Shown here in pieces: positions 1 to 64,000 of a DNA stretch of 64,000 nt. The position numbers and the translations under genes are program-made. How positions within the stretch are numbered: position 1 is the first letter of the stretch; each line of letters begins with the position of its first letter. The DNA lies in contig NC_133102.1 in NCBI RefSeq assembly GCF_022965805.1, forward strand, positions 6,394,885-6,458,884. Direction: 5' to 3'. Source of the DNA: Primulina eburnea (taxonomy: Eukaryota > Streptophyta > Magnoliopsida > Lamiales > Gesneriaceae). Below the pieces are notes generated by a model that worked only from the letters and a program-made list of their open reading frames with translations, had not been told where the DNA came from and made no database searches.

Positions 1-1350
1 TATGATAGAGAATGTCTCGGCCAAAAGTTAATCTTTGCACCAATCGCATTAACAAGCAAGCGATAGTCATATTTAGTGGGGTCGATTTATATTATATTGA
101 CAATTATTTAAATTTCTGGCAAAATAGCAAATTTTCTAATGGTGCGACAAAAAATAGGGCATGGTGGCACATAGTATACAAGTCAATTGACAAGCGCATC
201 AGTGACTTGTGAGAAAATTTTACAGTAGTTATAAATTTTCACCAAAACTTTTATTAGATCGTTTAATAAATCAATTTTATTATACGAATCTATAACTTGA
301 TCTCATTCATGATTTTTTTTTTTTACTTTTTATGTTAAAAAAATTAGTTTTTACTCTGAATATGGTTTGGTAAAATTTTAACTCTGAGTATGGATGGCGA
401 GAAATATAACACGTTTGGTTTGCAGGACAATGGCGTGATTTAGATTGAATATGACCAACTGTTTTTTTTTTTTTTTTTTAGGAATTCAAGTTTAATCAAT
501 AAAGATAAAAGTCGCCGATTCAATCAAAGGAATAGTTGATCTATATGTTGATACATAAAATATTTTGTTACATAGACAGAAATATATAGTTATATTTATG
601 TGGACATTCATAATTTTTTATTTTATTTTAACACTTTACTTTAAATTCATATTTTGCAGGTAAAGAGTGTATCTTTAACAATCATAAATTATTTTATCAT
701 AATATTAATTAACGAAAATGAATTTAGTTAATATACTAAGGTCAAACTATTAAAAAGTAATTCAATATTTAGGGGAACCAAAAAAAGGGGGAAAAGATTG
801 ACGTCATATTTGTCTGAGAAATAATAACAGTTGGTTTTACTTTGGAAAGTAAAACTTATATTTGTTAAATATTTTAAATTTTAATCTATAAATTATAATT
901 TAATTTCAATATTAAAAGATTTAGGAAAAATAAAGAAATGATGAAGGTATTTTGGTCTATGTAATAAAAGAAACAAAATCAATCAATCTCATTAAAATTA
1001 CCAAACACCACATATTTTACCATTTTATATTTTTTGCCCTTTTTAAAAAAAAAAATCACCGAATTACAAATTTTTCGATTATCTTATATCACGAACCAAA
1101 CGATAATTCGGTCGAATTTTCAAGTTTCTCTCTGAGTATGAACCGGCCCATCAAGAGACGATTACACTATCATTTGCAAATGTATTATTTTCTGCTTTAA
1201 CTTTTATATGTAAATGATTATATAGACGTATAACGGGCTTCTGGGCATTTGTGGAATGTGGGTTCGAGAGAGGCCCATCACGAAGAGCATATAATATTTT
1301 TTCAACCCAATATGAAGTTGGCCCAAACATTTTTGGCAACATCAGACTTC
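1..1350. other. AT-rich intergenic DNA, no gene seen
   Basis: The stretch is rich in A/T runs. The only open frames are short, low-complexity and without recognisable domains. I see no convincing gene, RNA gene or element end here. Confidence 0.6.
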
Positions 1351-1357
1351 CAACGTA

Positions 1358-1525
1358 GATATCTTGCACACCTATCGTGCACATTTTTATGAGCACCGAT
1401 GAGGTGTCACTCACCCATTGGATGTGATGAAATATAGAAAAATTGTGTACCCAATGTGTGAGTGGCACATCATCGGTGCTCATAAAGGTGTGCACGGTAT
1501 GTGTGCAGGATATCAAAACTGATAT
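1358..1525. mobile_element. Palindromic MITE, family 1 (copy 1)
   Basis: An almost fully palindromic unit of about 165 bp. One arm has the features CACACCTATCGTGCAC and GAGCACCGATGAGGTG. The other arm repeats them inverted (CATCGGTGCTCATAAAGG and GTGCACGGTATGTGTGCAGG). The arms are separated by a short A/T spacer with ATGAAATATAG. It is followed by TATACATATATATATG, so it sits next to a TA-rich tract as copy 2 does at 15400-15570. No coding capacity. It can fold into a long hairpin. Confidence 0.75.
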
Positions 1526-1957
1526 ACATATATATATGTATGTAAAACTTTATCGTTTTATAAAAAAATGTTGTAATATTAACAATACAACTCAAATATT
1601 TAGGATCGGGTAAAAACTCGAACGTCACGTTTCAACGATTCTACTCAACAGAGACAATTATTTTCTCTAACGAATTTTCTTTAAAAACTGTCAAAGCCCA
1701 TGTCTTTGTTTTTTCAAAAAAATATTATGACACCAACCTCGTTTTAGTGGCGAAAGGTATGTATTTACCTCGAAAGAAGGGAAAAGAACATTACAAAGAT
1801 TATTATTAATTACCTTTATACTTAGCTTGTTTTGGGAGCAAAAGTTACATTATCTTCCTAAAATATTAGTTAGTGCATAGTCACCTTAAAAGACGAGCAA
1901 AATAGGACACGCACAAAAGATATTACCAATTAATTATTTTTAGTAAATTTATATAAA

Positions 1958-2520
1958 GGCAAAAACTTGTATAAGACGGTCTCACGGGTCGTATTTGTGA
2001 TACAGATATCTTATTTGGGTCATTCATGAAAAATATTAATTTTTAGACAAAAACTTGTGTGAGACAGTCTCACGGGTCGTATTTGTGAGACAGATCTCTT
2101 ATCTGGGTCACCCATAAAAAAATATTACCTTTTATACTAAAAGTATTACTTTTTATTGTGAATATGGGTATAATTGATCCGTCTCACATATTATGATACG
2201 TGAGACGGTCTCACATGAGACTCACTTTATTTTTTATGCTAAGAGTATTAATTTTTAGACAAAAACTCATGTGAGACGGTCTCACGGGTCGTATTTGTGA
2301 GACGGATCTCTTATTTGGGTCATCCATGAAAAAGTATTACTTTTTATGCTAAGAGTATTACTTTTTATTGTGAATATGGGTAGGGTTGACCCGTCTCACA
2401 GATTAAGATCCGTGAGACGGTCTCACATGAGACCTACTCTAATTTTTATTGCGAATATCGGTAGGGTTGACCGTCTCACAGATTAGGATCCGTGAAACGA
2501 TCTCACATGAGACCCACTCT
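1958..2520. mobile_element. Cluster of GAGACGGTCTC MITEs, nested or tandem
   Basis: At least three full or partial copies of the window's commonest MITE lie end to end. Each unit runs from GACAAAAACTTGTGTGAGAC through an A/T-rich centre (TAAGAGTATTACTTTTTATTG) to a closing TGAGACGGTCTCACATGAGA. The unit is about 180 bp with imperfect inverted ends and contains the self-complementary core TGAGACGGTCTCA or its variants. The copies differ from each other, so this looks like repeated insertion or local duplication and later decay, not a recent amplification. Confidence 0.75.
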
Positions 2521-2999
2521 TATATAAAACCGTCGGTAATAATTTTAGGGAAGAATGTCTATATTCTCAACTAATTTTTTTTTTAAAAAAAATTAATATT
2601 CACGTACCAAAATATAATTAAGCTTGTCGACATCTGATTTTTATTTTAGGAGCCAAAAACAAAGAATTTTGTTTTAGGACAATACGAACTTATATCATGT
2701 AAAAAAAAAAAATTTAAATTTTTTGAATTTTAAATTCAAATCTTATTATCTCATGCATAAAGGATTTAACAAATTAATTATCATGATCTTATAAGACTTA
2801 GGGTTCGCTTGGTATTTAGGATGTGATAATTGAATGATTGATAATCTGAATGATAAATGTTTGATAGGATAAGATATGTAATTTGAGAGATATATAATAT
2901 TATGTGTGGTGTGTTTTTAAGAAGAGGGATAAAATCACGGAAAATTAATTCTGACCAAATTACCCTTCATCTATTATTTTTATATTTCTCCCACGACTT

Positions 3000-3643
3000 T
3001 GTACTTATCCCCAAACCTAGCAGCGTGTTCGTCAAAAATAAAAGCCGTGCTGTGGAAACCCTCGCCATTTTCTTCATCCGGGAAGATCGAGAAACGCGGT
3101 GAGCTTCCATGTTATTCTGAACCGAACTTTTAACATAAAGCACGAACATCTTCTTCTGATTATTTGTATTTACAGGTTATCTGAGAAATTATAGATACAA
3201 AAGTCGTTCGAACCAGCGGAAGCAAGATCTGTCTGCGTCTTCAATTTCTTGTGAGTAATTTCCAAATTTATAAGTCGCGTATTATTTCATTACCGAGTTT
3301 CACTCAAACGGAACTGATATTTTTTTGCGCTTTGAACGCGTATTAAATTTCTTATGTTTCTGTTGAGTTAATTTTTTTAGTTTTGTTTCCGCGTAATTTG
3401 TTGTGTCAACAATGTTTGATGCATCGTTGACGATTCCCCAATAGTATTATGTAGAAAGATTACTGCTTGTGTTTCCAATTTGAGACTTGTTCGCACTATT
3501 TTCACGAATCCAATCTTTTCTCCAAACATAATGACAGACAAAGATGTACATAAACGTTACAGTGGAAATTTGGTCCCATTTGAGTAGAATTTGTTAATCT
3601 TTTTACGAATGTTTCAAATTTTAGGTACCGATTTATAGGTATC
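3000..3643 (+). other. Probable two-intron 5' leader of the GRF-like gene
   Basis: Upstream of the ATG at 3644 the sequence looks like spliced untranslated leader. A donor follows GAAACGCG at about 3099. An acceptor TTTACAG precedes GTTATCTGAG near 3177. A second donor is at CTTGTGAGTAA near 3250, and a second acceptor ATTTTAG lies just before GTACCGATTT near 3625. No open frame covers the leader exons. This is inferred from splice-site sequence alone. Confidence 0.45.
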
Positions 3644-4147
3644 ATGGAACTCAAGACACCACCACAGTACGATTGTGGCACCGGGGTAATGATATTACGG
3701 AAAGCTGGGGATTACTCTACTCGTCCTGGTCACTATTACTATATTTGTCCCTCAGGTCTCAAACATCGAAACAGTTTCTCTTGGTATCTTGAGTACCATG
3801 GAAGGAATGTAACACCCACGTATGAACAGCCGTATAAATCAGAACATAAGTCAACTAATTTTGCAGATCATTCATCTAATACTAGTACCCAAACCTTTTG
3901 TAATGAGGAGTCAAGGAACTCATCGTCGGGGCCACATGTTCGTCAAGCGGAAGAAGCTCATCCACATGACAACAATCAATATTCTAAGATGGACCGTGGC
4001 ATCTCGCGTACAAGATATGAGTTACCAAATCCTGGCATGAAGAGCACACCATACTCACGTGATCATGTTTGTTGTTGTTTTGGGTTCATATGCGCGTTGA
4101 TATGCGTTCTTTTGCTCCTTATTGTAGTCCTTCTATTTAAATTATGA
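3644..4147 (+). CDS. Degenerate GRF-zinc-finger-like, tail-anchored protein in the Harbinger element
   Basis: 167 residues. Residues 8-47 resemble a GRF-type zinc finger: C11-G, a long middle, then RPGHYYYICP (residues 27-36) and NSFSW (43-47), matching the usual pattern CxC...NPGRxFYxCP...CxFFxW. It is degenerate: a single Cys replaces the first CxC pair, and a His-rich stretch stands where the last Cys is expected. The middle (50-135) is polar and low complexity. Residues 140-167 hold a Cys cluster (VCCCF) and one strong membrane segment at the extreme C-terminus, so a tail-anchored topology is likely. GRF fingers bind nucleic acid in other proteins; here the function is unknown. It lies inside the PIF/Harbinger element, opposite in strand to the transposase. 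The start has a spliced-looking leader. Confidence 0.6.
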   Translation: MELKTPPQYDCGTGVMILRKAGDYSTRPGHYYYICPSGLKHRNSFSWYLEYHGRNVTPTYEQPYKSEHKSTNFADHSSNTSTQTFCNEESRNSSSGPHVRQAEEAHPHDNNQYSKMDRGISRTRYELPNPGMKSTPYSRDHVCCCFGFICALICVLLLLIVVLLFKL

Positions 4148-5074
4148 TCTACTACATTATTTGTATATGTTATTTTGGCGGCTTCAAACTGTTTTGTCTA
4201 AGTGTAACAAATGTAATTCCATATCTTTTGATATGAGACATATATGTGGTGTGCAATTTCTGAGTCTTTATATTGAGTTCTTTGTTTGCTAATATGAGCA
4301 CCTACGTTATCACACTCGTACATACAACAGAATCATGTGAATGGGTAAGTTATTTATTAGCAAATATGTTTACATTGTTTTTCCATTTTACATCTCTGTG
4401 CTTTAATTACGAAATTTCTTGTAAATGCTTCAGATTTTCCTCGTCAATGTTGATCTGGTGAACAGCCTGAGTTTTGGGAGGGGCTCAAACATTCCTGTGT
4501 TAGGTAAGCATTCATTTGATGTACTTGTACTGTGATGATTAATTAGGTTAAATAATGATATGTGTTAGTTATGGTGATTTATTCATGTATTAGTAACTAG
4601 TCTTACGAATGTACTTCGGTTGATTTATTCACGTATTACTAACTGGTGTTCCGAAATTTACTTCGGTAGATTTATTCATGTATTAGTAAATGGTTTTAGT
4701 AATTTAATGCTTTTTTAAATTAGTTTGTCACCATTATTACTGCTTGTGTACCCAATATTTTGTAGTAATTGAATCTATGTGTTATGTGAACAAGCATGCA
4801 TCAAATCATCCCTGCACATATTAATTGCAGAGTAATCTTTTTACACTGTCTCACTACCAAAAAATAATTATGAGAATAGCTGTTGACATATGGTGTGCTA
4901 TCAAATCAAAATGATCCTCTATCTGTTTGGAATGACCAGCATTTACTCTTGGGTTGGTATACTATGTTTAATGTATTTGGGTTATTTAAACTCGCCCTCA
5001 TTCATCTGTAACATTTAGTTTACAAACTCAGTTTAGTTGATCATCTTGTGCTTATTTTGCAGAACACTCAAAAT

Positions 5075-5437
5075 ATGTCTGTTACATACAAAGCAAACTC
5101 TGAAGTAAGTGTAACTAGCAAGTACAAAGTGGATGTGATTATCATCTCAGATGATGAAGAAGTGACTGTAGAAGGAGAAGATATTGCTGTGCGCAAGGAA
5201 GTGGAGCATGTGTCATTCGAAGCCTCCGATGTCCCAAAAATATGCACTACCAGCAACCATCATTGCAAAAAATTAGAGGTCGACTGGCAAAAAAAGAAAA
5301 TGCTTGCCATGAAAGCAAGCAACAAACGGTCCAACAATCATCCCAGTGGTCGCCCTTCGAAGAAAACTTTACCTCCGAATGGTGCAGATGGATATGTAGT
5401 AATTAGTACCTCGGATGACTCAGCGAACTCCCCATGA
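5075..5437 (+). CDS. Small protein with SUMO-interacting-like motifs, Harbinger cargo
   Basis: The ATG at 5075 lies just after an acceptor-like TTTTGCAG (ends 5062) and opens 120 codons. An in-frame ATG at 5048 lies upstream of that acceptor and is probably intronic. Residues 19-29 read VDVIIISDDEE, a textbook-like SUMO-interacting motif (hydrophobic run followed by Ser/acidic residues). A second similar run, YVVISTSDDS, lies near the C-terminus (107-116). Between them is a Lys/Arg-rich stretch with NKRSNN and PSGRPSKK, which could be a nuclear-localisation or AT-hook-like segment. I do not recognise a family. A possible upstream exon ends at TGTGTTAG before GTAAGC (about 4502), so the true start could be further upstream or the frame could join the GRF-like transcript. 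A nuclear adaptor role is inference only. Confidence 0.45.
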   Translation: MSVTYKANSEVSVTSKYKVDVIIISDDEEVTVEGEDIAVRKEVEHVSFEASDVPKICTTSNHHCKKLEVDWQKKKMLAMKASNKRSNNHPSGRPSKKTLPPNGADGYVVISTSDDSANSP

Positions 5438-6465
5438 ATGTTTCTGCAAGTATGTCATAAGTATTCCACCCTTTTGCTGTACACAGGTGGACTATATCGT
5501 GTACGCATCTTTGTAATATGTATGTCGTTGTGGAGTGCGTAGTAGCTTTTGTTTTGGAATGTAAATCAACGTGTGGATAAGTATGATATGTTAGTTGTGA
5601 TTGTATTAGTAATAGCCTTATCATATCTTAACTGTGCGTTGTATATTGGCATAAGGGAATGAATAGTAATCGCCTTATCAGATCTTAACTGTCTACCCAC
5701 ACTTAAACGTGCACTGACTTCAGCTGCATAAGGGAATGAATTGTACTGTGTACCAACACTTATACGTGCACGAACTTCATCTGCTTAAGGGAATGAATTA
5801 TTGTGTGTAAAAACACTTAAACAATCCCACCTTTTGAAGTTTGGGTTCTCAATACCACATCTTAAGAAACTCCTATATCATATAGATATGTATTTACTGT
5901 ACTTCCAAGCACATGCTTATATTTAACAGATGAAGTGAAAGCACATCCCTGCACATATTGATCCGTCTCTTCCCCCAAAAATCAGCAAACATTACCAGAC
6001 TAACAAAATCACGAATGCAAACAAATTATAACAATGTATTCAAACTTAGAAGCTGTGTATCCTATACTGAGACTCGTCTGAGATCTCCATTTCACATTCT
6101 GAAAGTTCACAGATACAATGAAATTAGTAGGGCAATATAGCAGACGACAATTGTTCAGCCACAGAATACTTTAACTTGGACTTCGTTTACAAATCAAAAT
6201 GTCAAATCTACACTGCCTGGGACCATTGTTGATGATGTTAGGAGATTCAAGTACTATAAACCCATGGATAACAATATAGTACAAAGGCCAACTATGCATA
6301 TATTTAACGCCAAAATGTAGTTCCATTACAGCATTTTAAACAAGAGGCAAGAGCAACTATCAAAAGACTCAACGCCATAAACATGAAGTCACAACCTTAA
6401 TCCATAACCCAAAAAGTCAGAACCTTAAATACGTGCCAAAATATAGAACCCTATACCATGTCAGG

Positions 6466-7455
6466 TTATGGTTTTAGTAGTCGTTTGATTAAGCTGATCT
6501 TTCCTTCACGATCAAGCCGCAAGAACAAAGCTAGTTTGTTTGGGTTATCCACCAGTACCTCCGCCACACGCACTTTATCGTCTGAAGTTAATTCCGGAAT
6601 AGTTCCTAATGTGGCCAACACACTATCCGTAGCATTTTCAATTTTCGAATCAGATGCCATTTCTTTGATGAGGTTTGACATTGTTTCCTTCGTGATATCC
6701 GCTAAATTATTGATTGCAGCAACAATTTGATTGTCAACTTCGTCTAATTGCTTGCGTTTCTTTGACCTGTTTTTCGAAACTCCAGTTGGGTTTGACGATA
6801 GAGTCTGAGCTACAGACATTGATTCACCATCTCCTTCCAGTGGCCGATAAAAGTCGTCAATGCCAAATTCCATGCCAATGGGTTCATGTTCAGTCATATT
6901 TAAGACATCATGTACAACAGCTGAAAATGTCTCCACTCGCTCACCGGTTGCCCTATCATAGCCAAAGATTTCGCACCAGTCTTTATAATGTGGCCACCGC
7001 TTGTAGCGCAATACTCGAACACTATTGTCAACCTGTAATATATTCGTCTTAACAACGTATACATATGAAATATAAAGTTACGATATGAAAAATAACTTTG
7101 TGACCTTTAGTATCGCGTCCCATGCCTCATTTGTAGCGTCAATCATGTTTTCTGTGTCATTCCAACCAATACCACTTCTTGACAGCATTGATGTCAAGCA
7201 TCCATAATGTTTCTTCCACACGTGTATTTTCGAAGTTATGTGGGGATGCCCACGTAAGTCCGAATCTTTGAATGCATTCCGCAGTGCAGATTCCAATAGA
7301 GGTAAATAGCCATTACGGAATCCGTTCTCCGTTTTATATCCCTTGCTTATTATATCTTTCAATGCGACAATTAAAACCTGTTCCTCAGGGGCTGTCCAAC
7401 AACGTCGCAACTTATCTGCTTTTTTACCTTTCGATGTCACACTTGTGCTTTCCAT
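6466..7455 (-). CDS. Myb/SANT-like DNA-binding protein, PIF/Harbinger ORF
   Basis: Two exons: 7455-7105 (117 codons) and 7032-6466 (189 codons including stop), joined in phase 0 across a GT-AG intron of 72 bp, giving 305 residues. The first exon holds a plant Myb/SANT-like domain of the transposon type: RRCWTAPEEQVLIVALKDI near residue 17, then KIHVWKKHYGCL and GIGWNDTENMIDAT, continuing over the splice as RVLRYKRWPHYKDWCEIFG. The C-terminal half has a basic KNRSKKRKQLDE stretch and a helical segment. In Pong/PIF systems such a protein binds the transposon and recruits the transposase to the nucleus and DNA, which fits its position beside the transposase gene. Both exons are open. Confidence 0.85.
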
Positions 7456-7718
7456 TCTGTCAGATGTTTATTCTATATTAACCTGTTAAACATTATACGT
7501 GACAATTTATAGTCAGAGATGCAACATTACATTTGAAAATGTATAAACAAACTTCAGACCATAATTTGGATAACTATAATTCATCCAATACATAAGTCAC
7601 AAAACAAATGTTTTCAAAGACAACAGTAGTATGTAACGATCAAAGACAATGAAGTTTGCAATCAAGATACAACAAAATATAACAATTGTCTTAGTTGTGG
7701 TACATCGACATTGAAAAG

Positions 7719-9115
7719 TTATCTCTCCACATATCCCATTGCATCGGAGGAATTAAAATCATCAATAAAGTAATTGTCAGTAGGTGGCATTGGGCTTAAT
7801 GTCTCGTCGCCGATCTCGTCAACAAGATTATCCGGCATTTGAGCTCGAACAAAGTTGTGTAACAAAATGCAAGCCATTATGATTCTGTTCTGAGTTTTAA
7901 GTGGGTAGAAAGAAGGACTTCGAAGAATGGCCCATCTTTTTTTAAGCAAGCCAAAAGCTCTTTCAATCACATTCCTAGATTTGCTATGTGTCCAATTGAA
8001 GAGTTCTTTATAATTCTGGGGAGCAGTTGTGCGATTGCCCCAAGCATCCCTATGGTATGGTACTCTTCTGTACGGAGTCAAGAATCCTTGGACGTTTGCA
8101 TATCCATTATCGCACAAATAGTAACAACCTACCATTGAAATGTTATAGTTTGTTAATAAATTACCATTTCAAACAATAATGAAAAGGGAATCCAAAAAGG
8201 AAAATTGGTGAAACAACATCACAATACAAAACAATATTTTTACCTCTTTCAACTTTTAGTCCGTCGTCACGTGATAAAGCATCACGAAGAACTCGAGCAT
8301 CGGCTGCCGATCCTTCCCAACCACAGAGGGCATAAATGAAGTTCATATCTCGGTCGCACACTCCCAAAACATTCACGGCAATGGTTCCCTTTCTGGTTCT
8401 GTATTTTCCCTTCTCTGATACAGGCACATGAACATTAACATATGTACCATCCAACGCACCAACACAACCCTGAAAAATAAGTTACATAAATAGGATTAAC
8501 ATTTATCAGGACGATTACTGTAAGGTAGTGTACGAAGAACATTAATTATGACATTTGAAACAAGTAGTGTTGAGCAAATGTTCATATTACCTTGAACCAT
8601 TTCCACGTCTCGTCGGTGCATGTTTCGTCGACTGGGGAAGGCTTAACGAGCAGTATAGTATGTAACTTCAATACTGACCCCAATACTTCATGGAAATGAT
8701 TGCTGATTGTATGACCACTTCGTAAATAATCATGACCAATGACTCGGTTTTTTTTGTGATGCGCCAAAATAGACAAAAACATTGCGACTTTCTCTTCAAC
8801 CCTAACATATCTAGAATGTTGAAGCCCGCCGACGTGGGTTACCAAGTAACATAGTTGTGCAAAAGAATTTCTATTCATCCTCAAATTCACCACACATTCA
8901 ACATCTCCGGTTTCGATAATTCTTCTCAAATGGTTCATTTGTGCAGTGATTCTTCCTGTCATGCTGTATGAAGCGGCAGTTGTACGTGTTTGACGACGTC
9001 GTTTGGCGATACATCTCGTGCGATGGCGTATTAAAAGACATACCATAAAAGTAGTACGTACCACCATTTGGTGTAGCAGCAGGCAAATTCTAATGTTATC
9101 ATGTCTACGATCCAT
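7719..9115 (-). CDS. Harbinger (HARBI1-like) DDE transposase
   Basis: Three exons on the minus strand: 9115-8591, 8469-8244 and 8128-7719. All have GT-AG borders and compatible phases, giving 386 residues, a normal length for the family. The N-terminal exon holds the helical DNA-binding part (LRMNRNSFAQLCYLV, EEKVAMFLSILAHHKKNRVI). The catalytic domain carries the expected acidic residues: Asp in VGALDGTYV at the start of exon 2, Asp in YYLCDNGY at the start of exon 3, and Glu in NVIERAFGLLKKRW. The closing ACILLHNF motif is also typical. The enzyme would cut and paste the element at TWA targets. No stop or frameshift was found, so the gene could be functional. Confidence 0.9.
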
Positions 9116-9119
9116 TTTG

Positions 9120-9915
9120 CAGACTCACTTACCAAATGTAATAAAAGTTAGAACAAGAAAATACATAACATACGTAAAGTCACAAGCGTATTGAATAAAC
9201 TAGTATCTCTTTTATATCAATTTCAGCTGTAGCATTAGAAAAAAAAGTTATACAAGCTTCAGAAAGTTTTTTTTTTTTAACAAGAGCCAGATAAATAATT
9301 GACAACGAATTTCTCGAAAAATCTGAAATGAGCAAAATGTCGCAGGATTCAGGCCAAAATAAAATATACAGTATCAAAGAACATACCATCCAAACGACAG
9401 CACAAGATTACTCACTTTGTTACACACTTTTGTACCAAAAATCGAAAACACAAACCCACATTTATCATCACTGGACAGTTTTCATCACATGTATCAACGG
9501 GGAAAGAATTTATTCATCAGATACAAAATCAATACTCACACGTTGCTTAAAATGTGTTCGCCTGAAATTTTACCTTCGTAAAAGATTCAGATATACGCGG
9601 ATCTGTCTTCACAAACGAGGAGCTACAGATCGGAACTTTCCTTTTCTTTACAAATGTGCATCGGTCGGCTTCATTCAAGAAATAAGGAAAATGATGGCAG
9701 CAGACCCACTTGCAATATATTAATGCACAATAGGGGTATTGTTGTCATTAAACTTCAAAAGTGGAGAAGGATAATTGTTATCCTGCTTTATTTCATGGTT
9801 TTATTGTCAAACTCAAACAGTCAAATAGTCTAACAAATAATCAATGTAAAATTAAAAAAATAAAGCAAACAACATATTAGTAAACAATCCATCTTTAGTC
9901 AAGCTTACCAAACTG
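9120..9915. other. Right flank of Harbinger element, non-coding
   Basis: Between the transposase start and the right terminus. A 131-codon plus-strand frame at 9328-9723 has no recognisable domain and lies over the probable transposase promoter, so I did not call it a gene. Confidence 0.5.
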
Positions 9916-9922
9916 GGCCTTA

Positions 9923-12690
9923 GTCTTCGATAATCGAGACGGGATCGATACAGGGAAAAATAAAACCATAATTAAATATAATATATTTTTTTGGTGATAA
10001 TGTAAAGAACTCTTCCACTACATGCACGTACGTAATTTTTTTTTTAAATTTATAATTTTGTGATTAATTATATCTTTTGCATGAAAACTTTTTTTTTTAT
10101 AAAGTTATCACTATAAATTAATAAAGAAATATAATTAATATTGTAATACATGCAATGTTGAAGTCAAAAATCTTATTATATTTCATGTTACATTAATTTC
10201 TCTGGGTGACATTAATTTAATGCATGCTCTCTTTATTGATTCACTTGTCTTTTCATTTATTTTCAACCAAGAAATATCACACTTTAATATTCCATTGATC
10301 TGTTCAATATTTTTAAATTATGTGGCCAACGATAGGAGAACAAGAAGACAAGTACTCGTTTCTCTTTAATTTGTTTTGAAATAAATTATAAAATATTTTT
10401 CTTCTCTATATTATGTAGGGGAAAAAATTTGGGTTTAATTTGTATCCTAAATATTATTGTATTCGTATCTCGCAATAACAAAAATTAGATATGAAAGGAA
10501 TATTTTATTCCTTAATTATTTTTATATTACTATTTAAAGTGTTGTTTTTATAGATTATAATATTTTGCTTAATTTATCTTTGGATATTAAATGATTTGTT
10601 TTTAATTTAGTATTTATATCTAAGATATGTTATCCTTGTTTAAAAGAGTTTATTCATAATAAAACTTTCATGTTTCTATATATTACAAGACTCTTGTATG
10701 AAATGATAAAGAGGTCAAATATAGAACATACATAGAGAGCTTAGAGTGTGTCTTGACTTGGTTATTTCGTAGATAAGAATTTACGAGAGTTAAACATATA
10801 TTTGCTCTAAAGTTTTTGTGTAATCAATTGATCATTTTGCTGTGTTGTTGATCCGTGTTGAGACACTCAAAAGACAACACATACTCGTGTAGAGTGCTGC
10901 TTGAAGAGTTCTTGGCGGTCTTTGTTTTATGCGACAAAAGATTTGCATATGTGGTTTTATTTGGTTGTTTTATATGTAATTTATTTCCTTGGGTTGTCAG
11001 AAAATATAGTTTTTATGCTTGTGGATAGTATTGGTTTTTGTAAACAATTTACAAGTTTTTTAGTGATAATTTTTTCAATGAGGAATTGTACAAGATACTT
11101 GCAAATAATTTAATCTTTCTTATTTTGGTTATTACAATTTACGTGTGTGTTAATAAGTTATTCGTTGCATATTGTGAACAGTGTTGATAACACTGACTCA
11201 AGACATTATAATATGATACACACAGTTTATTACTTTTATGTTAAACAACTCCTTTTCAAGATATCCACAAAATAAATGAATGTCCATAAATTTTGTTTAA
11301 AAGATAAAAGAAAAATTACATATGTTTTTTGTATCTTGTAACTCGTAATTTATCTTTTTTTTTTAATCTTGTTCGCCATCAATTTAAAGTACTCTTAGTC
11401 TAATAATTTGTAATTTCTTTTCTCGATTTTGTCTTTTTCTCATAAAAGTGCTGACGTGATTCCGAAAATTGGCTACGTGTTAAAGAAAATTCCTGACGTG
11501 TCCGATGTGACGTTAGAACTCTGGTGGGAATTTTTTTTAAAATGTGAAAACTAGTCGACTAATTAGACAATAAACTGACTGATAACAATACCAAAAAAAT
11601 GAAAACCTCAAAATTACTAGATCAAGAATGTAATTTTCTCAGAGAAAAACACCAAAAATGTATTCATATTGACGTCGAAACTTCCAGAAAAATTTTCAGA
11701 ATCTTTTGTGAGAAATTCTTCCCTGTTTTATTACACATTTAGATTACTTTTTTTTTTATACTTTCGTGGATAGGATAAAAAAACTTGTCCCATGATCTGT
11801 ACGTGAATATATTACATTATGGTATCGAATTAGTTGATTAATGATGGTATCGAATTAGAGTGGTTTGTTCAAAGGACTTTTCACAAAAGAACATTAATAT
11901 ATTACATTATGGTATCGAATTAGTTGATTAATGATCAATTATTTTCCGAATTCATTATAAGATGAATTAACCATCGAGGAAAATTCTCATTCTCCCACAC
12001 GAAATGAGATGAGGAAGAAATAGCAAAATCAGCGACCAAATGTGCAACTACATTTACCGATCGCTGAAATGAGTAAGAATAATGATACTTTGAGAATCTA
12101 GGACAATTCTGATATCTTTTATCATAATTTTTTTTTATGAAAGAAATATATAATTAATCATATGACAAAATCAAGTACTTGTCCCATATATAGCTGGTAG
12201 CAGATCATATATATGGTTAAAATGGTAAAGATGAATAATGAATGTGCATATTTGGAAACAATCCCTAATCGAGTGAGGACAAATCTGAAGTAAATGGAAG
12301 GGAAATAACAGAGTTAAAAAAAAAAAAAAATTTAAATAGAACAAGGTGCAGTGGTAGTATTTAATTATACACATGATCATGTGAGTGCACATGCATGCTT
12401 TTCCATAACCTGCACACAAATGGCTATCTGTTTCTGTAACTTTACGCATATTAATTAATCTGGATGAATAAAAAAAGTGAGTCCGAATGGCATATGTAAG
12501 GGTCAGAATTAATATTCAATGTGTTGATTTGGTCTCGTGTTTAGGTTCCGTCTCGAGCGATTGGGTTTTTATCATATATTTTTTCGTTTATATGATTGTT
12601 TTTTCTCATAGTCGAATACATCGGATCGACGAAATATACGTGAATTTTGCGGATTATTTGGTCTGAGTAGGCTATAATGTGTGTACAATC
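9923..12690. other. Gene-free AT-rich intergenic DNA
   Basis: No plausible gene. Frames such as 10901-11113 and 12171-12449 are short and low-complexity. The stretch 10700-10920 has the look of a decayed LTR, but no ends can be set. A 40-bp exact direct duplication is listed separately. Confidence 0.55.
11806..11935. repeat. 40-bp exact direct duplication, 90-bp spacing
   Basis: The 40 bases at 11806-11845, beginning AATATATTACATTATGG, recur identically at 11896-11935. A 13-base piece (GGTATCGAATTAG) also follows the first copy directly. It is probably a local slippage or repair duplication. Confidence 0.7.
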
Positions 12691-12829
12691 AATCATAAGA
12701 AGTCTTTGCTTAGCTAGGACGCTTTTGATTTTTGTGCATAATTAAATTCCACATTCTTACAACATAATCTAAAATAAAATATATAAATTTCAGTTGTATG
12801 CAACCAAAGTCACGAAACATAATTAGAAC

Positions 12830-12889
12830 AATCACCTCATCAGTGCTCACATATGTATGCACAGTAAGCAGTAAGTGGTGCAGTATATC

Positions 12890-12949
<60 letters not shown>

Positions 12950-12950
12950 A
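12830..12950. mobile_element. Decayed MITE family 1 fragment beside (TA)n
   Basis: CACCTCATCAGTGCTCAC followed by GTGCAGTATATCAAAATT is a degenerate half of the palindromic MITE seen at 1358 and 15400. It ends directly in a TA dinucleotide run from about 12894 to 12949. Confidence 0.55.
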
Positions 12951-14737
12951 AGCACGACACACAACACACACATACTTGTTTCAGTTAATATTAAATTTCT
13001 CTCATTTTTTATATGTATGTCTGTATATAATTTAGTGAAATTTATTTTAAAATATATAAAATTTGAAATAATTTAACATTCGCGTGAAAATTAATCGAAT
13101 CATCACATAAATTCGTAATACATAGAAAATAAATATAGCGTATCAATTTGGGGTTTTCAAATGAAAATTTGTAAATCTATGATTTAATTTCTGAATTTGA
13201 ACTTATTAAAAGCCTAAGAAAAATCCAAATGATTCTTTAACACAGCTTGTTGTCACGCGACATCACGTGATTCTAAGACATTTAAACATGGGGGGCGACG
13301 GTAATATTATTCTAAGTGTTTTCTATGTTTGAGTAGGTTTTATGTTGTTGGTCGGTCTTACGGATATACACAGTCTTATGGATTTATATTTATAAAACGG
13401 ATCAATCTGATTCATAGGTAGAGTGCAAAGTAATACATTTTTATAGGTCGGATCGAATAAAAGATATGTCTCGTACAATTGATTTTTTGTTGTGAACTTT
13501 ATTACGTCACCATTAAGTCAAAATGTGCGTTTCATTTCTCTTTTTAGGGCCAAAAATAGATGATTAATCTGTAATTTTAAATTATCTTAGATCTAGATTT
13601 GGATCTTTATAATTTTTTTTAGATACTTGATTAGGATCTAGATCCAAACTCAAGTTTGTACTTTTTACTATGCCTTGCCTCTTACATTAAACTATTCCCT
13701 TCAGATTTATTATGTGAAAAATCATCACTATAATTGTCTTATTGCTCTTATCTCTAACTTAATTAGCATATGCGTGTTGTTTAAATGGTTCTTTCATGTA
13801 CCTCTATTTTAGGGAGAATTAAATTTTTGTGATTCCAAATCTAATTTTTGAACTTAAACATATTTACTTCTTTCTTTGCCCAAAAATACTTTACGATAAT
13901 GTACAGCGAGGGTCAATAACTGATAATCTAAATAAAATTCAATGATGACAACGGGTTCGGGTTGGAGGGTTTGGTCAAACCCACATTGCCTTTCTTTAGA
14001 CCCTCCCTGCCCCGCGAACCCGGCCGGTCCAGTCCAGGTTGGACCCATTGAATGGACCAATCAAAAATATATAAATATTATTCAATAAAAAATTTAAAAA
14101 TTAACAAATCATTAATTTTTAATGTCCAAATTTATATTAATAATATTCAGGACATAAAAATATTATCACAAGTGAAAAAATATCAACTTGTATTCAATTG
14201 ATAACAAAAAAAATTGTAATGATATATTTTCATATTAAACATATAATACTAAAATAAAATAATTTTGAATTCTATTTCAATTTTGCTTCACAGTCTTCCA
14301 TCAAAACAACCACAAGATGGTAACAAGTCAACAAGATATGACACAAATCCAAGACAAAAACAACGTAAGATTATCTACAAGAATGAATCCTAAAGCAAGA
14401 CTAATTACAGATGGGTGAAGTAGTATCTTTCCAAGAGTTAAAAAGTTGCTTGTGTTAGTATTTATACAGAGAGAGATATGGACCAAATCCTTCCGCTCGG
14501 CGCCGTCTAGATCAAGGGAGATGAGCGAAGCTCGCATCTGCCGCACCAAATCGACGGGCCTGCCTCCAAAGGGCTGACACTTTAATAAACTAACCCGTTT
14601 TTTAATAGTGGGATGGAGTGATCGCACGGACCAAATCCGAATTGATAGGTCTACTCCCGATCATAGTTTTTTAAAGTTCCTTGAATACAAAATTTACCGG
14701 CAGTATGCATTGAAATAGTACTAAATCTACCATATAT

Positions 14738-14768
<31 letters not shown>

Positions 14769-15318
14769 TAATATATTGCAAATTAGACTCGTTTGAATAA
14801 GTGCGAAACAATTTAGAGTCTAATATTTCAAGGGTACAAAATCGTTAAAATATAGTGAATAAATGATAACTATATATAAATTCACAAATAGTAGCATGAA
14901 AATAATAATATACATATATATATATCAAAAATCCGTTTTCGTTTGTTGCAATTAGATTTTGTTATGTATGAACTGTCGAAACAATTTAGATCTCAGTTAG
15001 TGATATATATATTATATAATATATATTAAAATCCATGCAAACGAAATTTATTTGAGCAATATATAATATACATATATATATAGAACATCAAAATAATAAA
15101 TCATATTTATATATTTTTGGGCATTTTTTTTATGTATAATGTTTGCTCTCTTTTATTACTTTAAAATCCATGCACGAAATTTATTTGAGGGCAAAACTAT
15201 AACACACTATAGAAGCATCAAATGTAACATAGGATGTCGTCTGCCGTACACACGTATTCCAGTTGGGTAATGTTGAATAGAAAACATTGTAGGCTGACAT
15301 CACACCACACACACAAAC

Positions 15319-15325
<7 letters not shown>
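12950..15325. other. Gene-free intergenic DNA with TA runs
   Basis: AT-rich, with (TA)n around 14737-14769. The open frames at 13854-14060 and 14328-14627 (minus) have locally higher GC and could be remnants of transposable elements, but I see no domain and no element ends. Confidence 0.5.
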
Positions 15326-15327
<2 letters not shown>

Positions 15328-15365
<38 letters not shown>

Positions 15366-15387
15366 ATATATATATATATATATATAA
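15328..15387. repeat. (TA)n microsatellite
   Basis: A long TA dinucleotide run with one TAGA interruption, directly left of a family 1 MITE. Confidence 0.9.
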
Positions 15388-15394
15388 TAATATA

Positions 15395-15560
15395 GTTTTG
15401 ATATCCTGCATCAACCTACCGTGCACACCTTTGTGAGCACCGATGAGGTGTCACTCACTCATTGGATGTGATGAAATATAGAAAAATTGCGCATCCAATG
15501 GATGAGTGACACCTCATCGGTGCACACAAAGTTGTGCACGGTAGGTGTGCAGGATATCAA

Positions 15561-15562
<2 letters not shown>
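15395..15562. mobile_element. Palindromic MITE, family 1 (copy 2), inserted in (TA)n
   Basis: The best-preserved copy. The left end is GTTTTGATATCCTGCA and the right end TGCAGGATATCAAAAC, exact reverse complements. Inside are matching arms with CCGTGCACACCTTTGTG and GATGAGGTGTCACTCA mirrored on the other side, around an A/T spacer. It is flanked by TA runs on both sides (15328-15387 and 15563-15601), as for rice Micron elements, which target TA microsatellites. No coding capacity. Confidence 0.85.

Positions 15563-15601
<39 letters not shown>
15563..15601. repeat. (TA)n microsatellite between two MITEs
   Basis: An uninterrupted TA run separating the family 1 MITE from the family 2 MITE. Confidence 0.9.
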
Positions 15602-15604
<3 letters not shown>

Positions 15605-15770
15605 CAATAATACCCTGCACATTCTTTTCTTGCACAGCTATGGGCGCCTGCCTACGTGGCACGCCCACAACCACACAAATTTTTTTTTTTGTTTTTTTAA
15701 AAAAAAGGCTGACCAATCATGTACCGCTACGTAGGCGGTGTTCATGATACTGGTGTGCAGGGTAACAAAT

Positions 15771-15772
<2 letters not shown>
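15602..15772. mobile_element. Palindromic MITE, family 2, inserted in (TA)n
   Basis: The left end has ATAATACCCTGCACATTC. The right end, read inward, has TTTGTTACCCTGCACACC, and both arms carry CCTACGTGG or CGCCTACGTAG. The centre is a T-run/A-run spacer. TA runs lie on both sides (15563-15601, 15773-15804). The CCCTGCAC terminal motif resembles the TCCTGCAC of family 1, so the two families may be related. Confidence 0.75.

Positions 15773-15804
<32 letters not shown>
15773..15804. repeat. (TA)n microsatellite
   Basis: A TA run right of the family 2 MITE. Confidence 0.9.
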
Positions 15805-15809
<5 letters not shown>

Positions 15810-16261
15810 TAACATATGTTTTTTGGAAAGGACAAGCCAGTTACATGATGAAAAGGACGGAACTTGGAAAACCCTGAAATCAAATTGATCTGATGCACAT
15901 AAATACAAGCCCAAAAGAAGATGAAAAAAGAGAAGTGGTTTTCACTCATATTTATGTTGGATGTGAAACAAAATTAATCGAATTATAGAATATGGCCTAG
16001 AAATACTCGTTTTTGGACAATTTGATTAAAATATCTCCTACTTCGTAGCAGTGTAATACTCGATAGATCCACCTACCACCTCACATTCATTTTGGCACAT
16101 TCACAAAATAATAATACCCTTCATAATTTTATAATTACAAAAAGTTATTATAAAAAGATAATAAAGTCTAATTAAATTTTATATTTTTTTAGACAAAAAT
16201 TAATTTATATACTAAATTTAAAAAATAAATTCCGATTCGTACACGTAAAAGCATAAGGAAT

Positions 16262-16443
16262 AGGTCACCTGTGAGACGGTTTCACAAATCTTTATCTGTG
16301 AAACGGGTCAACCTTACCGATATTTTAAATAAATAATAATACTCTTAATATAAAAATAATATTTTTTCATGGATGATCCAAATAAGAGATATGTCTCACA
16401 AAATACGACCCATGAGACCGTCTCACGCAATTTTTTTTTTGTC
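16262..16443. mobile_element. GAGACGGTCTC MITE copy upstream of the receptor kinase
   Basis: It runs from CACCTGTGAGACGGTTTCAC through TCTGTGAAACGGGTCAACC and CATGGATGATCC to GAGACCGTCTCACGCAA. It lies about 350 bp upstream of the LRR receptor kinase start codon, close enough to influence its promoter. Confidence 0.75.
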
Positions 16444-16724
16444 AAACACAAGTATCTATTTAAAAATTTGAAATGGCTACTAAGAATTACTCTCTCCCAT
16501 GATTAATTTCTTTATAAAACAAAGATAGAAACAGCCATTTCTCTTCCACATAAAACCTCAATTTCAACAAATCCAAGAAAAAAGCGCTCCAAAAATTCCA
16601 TCTCACTGCGCAAACGTGATGGCCTAGCTGTTGTTCTTGGATCCTGAGATTCTGGCTTTCTGAATAATTTTTTTTATCCTCTGTAAACCACATTTACGAA
16701 CTAAAATCATATAGCCCACAAAAC

Positions 16725-16778
16725 ATGATCTCGTGTTCCTCCCAATACTGCTTCGAGTTATTATCTGTGGCGGCTTAG
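16725..16778 (+). promoter_or_regulatory. Candidate upstream ORF of the receptor kinase
   Basis: An ATG at 16725 opens 17 codons and stops at 16778, 15 bp before the main ATG. An even shorter ATG-GCC-TAG lies at 16619-16627. If the transcript starts upstream (A/C/T-rich leader from about 16490), these could reduce translation of the receptor. The transcription start is not known from sequence. Confidence 0.35.
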
Positions 16779-16793
16779 TTTTGTTTCTCTGTA

Positions 16794-19700
16794 ATGCCTG
16801 TTCATCCATGGCGGCCCCGTCTTCTCTTCTTTTTCTTCTGTAATTTTCTGTTGTTCTTCTCTTTTCCGCCGTCTTTTGCAATCAATCCACAGGGTGAATG
16901 CCTTCTTTATTGGAAGGGAAGCTTAAATGCATCTGCGGAGGCGTTGAATAATTGGGATTCGGCTGATGAAACTCCATGTCGATGGTTTGGTGTAACCTGC
17001 AACTTCAAGAATGAAGTTGTGGAGATAAACCTGAGGTACATTGATTTGCATGGAAATGTTCCTAATAATTTCAGTTCTTTGGAGTACTCCTTAAATAAAC
17101 TTGTCCTGTCGGGGACGAATCTAACCGGTTCGATCCCTGAAGGAATCGGCCATCTTCAAGAGCTGAGGGTTCTTGATTTGAGTGACAATAAAATAAATGG
17201 CGAAATTCCGGGTTTTATCAGTCACTTGCCTAAACTGGAGCAGCTTTATCTCCACACAAATCTGTTGGCAGGCTCAATTCCAGGCGAAATCAGGAACCTG
17301 ACATCCCTGGTTGAGTTGATAATCTATGATAATCAGCTCAGCGGGGAGATTCCTGGCAGCATTGGAAATTTGAAGAATCTTGAAGTGATTAGAGCTGGTG
17401 GGAACAAGAATCTTGGAGGTTCTATCCCTCAAGAACTCGGAAACTGCACAAATTTAATCTTGTTAGGCCTGGCAGAAACCAGCATTTCTGGGTTTCTTCC
17501 TTCTTCCATTGGCATGTTGAAAGAGCTCCAGACTCTTGCTGTATATACAGCTCTGCTTTCGGGACAAATTCCTCCAGAACTCGGTGATTGTGCTGCGCTG
17601 CGGAATGTTTATCTCTATGAAAACACACTCATCGGCTCGATTCCGACTAAACTTGGAAGCCTACAGAATTTGGAGAATCTCTTGCTATGGCAGAACAATC
17701 TGGTCGGCACAATTCCTCCGCAGCTTGGAAACTGTAATAATTTACTAGTTATCGATGCTTCGATGAATTTTTTAACCGGTGGGATTCCAGAAACTTTTGG
17801 AAATTTGACCCAGTTGCAAGAGTTGCAGCTGAGTGCGAATCAAATTTCCGGCAAGATTCCGCTTGGGCTTGGGAATTGCTTGGCTCTGACTCATATTGAG
17901 CTCGATAACAATCAAATCACTGGAACAATCCCTGCAGAGTTTGGGAATCTGATAAATTTGACTCTTTTGTTTCTGTGGCAAAATCGTTTGGAGGGTAATA
18001 TTCCTCCATCTTTATCTTCTTGTAAGAACCTGGAAGCTATTGACTTGTCGCAGAATGGATTGACAGGTCCGATACCGAGCGGTATATTTGGATTACAGAA
18101 TCTAAACAAGTTTTTACTGCTGTCAAATAATATTTCTGGTTCTATACCTCCTGAAATTGGGAATTGTTCTTCGCTGATTCGGTTCCGAGCAAGTAACAAT
18201 ATGCTGACGGGGAATGTGCCCCCATATATTGGGAGGTTGAAGAATTTGAATTTCTTGGATCTTGGAATAAATAGGCTTTCCGGGATTGTGCCAGTTGAGA
18301 TTTCTGGTTGTCAAAATCTCACTTTTCTTGATTTGCATTCCAATTCGATAACCGGGAACTTGCCGGATGATTTGAATCGGCTTGTTACCCTGCAGTTTCT
18401 TGATGTTTCTGATAATCTCATTGAAGGCACTTTGAATCCAAGTCTTGGTTCATTAATTTCACTCACGAAACTCATTCTCGGGAAGAACAAGCTATCTGGT
18501 TCGATCCCTAGTGAACTTGGTTCGTGTTCTAAGCTTCAGATGCTTGATTTAAGCAGCAATGAGTTAGAGGGGAAGATTCCGGGGAGTATGGGGAAGATTC
18601 CTGCATTGGACATTGCTTTAAATTTGAGCTGTAATAGACTTTCGGGTGGGATCCCGGAGGAGTTTGCCGAGTTGGACAGGCTTGGAGTACTAGACATTTC
18701 TCACAACCAACTCTCCGGGGACCTACGTTATCTAGCCGTTCTTCAGAATCTCGTGGTTCTAAACGTATCATACAACAATTTCTCAGGAGAGGTGCCAAAC
18801 ACGCCGTTTTTCGCCAAGCTGCCACTCAGCCTCCTAGATGGCAACCCCGACTTGTGCTTTTCCGGCAACAAAGAGTGCTCGGCTAATGAGGGTGCTGCCG
18901 CCAGGCACAAGATGTCCGCAAGGGTGGCGATGGTGGTGTTGATTTGTACGGCCTGCTTGTTGATGTTGGCCGCTCTCTACATCATCCTCGGGGGCAAGAT
19001 GCGCGGGCACGGGTCCCACGAGTGCGATATGGACAGCAGGGAAGATGTAGAGTTAGGGGGGCCGTGGGAGGTCACATTGTATCAAAAGTTCAGTTTATCT
19101 ATCAACGACGTTGTAAAATCTTTAACACCCATTAACCTAATTGGTCATGGTCAGTCAGCCACAGTATATCGAACCGTAACCCCGTCCGGATCCGTCATCG
19201 CCGTTAAAAGATTCCGCACATCCGAAAAGTACTCGTTCGACGACATTCTCATCCGAGATCACGACACTAGCCCGTATCCGACACAGAAACATTGTTAGAC
19301 TTCTAGGTTGGTCATCCAACAGGAAGACCAAACTGTTATTCTACGACTACTTGCATAACGGTACATTAGGCGACTTGTTACACGAGGGGCAAGGGGACAA
19401 GATCGAATGGGAGATTCGATTCAAGATTGCGTTAGGAGTTGCCGAGGGCTTAGCCTACTTGCATTGCGATTGCAGGCCGCCTATCCTACATAGAGATGTG
19501 AAGACACAAAACATACTGTTGGGGGAAAGATACGAGCCATGTTTAGCTGATTTTGGACTGGCAAGGTTTGTTGAAGATGAAAATGCTGCATTAGCAGCAT
19601 ATCCCCAGCTAGCTGGATCATATGGATATTTTGCTCCTGGTAAAATTCTCTCCCACTGTTTCCTATTTTGCTCAAAAAATCATTCACTTATTATTTACAC

Positions 19701-20524
19701 TCTTTGAAATATTGAAACTACATTTTTGTTTTTCACAGCATAATCTGTCACTTTCGTAAAGTACTGCACGCATAATTGGTAGCAAGATCATTTCAGTTGT
19801 AATAATTGCTTAATAATAAAATGTGGTTGGAAACTTCATTGGATGTTACATGTAATTGTGTTTGCTAATTGTGGGGACTTATGCATGTGAAGTCACGTGA
19901 TTGCCTCAACTCTATCCTAATTAATTTGTCTCCGTATACTTGGCTTGGCCCCTACTAGGATGCCCTACGAGTTCATCAAGAAATTTTCTTTCTAACATAG
20001 CTTGTGCCCTTTTGAACTTTGCAGAGTATGCCTCCATGGTAAAAATCACCGAAAAGAGCGACGTCTACAGTTACGGCGTCGTGCTGTTAGAGATTATAAC
20101 TGGGAAAAAACCGATCGACTCTTCGTTGGGAGAGGGACAACACTTGATTCAATGGGTAAGAGACCACTTAAAGAATAAAAAGGACCCAGTCGATCTTGTT
20201 GACCAAAACCTCCAAGGCCATCCGGACACACAAATACAAGAAATGGTCCAAGCCCTCGGGATAGCCCTTCTATGCACGAGCAATCGTCAAGGGGATCGTC
20301 CCTCGATGAAAGATGTCGTGGCGTTGTTGAAGGAGATCAAGCACGAGCAAGTAGCGGGAGGCGATCAAACTCAGAAGCCAGCGAGTAAATCATCCAACAA
20401 CTGCGAGGTTTCGTCATTTTCTTCGTCGTCGGTGACCCCGGCTCAATTGTTGCTTCTCCAAGGGTCATCTAATTGCTCCCTGGCTTACTCCTCTTCCTCC
20501 ACAAATTACAATGGGAATCAATAA
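16794..20524 (+). CDS. LRR-XI receptor kinase, RGI/RGFR-like, with a one-base frameshift
   Basis: Two exons, 16794-19639 and 20025-20524; the intron splits the Glu codon of the kinase FAPE motif. Read through the frameshift, the product is about 1,114 residues, normal for the family. Order: hydrophobic signal peptide (1-29), LRR N-cap with ETPCRWFGVTC, some two dozen LRRs, one membrane segment (709-733), kinase domain. RAGGN at 200-204 contains the RxGG motif reported to bind the sulfotyrosine of RGF peptides in RGI receptors, and neighbouring repeats read like RGI3/RGI4. Kinase motifs: glycine loop GHGQSATVY, VIAVK (Lys 805), LHRDVKTQN, ADFGLARF, FAPEYAS. One extra T at 19236/19237 shifts the frame after EKYS and brings a stop at 19296; removing one base restores the conserved sequence. 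This could be a real null allele or an assembly error. Confidence 0.88.
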
Positions 20525-22467
20525 AAATACTGTCAGATGCAATGCATTGGGGGTGACAGTTTGAAATTGTATAGAGTAATTAGGATAATTGATTTGGTTA
20601 AAGGAAAAAAAAAATCATCCTTATTTGTACCACTAAATAGTGCAAAATCACAAGGATGTGACCAACTTCAAAGGGAATATTTGCTCCTTAATACTTGTAT
20701 TTATACCGAAACTACGGTGATCGTATATATGCATAACTCTGTAAAAATAACGTATATCTAAATTTTATAGTATTTTATTTTTTAAAATATATAATTTTTC
20801 AAATGTCATAACACAAAAACTCATATAAAAATCAATTTTGTTTGACATATCTCCAACCTCACTCCACTAATAAAAAATATTACTTTTTATTCTAAGAATA
20901 TTATTTTTCAGTATAAATACGAATCAGATTGATCCGTCTAATAAAAACAACTCTATAAGATCGTTTTACAATAGACCCAATCATGTCCTAAATCATTAAT
21001 TATGTCAAACTTTGCTACCCATGTCCAAATCAGTTTTAAAAAAAATGATGTAACCTTGGTAGCTAGAATATTGTTTGGTGGAAATGTGGAATAAGTTATT
21101 TTCAATCATTTCATCACAAGGATGTCTTGATGGGACGGATACATGCCATAGATTTGTATTTATTATCGAATTAAATGCATCTCGTTGTATAATATAATAT
21201 ATATAATATGAATAAATTTCTTTGATTGTTTATCTCCATTAAATACTATTTATAATGAGGTTAAATGTGGTAGTTCGAGTGGGGAATCAAGGCAATGATA
21301 GATCTTATGGTATGCAACCGAATTTGTGGCCACAATTGTTACATGGTCTCAAAGTTTTGATACCATATATGTCACACTCCATCTTCATGGTCATCATCTA
21401 AATACTATACTAGTACAATAACTCTCAAGCATGGGTCTCGGGTCCTTCAAACTTGTTGTAATAGTCTGATATGTCTAATTTTGTTCGACAGATAGAAACT
21501 CTCAACTCTCGAGTATGGGTCGGGTGGATATGAGTTTAGGTTTAGACGGAGCGAGGAGAGACCGGTCGGGTTCGGGTCCTTCAAACTTGTAAAAATTCAG
21601 ATATTAGATGATACTAAATCCAAACCAAACCTGACTCATTGTTATCCATGATAAATGTTAATAGTTAGATGTAAGAATTAAGATATTACTTTCAATGATA
21701 ATATCTCATGTCACGTCCTAAGTCCGAGCTCGATTGCACAATAGGGTCTTATAACAACTACTTCGTATTCGTCATCGCTTTACGAAAATGATTAATTCAA
21801 GTTGTTATAGAAGTCAATTGTAGCTCATTACAAACTCATTTTAAATCTTTAAAATTTTTAATATACGAGACAAAGATATCACATATCATTATCCAACAAA
21901 AAGACAATGAGACGGTAAATAGTACAAGAAAATTCAATCTCCTTATCTGTTCTGCCACAAACCCAACTGCCAATCATTTTGGTGCCCAAGGCTGACAAGA
22001 ATCAAACTCCATCCATTCGATGCAAACCACTAACAAGGACCACATATGACTATGTGATCGGAAGATGAAAACAACATAATTTGCAAATGATGCTTAAATT
22101 TCCAGTTTGGCCTTTTGCATACAGCCACGTTTGTGCCTTGTTATGTAACATAACAAGTCTTTATTACCTTGATTTCACATCACGGATTCGAGATATATTC
22201 GGGTCCCATTTTTCTCAATGGATTTGATTTTTTGTTCACTGCAAACCTGGTTGACTTTGCGCACCCAAATCAAATCAATTCTCGGAACTACATGTCACAG
22301 TGCGCAAATGAGCCATCAGAGTGTCATCGAATCGAATCGAAATTTTTGAATGTCTGAGTTTGTTTCGTTTTTATTAAACCGAGTTCGAGCTTTATTTAAC
22401 TAATATATTTATCACTCACGAGCTTATTCGATTTTTATCAAAGCTTAATAAATATAAATTATAAAAT
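20525..22467. other. 3' flank of receptor kinase and intergenic DNA
   Basis: The first 250 bp are probably the kinase 3' untranslated region. A heavily decayed MITE (20870-20985, with GATCCGTCTAATAAAAAC) follows. The rest has no gene. 21480-21620, with GGTCGGGTTCGGGTCC, and 22320-22470, with GAGTTCGAGCTT, look like old transposon remnants without readable ends. Confidence 0.5.
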
Positions 22468-22472
22468 TAAAT

Positions 22473-22823
22473 TGTTGGGTGCAACAATTGTCCTTGCTTG
22501 GTAGAGCGATCGAACCATGGTGCTTGTGCTGCTGTGCGGTTTAAAAGATTTGAGTTGCACCATTACTACTAGCTATAACTTTTGGTAAAGCGGTAAGTAC
22601 TCGGTCCTACAATTGGTAATCAGAGCCAAGGTCATGGGTTCGATTCCCATTGATTGCAAGGAGTGCAATTATTGGAAGGGAGATTGTTGGGTGCAATAAT
22701 TGTCCTTGCTTGGTAGAGCGATCGAACCATGGTGTTTGTGCTGCTGTGCGGTTTAAAAGATTTGAGTTGCACCATTACCACTAGCTATAGCTTTTGGTAA
22801 AGCGGTAAGCACTCGGTCCTACA
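22473..22823 (+). mobile_element. TRIM retrotransposon, 351 bp, complete with target duplication
   Basis: Two 139-bp direct LTRs (22473-22611 and 22685-22823) start TGTTGGGTGCAA and end GGTCCTACA. They differ at about five positions (some 3-4%). The 73-bp interior begins ATTGGTAATCAGAGCC, a near match to the primer-binding site for initiator Met tRNA, and ends with the purine tract GGAAGGGAGA just before the right LTR. TAAAT flanks both sides exactly (22468-22472, 22824-22828), the 5-bp duplication of an LTR element. There is no coding capacity, as for TRIMs, so it must have been moved by another element. The interior also contains GGGTTCGATTCCCA, a tRNA T-arm-like stretch. Confidence 0.92.
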
Positions 22824-22883
22824 TAAATATTCATTAAAAAAATTAAAACTAAATTATATATTTAGAGAAAAACATATTATTCT

Positions 22884-23065
22884 AGGTCTTTTGTGAGACG
22901 GTCTTACGAATCTTTATCTGTGAGACGGGTCAACCCTATCGATATTTACAATAAAAAGTAATACTTTTAGCATAAAAAATTATATTTTTTCATTAATGAC
23001 TCAAATAAAGAATCTGTCTCATAAAATACGACACATGAGACCGTTCACACAAGTTTTTGTCTTAT
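22884..23065. mobile_element. GAGACGGTCTC MITE copy
   Basis: It runs from GGTCTTTTGTGAGACGGTC through GTGAGACGGGTCAACCC to ACAAGTTTTTGTC. It lies between the TRIM and the foldback element, inside what may be an older shared repeat. Confidence 0.75.
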
Positions 23066-23599
23066 TCTTATTAAAATGTATAATTTTATTCTTATAAATA
23101 AATTTAATAAAAAAAATATATTAAAGTGTAAAATCTATAAATTAAATATCAAAACTATTTTTAATCTAAAACTAACTCGTGAACCTATTAGCGAACATAT
23201 TTTACGAGCTAACAAACAAAATATTATATCAAATCAAATTTTGAAAGCTCAAGGACTGCTTATGAAATGACTGAAAATGAAATTCATATGTTCATTGACA
23301 TGATGAAAAAGAAGAAAAATATTGTGATTAATAAAACGGTAAATTACCCAAAAATACCTCTGTCAATGTTTTCATTAAAATTCAGTACCTAGCAACTATT
23401 TTTTAGAAATCAGTACCTGACAAATCTATACATTTAGTTTTAGCTACCCATTAAACAAACTTTACATTTTTACCCTTTATTATTTAAATAAATATATTAT
23501 TTTATCCACCAAAATTATATCATTTTTCTCCATTTAAAATATAATTTTATCAAAATATTGTTTCTCAATTATCATTGAATAAAAGTAAATACTTGTTTT

Positions 23600-25330
23600 G
23601 ACATACAAAGTACCTATAATGAGGTTTCACATACTTGATTTCGCTCTTTGAATACTCTAAATATATAATAAAATACTATATTTTCGAACATTAACCGTAA
23701 ATTCAGTCATTGTTGGTATTTTCATGAAAAATGCATTAGGATGACTTATTCTTGTCATTTTATTTTTTAAAAAAACACAGGTCATCACTCATCATGAAAT
23801 AAGATTAGGTATTTATTTTGACCAACAAAATACCTATTTTGGAGTTCCAAATGCTTGATTTTACTCTTTGAATACTCCAAATGTATAAGAAAATACTGGA
23901 TCTTCGAGCTATCACAATAAATTCAATAAAGTTGGTATTTTCATTGAAAATGCATTAAGATGGCTTATTCATGTCATCTAAATTTTGAAAAAACACAGTT
24001 TCTCACTCATTGTTGAATTAGAAAAATTAGTTATTTTGATCAATAAAATACCTATTTTCGGTTTTCAAATATTTGATGTGACTATTTGAATACTTCAATT
24101 ATGTAAGAAAATACTTAAGTTTCAAGTAATATTAAGTGACTTTTGATTGTGTCATTTGTGAAGTTAAAATGTGATACTTAAATTGGTACAAAGAGTATGT
24201 AATTAGAGTATATAAATACATTATTTTACCTCGTAAATACTCATATCCAATTATTTGATGATGCCGAAATATAATTTGAAGTTAATATTAAGTGACACCG
24301 ATGATGATTTTCGTGAAGCAAAAATGTGATACCTAAATTAATACAAATAATACATATTTCTAGTTCATAAACACTTGATTTTACCTTTTAAATACTCAAA
24401 TTCGATTGAGTATGTCAAAATATATAATTTAAAGATAATATTGAAAATTTTTTTATGATAAGATTTTTGAATAAAAAACGCGCTACCTAAAATTGGTACA
24501 AATAGTATCTATTTTGATTTCACATATACTTGATTTTACCATTTTAAGACTCAATTTTGATTATTTCGGGATATAGAAAAATATAGTTAGTAATATTGAG
24601 TGACTTTTGATGTGTCATTTATGAAGTTAATAAAATGTGATACCTAAATTAGTACAAAAAATATATAATTCGAGTCTACCAATACTTTATTTTACTTCCT
24701 AAATGAGAAGTATTTTAATTTGAGTTTGCAAATACTTGATTTCGTAAATGAGATACTCACAATATGTATTAAAATACTGGATATTCAAATAAGCAATGTA
24801 AGTTCATAAAGTGTTGGTATGTTTATGGAAGATATATTTGGATGACATATTCATCTCATTTAATAATTAAAAATAAATAAATTCATGATTCTCAACTAAG
24901 CATGAAAATTTTAAAGTACTTAGTTTTACTTGAGAAGTACCTAATTTAAGTTTGCAAATACTTGATTCGTAAATGAGATACTCATAATATGTATTAAAAT
25001 ACTATATATTCGAATATGCAACGTAAGTTCACCAAATATTGATATTTCTATGGAATAAGCATTTGGATGACATATTCATATCATTTAATATTTTTTCTGT
25101 AAAAGAAAAAATAAATTCCCAACTAAGCATAAATATTTTAAAGTATTTGCTTTTATTTGAGAAGTACCTAATTTGATATTGCAAATATTTAATTTGGTAC
25201 ATAAGATACTCATAATATGTAATAGAATGCTGAATATTCGAATATATAATATAAGCTCATCAAGTGTTTATCTTTCCTTGGAATATGCATTTGGATGACA
25301 TATTCATCTCATTTAAAGAAAAAAATACTA
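23600..25330 (+). repeat. Left-arm tandem array of the foldback element
   Basis: Diverged units each containing CTTGATTTTACTCTTTGAAT, AATACTGGATATTCGAA-like sequence, TTGGTATTTTCATGGAAA and GATGACATATTCATCTCATT. Units are less alike here than in the right arm, suggesting this arm is older or has not been homogenised. Confidence 0.7.
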
Positions 25331-25839
25331 ATAAATATAATGAATAATTACCAATAAGTATTATGTCAAATAAGTATAATTGTCAAATAAGTCATTCAAT
25401 AAATATAAAAAAGTATTGTCAATTAATATTTATGAGTATTTTATAAATAATTGATCCAAGAATCGATAGATATGCTTCAAGTACAAACTTCAAGCTCATT
25501 TACGAACTATGTTTATAATGCATCTCTCGATTAGTCCATGATGAATAATGAACTATGTTTATTTATTTAAATGATATGAATAAGTATACTAATGAATTTT
25601 CCATGGAAAGATTGCATATTCAAATATCCAGTATTTTAATGCATATTGTGAGTATCTTATTTACGAAATCAAGTATTTGCAAACTCAAATTAGGTACTTC
25701 TTTAGTAAAACTAAGTACTTTAAAATTTTCATGCTTATTTGAGAATTTTTTGGCCAAAAAAATATTAAATAAGATGAATATGTAATCCATGCTTAGTGAT
25801 CGATCAAAACTTTCATTGTAAAATTCTTAGTAAAAATTA

Positions 25840-26480
25840 ATAATATTCAAGCTCGAAATAATCGCAAGTACACGATGTCAAGTAATAATATAGTTATGGG
25901 CTTTCAATAATCGCAAGTGCACGATATCAAAATGTTCAATGCTTAGTGATTGAGCAAAACTTTCATTGTCTAAAGACTACATTTCTCAATTATTATTCTC
26001 AGTTATTCAATTTTTAGCAGCGATACTTCAGATGATTGTTTACTACTACGATTATTAAATAAAAACTCAATGAAATGGTTCAAGGATTAAATGATGCAAT
26101 AAATAAGCTAGAATGATTGATTAAACTTCAATGAGAAGTGAATTTGTTGAGAATCTCAGTTCACTTACCCCTCGCTAATCTACTCAATTCATTCGACAAT
26201 GATCTATGCTTTCGACGAGATTTCATATCCAACTGAACACGTCTTCTCAAACTATGCCAAATTAATTCAACCTAGTGAACTAATTAAATCTCTTTAATTA
26301 TTTATCGATGGTGAATTGCATATCGTTTTATTAAATCTCATAGCTTTCGACCTACTGGACTATGATTATCGACGTGTATCCGACTTCATATTTCTCTATA
26401 AATTGTAAATCCACGGATTATGCTAATCGTTTCTATCACGGGCTATTCTCTCGAATAAAATTGTCCGGAAATCTTCAAAT
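25840..26480. mobile_element. Insert at the centre of the foldback element, retrotransposon-like remnant
   Basis: This segment does not resemble the arm units. It contains ATAATCGCAAGTGCACGATA, GAGAATCTCAGTTCACTTA and TTTCGACCTACTGGACTATG, phrases that I associate with LTR-retrotransposon-derived repeats in other plant genomes (recalled, not searched). No open frame of note. Confidence 0.4.
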
Positions 26481-28890
26481 CTTCGCTCTAAACCTTTTTT
26501 ATCTTTCAAAGCTTTGTGGCTGTTGAAATGTCCTTGAACATGTAATCCAAATACATCTTGGATGGAAACACGAGCACTTGGTGAACTTACATTACATATT
26601 CGAATATCCAGTATTTTAATACTCATTATGAATATCTCATTTACCAATTAAATATTTTAAAACTGAAATTAGATATTTCGGAAGTAAAACTAAGTACTTG
26701 AAAAGGTTCAATACTTAGTTGCGAATTTGTTTTTTTTAACAATTAAAAAAACTATTAGATGAAATGAACATGTCATCCAAATGTATCTTGGATAGAAATG
26801 CGAGTACTTGGTGAACTTACATTGCATATTCGAATATCCATTATTTTAATACTCATTCTGAGTATCTCATTTAATTTTTTTAAAAATAAAAAAATAACTA
26901 AATGAAATGAACATGTAATCCAAATGCATCTTGGATTTAAATGTGAGCACTTGGTGAATTTACGTTGCATATTCGAATATCTAGTATTTTAATACTCATT
27001 CTCAGTACCTCATTTACAAAATCAAATATTTTAAAATTGAAATTATGTATTTCGCAAGTAACAAAACCAAGTACTTGAAAAAGTTTAATGATTAGTTACA
27101 AATTTATTTATTTTTTTTACAATAAAAAATAATTAAATGAAATGAACATGTCATCCAAATGCATCTTGGATGGAAATGTGAGCATTTGGTGAACTTCCGA
27201 TACATATTCTAATATCCAGTATTTTAATACTCATTCTGAGTATTTCATTTACCAAATCAAGTATTTTAAAATTGAAATTAAATATTTCGCAAATAAAACT
27301 AAGTACTTCAAAAAGTTCAATGCTTAGTTGCGAATTTGGTTTTTTACAAAAATAATTTAATGAAATGAACGTATTATTACCAAATCAAGTATTTTAAAAT
27401 TGAAAATAAGTATTTCACAAGTAAAACTAAGTATTTGAAAAAAATTCAATGCTTAGTTACGAATTTGTTTTTTAACAATAAAAAAATATAATTAAATGAA
27501 ATGAACATGTCATCCAAATGCATCTTGGACGGAAATATGAGCACTTGGTGAACTTACGTTGCATATTCGAATATCCAGTATTTTAATACTCATTCTGAGT
27601 ATTTCATTTACCAAATCAAGTATTTAAAATTGAAATTAGGTATTTCGCAAGTAAAACCAAGTACTTGAAAAAATTCAATGATTAGTTACAAATTTGCTTT
27701 TTTAAACAATAAAAAATAATTAAATGAAATGAACATTTAATCCAAATGCATCTTGGATGGAAATGTGAGCATTTGGTGAACTTACAATGCATATTCTAAT
27801 ATCCAATATTTTAATACTCATTCTGAGTATTTCATTTATCAAATCAAGTATTTTAAAATTGAAATCAGGTATTTCGCAAGTAAAATTAAGTACTTGAAAA
27901 AGTTCAATGATTAGTTACAAATTTGCTTTTTTAAACAATAAAAAAATAATTAAATGAAGTGAACATTTCATTCAAATGCATCTTGGATGGAAATGTGAGC
28001 ATTTGGTGAACTTACGATGCATATTCTAATATCCAGTATTTTAATACTCATTCTGAGTATTTCATTTATCAAATCAAGTATTTTAAAATTGAAATCAGAT
28101 AATTCACAAGTAAAATTAAGTACTTCAAAAAGTTCAATGCTTCGTTGCTAATTTGTTTATCTTTTAAAAATAAAAAATATTTAAATGAAATGTACATGTC
28201 ATCTAAATGCATCTTGAATAGAAATGCGAGCACATGGTGAACTTACATTGCCTACTAGAATATCCAGTATTTTATTAACTTTTATGAGTATCTCAATTAC
28301 CAAATCAAGTATTTAAAATTGAAATCAGGTATTTCGCAAATAAAAGTAAGTATTTCAAAATTTTCAATGCTTAGTTACGAATTTTTTAAAAAAATAATAA
28401 AAAAATAATTAAATGAAATGAACATGTCATCTAAATGCATATTGGATGAAATGCGAGCATTTGTTGAACTTACGTTGCATATTCAATTATCCAGTATTTT
28501 AATATCCATTCTGAGTATCTCATTTACCAAATCAAGTATTTTAAAATTGAAATTAGGTATTTCGCAAGTAAAACTAAATAATTGAATAAGTTCAATGCTT
28601 AGTTGCGAATTTGTTTTTTTAACAATAAAAAAATAATTAAATGAAATGAGCATGTCATCCAAATGGATCTTGGATGGATATGAGAGCATTTTGTGAACTT
28701 GCGTTGCATATTCGAATATTCAGTATTTTAATACACATTCTAAGTATTTCATTTACAAAATCAAGTATTTTAAAATTGAAATTAAGTATTTCGCAGATAA
28801 AACTAAATATTTCAAAAAGTTCAATTAGTTGCGAATTTGTTTTTTAAATAAAAAATATTTAAATTCAATTTACATGTCATCCAAATGCAT
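26480..28890 (-). repeat. Right-arm tandem array, period about 229 bp
   Basis: About ten head-to-tail units. The landmark GCATCTTGGATGGAAATG recurs near 26544, 26784, 26926, 27161, 27520, 27749, 27978, 28207, 28437 and 28667, so the last six spacings are 229-230 bp, while earlier ones are altered by deletion or partial duplication. Each unit also carries TATTCGAATATCCAGTATTT and AAATTGAAATTAGGTATTTC. These are the reverse complement of the left-arm units. Confidence 0.85.
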
Positions 28891-29325
28891 TGGGAATGAT
28901 GAGTGGAAAGTGAAGATGACCAATAGAAATATGTATTTATATCAATTTTTATTAATTAAAAGGGTAAAAAGGTAAAAATGCATAAAACATGTATTAAAAA
29001 CTAACTTGATTTTTTGTCAGGTATCAAAATATGAAAAAAAACTCCTGGGTACTGAATCTTAAATAAATCTTTGACAGATGTATTTTTCTCCAAATTGCCC
29101 TTAATAAAATATAATAAACACAAAATATCTCATTTTCTCTCTATTTTTACCTTGTTTTTACATGAGAAATAATTAAAATTTGAAAACAATATTTTTTATG
29201 TTAAGAATATGAGATCATTCTTGATTTATCATTTCAAGAAAAAAAATCTCTCTTATAATATCGAATCATGTACCGTAACTAGCAATGACATGATAATATT
29301 ACTTAATTATAAATTTAATACACAA

Positions 29326-29406
<81 letters not shown>
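29326..29406. repeat. (TA)n followed by (CA)n microsatellite
   Basis: A TA dinucleotide tract with one AATA interruption, ending in a short ACACAC run. Confidence 0.9.
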
Positions 29407-29714
29407 GCATTATAATATCACAAAATGAATCAATACCAAGTTTTTAAGATAACAAGTTGATTCAATAATTGTGAAATAAATATAAGATTTGGTGTAGGGA
29501 TTTACCCTAAATTAATGAGACTCCTCGAGATTTTCTGTGGATCGACCACTAATAATTTGGTAGATATATCTACACCGGTTGATGTGGACATATCGGCATT
29601 CAAATATATGTCAGTCATCATATTATTTTCAAACTAATAATTTGACCATCGTAAGTTCCATTTTATTTCATTGCACTTTATTTTTAAAAAAAATTTAAAT
29701 TACAATTTCTCATT

Positions 29715-29890
29715 GAGTGAGATTCATGTGAGACTATCTCACGAATCTTAATCTGTGAGACGAGTCAAACCTGCCGATATTCACAATAAATAGTAATACT
29801 CTTAGCATAAAAAGTAATATTTTTTCATTGATGATCCAGATTCGTCTCACAAATACAACCCGTGAGACCGTCTCGCACTAGTTTTTATCT
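29715..29890. mobile_element. GAGACGGTCTC MITE copy
   Basis: It starts GAGTGAGATTCATGTGAGAC and ends GTGAGACCGTCTCGCACTAG then TTTTTATC. The usual internal CTTAGCATAAAAAGTAAT is present. Confidence 0.75.
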
Positions 29891-31677
29891 TTCTCGTTTT
29901 ATATTATAAATTTAATCACTGGTTCAATAAGCATCGATTTAGCGAGAAAATTATCATTCCCTGCTAATAAGTTGCACTAAACACTTCATCATCAAGACAA
30001 CTAATCATATCGAAATTTATTCCATAGGCCTACTAAAAACATGATTGAATCTCGAAATATGTTTTGTAGATATATCCAAGGATAAAAAAGGCAAAATTTT
30101 CAACTTGTCGAGATTGTTACCAAAACAAAATCTCGAGATTGTGAGTCGAATGCTTGTTATATCAAGAATTATAGCTCATGCTAGTCTTGTCGTTTTTTCA
30201 ATCACTCTTTCAATAATCATAAACAAATTCTCTCTCGGTAGTCACATTATGTTGTAACTCAGAGAAAATTGAATACCGATATTGATCTCTATATTAATTA
30301 TAAGATCAAAATCTTTTTTTTTTAAAATGATATGGGATCCCGCAACCATTACTCTTTGGTACGTACTGGATAAATTTTCGGTCTAATGCAATAACATTAG
30401 TCTGATAAACCACATTGGAAAAAATATGTGTTATAAACTCACATGAGAAATCAAACTCCTAATCATCGACCAGGTATTCATTCACTTCACCAACTCAAAT
30501 ACTCCTTGAGGGCGATAAAAAACTGTCTTAATATAATTATAGTAAATGATATTTATACTGCTTAAATATTTCGAACCATATAATAGCCCCTGAGAGAAAT
30601 AATTGTTACATATAAACAGAGATAACATTGTCTTATATATATATCATCATTGAGGCAGCTCCCGAAGTTAGGCCCATGCTATAAAAGATTTTATAATAAT
30701 TTAACTAATTATTTTTTGTCATTAGAAAACACTTGAATCTCCAAGAGAAAGTGTCTTTTTGTGGTGGAAAAAGGTTCCTCATAATGATATGCTTATTTTG
30801 GATCACAAAGCAAAAGGCCAAGGGTCCCCATAAATTGAAATTTGAAGGTAGTAGGCATGCCGTATGAGTTAAATGGGCTCCCACATGCCATTGAAAGGGA
30901 TATTCTTACTACCATGAAGCTAATCCAACTTTAATATTCTTCATTCCATCACTAAAGATAAAAACAAGTAGTTCTATTGATAACCTATTTTGAGATCATT
31001 TTACGGTATAATTTTGTGAGACGGATATCTGAAACGACACAACTCATGCAAACATATTAATTTTTTATGTCAAATATATCACTTTTCATGAGAGATATGG
31101 ATTGGGTTGATTTATTCACGGACATAGACCTGTATAACCATCTTACAACAACTCTACATATTTACATATACGAATTCAGTTTTTAGATGGTATTAAATAT
31201 TTTAAAAATTAAACCGACTCTAAATAAAAATTGCAAGGAATTTATGATTACTAATAAAAAAAATTATATCTCCTTATGCTGTGATTATCCAAATTTAAAA
31301 CTAAATCGTTTCTTTCAAAAAAAAATTGTTAAAATTGATAATTCTTGAAACGATCTTTACTTTTTAACTTTGAAATTCTACTTAATTTTTTTATTTCCTA
31401 TTAATTCGAAACCACAATAAAAAATAACTTAACATTTTCATAGATCAAAATACTTTAACAATTTAAAACTCAAGTGCGTAAAATCCCTAAAATCGTCAAT
31501 TACCAAAATTCAACTTCCACCTTTATCATGATCAAAATTAACTTAAAAAATAAAGCATAAAATCTCTGATAAAAATTCTTAACAAAAATCTTTCAAACTT
31601 TGCCTCTCAATTTAGTGCGGAAAATAAAGTTCATCTGGAATGTACTGTTGTACTCAATCCACTCAAGCGTCAGCACC
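29891..31677. other. Gene-free AT-rich intergenic DNA
   Basis: No supportable gene. 31000-31150 carries a very decayed MITE-like piece (GTGAGACGGATATCTGAAAC). Short frames here are low-complexity. Confidence 0.5.
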
Positions 31678-31685
31678 TCCATCAA

Positions 31686-32283
31686 CAGGGGCGGAGCCAG
31701 GATCTTGGTTCAGCGTAAGCAACCATATATTATAATTAATAAAGCAAAAAAGAGAGCAATAATTAATCGACAACTAAAAACAATGTGTCATAAAGTTTGA
31801 ACACAAGTTACGCATAGCCAGTAACATTGAGAAAACGTCAGAAAAATGAGGAACAACGACGTGTACAAAATCCGAAATCAAAACAAAATATGATATAAAA
31901 TATACATTCGAAAAATAAACATTAATTCATTATCGATTGGAAAAAGCATAAAATTATAAAACAATTGAATGATCGACAAACATTGAACGAAACAACGAAC
32001 CTAAAATTCGGTAACATTTTGGATTTTTTTAGAGATTATGAAAGATTAAGCAGTAATTAAAATGAATTGGAATGATTGTTACTCAAAGTATATGACGTTT
32101 GTGACTCGAGAAAAAAAACACATACAAAAGGCTATATAGAGTGTATACTTAGATACTAATAACAAGTAAAAAAATTGAGTCTAAAATTTGGGTCTACAAA
32201 TTATTAAAAGAAAATTGGATCAGTATATATATAAACATATAAAAAAAAATTTGGCCCTACACTATATGCTGGCTCCGGCCATG
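31686..32283. mobile_element. Non-autonomous hAT-like element with 8-bp target duplication
   Basis: The left end is CAGGGGCGGAGCCAG and the right end, read inward, CATGGCCGGAGCCAG, a 15-bp inverted repeat with 12 matches. The sequence TCCATCAA flanks both sides exactly (31678-31685 and 32284-32291), the 8-bp duplication made by hAT transposases. The 598-bp interior is AT-rich and non-coding. Confidence 0.85.
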
Positions 32284-32291
32284 TCCATCAA

Positions 32292-33449
32292 TATCATCAT
32301 CACCTGCCATCATTCAAACATAGTGAATCTAATGACTCAACACGTTCTAAACATGAGTAACAAATAATACATATACAAGCACATGCATTAAAATCATACT
32401 TTTATTTAAAATAACTTTTATGCATAAATAAATCATGAATCGTAAAATCATAAATCATAAAGCTTTCATCACTTATTATTTTGGGTGAAGTTTGATCATT
32501 GAAAGTGATTAGCCTTTTTATCACATGTTCGACTGATTAGTCTTTAGCTCCACATACGCATGGGGACGGACACTAGGTACCGCCACGAAAATACGATCTT
32601 CGGGGTCCCTCTGGGGCCTTGTCTCTCATGACATTCCCATAAAATTGTAAGTTTACCGTTTCTTCTTAAAACGGATCACCCACAAATCCTCTATCATTCG
32701 TCACAATCAGTTCACATTCTTCAAAACATTTTTCTTTTTCTTTTCAAAGCATAAAATATTATGAATTTTCAAAAATAGCATTTTAACAGTAGATATCGCA
32801 TATCTTTACCATAAATTATAAAAATATCATATTTTCATCTAAATCATCATGATATATCATTTATCATGGGTTATGACCCTTCAGGACATTGCCAAGCATT
32901 TTCGTATTACCCATGTGTAAAATGATAATTTTGTCCCTAAACTTAAAATTTATCGATTTTGATTTTTTCTTACTTTTACTAACTCTAAACCACCCCAAAC
33001 ATTTATTTAAGCATAAATTAAATTTTAGATATTTTTATTTAGCTTAGATTCGAGCCTTTCGATCTAATTCCTTTATTTTTAATTCGTGGAGCGTTAAATT
33101 TCTCAATTAATTCAAACCTTAATATTTTCTTTCCAAATTTTATACATAGACTTATATGAATTCCTATTTTTATAATATTACATAATATTTTCAATAAAAT
33201 GACATGCAAGAATATTGACATATATTGTAATATTTATCAAAGTCATATTACAAAAGTCAAAACATGATATAATTATAAAAATATCATATTTGTTTCAACG
33301 ATAATCGTATGATTAAAAATTAAATAGTCAGATTTCTGTATTTTTTAATATGAATATATAACAATCTAAAATAAATTTAAATGCCACGTGCCATAATTGT
33401 TCATTTGTAATTTTTCGGTGATGTTATCATTTCGAGATCTCTTTTTTTG
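32292..33449. other. Intergenic DNA with a decayed LTR-like segment
   Basis: 32500-32900 contains CTTCGGGGTCCCTCTGGGG, CATAAATCATGAATCG-type and AAATTTATCGATTTTGA-type phrases that suggest an old LTR. No ends or coding regions could be defined. Confidence 0.35.
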
Positions 33450-33632
33450 ATAAAAACTTGTGTGAGACGATCTCACATGTCGTATTTTGTGAGACATATA
33501 TCTTATTTGAGTCATCCATAAAAAATATTACTTTTTTATGCTAAGAATATTACTTTTATTGTGAATATCAGTAAGGTTGACATGTCTCACAGATAAAGAT
33601 TCGTGATACCATCTCACAAGAGACCTACTCCG
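33450..33632. mobile_element. GAGACGGTCTC MITE copy
   Basis: It runs from GATAAAAACTTGTGTGAGAC through TATGCTAAGAATATTACTTT to CATCTCACAAGAGACCTACTC. Confidence 0.75.
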
Positions 33633-34573
33633 CCTTTTTTTCTTCATTATATCATTTGGGTATCTAATTATTTTTTTGGAAATGGTACACAGAGCAAAAA
33701 GAAAGCATTATTTTATAAAAAAATAATAATATAATGGACACGTATACGAAATTGAGAGTGGGGGAGTAAAGTTTATCAGATTGGAATGGCACGCAAAGAA
33801 ATTGAAAGAGATGTTGCAAATATATAAGGTTGTATTCGGGTGAAATATTTTTTTCCGAGATAAATATTTCATTCGACTTGATTTTGTGGGAATTTGAAAT
33901 CTATTGTATTAGTTTGTTAACAAATAAAAATATGAAGGAATGGACTCTTGAACAAATGTGATGTATTTGTTATCAGAGATTTGAAATCCTCATCGTCAAT
34001 TTATAAATAAAATATTATGTTAATTTGAGAATGTCTCATATATTTATATATGAGACGAGTCGACTTAGTCTATACTTTCAATTAAAAATATTATTATTTT
34101 TATATGTATTTTATACATAAAAAAAATATTTTTATGCATTTATATCACAAAATTGATACGTGAAATCGTCTTATAAGAGTTCTGTTGTTAATACCAACTA
34201 CAAAAGTGAAGTTTTAGTAGTAGTTGATTTTAAAATCTTATTATATAATATATAATTGAATATTATTGGATAATTTTAAATAAGTCAATTGTTATGTTTT
34301 GCATAGTTTTTTTTAATATTATATGTAAATAACATTATTCTATTATGTACACGTTTATTCTCAATTTTGTTATTTCTACTAATCTGGATTCGAATGGAAT
34401 CGAACCTATATCAAAGTCGCATTCTGAAAACGCGAGAATAAGTGATTCCGAAAAATAATAATATAATTTTAAAAATTTATTTATTATATTTGTATGATGT
34501 TCAATTTGAAAGAATTAAATTTATTTTTAAGATTATGTATCGGAGTTAGGGAACAACTCAAGGGATAGCAGCA
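33633..34573. other. Upstream region of the JmjC gene
   Basis: AT-rich, with a very decayed MITE at about 34015-34185 (GAGAATGTCTCATATATTTA, GACGAGTCGACTTAGTC). Core promoter elements for the downstream gene cannot be fixed from sequence. Confidence 0.4.
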
Positions 34574-37500
34574 ATGGGTGTGAAAATCGGAGGGAAAGTA
34601 GACAGAGTGGACGGGAAACAGTTGAATTACGCCGAATTTGTCAAAAATTACATGGCCAGAAACCAGCCCGTTATTCTCACCGGCCTCACCGATGACTGGC
34701 GGGCCTGCAAAGAGTGGGTCTCCGCCGACGGAAAGCCCGATCTCAAATTCCTCTCCTCACGATTCGGTGCCTCTAAAGTCCAGGTAACCCATACACTACG
34801 ACGCCGTCTTGTCACGGATTTATAGGAAACTGAATTTGAGTGTGTTGTTTTTGTAGGTCGCGGAGTGTGATACAAAGGAATTTACCGATCAAAAGAGGGT
34901 GGAGATGTCAGTTTCTGAGTTTATTGACCGGTGGGAGCGGATTTCTGGTTCTGATGATGGCAGCGCTGATGGTAATTCGTTGTTGTATTTGAAAGATTGG
35001 CACTTTGTTAAGGTGTGCATTTGTTTGAATAATATTTTTATTTTTGCACCTGAAATTATCATCCTTGAGGACGTTAATATTTAAGTAACATTTATAAATA
35101 TACTTCAAATTTAAATGAGTTCATCGAGTTTGAATTGTGAATCTAGTTTTAGTTTGGTTAACCTTGATATTAAACTAGGCTACTGACTATTGAACTCGAA
35201 TTCAGAAACGTAGGTAGAGCCAAACTTTACTCTAAATAGTTCTTTCTTCAAGCTTCAATTGAGCTCCAGCCGACGACTAGATGAATCTCGGGTTTGAAAT
35301 CAAATAGGAAATTATGGGTGGCATTTGGATGAACTTGTTTGCAACCTATGTCAGAATGAGCTTCATCTCTTGTAATGATTCCAATTCGCTTAATTCTTCA
35401 ACATTTGCAGGAGTACCCTGAGTACAATGCCTACATTACTCCATCTTTTTTCTGCGATGACTGGCTGAATCTGTATCTTGATAAATACAATATGCACAGT
35501 GATCCCTGTGATTTACAAGAAATAGATGAAATTAGTTGCTCTGACTACCGTTTCGTATACATGGGAGCAAAAGGTACATTAATGTTCTCAATGAGCTCAT
35601 TTTGTAAACCGCTGATTGTTTCGCAGATGAACATTGTTCATATACATGGTAAGACTTGGAGAGACAATGTGAAACTTTTGATTGAAAGTGCAGGTACATG
35701 GACACCGCTTCATGCTGATGTTTTCAGGTCATACAGTTGGTCGGCAAATGTATGTGGCCGGAAACGATGGTACTTTCTTTCTCCAGGTCAACACCACCTT
35801 ATTTTTGACAGGTACAAGTGCATTTTCTCACAGTTTATTGTTGCAGCGCAGAATTGCCATTTTTTTAATATCAGGGGAAAAAGATGAAATTTTGCGAAAT
35901 AATGGAAATTGAACGGGCAGTAGCTATCGTCTTTACTCATTTATCTGATGCCGAAAACTGCCATATAAATTCAAATATATGGACCATTAATTTGGTGTAA
36001 AAAAAGTTGAAAGATATTTCTTGTATTAGGGGATATAATCAAATTTCTAAATCTCTTGTTTCCTCTTGTAGGCTCAATTTCGACCTTTCAAATCCTAGAC
36101 AGACTACTCATACTTGTACATTTTGGTTCAGGAATATGAAGTCTTCTGTCTATAACATTTTTGAAAACGTTTGCAAATCGAAGTTCCCCGGAATTGATGA
36201 GGTATGCTTATACTCCACAATGCATCATATTCTTATTAAAAGTGATTTTAAAGGGAAATCAATTTATTTACAGTTACAAGTAATTTGCAAGTCTAGGCAA
36301 TCTGGATAGAGTGTACTCAGGAACAAAATGAGATTATCTTTGTCCCCAGTGGATGGTATCATCAAGTTCATAATCTGGTATGCTTTGAATATTTACTCTA
36401 ATTTCTGTATTCTTCATTTTTCCACATAGCTTGCAAAATATTGAAATGAGCTTTATATTTCTTTTCCTAAATGCTATTCTCCTAGTTTTTTAGTTAAGAA
36501 ATGAAGGTTCCCGACATTCGAACAAAATATTGGGCCTACTGCGTAACATTTAAGGATCCAAAACCGTGTTACTCAGAAACTAACATAGGATTATCGTTTT
36601 GAGGTATATTATCAAGTGGTTTGGTCCTTGGATCTTGCGCCAAGATGTAAGAATCGTGTTTTGCATATAATGTTCACATACAGTGATATCTGACTATTGT
36701 AGGTTGACATTGCTGATGCTTGCAATGATTACTGTTGGATGTTAGTCGCATACCTCTTGTTTTTGGTTACTGTGTGAATGCAGCATCATGGGATCTGCAG
36801 TTATAAGAATGTTCTGAAGATCAATTGTGTACTCTTTTTGCCGCTGAACATTGAGTTATACAACTGAAAGAGCTTGTATTCATGCTGATTATGTATGTTA
36901 GATCCTAATGTCCAACAATTTCCGTGATTATTAGGAGGATACAATATCAATCAACCACAATTGGTTCAATGCCTACAACATCTCGTGGGTGGTATGGGCA
37001 TTATTGCAGCAACTGTTCAGACAAAAAGTGTTTTATTATTATGCATCAGGATAGAATTCACTGTTCTTATGAGATCTCATCTCTGCAGTGGGATTTGCTT
37101 TTGAGGGAATATGGCGAGGCTAGGTGGTACATTGAAGACATCAAGGACATATGTGATAATTTTGAAGGGCTATGCCAGAAAAATCTTGCAGCTAATGCAG
37201 GTATGCCTTTTATTTTTCCTCAGCCTATGAGAAACAATCTTGAAAATCTTGGAAATCATTGTTTTAATCACTGTGTCATCAGATTCATTTTCAGTTAATT
37301 ATTATGTGAGTTGATTGATGAAGTCTCTTGTATATATGTATATATGTTAGGTGTGAAGAATTTAACATGTATACGCATGAATTCTGACTATATTTCATAT
37401 ATGCAGTGCACGGACACAAACGTGATGGGACACATCGTTAAGATAAAAGGATGTTCCGTGATAAGGATACAACTACAGTGAATGCCTACGTGCATGCAAT

Positions 37501-38325
37501 TTATCATCGTTATTGATAGAAAAACTAATTATACCGCATAAATACATCAAAATTCAAAAAGACATGCACCGACGAACACATTTTATCATCATTATTGATA
37601 GAAAAACCAATCACACTGCATGAATACATGAAAATTCTAAAAGGCATGCCCCGACGAACACATTTTATTTGTAGTAATTCGAACCTTTTATCAATACCTG
37701 ACTACAGCATTTTTCTGCTGTTTTTTTTGGGTATTTCTAACGCATCACATATGTTTTGACTCCAAAACTGTGGTCCCTGTATAGAGTAATTTCTTGAAAT
37801 GTTCGTGCGTCATAATATGGAATCAACTTTAATATTATGCGGTGATTTTACTGTGATAAAATATCCTATATGGAGTTTTATTTACTTGTAGGTATGGATT
37901 TCTGCGATCTTTTTAGGTTCATGATTCGGTTCGCCTTCGCCAATTTGATCGTACTTCACCAACTAACAAGCGATGATGGAGATATCCTCTGGAATTCATC
38001 TCAAATGACGCAGGCTATTTTTTCCAATCTTAGAAGTATCCGACAAATTTGTTTGAACATGAAATCTGTTGACACATGGGAAGATCGATGTCTCCCTTTT
38101 CTTTTTATGGAAACCATTGCGGATCAAACGTTTATTGAGTTCTGCAATGAGCTGGGAAGAACATATTGCATGGTATTTGACCGTGGTGACACGAATGTCG
38201 ATCTTCATCGAACCTCACTAGAACATGGTCGACTTAATCTTTCCGACCTCTCGGGTTCTCGTATTTGTAGTCCTGATGAACTTGTTAGATTTGTGGACTA
38301 CGCTTACAAAGTTAGTCGGAACTGA
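34574..38325 (+). CDS. JmjC-domain 2-oxoglutarate/Fe(II) oxygenase, JMJ20/JMJD4-like
   Basis: Nine exons: 34574-34783, 34857-35012, 35411-35573, 35694-35811, 36132-36201, 36297-36377, 36935-36991, 37089-37200, 37892-38325. All junctions are GT-AG with matching phases, giving an uninterrupted 466-residue protein, the usual length for plant JMJ20. The N-terminus contains NQPVILTGLTDDW, the entry signature of this JmjC group. The metal-binding triad is H183 and D185 in TWTPLHADVF and H261 in PSGWYHQVHN; GRKRWYFLSP and INHNWFNAYN are also conserved. Arabidopsis JMJ20 is reported as a histone arginine demethylase acting in seed germination, while its animal relative JMJD4 hydroxylates eRF1, so the substrate here cannot be decided. 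The start ATG has good context (GCAGCAATGG). Exon 5 could instead begin further upstream at 36071, but that adds residues with no family match. Confidence 0.9.
37499..37665 (+). repeat. Tandem duplication of about 83 bp in JmjC gene intron 8
   Basis: Two adjacent diverged copies, each with TTATCATC(G/A)TTATTGATAG at the start and CCGACGAACACATTTTAT at the end. They lie entirely in the last intron and do not touch splice sites. Confidence 0.75.
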
Positions 38326-39107
38326 AATCTGATGATTCTGTACTTGCCGTATATTTAGACAGTAGCCATAAAATTATCTTCACTAACTTTAATTCATGTT
38401 TGAACAGATTCGATTAGCAATCTAATCAGTAAATTTTAATTGTAATTAGCTCAATCGAATACTCTAATCCTTAGACTAGAAATCGATTCACACGATTATT
38501 CATTTGTTCTATCTCGTCGAATCGGATTATAGAAACGTTTTTTTAGAGGTTGCAAACACTCTCGATGTGTTTTAGAGTTGTGCAACATTTTCGATGTCTT
38601 TTCTGCATACGATTAAGTTTTATGATATTACTGCATAATTTTTTCTTCACAATCTTTAATTCATCATTCCATGTTATGAACTTCAATTCCAAATTAATTG
38701 AATTTAACTATAAGGAGGTGTAATGCCTTTGATTTCTTAAATAAAAGATAATTGAAGCAAGCACCTTAAGAATCATTTACCGACCTTTTGGTTTCATCAT
38801 TTTAAGTATTTTTAAAATTACAAAAATCCAAAAGAACACCATTTTTGTGTAAAAAATAAATTTTAAAATATTTTTGAATGCAATAATATAATTTTAGACT
38901 ATTTTTAATAGTAGGGAGAGGTTGTTAATTAAGATTTGTTGACTTAAGCATAGCCAAAGGATCGAAGAGTTTTCGTTTGTTTTTATTAATTAATTACTTG
39001 GTTGACTGAGCCTTAATATATAATTTTCCAATATTAAATAGTAAACCTGCCTCCTAGCTGACTGAGATACACCTATTATTTCAAGTAAGTTTTTTATTAT
39101 TAAAAAA
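38326..39107. other. 3' flank of JmjC gene
   Basis: AT-rich, no gene seen. The first 300 bp probably include the untranslated end of the transcript. Confidence 0.5.
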
Positions 39108-39295
39108 AAGAGTGAGTCTCATGTGAGACCGTCTCACGGATCATAATCTGTGAAACGGGTCAACTCTACCCATATTCACAATAAAAAGTAATACTCTTAG
39201 CATAAAAAATAATACTTTTTCATGGGTGACCTAAATAAGAGATCCGTCTCACAAATATAACCGTAATATCGTCTAACACAAGTTTTTGCCTTAAA
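39108..39295. mobile_element. GAGACGGTCTC MITE copy (well preserved)
   Basis: It starts AGAGTGAGTCTCATGTGAGA and ends CAAGTTTTTGCC. About 185 bp with the internal TACCCATATTCACAATAAAA and CATGGGTGACC. It is one of the clearest full-length copies for defining the family ends. Confidence 0.8.
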
Positions 39296-39900
39296 AAAAT
39301 TAGCCGGAAGATACTGGAAATCTAGTTTGGTGACAGAATTTTTTCTAAATATTAAATGTTATATACATTTTTTCTCCGAGTTGTATATTCACATGGGAGT
39401 TGTACGTGCCCATGCAGACATTTAAGATTTGATTTTAATTGCACATTTCTCTTTTTATTTTATTTGTTATATTGGATGAGATTTTTCTGATATTTACTTC
39501 CTATTCTTGGATAAATTTAATTATTTCGCAATAACTTAAGATGAGAAAGGACAATAAATGGTACCTACAAAAGCTCTGTTTAATTTACATGGAAAGGGAA
39601 CAAGAAATTTATTACAAGGATAAAAAATCAAACACAAACTACCCTCCAAAAGCTTAAAGTGATCAAGAGTAAAAAAAAATTAAAATAAATAAAGAAGGTC
39701 CCAAAGAATTAACAACAATCAAAATCTCAAAAGAAACGAAAATATCCAATATACTAAATGAGTAAATAAATACTCAGTTGGCATATTAGAAATCGTAGAA
39801 TCACCGACGATGATTTGTAGTTCATGTGATACCGATTGAGGTATCGAATGAAATACTATATTCCCAACTCGAGAAAAAAATATATATATTTCCAAATTTT
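39296..39900. other. Intergenic DNA between the JmjC and neprosin-like genes
   Basis: No gene seen. The part nearest 39900 may contain the 3' untranslated region of the minus-strand neprosin-like gene. Confidence 0.5.
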
Positions 39901-39901
39901 C

Positions 39902-42574
39902 TTATGGACACCTAGAGTTTCTTCCGGGGCCTCCGTAGTAAAAATAATTACCCCAAACACTATTTTTCCCAGCTTTTATGTTGTAGCAATTGGGATGATC
40001 GGCCAAGAGATGAAGATTGGATAAAGGGATCAAGTTATTATCCCAATCAACAACTTGCAAATTCCTGAAATAGGATGCTTTCTTGAATCCTTCGTCTGCA
40101 AAATGCCCACTTCCCATTTGTGTTGACGTGTGAGACCCCATTGATCTAGTGTTCACTATTTCTCCTCCAAATTGAACCATACTTGCATGCCTTTGTAAGT
40201 GACTAAACATGAATGATGGCCAATATCCCACTAGGAGCCCTGGTGCCAATTCGAGCCACCAGTGTCCGTGCTTCGGATCCTAGACACGACTCACGCCTCA
40301 GTACTCAAAAATTATTTGATGATTCAAAATTATCGAATAACAAGAGAAATAAAGTCTAAATTATTTTATTCGATAGTCATCTGAACTACGTGCAAAGTAA
40401 AAAAAATTTAAAATAAATTTATTCTTAAACGAGCTTAGGGGCTTCATAGGAGTTGAGTTTTAAATTAATAGAACTCATAAACAATCTTGAACAAAATAAA
40501 CTAAGCTTAAATAAGGACACTAATTCGAGCACAACATGGTTTATTCTTTTCAAAAAAAAATCGGTCAGCTGAAATAAACTCACTTCGAATATACATAATT
40601 GAATAAGTCTTTTGTAAGACGGTCTCACGAATATTTATCTGTGAGATGAGTCAATCCTACCGATATTTCTAATAAAAAGTAATACTCTTAGCATAAGAAG
40701 TAATACTTTTTCATGGATGACCCAAATAAGAAACTCGTCTCACAAAATACGACCCGTGAGACCATCTCACATAAGTTTTTGCCAACATAATTACAAGATA
40801 TTATACATTTATTTAACTTCGTTGGCTCTAACCCATAAACAAGCAAGAGTGCACCCAAGTCTTGGATTCTTGGCTTGTACACGAATACCTAGTTTTTTCT
40901 CTAGAAAGCTGGAAAGAAGTTTACATGGAATTAAGAAATAGTGTTGAGATTCTAAAGCATCTAAGAAATAATTTTTTTTTCCGAGAAAAAGGGAGTCAAA
41001 AGTGGATCAAAGCATGCCCCTTCGGAAAGAAGAGAATCATGCCATATTTTATCAGAAAACATCGAAGAAAACAAAGCGTGGAAGATACATCATTAATTAA
41101 TTAATTAATTAAAGCTTAGCATATAAAAATTTCATCCTGACCCTTTTTCACTAAATAATTTGTAAAGCTAATGGGAAGCCATTGACTGCATACATGAGAA
41201 GGATGGGGGTATGATTTATATCTCGTCAAACTCAATTGTAACAAACACCTCCCGATAAAAAACAATCGAAAAACTCCGCGTACCTTCCAAATCAAAATGT
41301 CGATGTCGAATTGTCTAGAGCTGTAAGATGACCTTGGAGAAATTGCTGCTCCAATGGCAATTTTGTTGTTAATTTGTACAAATCCGGAACATAGTAAATT
41401 GTAACATCCCGTTTCTTGGTATGCATCCGTCTGTTAATTCCCATAATTTCTATACATTAGTGATGTAATAGTTCTTGTTTTCATTGATAACAATCATAGT
41501 ACATATATTAATTATATTGTCACAAATTAATACTAACCGTCCAATACGTGAAAAACCTAGGATAGTTGTCTCCATATAATTCCGGGCTGACCTGCAAATG
41601 GTAAGTAGATTTATAGTAGCCAATTAACCCAAATCCAATGGCAAAATAAACAAAACAAATAAATTCGACTCGTTATTATCATCCATGTCCTTTATGGACA
41701 AACGTCTCCTACATAAAATTTCAAAAACATTAATATATTTTTAATTATTTTGTACATAGTAAAGCTTGATTAAATTATCAGGTCGACTATTTATTTAAGA
41801 AAATGATCTCATAAAGTATATTTGAATACAAATTGATTTTCTTAAAAAAATAGTTGATCAGAGTTACGGTGAACGAACCTGCCAACCGGCTTCAATGGTG
41901 TTGAGATCATGACCAAAGGAACCAGAGATGAGCCATAATTGAGACAGGCTGAATTCATATTCATCTGTCACGCGGGGCGCCCACACGTTCAGGCTGGCCT
42001 TGGCTCCGTAGTACTCCTCTCCATTCACAAATGCAACCGCATGCTGTATTAATTCAAGCACTAGTACTAATCAATAATTCATCATTGTCACTATATATAT
42101 ATACGTAAAGACAGCACAATGAAACGTACAGAAGCGAGAACTTTAATATATACTGAAGGAAAGATGACCGATATCTAATAATCTAACCTCATGATCACTA
42201 CTCATCGTGTCTCGTCGTACGCCCCTTGCGATTTTTTTACCGAATCTACGAATCGAACTAGCCCTCAGAACATCTTTCTCTGTTGTTCTTCTGATCGGAA
42301 TGCTTCCTTCAGGGCATGATTCACCGTTATCGATCCATGATTGAAATATTCCTGTAATGGAGTCGATATTGGACACATTGGTCTTTGGTCTGTCAGGTGG
42401 CTCCTGCAATCAACCAAAACAGAAGATTTTTTATTTTTTTTTCAAGGATCAAGGATTGATTGACATGCATATATAGTTGAAATTTGAGTAAATTTAAAAC
42501 AGCCCTTTTGATATTTTCTCCTACATATCTACCATTTAGTCATAATATTACTCAAATTATATGTACCATAATCA

Positions 42575-42614
<40 letters not shown>

Positions 42615-43113
42615 TTGTTCTAACCAAGAAATTGATACAAAATGAAGAGGAAAGAATGACGGTGATTAAATTACCAGCGGCTTCTGTCCTCTGAGCTTAG
42701 GATGATCAAATGCTGGTTGATGATGAGCTAAAACACAATCTATGACATCACCATAAGGACTCTACAAACAAGTTACAAATTAAACGCAAAAAAAATTACA
42801 AAATGTTTCCTCAATTATTCAAGAAAAAGAAAAGGAAATTTGCGAAATTTCGACATAAGATCACATAAACCAGAATACACAACCACCTTAATTGTCTTGA
42901 CCGCAGGCTTGTTGATCTTTTTAAGGTAACTCCTTATTCTCCTCGACTTATGCAACTCGTGCCTCGACCGGAACGTTTGGTTTGCCTGTAAATGACTACA
43001 GGCGTGACTCGGCCCCACGCTGGTGCCCGAGAAAACAGTGAGCACTTAGAGAAGAAGCAAGAACAAAGAAGGCCGCTAGAAATTTGAAAACTGATGGATG
43101 GAGAAGAAGCCAT
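39902..43113 (-). CDS. Neprosin-domain (DUF239) secreted peptidase-like protein, first exon frameshifted
   Basis: Minus-strand exons: exon 1 about 43113-42897, then 42761-42675, 42403-42188, 42043-41879, 41591-41538, 41430-41284 and 40279-39902. Exons 2-7 are phase 0 with GT-AG borders and give 348 residues; with exon 1 the total is about 410, normal for the family. The N-terminal half (INKPAVKTIK, DVIDCVLAHHQPAFDHP) is the neprosin activation region. The catalytic part carries YYGAKASLNVWAP, DLNTIEAGWQ, SDIDI-type strands, FGGEIVN, TQMGSGHF and the terminal YYGGPGRNSRCP. The glutamates in TIEAGW and GGEIVN probably match the catalytic pair of neprosin, a glutamic prolyl endopeptidase. In exon 1 the ATG at 43113, a hydrophobic FLAAFFVLASSLSAH stretch and the conserved end lie in three different frames, so the N-terminus is broken, mis-assembled or mis-modelled. 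Confidence 0.82.
40606..40784. mobile_element. GAGACGGTCTC MITE copy inside the last intron of the neprosin-like gene
   Basis: It runs from GTCTTTTGTAAGACGGTCTC to CCATCTCACATAAGTTTTTG. It sits in the roughly 1-kb intron between exons 41430-41284 and 40279-39902. Confidence 0.75.
42578..42611. repeat. (TA)n microsatellite in neprosin-like gene intron 2
   Basis: An uninterrupted TA run within the intron between exons 2 and 3. Confidence 0.85.
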
Positions 43114-43427
43114 ATATGATCTGGCAGGTGCAGGTGGTTTATTCGTGTGCTTGTTTGTTTCTTGAGGTAGAACTAGGTTGCGTTTGTATTCATTTGTAGA
43201 TTGTCCTGTAATGACAATAAAACCTAGTCGAGTTTTTTTAGGTACTATGATGACAACAAACAGTGGCCACGCAGCCTATTCAAAAAGAAAAGTTAAACGA
43301 GGTGCATTTGCGCTCTCTGATCATTTCATTACTTTTTATGGCCACATGTTGACGCATGATTAACATACCTCTCTTTTCACAATCCTCCCACTATCTATGT
43401 GCATGCGAGTATTTTTATTTTTCAAAT

Positions 43428-43612
43428 GACAAAAATTTGTGGGAGATGATTTCACGTATCGTATTTTGTTAGACGGATTCTTATTTGGGTCATATATAAA
43501 AAAATATATTACTTTTTATGCTAAAAATATTGTTTTTTATTGTGAATATCGGTAAGGTTGACCGTATCACATATAAAGATTCGTGAGACTGTCTAACAAG
43601 AGACTTACCCTT
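43428..43612. mobile_element. GAGACGGTCTC MITE copy upstream of the neprosin-like gene
   Basis: It runs from GACAAAAATTTGTGGGAGATG to GTGAGACTGTCTAACAAGAG; diverged. About 320 bp upstream of the candidate start codon. Confidence 0.65.
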
Positions 43613-44455
43613 TTCAATTATCGAGAGTTGGGTTTATTTTTTGTTCCTTAATCATCTATCAGTTATATAAATGGTTGGTACGTTTATTTTTGTATTTATC
43701 AAGAGTATAAAATATATGAGAGTTAAATATAAAAAACAGTTATAAATAATATACTCTATGGTATACATTTTAAAATTTATACACGCAAGTCGCGACGACA
43801 TACTAATTCCTATAAACTTTGGTTTAAATTTTAGGTAATATTCTAAATATTATTATCTGAAAACGATAATCAATCACATATAATTCGAATTTTAGTTTCA
43901 CAGTGGAATCTGTGAGACAACATATAGGTGGTTGAGGAGTCTTGTGAATTAATGTCGATGTTTTAGCTCACACTTAGGGCAAGAGTGGTCAAAATCCAAA
44001 AGGGTCTATTTTTTACGAGTGGTGTTTTCACAGGCTGACAAATTTTTATTTTTGTCCAAGGCGCTTCTACCCAAAAATATATTTTTACTTTTCTTGGTTG
44101 TTAGGGGAAAAAAACATTTTCATCATTCAAACCTTTGATTTCTAATTCAAAAAAAACATTTGATTTTGTTATTCACTCGATACATTTGGCAGAAGAGGTG
44201 CTACATTATATTGCATTCAATTCATCCAACGGCGGCAAAAATAGGTCAAGCTGGCCAATCGCTTTTCTCAACATACATTTATACAAACAGCAAATTTTTC
44301 CGACCAATTTTCTGAATGTATTTGATAGAAACTATTTAGCCTCGTCTCCAGAATAATCTTTGGAGGGTAAAAAGTTTCCTTTTTAAAGCATAAATATCCA
44401 TGGGGGACTCTAGTTAATCCATATGTGCAATGTTAATGCCTTTTTTTGTATGTAT
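43613..44455. other. Gene-free intergenic DNA
   Basis: No domain-bearing frame; the frame at 44135-44356 is short and unrecognised. Confidence 0.5.
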
Positions 44456-44459
44456 ATAT

Positions 44460-46294
44460 TGATACACCGGGAGGCTCGGATATTGGGTATAGACGATCTC
44501 GGGTCGTTGATCAGGTTCTGAGAAGTTTTGGATCAATTTCACATATAACTGGGCAAATATATGCCCGAGACATCATCTCTTCGGGTTATTAGCAACCAGA
44601 CATATACGTCGAGCTACCAGAAGCTCGGGCTTCCAGACAAGTTCCCGGATAATTGCTTTATACCCGGGTTACCTCGATAGTAGCACCGCACTCGAGTGCG
44701 CAAGTATGAAATACTTTATTTTGGTAATCATTATGTAACGCCCCAAATTCGACAGCTGTCCTCACTGTACCAAGACGGGTTTTTCTATCGCGGTTATGTT
44801 CTCACTCTCACGCACCATAGGAAACTTACCAGAGAATCACCCATCTTAGAGTTGCCCCAAGTCAAACACGCTTAACTTTGGAGTTCTTAGATGATGAACT
44901 CCCGAAAAGCAGATGTACCTTCTTAATATGAGTAGTACCTATCAAATATTTTAAACCATCCTCAAATACACAGTCTCATACCTGAACAGTTTTCGAATTC
45001 ATCTCTTACCGGTGTAAGATCAGTTTATTCATGTTTTCTTCACCTAAAAGCCTGCCAGGAGCCGCTCATTGTCCGTGCAGCCTCATGGCACTGGCGATCA
45101 TCCCGCCCTCTTCGGCCCTGGGCCTCACATATTATTGTCAGAATCACAAGGATTTGGCGTGTCAGAAAAATTGTCAGAAATTAGGGCATCAGCAACCATC
45201 TTGCTATAATTAGTAAGTTAACACTGAAAACAAGGTCATCATTGATTTCCTTGCTACAAATATCAGGTTTGCTCAAACTTAAAACATTCATTCACATATA
45301 TCTTACCCACACCATTCTTACAGCATTTTCTCTTCACTACATAGCTTTTTTCTCACCCACATGGTGACTTTGGCATCGGAGTGGTCACGTCGAACTTCTC
45401 TCTGACGTCCATTCACGTGGTTATCTTCGTGTTTACAAGTCAATATTGGTTTTTCTGGGGAAAAAAACTCTGGTTTGGACACATTTCACTAAGCTCTTAT
45501 TGGCTTATTCCTTATCATTTTCACTATCCGCACCGTTAAATTGCCAACACATCTCACACCCATTTTCACTCGGTCTCAATTGGTGTGGTGATACTCCCGG
45601 GGAGTGCGGGTCACGGGTATCAGATTATCCCAGGTCATGAATCAGATTCTGAGAAGTTTTTGGCCAATTTGACAGATAACCGAGCAAATATATGCCCGAG
45701 ACATCATCTCCCCAATCTATTAGCAGCCAGACATATACCTCGAGTTACCAGAACCCCGGGCTTCTAGAAAAGTTCCTGGATAATGGCTTTATACCCGGGT
45801 TACCTCGATAGTACCACCGCACTCGAGTGCGCAAGTATTATATACCTTATTTTGGTAATCATTACTGTCAGAATCACTGAGATTTTGCGTGTCAGAAAAT
45901 AGGACATGAGCAACCATCTTGTCATAATTAGTAAATGAACACTGAAAACAAGGTAATCATTGACTTTCTTGATATAAATATCAGGTTTGCTCAAAACTAA
46001 AACATTCATTCACATATATATCTTGCTCACACTATTCATATATAATTTTCTCTTTGCTACATAGCTTTTTCTTACCCATCTGCTGATTTTAACATCGGAG
46101 TGGTCACATCGGACATCCTTCCGACGCTCATTCACGTGGTTATCTTCATTTTTACAGGTTAATATTGGTTTTTCTGAGAAAAAAAACTCTGGTTTATACG
46201 CATTTCACTAAACTCTTATTCCTTATCATTTTCACAACCCGAACCAGTGAAATTACCCATTCTATCTCATACCCATTTTCACATGGTCTCATCA
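44460..46294 (+). mobile_element. Back-to-back pair of LTRs with almost no interior
   Basis: Two diverged direct copies of a roughly 710-bp LTR-like unit: copy 1 44460-45578 (interrupted by a 396-bp insertion) and copy 2 45589-46294. Both begin TGATAC(A/T)CC, share TATGCCCGAGACATCATCTC, CACTCGAGTGCGCAAGTAT and CATCGGAGTGGTCAC, and end near GGTCTCA. Only about 10 bp separates them. TATAT lies on both outer sides (44455-44459, 46295-46299), consistent with a 5-bp target duplication but weak because it is low-complexity. This could be an LTR element that lost its interior, or a tandem solo LTR. Confidence 0.7.
44734..45129 (-). mobile_element. Cassandra-like solo LTR containing 5S rRNA-derived sequence
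   Basis: A 396-bp unit inside LTR copy 1. On the minus strand it starts TGTGAGGCCCAGGGCCG and ends GGGGCGTTACA. Minus-strand sequence across 44820-44890 reads AACTCCAAAGTTAAGCGTGT ... AAGATGGGTGATTCTCTGG, closely matching the plant 5S rRNA stretch that includes the A-box and C-box of the internal promoter. 5S-bearing LTRs are the hallmark of Cassandra TRIMs. CATTA before (44729-44733) and TATTA after (45130-45134) fit a 5-bp duplication with one change. The uninterrupted copy at about 45866 confirms the insertion point. Confidence 0.82.
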
Positions 46295-46299
46295 TATAT

Positions 46300-47140
46300 A
46301 CTTTTATAAAATACGAATTTTGAACTATGAATTACATACGATTTCGAAACAAATGGATATTTGAAAAACGGTACCAGAAGAGACAGAAACCAGAAGCCAG
46401 AAACTTGATGGACCGAGGCTATTAATTTCATGTTGGACCATCTTCAACTCCAACACATGCTTGTCTCAGACTCATGATTACTGTGCAATTATTACAGTTT
46501 GTTTTAGGCCGGAATACATTTTTTTTTCCCAGTACGATTGTAATTTTTAATAGGAAAAAATTATACGGGGAATGAGTACTTTTAAAGGTTTGAATATATA
46601 TATATATAATTTAAAATGTGAAAAATAAAGTCTGGCATTTTATTTTCATCCATTGTTAGACTCTGAGTTCCAGAATAATTGGAGTTAAAAATAGAAAAAA
46701 TTATATATGCCTATCAATTTTTATAGGATTTTTTCATTTGAATATCTTACGAGTTTATCATTTTTTCCCCTTGCTGTGATCCTTATTTCATGATTACTGT
46801 CTCCTTTCTTTAATATGGACGTCATGATCAATGTTCTGTGATGTCATTTTTAATCTGGTTGATGCTTTCTGCAGCTTAAATAACATTCTGTGGCACCCAA
46901 CCACCAAATTTATTGAAAGAGCCTACTCATATTTTTTAAAATAATAATTTGATCGGTATTTCAAAATTTTCGTACAAAATATGGTTAATTATTATTATTA
47001 TTCCATTTATCTGTGCATAAAACTATATAAATAAATTGTATCAAGTGCTGGAAATTTACAGAGAAACAAAAATATGAAACGAAGAATAGAAAAGATAACA
47101 GTATATGCAACTCCGTATTTGAAATACTTTCTTTTAAAGT
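46300..47140. other. Gene-free intergenic DNA
   Basis: No gene or readable element end found. Confidence 0.5.
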
Positions 47141-47144
47141 TTTA

Positions 47145-47530
47145 TTTGATAACTATCGCTAATTTGAAAATTGCGATGGTTTCGTTTAAAACCGTCGCTA
47201 TATAGCGATAGTTTTAAATTTAACAACGGTTTAAACGAAACCGTCGCTAATTTAAGAATTGTAAAATCGTTGCTAAATTTAACGACGGTTCTGCTAAAAT
47301 TGTCGATTAAATTGTCCAAAAACGTGCTAATTGACAATGGTGATTGTCCAAAAAAACATGCTAACAGACAATGATTTATAGAACCGTTGTCTTTGACCCT
47401 AAAAAACGTTCAAAGATAACGGTTTTTTTGATCCCAAAAAGACTACGGTCTTTGGTTTTAAAAAACGCTATACAACAACGGTTTTAATGATAACCGTTGT
47501 TAAAAAGTAAAAGAGAAATTTCTTGAAGTG
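47145..47530 (-). mobile_element. CACTA (En/Spm) element terminus
   Basis: The right edge, read inward on the minus strand, is CACTTCAAGAAATTTCTC, one base from the canonical CACTACAAGAAA terminus. Next to it lie many subterminal repeats in both orientations (AAACCGTCGCTA, ACAACGGTTT, AACGACGGTT), characteristic of CACTA transposase-binding regions. No matching left end was found, so this is a deletion derivative or a truncated end. Confidence 0.7.
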
Positions 47531-49059
47531 CAATCATATTGAGTTGCAGAACATATAAATAAATATTTTAGAATTGCAACGGAGAGTTTGTTTTTTCATG
47601 AATATAAATATCATTATCAATCAATAAAACTATCAAAACACACATTTTCATTTGAATAACTGAAGTAATGCAGCCCAACGTGGAAACGATCCATCCAAGA
47701 GACACATTGATACAAACTAAACATCAAAAGTTGGTTCAGACGCCGCCTGGAATTTCCGGGCATAAATCGTATGGAGGGAGCACCCAAAACGGACGTCCCT
47801 GCATTATGCCTTCCGTCTGGAGTCATCCAGACAAATTCAGGCAGTGACAAATTGATAAAAGAATCAGATAAAATAATATTTCATTTGTCCCTTAATATAT
47901 AATATAAGTAAATCGTTGGAAAAAAAGTTTCCTTCTTTTATTATCATTTTTTCTCCATTCGTCCCAAATATGCAGATCACCAGATATAGAGAGTTAAGTA
48001 TAACTTTAGGATAATCAAAAAGGAAATTAAAATGAAGTTATATAATTAGAATGTAAAGAGTATTATATAAATAAAATGTATTATATTGTAGTTTTTATAT
48101 TTGTGACGGAAAATATTGAAACCCGACTAATCAAAAACAAAAAAAGTAACAATGAATGTTGCAAAAAGTGCATTAAAAGAGGGTGATGACTTTATAGAGT
48201 TGTAGAGCAAAGTTGTCTGCCACTGTTGGTAGAGGCCCTCCCCCCTATTCATTCTTGCTATTTATTTCCAGTGCTTCAAATTATTTATTATCATGATTTT
48301 ATCTCTTCTTTTAAGAAAAGAGCCACTCACATTCTCGTCTGCAAAGGAATTAGGAACTGTTGAGGAATATTGGCCCATTACATGTCACTCTCGTTTCCCA
48401 ACAATATTAGAGACCACACACTCACCAATTTTATTTATTCAGTTTTATTTTCAGTGCAAACACATTAATTACTGAGGTTGAGATTTTGAAATTTATTCGT
48501 CTTAGATTTGAGTCTTGTTGATTGTAAGTAATTTTCTTAATTTATTTATGCAGATTTAGTTGTTTTTTTTTGTCGAGATAACCAAGTAACGGGTCGATAT
48601 TTAAATCTAGTCAATAATGCGGAAAATTATATTACGTATGTGTAGTTCAGAGCACTATTATAGTTGTACTGAAAAAAAGTTGGTTGGTTGGCATGAATGA
48701 TAGTTACCATTTCAACTCCATAATTAATCCACACAGAAACAGTAACAATTACATTTATTGGAACTTGACTTTAATTTGTTTGTTTAAATGAGTCTTACGT
48801 TCAAACTCAAAAAAAGAAATTAGTATTTTTCGGTTACAATTTCTACATTTATTAATATTTGTTCTTATTATTTACTAATATTCCATTAAGTATGTCTGGA
48901 AAAGCGTGCAAATATTTTTTTAATGAATTAAACATGCATAAAATAAGAGGTTTGCTTTAAAATCTTATTTTTTCAATGATTTTTTTTAAATCTGTGTGAA
49001 ACACAAACAACTCAATATATTTTTTTGACGGTGGGAGTAAGTTCTAATTATAAATGAAG
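47531..49059. other. Intergenic DNA; small GC-richer segment at 47617-47850
   Basis: A 77-codon minus-strand frame at 47617-47850 is locally GC-richer than its surroundings and lies next to the CACTA end. It could be a captured gene fragment. I do not recognise it and make no gene call. The rest is AT-rich with nothing visible. Confidence 0.35.
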
Positions 49060-49240
49060 ACAAAAATTTGTGTGAGACGGTTTTATGAGTCGTATTTTGT
49101 GAGACGAGTATGTTATTTGGTCATCCATGAAAAAATATTATTTTTGTGCTAAGATCATTATTTTTTATTCTGAAAATCGGTAGAGTTGACTCGTTTAACA
49201 AATAAAGATTCGTGTGACCCTCTCACAATACAGCTACTCA
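49060..49240. mobile_element. GAGACGGTCTC MITE copy
   Basis: It runs from GACAAAAATTTGTGTGAGAC to GTGTGACCCTCTCACAATAC; diverged, internal part recognisable. Confidence 0.7.
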
Positions 49241-49790
49241 TATATCCAATCCACTTCATATGCGTTACCACTATATTCGTGCTTTCCACGAATCTAATCT
49301 AGATTTTTTTTATGATATAAACAATTTTTTTTGAAAAAAATTGATACAAGTGTTTGTACTGGTTCATCATTTTATTTTTGAAAAAGAAATTTTATACTGG
49401 TCAGATTCAGGAAAAGTTCATGGCGGTTTGCTGTCAATTGGTCAGATTTTTTTTTTCTAAAAAAGAATTAATATTATATGATAGACAACCCATATCTTCT
49501 TTACAATTTTCAAGAGAATGAACATTAGGCAAAAGCTTTTTCTTTAAAAAAAAAAACATTGGGAAAAGCTCGAGATTATAAATTATGATTACTTTAGTGA
49601 TATTGGAGGACAAGGACTCGATCTAATTGGTATTATTTTCTTAAAAAATAAATGTTGAGATTTTATTCTTTTGAGATTCTATTTAATGACCCATGCTTCC
49701 AACCAAGTCAAGAAACTTTACTTTATAGTTTATACCAAATGTTATGTATTAACGCATAACAAAATTTTCATTTATAAAAAGTATATAACC

Positions 49791-49795
<5 letters not shown>

Positions 49796-49870
<75 letters not shown>
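49796..49870. repeat. (TA)n microsatellite
   Basis: A TA run of about 75 bp with one AATA break. Confidence 0.9.
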
Positions 49871-49872
<2 letters not shown>

Positions 49873-50756
49873 CAGACATGACTACACCATCCTTTTTACG
49901 TTAGGGATGCTTTTTTAGGGTTTGCATGGGGAATCTCGATCGTTTTGTTCAAGCGGAGAAGTGGCGCCTTCGTCGAATCATCCTAGCAAAATAAATAAAA
50001 ATAAACATAATTTTTTTTCGAGTTCCTCATTCCGAAGGAAATGACTGTGTATATTACCTTAAGTTCACTATCTCGATGGTTACACGATTCAACGAATTTG
50101 CCATGCAATTAATATATACACTATATCCAACATATTCTTCATGATCTTCGGGTGATCTGGTCGGTTAGGGACCAATATATTTAAGCCCAATAAACCCCGA
50201 CCAGGCCCAACTTCAATGATTGCCTCCAAGTGAGAGGGCATAAGGTGGTAGCTCGAGATAACCCCAAGAGGTCCAAAGTTCAAGAGAAATGACGAATTAC
50301 ATACAAGACAAGAACATCACAGCTCGAATATCGGGTCCAAAGTTGGAGAAAAGGTAAATTCTATACAAGAAGGCAAGAAATCACAGATCGGAGTCGCCGT
50401 AAGAGGTAACACTTCAGTCATCAATCATCAGTAAGAATAACTAGTGATTCTTGAAAAAAAAAATTGTCTAGGATTTTCAGGTCAGCCAAACCTTAGAGTA
50501 AGGAGGGCGATCTCCTAATAGGGGACAATTAATGAATATTCGTCCTTGTGCAGGGGTGTCTCTTAGGGTAGTAGGCTTACTTGAATGAAGGGGGTTCGGT
50601 TCTTGATCGAGGGTGTTGACCCGTCTTTCCAGAATTAGTATCATGCACTACCTAGAAACACTAAGTTTGTTTTATTGTTTAGAATGGACATATCTATTAT
50701 CTTGTATATATTTTGACTATGTATTTTTTTTATATTTGACATGAGTGTAACAGGAT
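49871..50756. other. Intergenic DNA, possible old LTR remnant
   Basis: 50080-50640 has moderately higher GC and repeated GGTCCAAAGTT phrases, suggestive of a decayed retrotransposon, without ends or frames. Confidence 0.35.
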
Positions 50757-51096
50757 ATTAGTTGTCTCACATTGGTTAGACAAAATCCATTAGAGTTGCA
50801 TATATGAATTTAGACAATCCTCGAACTAGCTTTTGGAGTTGAATTAGGCTAAGTTTCAATATTAACATTGTGTCAGAACTCGGGTTCCACAGTTATGTGT
50901 TGGACTGCCCAGCGTTGGGCTACCCGTTCTGTCCATAATTAGGTCATTTGTAAACTTCACGCTCCAGATGTTCATTCATAGGTGTGAGTGAGTATGTTGG
51001 TAAAATATCTGAGAGTTGCATATATAGACTTGGACAATCTTCCCTTCTCAATCTAGCTTTTTGGGATTTAATTAGATTCAAGTTCCAATCTTAAGA
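50757..51096 (+). mobile_element. Degenerate TRIM-like element
   Basis: Two related direct segments, about 50757-50867 and 50995-51096, share GAGTTGCATATAT, ACTTGGACAATC-type and CAAGTTCCAATCTTAA-type sequence. After the first comes TTGTGTCAGAACTCGGGTTC, a decayed initiator-Met primer-binding site. The interior is about 125 bp and non-coding. The same LTR family appears at 57137. Confidence 0.55.
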
Positions 51097-52240
51097 TATT
51101 GAACCATATTTTTCCCCGAGTATCACATCCAATGATTGTAAAGATATCACATGTATTTTTCATATTGCTAAACGCATTGCATGATTGCATTAAATGAAAA
51201 AAATGACGTGGTCTCATTTGTAGCCATTGAATCAAAACATTATACACCAATGACATGAATTATGATGCCCTTTCGATTTTCAATAAAATAATGACAAATC
51301 ATACATATTCACCTTTTGACTGTAAAATGCTGTTGCCTTTGAACAAAAAGCTACTCACCAAAATTATTTTCTTTGGACAATTAATCCAAGGTCCAAGTTG
51401 TCTGGTTTGGACCAAAGAATTTAGTGATCTCTCTGGCCCAAAAATAAAAGGAAGGGACCAAAGAAACTGTGAGCAAGTAAATACAGGTTCCAGTCATGAT
51501 TCGAGATCCTCCACCCTCGATTATAATAATACAAAATTTTTTATAAGATTGTGAATTTTGTAATATGTATCTTTTACTAGACCCAAAATTTTATTTTTAT
51601 GTAAAAAATATTATTTTCACTTAATATATAAATTAGATTGACTCGTCTCACATATATAGATCCTTCGTGAAATCCTCTCACATAAAACTTATTCAATAAT
51701 AATAATAATAATAATAAAACATTTCTAATTAAAATATTAATTATCTATCATAATATAAAGTTGAATAGAAAATATTACTAAATTTAGTTAGTAAAAATAT
51801 ATTTAAATATATCACTTTTTTACCTATAAATAATAATGGGATGATTTTTTAATTTTAAATTCAAAAAATATTTATGTCTGGATAATTTTTATTTTAAATT
51901 TAAATATTTAAGTAAAAAAATTTAAATATCATGAAAAAAAATCTTACTAAGTGATTGCTTCAATTTAATAAAAATTAACATATACCTTAAAAATTTATGC
52001 TAAATTAAGTTTATTAATTATTTGATATATCCTCTTTTTATTATATAATTGATTTAAAAAGCTTTAATTAAATGAAGATGTTTTAGCAAAATTAATTTTA
52101 TTTTGATGCGTTTTTTGGGTATAAGATATTATAAATACTTTTTTCAAAAATATTATTAATATATTTTTTTACATGAGTACTTAAATAAAACTATATATAC
52201 ACATTGCTTCCAACATAGAAAAAAAAAAAGAAAAAGAAAA
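51097..52240. other. Gene-free AT-rich DNA
   Basis: No gene. A decayed MITE fragment lies near 51640-51690 (GACTCGTCTCACATATATAG). The frame at 51255-51554 is unrecognised. Confidence 0.5.
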
Positions 52241-52269
52241 ACCGTATATATATATATATATATATATAT

Positions 52270-52703
52270 GGCAAAACTTTGTGTGAGACGGATCTCTTAT
52301 TTAGGTTATCCATGAAAAAGTATAATTTTTTGAGTGAGTCTTATGTGAGACCGTCTCACGGATCTTAATCTGTGAGACGGGTCAATCCTACTCATATTTA
52401 CAATCAAATGTAATACTCTTAGCATAAAAAGTAATACTTATTCATGGATGACCCAAATAAAAGATTCGTCTCACAAATACGACCCGTGAGACCGTCTCAC
52501 ACAAGTTTTTGTCTAATTTTTTATGCTAATAGTATATTTTTTATTATGAATATGAGTAGGGTTGACCCGTCTCACAGATTAATATCCGTGAGACGGTCTA
52601 ACATAAGACCCACTATATATATTTACTTTTTTATGAATAACCCAAATAAGAGATCTGTCTCACAAATTCGACACGTAAGACCGTTGCACAAAATTTTTTG
52701 CCA
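52270..52703. mobile_element. Nested GAGACGGTCTC MITE copies
   Basis: At least two copies are interleaved. An outer copy starts GCAAAACTTTGTGTGAGACG and is interrupted near 52330 by AGTGAGTCTTATGTGAGACC..., and the outer sequence resumes about 52510. This is a self-insertion nest. A (TA)n run (52243-52269) precedes it. Confidence 0.7.
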
Positions 52704-53976
52704 TATATTTACACACTAAAAAAGCGCAAAAAAAAAAAAAAAGTACGTTGAAAACCCTAAAATCACAATTTTGTCCTCTCTCTTTCCTTTATCCAAAGCT
52801 CGTTCCTTTGAAACTTCAATCCATAACAAAAAGCAATCAGAGATAAAAATTCTCGAGTAATCTGATTTTCAATCTTACGCGGTGAAATATTTTATCGTGT
52901 ACATCAGTAAGCGACACAAATCTCTGTGTTTATTGTAAGAATTTTTTCGATTATCTATCGTAATTATGCATTATGTATCTCTGTGTGAATATTGAAATGC
53001 CCCGAAGATATGTTGTATTATTATATCTCCGGTCTATGATCTCTTGGAGGAGTTTCTTGGCTAATTATTTGGATGGTGAATTTATCGATAATTTGTGGTT
53101 TGAATACCTAGGGTTATTTGTTTTCAAGCCATCTTCACGAGTATTGTTTTAGCTTCATGTGTTCTATCTTATATGCCTGCTGTGGTTATGTTTTGATTGA
53201 AATATATTATTCTATATATGTCAAATCGTAATTTTGAGCACAATATAAAGTTTAATGTGAAATAAAAATAAAGAATTTGATCAGCATAGGCTAAGGTTGT
53301 GTTTTCTGTCATCAGATTTATTGCTTGTAAGTCATGATATTTTTGGAGAATCGATCACGTGCCAAAACTGGTGGATTTTTTTCCAGGTTTATGGTTCTTC
53401 GTGTAAATATGAATTCAGTGGGAACTGCTTATGTGCATATGGTGTAGAAGATGGCACTGGGGACTCATCGGTTGCAAGTGATCATGAATGTCCACTTTAG
53501 CATTGAGTGCTGACTGCTTCCAAATTTTAAACATTTATATTTTCACTCCAAAACTTAGAAAATGCTGATGGGGCAGAGTGATTATTATCTTAATGAATAT
53601 GATGGATTATTAGAATGTACCTGCTTTTTTTCCCTTTCTTTTTTTTTTCTTGAAAAGATATTCACAATTGATATTTTCAATGTCAATCTTGATTTTGTTC
53701 AGAGCTGCTCTTATTCTTCTTTCCCCTCCGTGCCTTCATCATGCAGCAGAGGGAGCAAGTTAAAGCGTAGTGTGCCATCATCCTTTCCTGTTGGACGAAA
53801 GACAAATTAATCTCTTTGAAATGTAGATCTTGTTTAAGGTAAGATCTTTGCATTTATAGTTCAAAGTTTATGTTTGTGTATCTTTTTAAGAATTTTTTTG
53901 CCTTTATTCGTATATGCAAACTAGAATTTCTATCCTTGGGGATAGTTTTCACATGCTACGCTCCTATAAAGTAGGT

Positions 53977-54262
53977 CCTATAATGACCCGACACCACTCT
54001 CCCGCGATCGTTACTCATAGGACTTCTCCAGCCAGGCACTAGAGCTTTTACCTTCCCAGGATTCGAACCCAAGATCTCCTGGACATATAGGTCTTGGCAA
54101 AACAATCCTGGTACCAATTGAGCTCAATTGGTACTAGGATTGCTTATATAGGTTTTGGGTTCGAATCCTGAGAAGGTAAAAGCTCCAGTGCCTGGGCTGA
54201 AGAAGTCATATGAGTAATGATCGCGGGATGATCATGGGAGAGTGGTGTCGGGTCATTACAGG
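53977..54262. mobile_element. Inverted dimer of a tRNA-derived SINE-like unit
   Basis: Two units of about 140 bp face each other head to head (53977-54122 and 54123-54262), meeting in a perfect 24-bp palindrome at 54111-54134. Each has an A-box-like GCTCAATTGGTAC and a B-box GGTTCGAATCC (pol III type), and ends with GGGTCATTA(C/T)A(G)G. The arms are closely similar along their whole length, so the locus can fold into a strong hairpin. Confidence 0.7.
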
Positions 54263-54692
54263 TCTTCTATGTTGAATTGCCAAATCATTTTGCATTGAAT
54301 TCAATGGTGTCTTCTATCTAGGGCCGTTTTCTTTTTTTGGGATGATGTATCAATGGTGTCAGATTGTAAGTTTTTCGTAGATTTATACATAGTTTAATTT
54401 GTTTTTATTGCATGTTATTTAGAAATTAAATTATATATATTACATGTTTGTTATTAAAATATTATATAATTTAAATGTTCAATTAATTGTAAACATTAAA
54501 ATTATTAAATCTGCCATCTTATGCTGAATGAGAACTAAATAGTTCATATATTAATTTTTTTAATTAATGAGTACATGATAGGGTTTGGGGTTTAGGATAT
54601 ATTTGTGATTGAATTGTAATTTGGATAAAATATATTTTATTTTGTGCATATAATTACTGAATCGTTTGCATACATAGATTTTGTACGTATAT

Positions 54693-55255
54693 ATGGCAGA
54701 GCAGCAGCACAGATCACCTACGGATGATGGTCGTACTCCGATATGGGTCGCAGATGGCATGTAAGTTATAAAATTGATTTTTGTTTATTTAGTCTCTTTT
54801 TTTGGTAAAAAAATTTATATAATTGTCGTCGCTAATGGTAAAAATTTCGATAACAGATTTCAGCCGGATCACAATAAGGTTATCCGGTTTATTACTGCTC
54901 AGTTTTCGTTACAGACATGCGACGAAGGTTATTCATGGAAGCAAGTTACTGCAGACCAGCGACAGTGTTATTGGGAGGAGTTCATTGTAAGTTTTGGTGT
55001 ATAGATTTTTATTGTAACTGCTTAACATTCTGATTTATGATTTTAAAATTAATTTTATGTCATAGTAACAATAAATGTCATTACTGTTGTCTTGCATTTT
55101 ATTGACAGAAAAAATATAAATGGCTAGATCATCTCGACGATACCATCATACAACTATGGTACAAGAACATAGCTACACAGTATCTTTTGTTCTAAACCAG
55201 CAAGAAAAAGGGGAAACCAATTGGCTTGTTATTACAACTTAGAGGATCACAATGC
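54693..55255 (+). pseudogene. Decayed plant transposase fragment (Ptta/En-Spm, transposase_24-like)
   Basis: Three exon-like blocks with GT-AG borders and matching phase: 54693-54760, 54857-54986 and 55109-55255. The pieces read MAEQQHRSP, then WKQVTADQRQCYWEEF, then KKYKWLDHLDDTI and LWYKNIATQYLLF. This spacing (Trp, Tyr-Trp, Phe, then a Lys/Trp run) resembles the transposase_24 region of plant CACTA-type proteins. A stop at 55193 interrupts it, and conserved-looking TSKKKGKP follows in the same frame. Identification is by pattern only. Confidence 0.45.
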
Positions 55256-55659
55256 TTACCAGGAGAATAAATTCATCAACATGTAATTGTTTTTATGCCT
55301 TATTCTTATTTTACGATTGTGTTTATCGAATCATTTTTGGAATGTATGTTTTCATGGCATCTCTGCGTGTCTTTAATGGCAATAACTTCAAATGACATAA
55401 AGTTCTATGTGCTGAATGACTTGTAAGCCTGCAAAACACAATCTTTTACATGATGGTTCTTAGGGGAATTCTGTACCTTTGTGACAATTTTCTATGATTT
55501 ATAAATTCGTTTTTTTTCTCCTAGTTGCATACCAAGACTCTTTCTGATCCCACTTTACTATTTGAACTGATCGAATAGCTTGTTTGCAGTGTAGGAGCTT
55601 CCCTTGCCCTTGGACCTAAGTCAATTTTTTTTAAAATATTAGCTTTTAAAGGTAGCAGC

Positions 55660-56880
55660 AGACATGATGGTTCTGGCAGCAGGAACAATGGGTCAAATTC
55701 CCTTGAAAATTCTGCTAAAGTTTCTTATCGGCAACACGAGAGTAAAGAATCCTTGGTGGAATCCTCCAAGGTAAGGTACAGAATGCTGTACCTGCTTCAT
55801 ACTCATTACCGGATGAGACTACAACCACGTCGCAGGCTATACAAAATTTGTTCAAGAACTGGTTGATATTACTGCGATTGCCATCACAAACCCAACCAGT
55901 GGAAGAAGTTGTCGACGAACCTTCTTCAAGTCAACAATAGAACTGCCAGACACTAAACAAAAGCGAGAAAGAGGTGAAGTTTTGAAGGCTGTTTGGTACT
56001 ACTTTATGGGTTTGGATGCAACAATAAAAATACCATTGTTGATATTGTAAGCATTTTGCAACTCAGTTCTGTCTGTTCCTTGCTCTCTCTTCAACTCTTT
56101 TTGATTGAGCTTGGTTATATGCATGTTTGATTTTATTTTCACTGCATCATTTGGTGCTTGCAATTATTATATGTTTCTGGTTTCATCTTCTGTGTTGATT
56201 GATTTTTGTCCTTCTGTGCGCATCTACGCGCTTGCTACTTGTTTAAGGATTGTGATTATTAATATTTTTTGTCCATATTTAGACTGTACTTGTTTTTTCG
56301 GGAATTCATGAAGTAAATAAATGATACCAGTGTTGTTGCTTAACGGTCAAAACGAGAGTAAAAGATTTTCTATCTGTATTAGTGGTCTCTTCCAAATTTC
56401 ACTCAATTTGATGGCTTAACTCTGCTTCTTTTATGCAGCACTCCGTTGTACCTCGCAGTTAACTTAATCTATGGATCAGAAGTGTCGAAGGAATTGACTC
56501 AACTATGGTTTCTTGGACCAATAATTGTCGCTCTCTACATTAAGATATTTCAGGCAATTTGTGGTCTTTGTGTATTCATCTTTAAGCAGACAGTTAAGGT
56601 ACTAAAAAATCTGCATGCATTCTCCTTACTGGCATATGATTACATATTATCTGGGAAGCTTATAGAAGCCATACAAACTCGTATACGGAAACCTATGGCG
56701 GATATTAAAAACCTGAACTTACAATGAAGAAAGTAGGAGATTTTAAGGACTTTCGAGGCTGGTTAGTGGAGAGATGTCTCGATTTTATCTGAGTTAGTAT
56801 GGCCATACTACTACAGAACAATCAGGTTTTTGAAGAGGGTTGATTTAATATAACGAGGCTTTTCTTTAAAGAAACTTAGT
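55660..56880 (+). pseudogene. Decayed gene for a conserved plant membrane protein, C-terminal part
   Basis: Blocks of coding-like sequence in changing frames: a Ser-rich linker (55660-55770), then ETTTTSQAIQNLFKNWL, a charged KQKRERGEVLKAVWYYFMGL stretch, and after a good intron (donor near 56048, acceptor 56440) TPLYLAVNLIYGSEVSKELT, WFLGPIIVALYIKIF and FKQTVKVLKNL. These are two or three hydrophobic segments, as in a plant multi-pass protein of unknown function that I recall but cannot name safely. At least four frame breaks are visible: a tandem AGGTA duplication at 55769-55778, one near 55935, one near 56725 and one near 56785, after which WPYYYRTIRFLKRVDLI matches the expected C-terminus. 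Upstream exons may lie in 52740-53810 but are not clear. Confidence 0.55.
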
Positions 56881-57136
56881 TAAAAGGCGCTGAGGAATAG
56901 AGATCACCTTTTATGTTTCTTTTTCGGCTTTGTTCGTTTCTGGTAAATCGCTGAACCCTTTTTGGATTGGGGTCATTCCCTTGAGCAATAGGATTGCAAC
57001 CAGAAAGATGTGCACAAGGGTGGCCGATTATTTATTCGGGTAGTCTCCATTTAGTTTCTGTTCTCATATCCGTTTATGCAAAATCTTGTTTCTGTAGATA
57101 GAATATAACCCGGATTGTATTACATCGAATATGTAT

Positions 57137-57253
57137 TGTTAATTATCTCACATCGGTTGGATAAATAAATAGGAGTTGCATATATGGACTTGAACAATCC
57201 TTCCCTTGAGCTAGCTTTTGGGGTTGAGTTAGGTCCAAGTTCCAATCTTAACA
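57137..57253 (+). mobile_element. Solo-type LTR with primer-binding site, truncated by a SINE-like insertion
   Basis: It starts TGTTAATTATCTCACATCGG and ends CAATCTTAACA, directly followed by TGATATCAGAGCTC, close to the initiator-Met primer-binding site. It is the same LTR family as at 50757-51096. The interior is cut off at about 57288, where SINE-like sequence begins. Confidence 0.6.
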
Positions 57254-57287
57254 TGATATCAGAGCTCAGGTTCCACGTTATGTGTTG

Positions 57288-57649
57288 TGTAACGACCCAT
57301 TACAGGCCCAGTGGACCGCCCATACGGCCCACTGCCCCGATCGACCCAAGGCTATCCCGATCTTGGGGTCCCTCTATGGGGCCTTGTTCCTCACGGGCTT
57401 TCCATAGGCGTCGTACGGGTTACTCATAGAACTCTTAAGCCCATGAACTTAAGTTTGTGCCTCCCCAGGATCGAACCTAAGACCACATGGATATATAGGT
57501 ACTTAGCACAATCCTGGTACCAATTGAGCTAGTGGAAAGCCCGTGAGGGACAAGGCCCCATAGAGGGACCCCAAGATCGGGATAGCCTTGGGTCGATCGG
57601 GGCAGTGGGCCGTATGGGCGGTCCACTGGGCCTGTAATGGGTCGTTACA
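57288..57649. mobile_element. SINE-like unit with an inverted copy of its tail
   Basis: 57288-57532 is a minus-oriented SINE-like unit: tail TGTAACGACCC, B-box complement CCAGGATCGAACC near 57467, A-box complement CCAATTGAGCTA near 57520. 57533-57649 is an almost perfect inverted copy of the first 117 bp (GGAAAGCCCGTGAGG ... GGGTCGTTACA). The GC-rich arms (CCCGATCTTGGGG, CGATCGACCC) would form a very stable stem. Confidence 0.65.
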
Positions 57650-57667
57650 ATAAAAGGCGCCTTTTAT

Positions 57668-57876
57668 TGTAACGACCCAAGGCTATCCCGATCTTGGGCT
57701 CTGCTCTATGGGCCTTAGCCCCTCTGGAACTCTTCCCTCACGGGCTTTCCATAGGCATCGTTACTCATAGGACTCTCCACACCAGGTTGGTGGAGTGATA
57801 CCTCCCCAAGTCTCGAACCCATGACCTCCTGGCTTAAGTACATTGTTCAAAGAGACTTGGTACCAATTGAGCTAGT
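57668..57876 (-). mobile_element. Second SINE-like unit, minus orientation
   Basis: It starts TGTAACGACCCAAGGC and continues with CATAGGACTCTCCACACC, the B-box complement AGTCTCGAACCC and the A-box complement ACCAATTGAGCTAG. Its far end touches the 3' LTR of the gypsy element. A small palindrome, AAAGGCGCCTTT, separates it from the previous unit. Confidence 0.6.
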
Positions 57877-57881
57877 CTAAA

Positions 57882-59465
57882 TGTGACACCCCGATCCTCT
57901 TTTAAAATAAATACGCAGCGGAAATAAAATTTTCTCTTTAAAATATACGGAAGGAATTTCAAAATACATTTCATCAAATATCTTTACAAAATAAATACAT
58001 GATCATTTAAATGACATAACAAAAACAAAACATCATTCCTATGATCATGCCAAAATCATCCTTCCAACGGTGTATGCATATGACCCCCAATCCACAGTCA
58101 ACGTCCCGGGGCACCACTCTGATCTGCATCACATGAAATAACTGGAATGAGAATAAATCTCAGCAAGTGGAACTCTTATATAACAATGAACAATAACTCT
58201 GTAAAACATATCTTTGAAATCATAAATACCATCAACTCTGAACTGTAAACTCTGAATATCAATAACATAGCAATAGCATAAAAATATGATGGTATTTCTC
58301 TTTTGCTCTGGGGATTGATATCAATAGTATCTCTGCTCTGGGGTGCTCGTATCCCAAATCGATATAAATACCGATAACTCTGAGGGATATAAGCCTATAG
58401 GCGATGATCATCTAATATTGCATGCAATCTCTGACTATGTATTTATCAATCCGAAAACATTTAAACTCTTCTCTGGTTTTAACAATCACTTTGAACTCTA
58501 TATATCTCTTTGTATTCCCTTTAATCAATAATGAGACATACAATGCCTCCAATACATATAACAATACATACTATGGATCAAATGAAAGGGAATAACACAA
58601 TAAACTCTTTGAAACACATACATATATAATCATGTGAGCAAAAAGGAATGAAATTCCACTTACAAACCACAACAAACACCTCAACTTAGCTCTTGATCAC
58701 CACCTACAACAAATAATCCACAAATAACACCAATATCAACTAAATATCCAAGATTACAAGCTAAATAATCCATAAATCCACATAAACAACCAACCTAAAC
58801 AACTCTTAATTTACAACCTTAACGAAATCGCACCAAAAGCTTACCCAAGCTTCCTAGCACCAAGGAGAACGTCGAACTCAAGTCGAAATTCCAAACAAAC
58901 GCTTGAATCGAAGATAGGAAAGGAAAGAAATGATGAAAAACCCTAAAATGGAGAGAAAATGCGAAAATGAGAAGGAAAGAAAAAGGAAAAGTGATAGCCA
59001 ACCACTCCAAAATCGACTAAATATCTCGCCCATACCTTCACCGCGGGTGCGCTCCTCTAAGCACCGCGGGTGCGCAATGGTTACGGCATTCTCAAAAAAT
59101 TCTGGAACACGAACAGCGCGGGTGCAGCGACGCAAGCAGCGCGGGAGCGGTCTCTACCGCAGGGGCGGTCTCTACATCACCGCGGGTGCGGTGTGCTCAC
59201 GGCATTCCAACTCCAAAACAGCACAGTACACCGCGGGGGCACTTCAGTTAAGAGCGCGGGTGCACTCAGGTCACGGCAAAGCACTATTCCCATGCAACTA
59301 GAATCGATCCGAAACTTTGAAACGAACAACCAACATCAACTAACACCTCAAGACAATAAAACTAACAATACTATAGCCCAAAAATACAACTCTGAACATC
59401 TAATCAAATATCCCAAATAACAAACGAAACTTAAATCGTACCGTACACCGGGCTCGGCTATTACA
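57882..59465 (-). mobile_element. 3' LTR of the Ty3/gypsy retrotransposon
   Basis: On the minus strand it starts TGTAATAGCCGAGC at 59465, directly after a purine tract (AAGGGGGGGAGGT, 59466-59478), and ends GGGGTGTCACA at 57882, giving TG...CA borders and about 1,584 bp. The upstream half of U3 (59035-59270) has several CCGCGGGTGCG-type GC-rich motifs in an otherwise AT-rich LTR. CTAAA lies at its outer edge (57877-57881). The matching 5' LTR is outside the window, so the target duplication cannot be tested. Confidence 0.75.
59035..59270. repeat. Cluster of CCGCGGGTGCG-type motifs in the LTR
   Basis: Seven or so imperfect copies of (C)CGCGGGTGC(G), e.g. near 59041, 59062, 59117, 59139, 59181, 59232 and 59258, with irregular spacing and the recurrent neighbour CACGGCA. 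The motif is CpG-rich. In the U3 region of an LTR such clusters can act as enhancer or silencing targets; this is inference. Confidence 0.7.
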
Positions 59466-59505
59466 ACCTCCCCCCCTTAAGGGAATTTCGTCCGCGAAAT
59501 TGACG

Positions 59506-62500
59506 TCACGGCACGAACAACTCAGGATACTTCTCTCTCATCTCATCCTCTGGTTCCCACGTAGCCTCCTCTAACAAATGGTTCCTCCAAAGAACTTTGA
59601 CAATGCCGATCTCTTTGTTCCTCAGAACTCTAACTGTGCGATCCAAAATCTGAATCGGAATCTCTTGATATGTCAAATTCGGCGTCAAGTCCAATGGCTC
59701 AAGGCGAAGAACATGGGAAGGATCTGCAACATACTTCCTGAGCATCGATACGTGAAAAACATTATGAACTCTGTCAAGATCTGGAGGTAGGGCTAATCTG
59801 TAGGCTCGATCGCCAACTCTGTCCAATATCTCGAATGGACCAATAAATCTAGGACTCAACTTGCCCTTCTTGCCAAATCGCATCACACCCTTGAGAGGTG
59901 CTATCTTCAGAAACACATGGTCGCCAACCTCGAACTGCAAAGGTCTGCGACGAACATCTGCATAGCTCTTCTGTCTGGACTGGGCAGTCTTCATCCTTTC
60001 TCTGATGACAGCAACAACATCGGCAGTCTGCTGGACCAACTCTGGTCCCAACATCTTCCTCTCACCAACCTCGTCCCAATACAAGGGAGATCTGCATTTC
60101 CTGCCATAAAGTGCCTCATACGGTGCCATGCCAATCGTCGCCTGGTAGCTATTATTATAAGTGAACTCAACCAAAGGCAACAAAGAATCCCAGCTACCTG
60201 GAAAGTCTATAGTACAAGCTCTGAGCATATCCTCAAGAATCTGAATGACTCTCTCTGACTGACCATCGCTCTGAGGATGATAGGCTGTACTGAACGCTAA
60301 TCGCGAACCCATAGCTCTGTGCAAACTCTTCCAAAACTCTGAAGTAAATCTGGGGTCACGATCAGACACGATCGACACAGGGACACCATGAAGTCTGACA
60401 ATCTCTGCTATGTAGTCCTCGGCATACTGGTTCATCGAATACGTCGTCTTGACTGGAAGAAAGTGCGCTATCTTAGTCAATCTATCAACGATAACCCAAA
60501 TAGAATTGAAACCTCTCCGCACTCTGGGAAGACCAGTCACGAAATCCATCGTAATATGCTCCCACTTCCACTGAGGAATCGGCAACGACAACAATGTCCC
60601 AGCAGGTCTCTGGTGCTCAATCTTCACCTGCTGACAAGTAAGGCACTGAGAAATGAACACGGCAACATCCTTCTTCATACCTGGCCACCAGTAGAGTCGA
60701 CGAAGATCCTGATACATCTTCGTACTGCCTGGATGAATCGAATATGGCGCGGTATGAGCCTCTGTCAGAATATCTCTACGAATATCATCGCCAACAGGAA
60801 CACAAATACGACCTCTGAAAGTCACCAAACCATCACCATTCAAGGCAAACTCTGAATTACCTCTAATCTCTGCTCTATCTCTCAACTCTGTCAACTGAAC
60901 ATCAGTCGACTGCTCTCTACGGATCCTGTCCGTCAATGAAGATCGAATAACTAACGCTGAAAGACGAGCAATGGTGCCTGGAATCACCAGATCAATCTCC
61001 TCTCTCTGCAAATCCATCAGCAACGGTCTCTGAATCAAAGAACTCAATGAAACACTCGACTTGCGGCTTAAAGCATCAGCCACAACATTCGCCTTCCCTG
61101 GGTGATAACTGATAGTCACATCGTAATCTTTGACCAGCTCTAACCACCTCCTCTGCCGCATATTGAGCTCTCTCTGAGAAAACAGATATTTCAAACTCTT
61201 GTGGTCTGTGAAGATCTCACACTTTTCGCCATACAAGTAATGTCTCCAAATCTTCAAGGCGAAAACCACAGCTGCCAACTCTAAATCATGCGTCGGATAA
61301 TTCTTCTCGTAATCCTTCAACTGGCGAGAAGCATAGGCAATGACCTTACCTCTCTGCATCAACACTGCACCGAGACCCTTCTTCGACGCATCGGTATAGA
61401 CCACAAAATCCTCTGAACCACTGGGCAATGCGAGAATAGGAGCTGACGTCAATCTATCCTTCAACTCCTGAAATGCGCTCTGGCAATCTATAGACCACTC
61501 GAACTTCACAGTCTTCCTCGTCAGATTGGACAATGGCAGGGAAATCTTGGAAAAGTCTGAAATGAAACGACGATAATAACCCGCCAAACCAAGGAAACTG
61601 CGTACCTCTGAAACAGTCGTAGGAATAGGCCACTTCTGAATCGCCTCTATCTTCATCGGATCAACAGCAATGCCATCCCTCGAAACTACATGGCCTAGAA
61701 AAGAAATCTGATCCAACCAAAACTCACACTTCTTCAACTTGGCAAACAACCTCCGCTCTCTCAACAATTGGAGAACAACTCTGAGATGCTCTGAATGAAG
61801 CTCTCTGGTCTTGGAATAGATCAAGATATCGTCGATAAAGACAATGACGAAGCTATCCAAATACGGCTTGAACACACGGTTCATCAGGTCCATGAAAACA
61901 GAAGGGGCATTGGTCAAACCAAAAGACATCACGAGAAACTCATAGTGACCATACCTGGTCCTGAAAGCCGTCTTAGGGATATCAGACTCCCTAACCTTCA
62001 ACTGATAGTAGCCAGACCGAAGATCAATCTTCGAGAAAACAGTGGCACCCTGGAGTTGGTCAAATAGATCGTCAATCCGTGACAACGGATACTTGTTCTT
62101 GATCGTCACTTTGTTGAGCTCTCTGTAATCTATACACAGACGCAAAGACCCGTCCTTCTTCTTAACAAATAGAACCGGAGCTCCCCAAGGCGAAGAACTC
62201 GGACGAATAAAACCCTTATCTAGAAGATCCTGCAACTGCGTCTTCAACTCTTTCATCTCGGTAGGAGCCATCCTATACGGAGCCTTAGAAATAGGAACCG
62301 TACCTGGAGCAAGATCAATAACAAACTCTACATCCCTATCCGGCGGCAAACCCGGAACGTCATCCTCAAACACATCCGCAAACTCCCTCACCACATCAAT
62401 ATCATCAATATTCAACTTAATCAGTCTATCCATATCCACAACAGATGCCAGAAAAACATCACAACCTCTACACAATAGCCTCTCAGCATCAAGACACGAA

Positions 62501-63936
62501 ATAAAAGGAAGGACCAGCGAAGTACCTGAGCTGGCGAGAACTCCTCCCTGGCCATCATCTGCAAAAGTCACCGTCTTAGCAACGCAATCAATAACAGCAC
62601 GATAGGTCGACAGCCAATCCATGCCAAGAATAACATCAAAGGCAACCATCGGGATCACAATCAAATCAGCAAAGACCTCTCGATCAACAAAACGAACGGG
62701 GCACGCATACACTATGGAAGTCGGGCACAAAACATCTCCCGAAGGCAAAACAACACTAAGCTGAAGGGGAATAACAGAAGGAACTATACCCAAAGATCTC
62801 AAAAACAATTCAGACATAAAAGAATGAGTAGCACCAGTATCAATCAAAGTAGTAGCTACTCTGCCTGAAATTAAAATGGAACTAGAGATTACAGAAGAAT
62901 TACGATTAATACCTTCTTTAGTCATCGAAAAGATACGACCCTGCACCTTCTCCTGGCTAGCTCCCTTAGGACAATCTCTGGAAATATGGCCTGGCATGCC
63001 ACAACGATAGCAAGAACGAGTGCCAAATCTACACTCTCCACGATGAGGTCTGCCACACTTGGGACACAAAGATCTCTCAGAATCAGACGGAGCAACTGGC
63101 ACTGACGGTGGCCTAGGACTCTGATCCACCTTGCCCTTCCCCTTGAATCGATCTCTGCCACGCTGACCTGAACTCTGGCCTCTTTGAACACTAGCCTGGT
63201 GCCTCGCCTGTCTCTCCCTGGCGATATCCTTCTCGTCCTGCTCTGCTAGCAACGCCTTGGACACAATCTCCTTGAAAGTAACAGCCTTGGACATATTGAT
63301 ATCACGCCTGATCTCCGCTCTAAGGCCTCGAATGAAGTGAGCGCCTTTATCTTTATCACTAGTAGCAATGTACGGAGCAAATAGGCAACCCTCCTCGAAC
63401 CTGAGAATATACTCATCCACATTCAAGCTCCCCTGACGAAGCTCCAAGAACTCTGTAACCTTCCTCGCTCGCAGTGCATCAGGAAAGTACTTATCGAAGA
63501 AAAGCTCAGTAAACTCAGACCACTTCAAAGTAGAAACATCAATGCCAACCTTGGTCGCATTCCACCACAAACGTGCAGCTTTAACCAGCATAAAAACAGC
63601 ACAACTGATACGATCTCTGTCCTCATAGTGGAGATGATCAAAAATCGCCTCCAAAGCCTTGACCCACTCTACTGCAGCTAAAGGATCGGAGCTGCCTGGA
63701 AACTCGGGTGGATCCATCCTCTTAAACGCAGAAAAGATAGCATCAGAACCAACTGCAGCTGGAGCAACCTGCCCTCTACCTTGACCTCTGCCCTGGCCTG
63801 CTCCTTGCAGTCTAAGCAACTGCTGGATCTGCTCACTGTGAACCTTAGCCTGCTCCTTCAGTAACTTGCCGAACTCGTCGACAACTCTCGAGGACGAACT
63901 ATCCTCCCCCTCTGACGCCTTACGCTTAGGAGGCAT
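59506..63936 (-). CDS. Ty3/gypsy chromovirus-type gag-pol polyprotein, intact
   Basis: One uninterrupted frame of 1,476 residues encodes all retrotransposon functions. Order: gag (about 70-230), zinc knuckle [14 protein letters not shown] (309-322), aspartic protease with DTGA (367-370), reverse transcriptase with the FIDD catalytic motif (700-703), RNase H starting near [10 protein letters not shown], integrase with an HHCC finger ([11 protein letters not shown] ... CLTCQQ) and a DDE core, and a C-terminal chromodomain-like segment ([11 protein letters not shown] ... EEATWEPED). The integrase-last order and chromodomain place it in the plant chromoviruses, probably the Tekay/Del lineage. Absence of stops implies recent insertion. 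It lies 28 bp upstream of the polypurine tract. The start is the first Met of the frame, which fits an MPPKRK-type gag start. Confidence 0.95.
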
Positions 63937-64000
63937 CCTCTACTCTACAATGCTCACAAGACACCAATCAATACAAAACAATAGATAGATGCAAAGAAAA
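63937..64000 (-). other. Leader of the gypsy element, cut by the window edge
   Basis: 64 bp upstream of gag. The primer-binding site and 5' LTR lie beyond the window. Confidence 0.7.

Follow-up and report, generated by a model that had tools for sequence, protein, structure and literature searches.

A probable Mutator-type foldback transposon family with hybrid tandem-repeat arms in Primulina eburnea

Foldback transposon families include FARE, SoFT and Tnr8 in plants and FB in Drosophila, which are likened to the present element by title and not by sequence. Tetris of Drosophila virilis, in the portions of its description used here, is a foldback transposon whose inverted ends contain ~220-bp tandem repeats and which gave rise to satellite DNA; its target-site duplications are 8-10 bp long and a Mutator affiliation has been suggested (PMC4079207). 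Galileo belongs to the P superfamily, with 7-bp duplications and a P-type transposase, as given in excerpts of two reports (PMC3573991, PMC3688188), and Tm1 of root-knot nematodes includes MITE-like and coding members, one of them bearing a transposase, according to the sections consulted (PMC3169594).

The element examined here lies in a window of 64,000 nucleotides, the whole stretch of Primulina eburnea DNA that was analysed, and resembles each of these systems in part. It shares with Tetris an apparently non-autonomous foldback build, long inverted ends with ~220-bp tandem repeats, modular rearranged forms and possibly the seeding of longer arrays, a likeness of description and not of sequence; the host of Tetris is an animal, whereas here a plant carries arms of different types and two unit lengths in the left arm (PMC4079207, in part). 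Like Galileo, as far as the excerpts extend, it has long, internally repetitive ends of variable repeat number (the repeat region of the Galileo F subfamily is ~210 bp) and copies that are chimeric between subfamilies, with one core joined to different ends (PMC3573991, PMC3688188). The partial account of Tm1 matches in the Mutator/foldback build, composite ends, variable internal repeat number and mostly 9-bp duplications, but differs in its ~14-bp repeat motif, animal host and known transposase-bearing member (PMC3169594). Plant MULEs with tandem terminal inverted repeats share the kingdom, the Mutator type, duplications of 9-11 bp, duplicated terminal regions and amplification of an altered form; in the available portion of the work of Ferguson and Jiang, however, whole terminal repeats are doubled, whereas here they are single and the units lie inside them (PMC3310237). 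By analogy with Tetris, Galileo and Tm1, the kind of element is already known, and the suggestion of an earlier sequence-only reading that it was undescribed fails against Tetris, which has the same build with ~220-bp repeats in the parts of its description cited (PMC4079207). A literature search found no description of the present plant family.

The element spans positions 23337-29100 (5,764 bp) and consists of two inverted arms of tandem units with imperfect inverted ends. Its start and end are abutted exactly by two copies of the 9-mer TTAATAAAA (23328-23336 and 29101-29109), a match with a composition-based chance of 1.9e-5 at two fixed flanks. The left terminal inverted repeat, of type L, begins with CGGTAAATTACCCAAAAATACCTCTGTCAA (23337-23505, plus strand), and the right one, of type R, reads GGGCAATTTGGAGAAAAATACATCTGTCAA inward from the end (28923-29100, minus strand). 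These repeats are ~150-165 bp in length, within the range of roughly 100-500 bp used for MULEs, and the family end pattern is approximately GG(T/G)(A/C)AA(A/T)TT...AAAAATAC. Aligned with the reverse-complemented right end, the left end scored 115, whereas none of 300 Markov resamples exceeded 64, and the terminal repeat matches the opposite end only, so that it is not of the tandem-terminal-repeat type. In a self-comparison of the window, left-arm/right-arm matches were all inverted among the matches listed, and the best match of the rest of the window to the element was 35 bp (E 0.002). The foldback structure with a perfect 9-bp duplication proposed from sequence alone is thereby borne out, as is the inverted relation of the arms that a self-comparison was expected to reveal.

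The left arm (plus strand) comprises outer units L1-L3 of 215-220 bp, the third partial (23545-24125), four units of ~150-155 bp, the last partial (24120-24703), and inner units L4-L6 of 181-227 bp (24677-25312). A lone unit in right-arm orientation follows (25611-25790, minus strand), nearest to left-arm unit L4 (85%). The right arm (26531-28897, minus strand) consists of R-type units, the full ones ~222-235 bp long, with two shortened units (26761-26873 and 27377-27485) and a last fragment, R11 (28868-28897). Unit lengths are thus ~215-235 bp outside the ~150-155-bp block, and TRF periods agree (218 bp over 23596-24115, 225 bp over 24704-25316, ~230 bp over 27377-28890), with four repeats at 155-156-bp spacing at 24155-24718. 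The expectation of arms built as tandem arrays of about 229 bp therefore holds for the inverted arrays but not for a uniform period. Pairwise identity between units ranges from 50 to 94%, suggesting that the array is old. A profile of eight right-arm units (shortened R2, long row R4 and fragment R11 excluded) matched the window 20 times at E<1, every time within the element, on the minus strand at 23572-25309 and on the plus strand at 25611-28897; eight of these are its own training rows and two are weak (E 0.014 and 0.14). The best control scores were 5.2 bits in three shuffled windows and 1.7 bits in a reversed window.

Between the arms lies a 741-bp core without arm units (25790-26530), adjoined on both sides by the 10-mer ATGTAATCCA (25780-25789 and 26540-26549). 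Because the units on its two sides come back into register when the core is deleted (399 bp, 82%), a recent nested insertion was considered, but the core is found in all 16 aligned hybrid copies and partly in an R/R element, which contradicts that reading and makes any core insertion older than the hybrids.

At least 29 related loci are present in the 812-Mb source genome, and copies with the same ends occur on many contigs among the matches listed. Identical 9-bp flanks were found in 16 of 22 examined copies (two after a 1-base shift), a length within the 9-11 bp of MULE duplications; of the other six, two have one mismatch, two have two, and in two none was found. Among the first 18 copies, 13 have identical flanks in register and one more after a 1-base shift, against two of 306 cross-copy pairings in the control. 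Four further copies comprise L043 (identical after a 1-base shift), L044 (identical), L040 (one mismatch) and L041, for which no matching flank duplication was found and which was counted as a miss; L025, whose left end lacks 29 bases, was treated in the same way. The 300-bp flanks of 18 copies matched none of the other loci compared, apart from one match at 77% and those caused by a short dispersed repeat, and an origin of the copies as segmental duplicates was rejected because flanks differ between the compared copies. Unit numbers vary across 17 copies, from 8 to 13 of the left type and from 8 to 13 of the right type, so that copies with like ends and different repeat numbers, predicted from sequence alone, do exist. 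Several large copies also contain unmatched stretches (8.1 kb in L010/L011, 3.1 kb in L016 and 2.5 kb in L019).

The long, internally repetitive inverted arms make up most of the element, as in foldback transposons, and together with the identical 9-mers in 16 of 22 copies they point to a mobile, non-autonomous foldback family of Mutator type, as the earlier reading had proposed. We place a probability of about 0.9 on a non-autonomous Mutator-type foldback DNA transposon of hybrid build, presumably moved by a MULE transposase from elsewhere; such a transposase would recognise the ends and move the whole 5-6-kb block. The longest stop-to-stop frame is 132 aa in 16 of 17 copies (the copy with an 8-kb unmatched stretch aside), no frame in the copies read is longer than 145 aa once the nested stretches of L010/L011 and L042 are set apart, and a transposase gene with matching ends was not found in those copies, so that membership in Mutator rests on duplication length and end structure. 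The low identity between ends (~70%) and the six copies without identical flanks count against the Mutator-type foldback explanation. Across the 16 hybrid copies compared, the two ends of a copy are 65-74% identical, but the left ends are still 86-99% identical to that of the window copy, which indicates that the end difference predates the insertions. Ends are ~80% identical in L028 and L043, and in the R/R element L044 arms of 1.5 kb share 92.9% identity.

Over bases 1-2000 the window element is 90-95% similar to an L/L element, and over bases 2801-5600 it is 84-93% similar to an R/R element. Judged by these similarities, the window copy is a hybrid with an L-type left arm and an R-type core, right-arm units and right end. 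The R label of the right arm reflects unit similarity and a shared end, since the outer arms of L044 are built of ~145-bp units and the window right arm is not colinear with them. The hybrid build is common to subfamilies A and B; groups A, B and C separate in a left-arm tree. Loci with R-type units also occur on contigs C13 and C3, and C5 has a second R/R-like pair. Besides the hybrid, the genome contains two-ended L/L and R/R elements, as would be expected if the hybrid were a recombination product that has been immobile since it formed, as the Galileo chimeras of D. mojavensis appear to be, where excerpts describe twelve chimeric copies between differing 7-bp sequences (PMC3573991). However, identical 9-mers flank 13 of the 17 hybrid copies (7/9 in A and 6/8 in B, one B copy after a 1-base shift), and immobility is very improbable: the hybrid class transposed as a hybrid. 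Unlike the twelve two-subfamily Galileo copies, which lack matching duplications in the part of the report cited, the chimera here has amplified with them (PMC3573991). L/L and R/R elements may have recombined, or undergone conversion, to give the hybrid; alternatively, L/L and R/R elements may derive from the hybrid by arm copying.

Since the units are tandem and R-type units occur at many loci (at least 301 matches; best 40 of 851 candidates scored), the element might be an inverted satellite array or fragment with a chance 9-bp repeat. This is extremely improbable, given the precise ends common to copies and their many different 9-bp duplications, and a free satellite array is rejected on the shared ends and duplications. 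In addition, all 22 window units match the same-numbered unit of copy L012 (96-100%) better than any other window unit (73-93%), and another array locus, L050, read in part, begins with an end-like repeat. Between subfamilies (L012 against L037), 10 of 10 left-arm units are closer to a unit of the other copy, two by only about one percent; the 11 right-arm units divide into 7 that are closer to the other copy and 4 that are closer to a neighbour. By these comparisons the arms are passed on as a rather rigid block and do not behave as a homogenising satellite. Among the matches listed for R-type units, arrays of pure units do not extend beyond a few kb. Tandem arrays do occur at two partly read loci: contig C2 (7.256-7.288 Mb) has five 6.49-kb tandem units that contain the element, which is cut short at the junction that was read, and contig C17 (2.002-2.008 Mb) has a repeated arm-plus-core block of ~2.3 kb. 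Tetris, in the portions cited, seeds longer arrays, and the arrays here contain the element or arm plus core (PMC4079207). The idea that the element spreads satellite seeds is borne out only in part, by these arrays; the arms themselves behave unlike a satellite. Under the transposon reading, rearrangement at some loci would then make longer tandem arrays carrying the units.

Within the units, RTAC motifs lie 21 bp apart, a unit having as many as five of them in succession, and TAC occurs at 63, 73, 84, 105, 126 and 147 in the right-arm consensus. Runs of at least three RTAC at 20-22-bp steps were found on the arm strand in 12 of 22 units of the window copy and on the opposite strand in 0 of 22, and 0.14% of 4,400 shuffled units reached three and none four. 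The arms may thus exist as carriers of putative transposase or host-factor binding sites; in the excerpted Galileo report, long-end tandem repeats contain further transposase binding sites (PMC3688188). We regard this as doubtful, however, because the units are related by descent and the RTAC counts are not independent. Conservation of TAC versus GTA between subfamilies gave p values of 0.006, 0.14, 0.21, 0.34 and 0.48 in five overlapping comparisons, and information is spread over several bases flanking RTAC, as an old 21-bp minisatellite would also show. A whole-arm 10.5-bp signal in the left arm was stronger than in any of 200 shuffles, which the right arm did not achieve, and the signal is absent from the ends themselves, making phasing of the arms only suggestive. 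The tandem units would be either extra internal binding sites or a mere build-up by unequal exchange.

The predicted fold of the window element is -1418 kcal/mol with 757 left-right pairs, compared with -995 and -1014 in two shuffled sequences and -1252 when the right arm is flipped (274, 35 and 56 pairs in these three controls). These values, along with the 92.9% identical arms of L044, would suit an element that is mainly a hairpin RNA locus feeding small-RNA silencing. However, an unrelated flank of equal length folds to -1195 with 211 such pairs, so that a fold predicted for an AT-rich strand of 5.7 kb discriminates poorly, and of the uninterrupted left-right helices in the window copy six reach 15 bp and only one reaches 21 bp. 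A mainly hairpin-producing role is thus unlikely; imperfect double-stranded RNA from the window copy is possible on the folding model, and the very long duplexes first envisaged are poorly matched by this copy, its many predicted left-right pairs aside.

Collectively, in the literature consulted, foldback elements with ~200-bp tandem-repeat arms that act as satellite seeds are documented in flies, and the family described here provides a plant case. One plant genome holds L/L and R/R elements, an amplified hybrid whose duplications are intact, and two sorts of tandem array made from the same sequence, so that both the transposon-to-array step and arm exchange can be tested by comparing copies within one assembly, and the 21-bp RTAC ladder offers a concrete target for a transposase-binding test. 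We only tentatively suggest the fuller picture of a Mutator foldback family with interchangeable arms, a spreading chimera, a one-face ladder of binding sites in each unit and rearranged copies that found tandem arrays; if true, a single genome would show transposon, arm exchange and nascent macrosatellite together.

The element at 23337-29100 (5,764 bp) is enclosed by perfect 9-bp direct repeats, TTAATAAAA, at both ends, as the sequence-only reading had stated. At each end is an inverted repeat, about 150-165 bp long; the two align with a score of 115, compared with a maximum of 64 in 300 resampled sequences. Inside lie 10 left-type units (three of a ~215-bp kind, the third partial, four of a ~150-bp kind, and three of 181-224 bp), 11 right-type units or part units, an isolated unit and a 741-bp core, and the left- and right-type arrays run in opposite orientations, in agreement with the proposed inverted arms. 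Pairwise identity between units within the element is 50-94%, and TRF gives several periods instead of the uniform ~229-bp period first suggested. In addition, a 10-bp direct repeat, ATGTAATCCA, lies on either side of the core (25780-25789 and 26540-26549) in unit register, the pattern expected if a sequence had long ago inserted into one of the arm units.

The family of this element is mobile. Searching the 812-Mb source genome (1,224 contigs) yielded at least 289 matches (best 33 of 2,492 candidates scored), and copies were sampled as 31 stretches over 29 loci, then four more, and then seven short or single stretches. End positions of two-ended copies recur to within a few bases, enclosing 8-13 left-type and 8-13 right-type units over 17 copies, as anticipated for shared ends with varying repeat numbers. 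Among the first 18 copies, the 9-bp flanks are identical in register in 13 and identical with a 1-base shift in L031, and these 14 perfect duplication sites are AT-rich; L012 has one mismatch, L016 and L027 have two, and L025, whose left end is cut but which is counted among the 18, lacks matching 9-mers. Of four additional copies, L043 (1-base shift) and L044 have identical 9-mers, L040 has one mismatch, and no 9-bp duplication was found in the flanks of L041. Altogether, 16 of 22 copies have identical flanks. Control pairings of a left flank with another copy's right flank, made among the first 18 copies, gave identity in 2 of 306; L010/L011 and L038 have an equal 9-mer. When 300-bp flanks were compared with the other loci sampled, the only similarities were a short repeat of dispersed type and a single match at 77%.

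In the window, a dispersed repeat of ~170-210 bp (GTGAGACGGTCTCAC type) occurs in at least 10 places (2034-2450, 16264-16436, 22886-23061, 29712-29886, 33442-33624, 39103-39301, 40588-40791, 43426-43605, 49059-49227, and 52332-52517), and also beside other family copies. Upstream of the element, at a distance of about 2.8 kb, is a gene for a leucine-rich-repeat receptor kinase that is divided between frames (16794-20524), and a Ty3-type retrotransposon open frame of 1,476 aa occupies 59506-63936. Frames on the minus strand at 7078-8135 contain Myb/SANT-like and DDE_Tnp_4 domains and probably belong to a PIF/Harbinger-type transposon. On the downstream side, about 217 bp from the insertion, is a (TA)n microsatellite (29326-29395). 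MuTAnT elements target repeats of this kind (PMC4486113), but the insertion here falls outside the microsatellite.

The foldback form of the family is clear. Duplication length and end structure indicate a Mutator type; because a matching transposase is missing, membership in Mutator is probable rather than proven. Among the published families compared, Tetris (PMC4079207) is the closest design, and Galileo (PMC3573991, PMC3688188), Tm1 (PMC3169594), and plant Mutator-like elements (MULEs) with tandem ends (PMC3310237) have parts in common with the family. MuTAnT is a foldback MULE of plants, with most copies 200-300 bp long; the part of its description covered here mentions no internal arrays (PMC4486113). 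A literature search covering titles and abstract openings, with most subscription papers outside its scope, found no description of the family.

The left-arm tree separates subfamilies A, B, and C. The nine A copies have left arms 97-99% identical, with L017 as an exception at 94-95%, and the C elements L028 and L043 carry L-like ends on both sides, their right ends being 77-80% identical to the window left end versus 70-76% to its right end. A right-end search (best 40 of 423 candidates scored) revealed, among the matches listed, R-type ends facing each other on contigs C6 (5.65 kb apart) and C5 (6.9 kb, from end matches alone). On C6, the element L044 is bounded by two R ends and a perfect duplication (TTGATTTAA). 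Its arms, 1.5 kb long, are 92.9% identical, its outer units measure ~145 bp, and it contains a portion of the window element's core. When the window element was scanned in 200-bp pieces against L043 (L/L) and L044 (R/R), its bases 1-2000 were 90-95% identical to L043 and, where aligned, 72-79% to L044 (besides a 21-base 90% match), whereas bases 2801-5600 were 84-93% identical to L044 and, where aligned, 76-83% to L043. The right-arm pieces find their best matches mostly on inner L044 units and do not line up with the outer arm of that element; the grounds for the R label are therefore the similarity of units, the core, and the end. The window copy thus combines a left arm of type L with a core and right arm of type R. 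Such hybrids number 17 (9 A, 8 B), and in 13 of them the flanking 9-mers are identical, in one case after a 1-base shift. In 16 hybrids, a copy's own two ends are 65-74% identical, but left ends are 86-99% identical to that of the window copy, indicating that the end asymmetry is older than these insertions.

All 22 window-copy units are 96-100% identical to the same-numbered units of L012, compared with 73-93% for the best match inside the window copy itself, indicating that units are copied in place. Between L012 (A) and the more distant L037 (B), each of the 10 left-arm units of L012 is nearer a unit of L037 than any other unit of L012, although for two the margin is about one percent. Of the 11 right-arm units, 7 are nearer L037 and 4 nearer a neighbour in L012, and in the reverse direction all 8 right-arm units of L037 are nearer L012, indicating limited right-arm turnover between subfamilies. 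The right-arm consensus carries TAC at steps of 10, 11, 21, 21, and 21, and at least three RTAC motifs at 20-22-bp steps occur in 12 of 22 window units on the arm strand and in none on the opposite strand; 0.14% of 4,400 shuffled units attain three and none four. TAC columns of this consensus are kept in the left arm at 94 of 108 positions versus 744 of 1,071 for other columns. This ladder, proposed as candidate transposase-binding sites, could equally well be a relic of a 21-bp minisatellite origin; the comparison of TAC with GTA between subfamilies gives p from 0.006 to 0.48, and the whole-arm 10.5-bp signal of the right arm is not above every shuffle.

The very long double-stranded RNA that any transcripts might form is weakly supported for this copy: the predicted fold of the window element has 757 left-right pairs at -1418 kcal/mol, compared with -1014 (35 pairs) and -995 kcal/mol (274 pairs) for two shuffles, -1252 kcal/mol (56 pairs) for a flipped arm, and -1195 kcal/mol (211 pairs) for a flank, but only a single uninterrupted left-right helix attains 21 bp. 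From its arm identity of 92.9%, the R/R form should give a better hairpin than the window copy.

Family sequence also occurs in tandem. A core search (best 40 of 2,153 candidates scored) located, among the matches listed, five core matches head to tail at 6.48-6.49-kb steps on contig C2 (7255900-7288451; L027, L045-L049). Pieces of four of the five units are 99.7-100% identical, and the array carries an element of type B. This element breaks off within the left arm at the single inner junction covered, where different sequence follows; both ends are present in the last copy. L050 (C17:2001900-2008000) starts with a repeat that resembles an end, at 78% to the left one. It contains 18 units in a single orientation, and a block made up of R-type arm units plus core is repeated in tandem (1466-3490 and 3728-5791, 89.7% identical). 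An R-unit search gave at least 301 matches (best 40 of 851 candidates scored), several at additional loci, so free R-unit arrays are possible. The suggestion that the element could seed satellites is partly supported: units in the arms are copied in place, unlike those of a satellite, but the tandem arrays on C2 and C17 contain family sequence.
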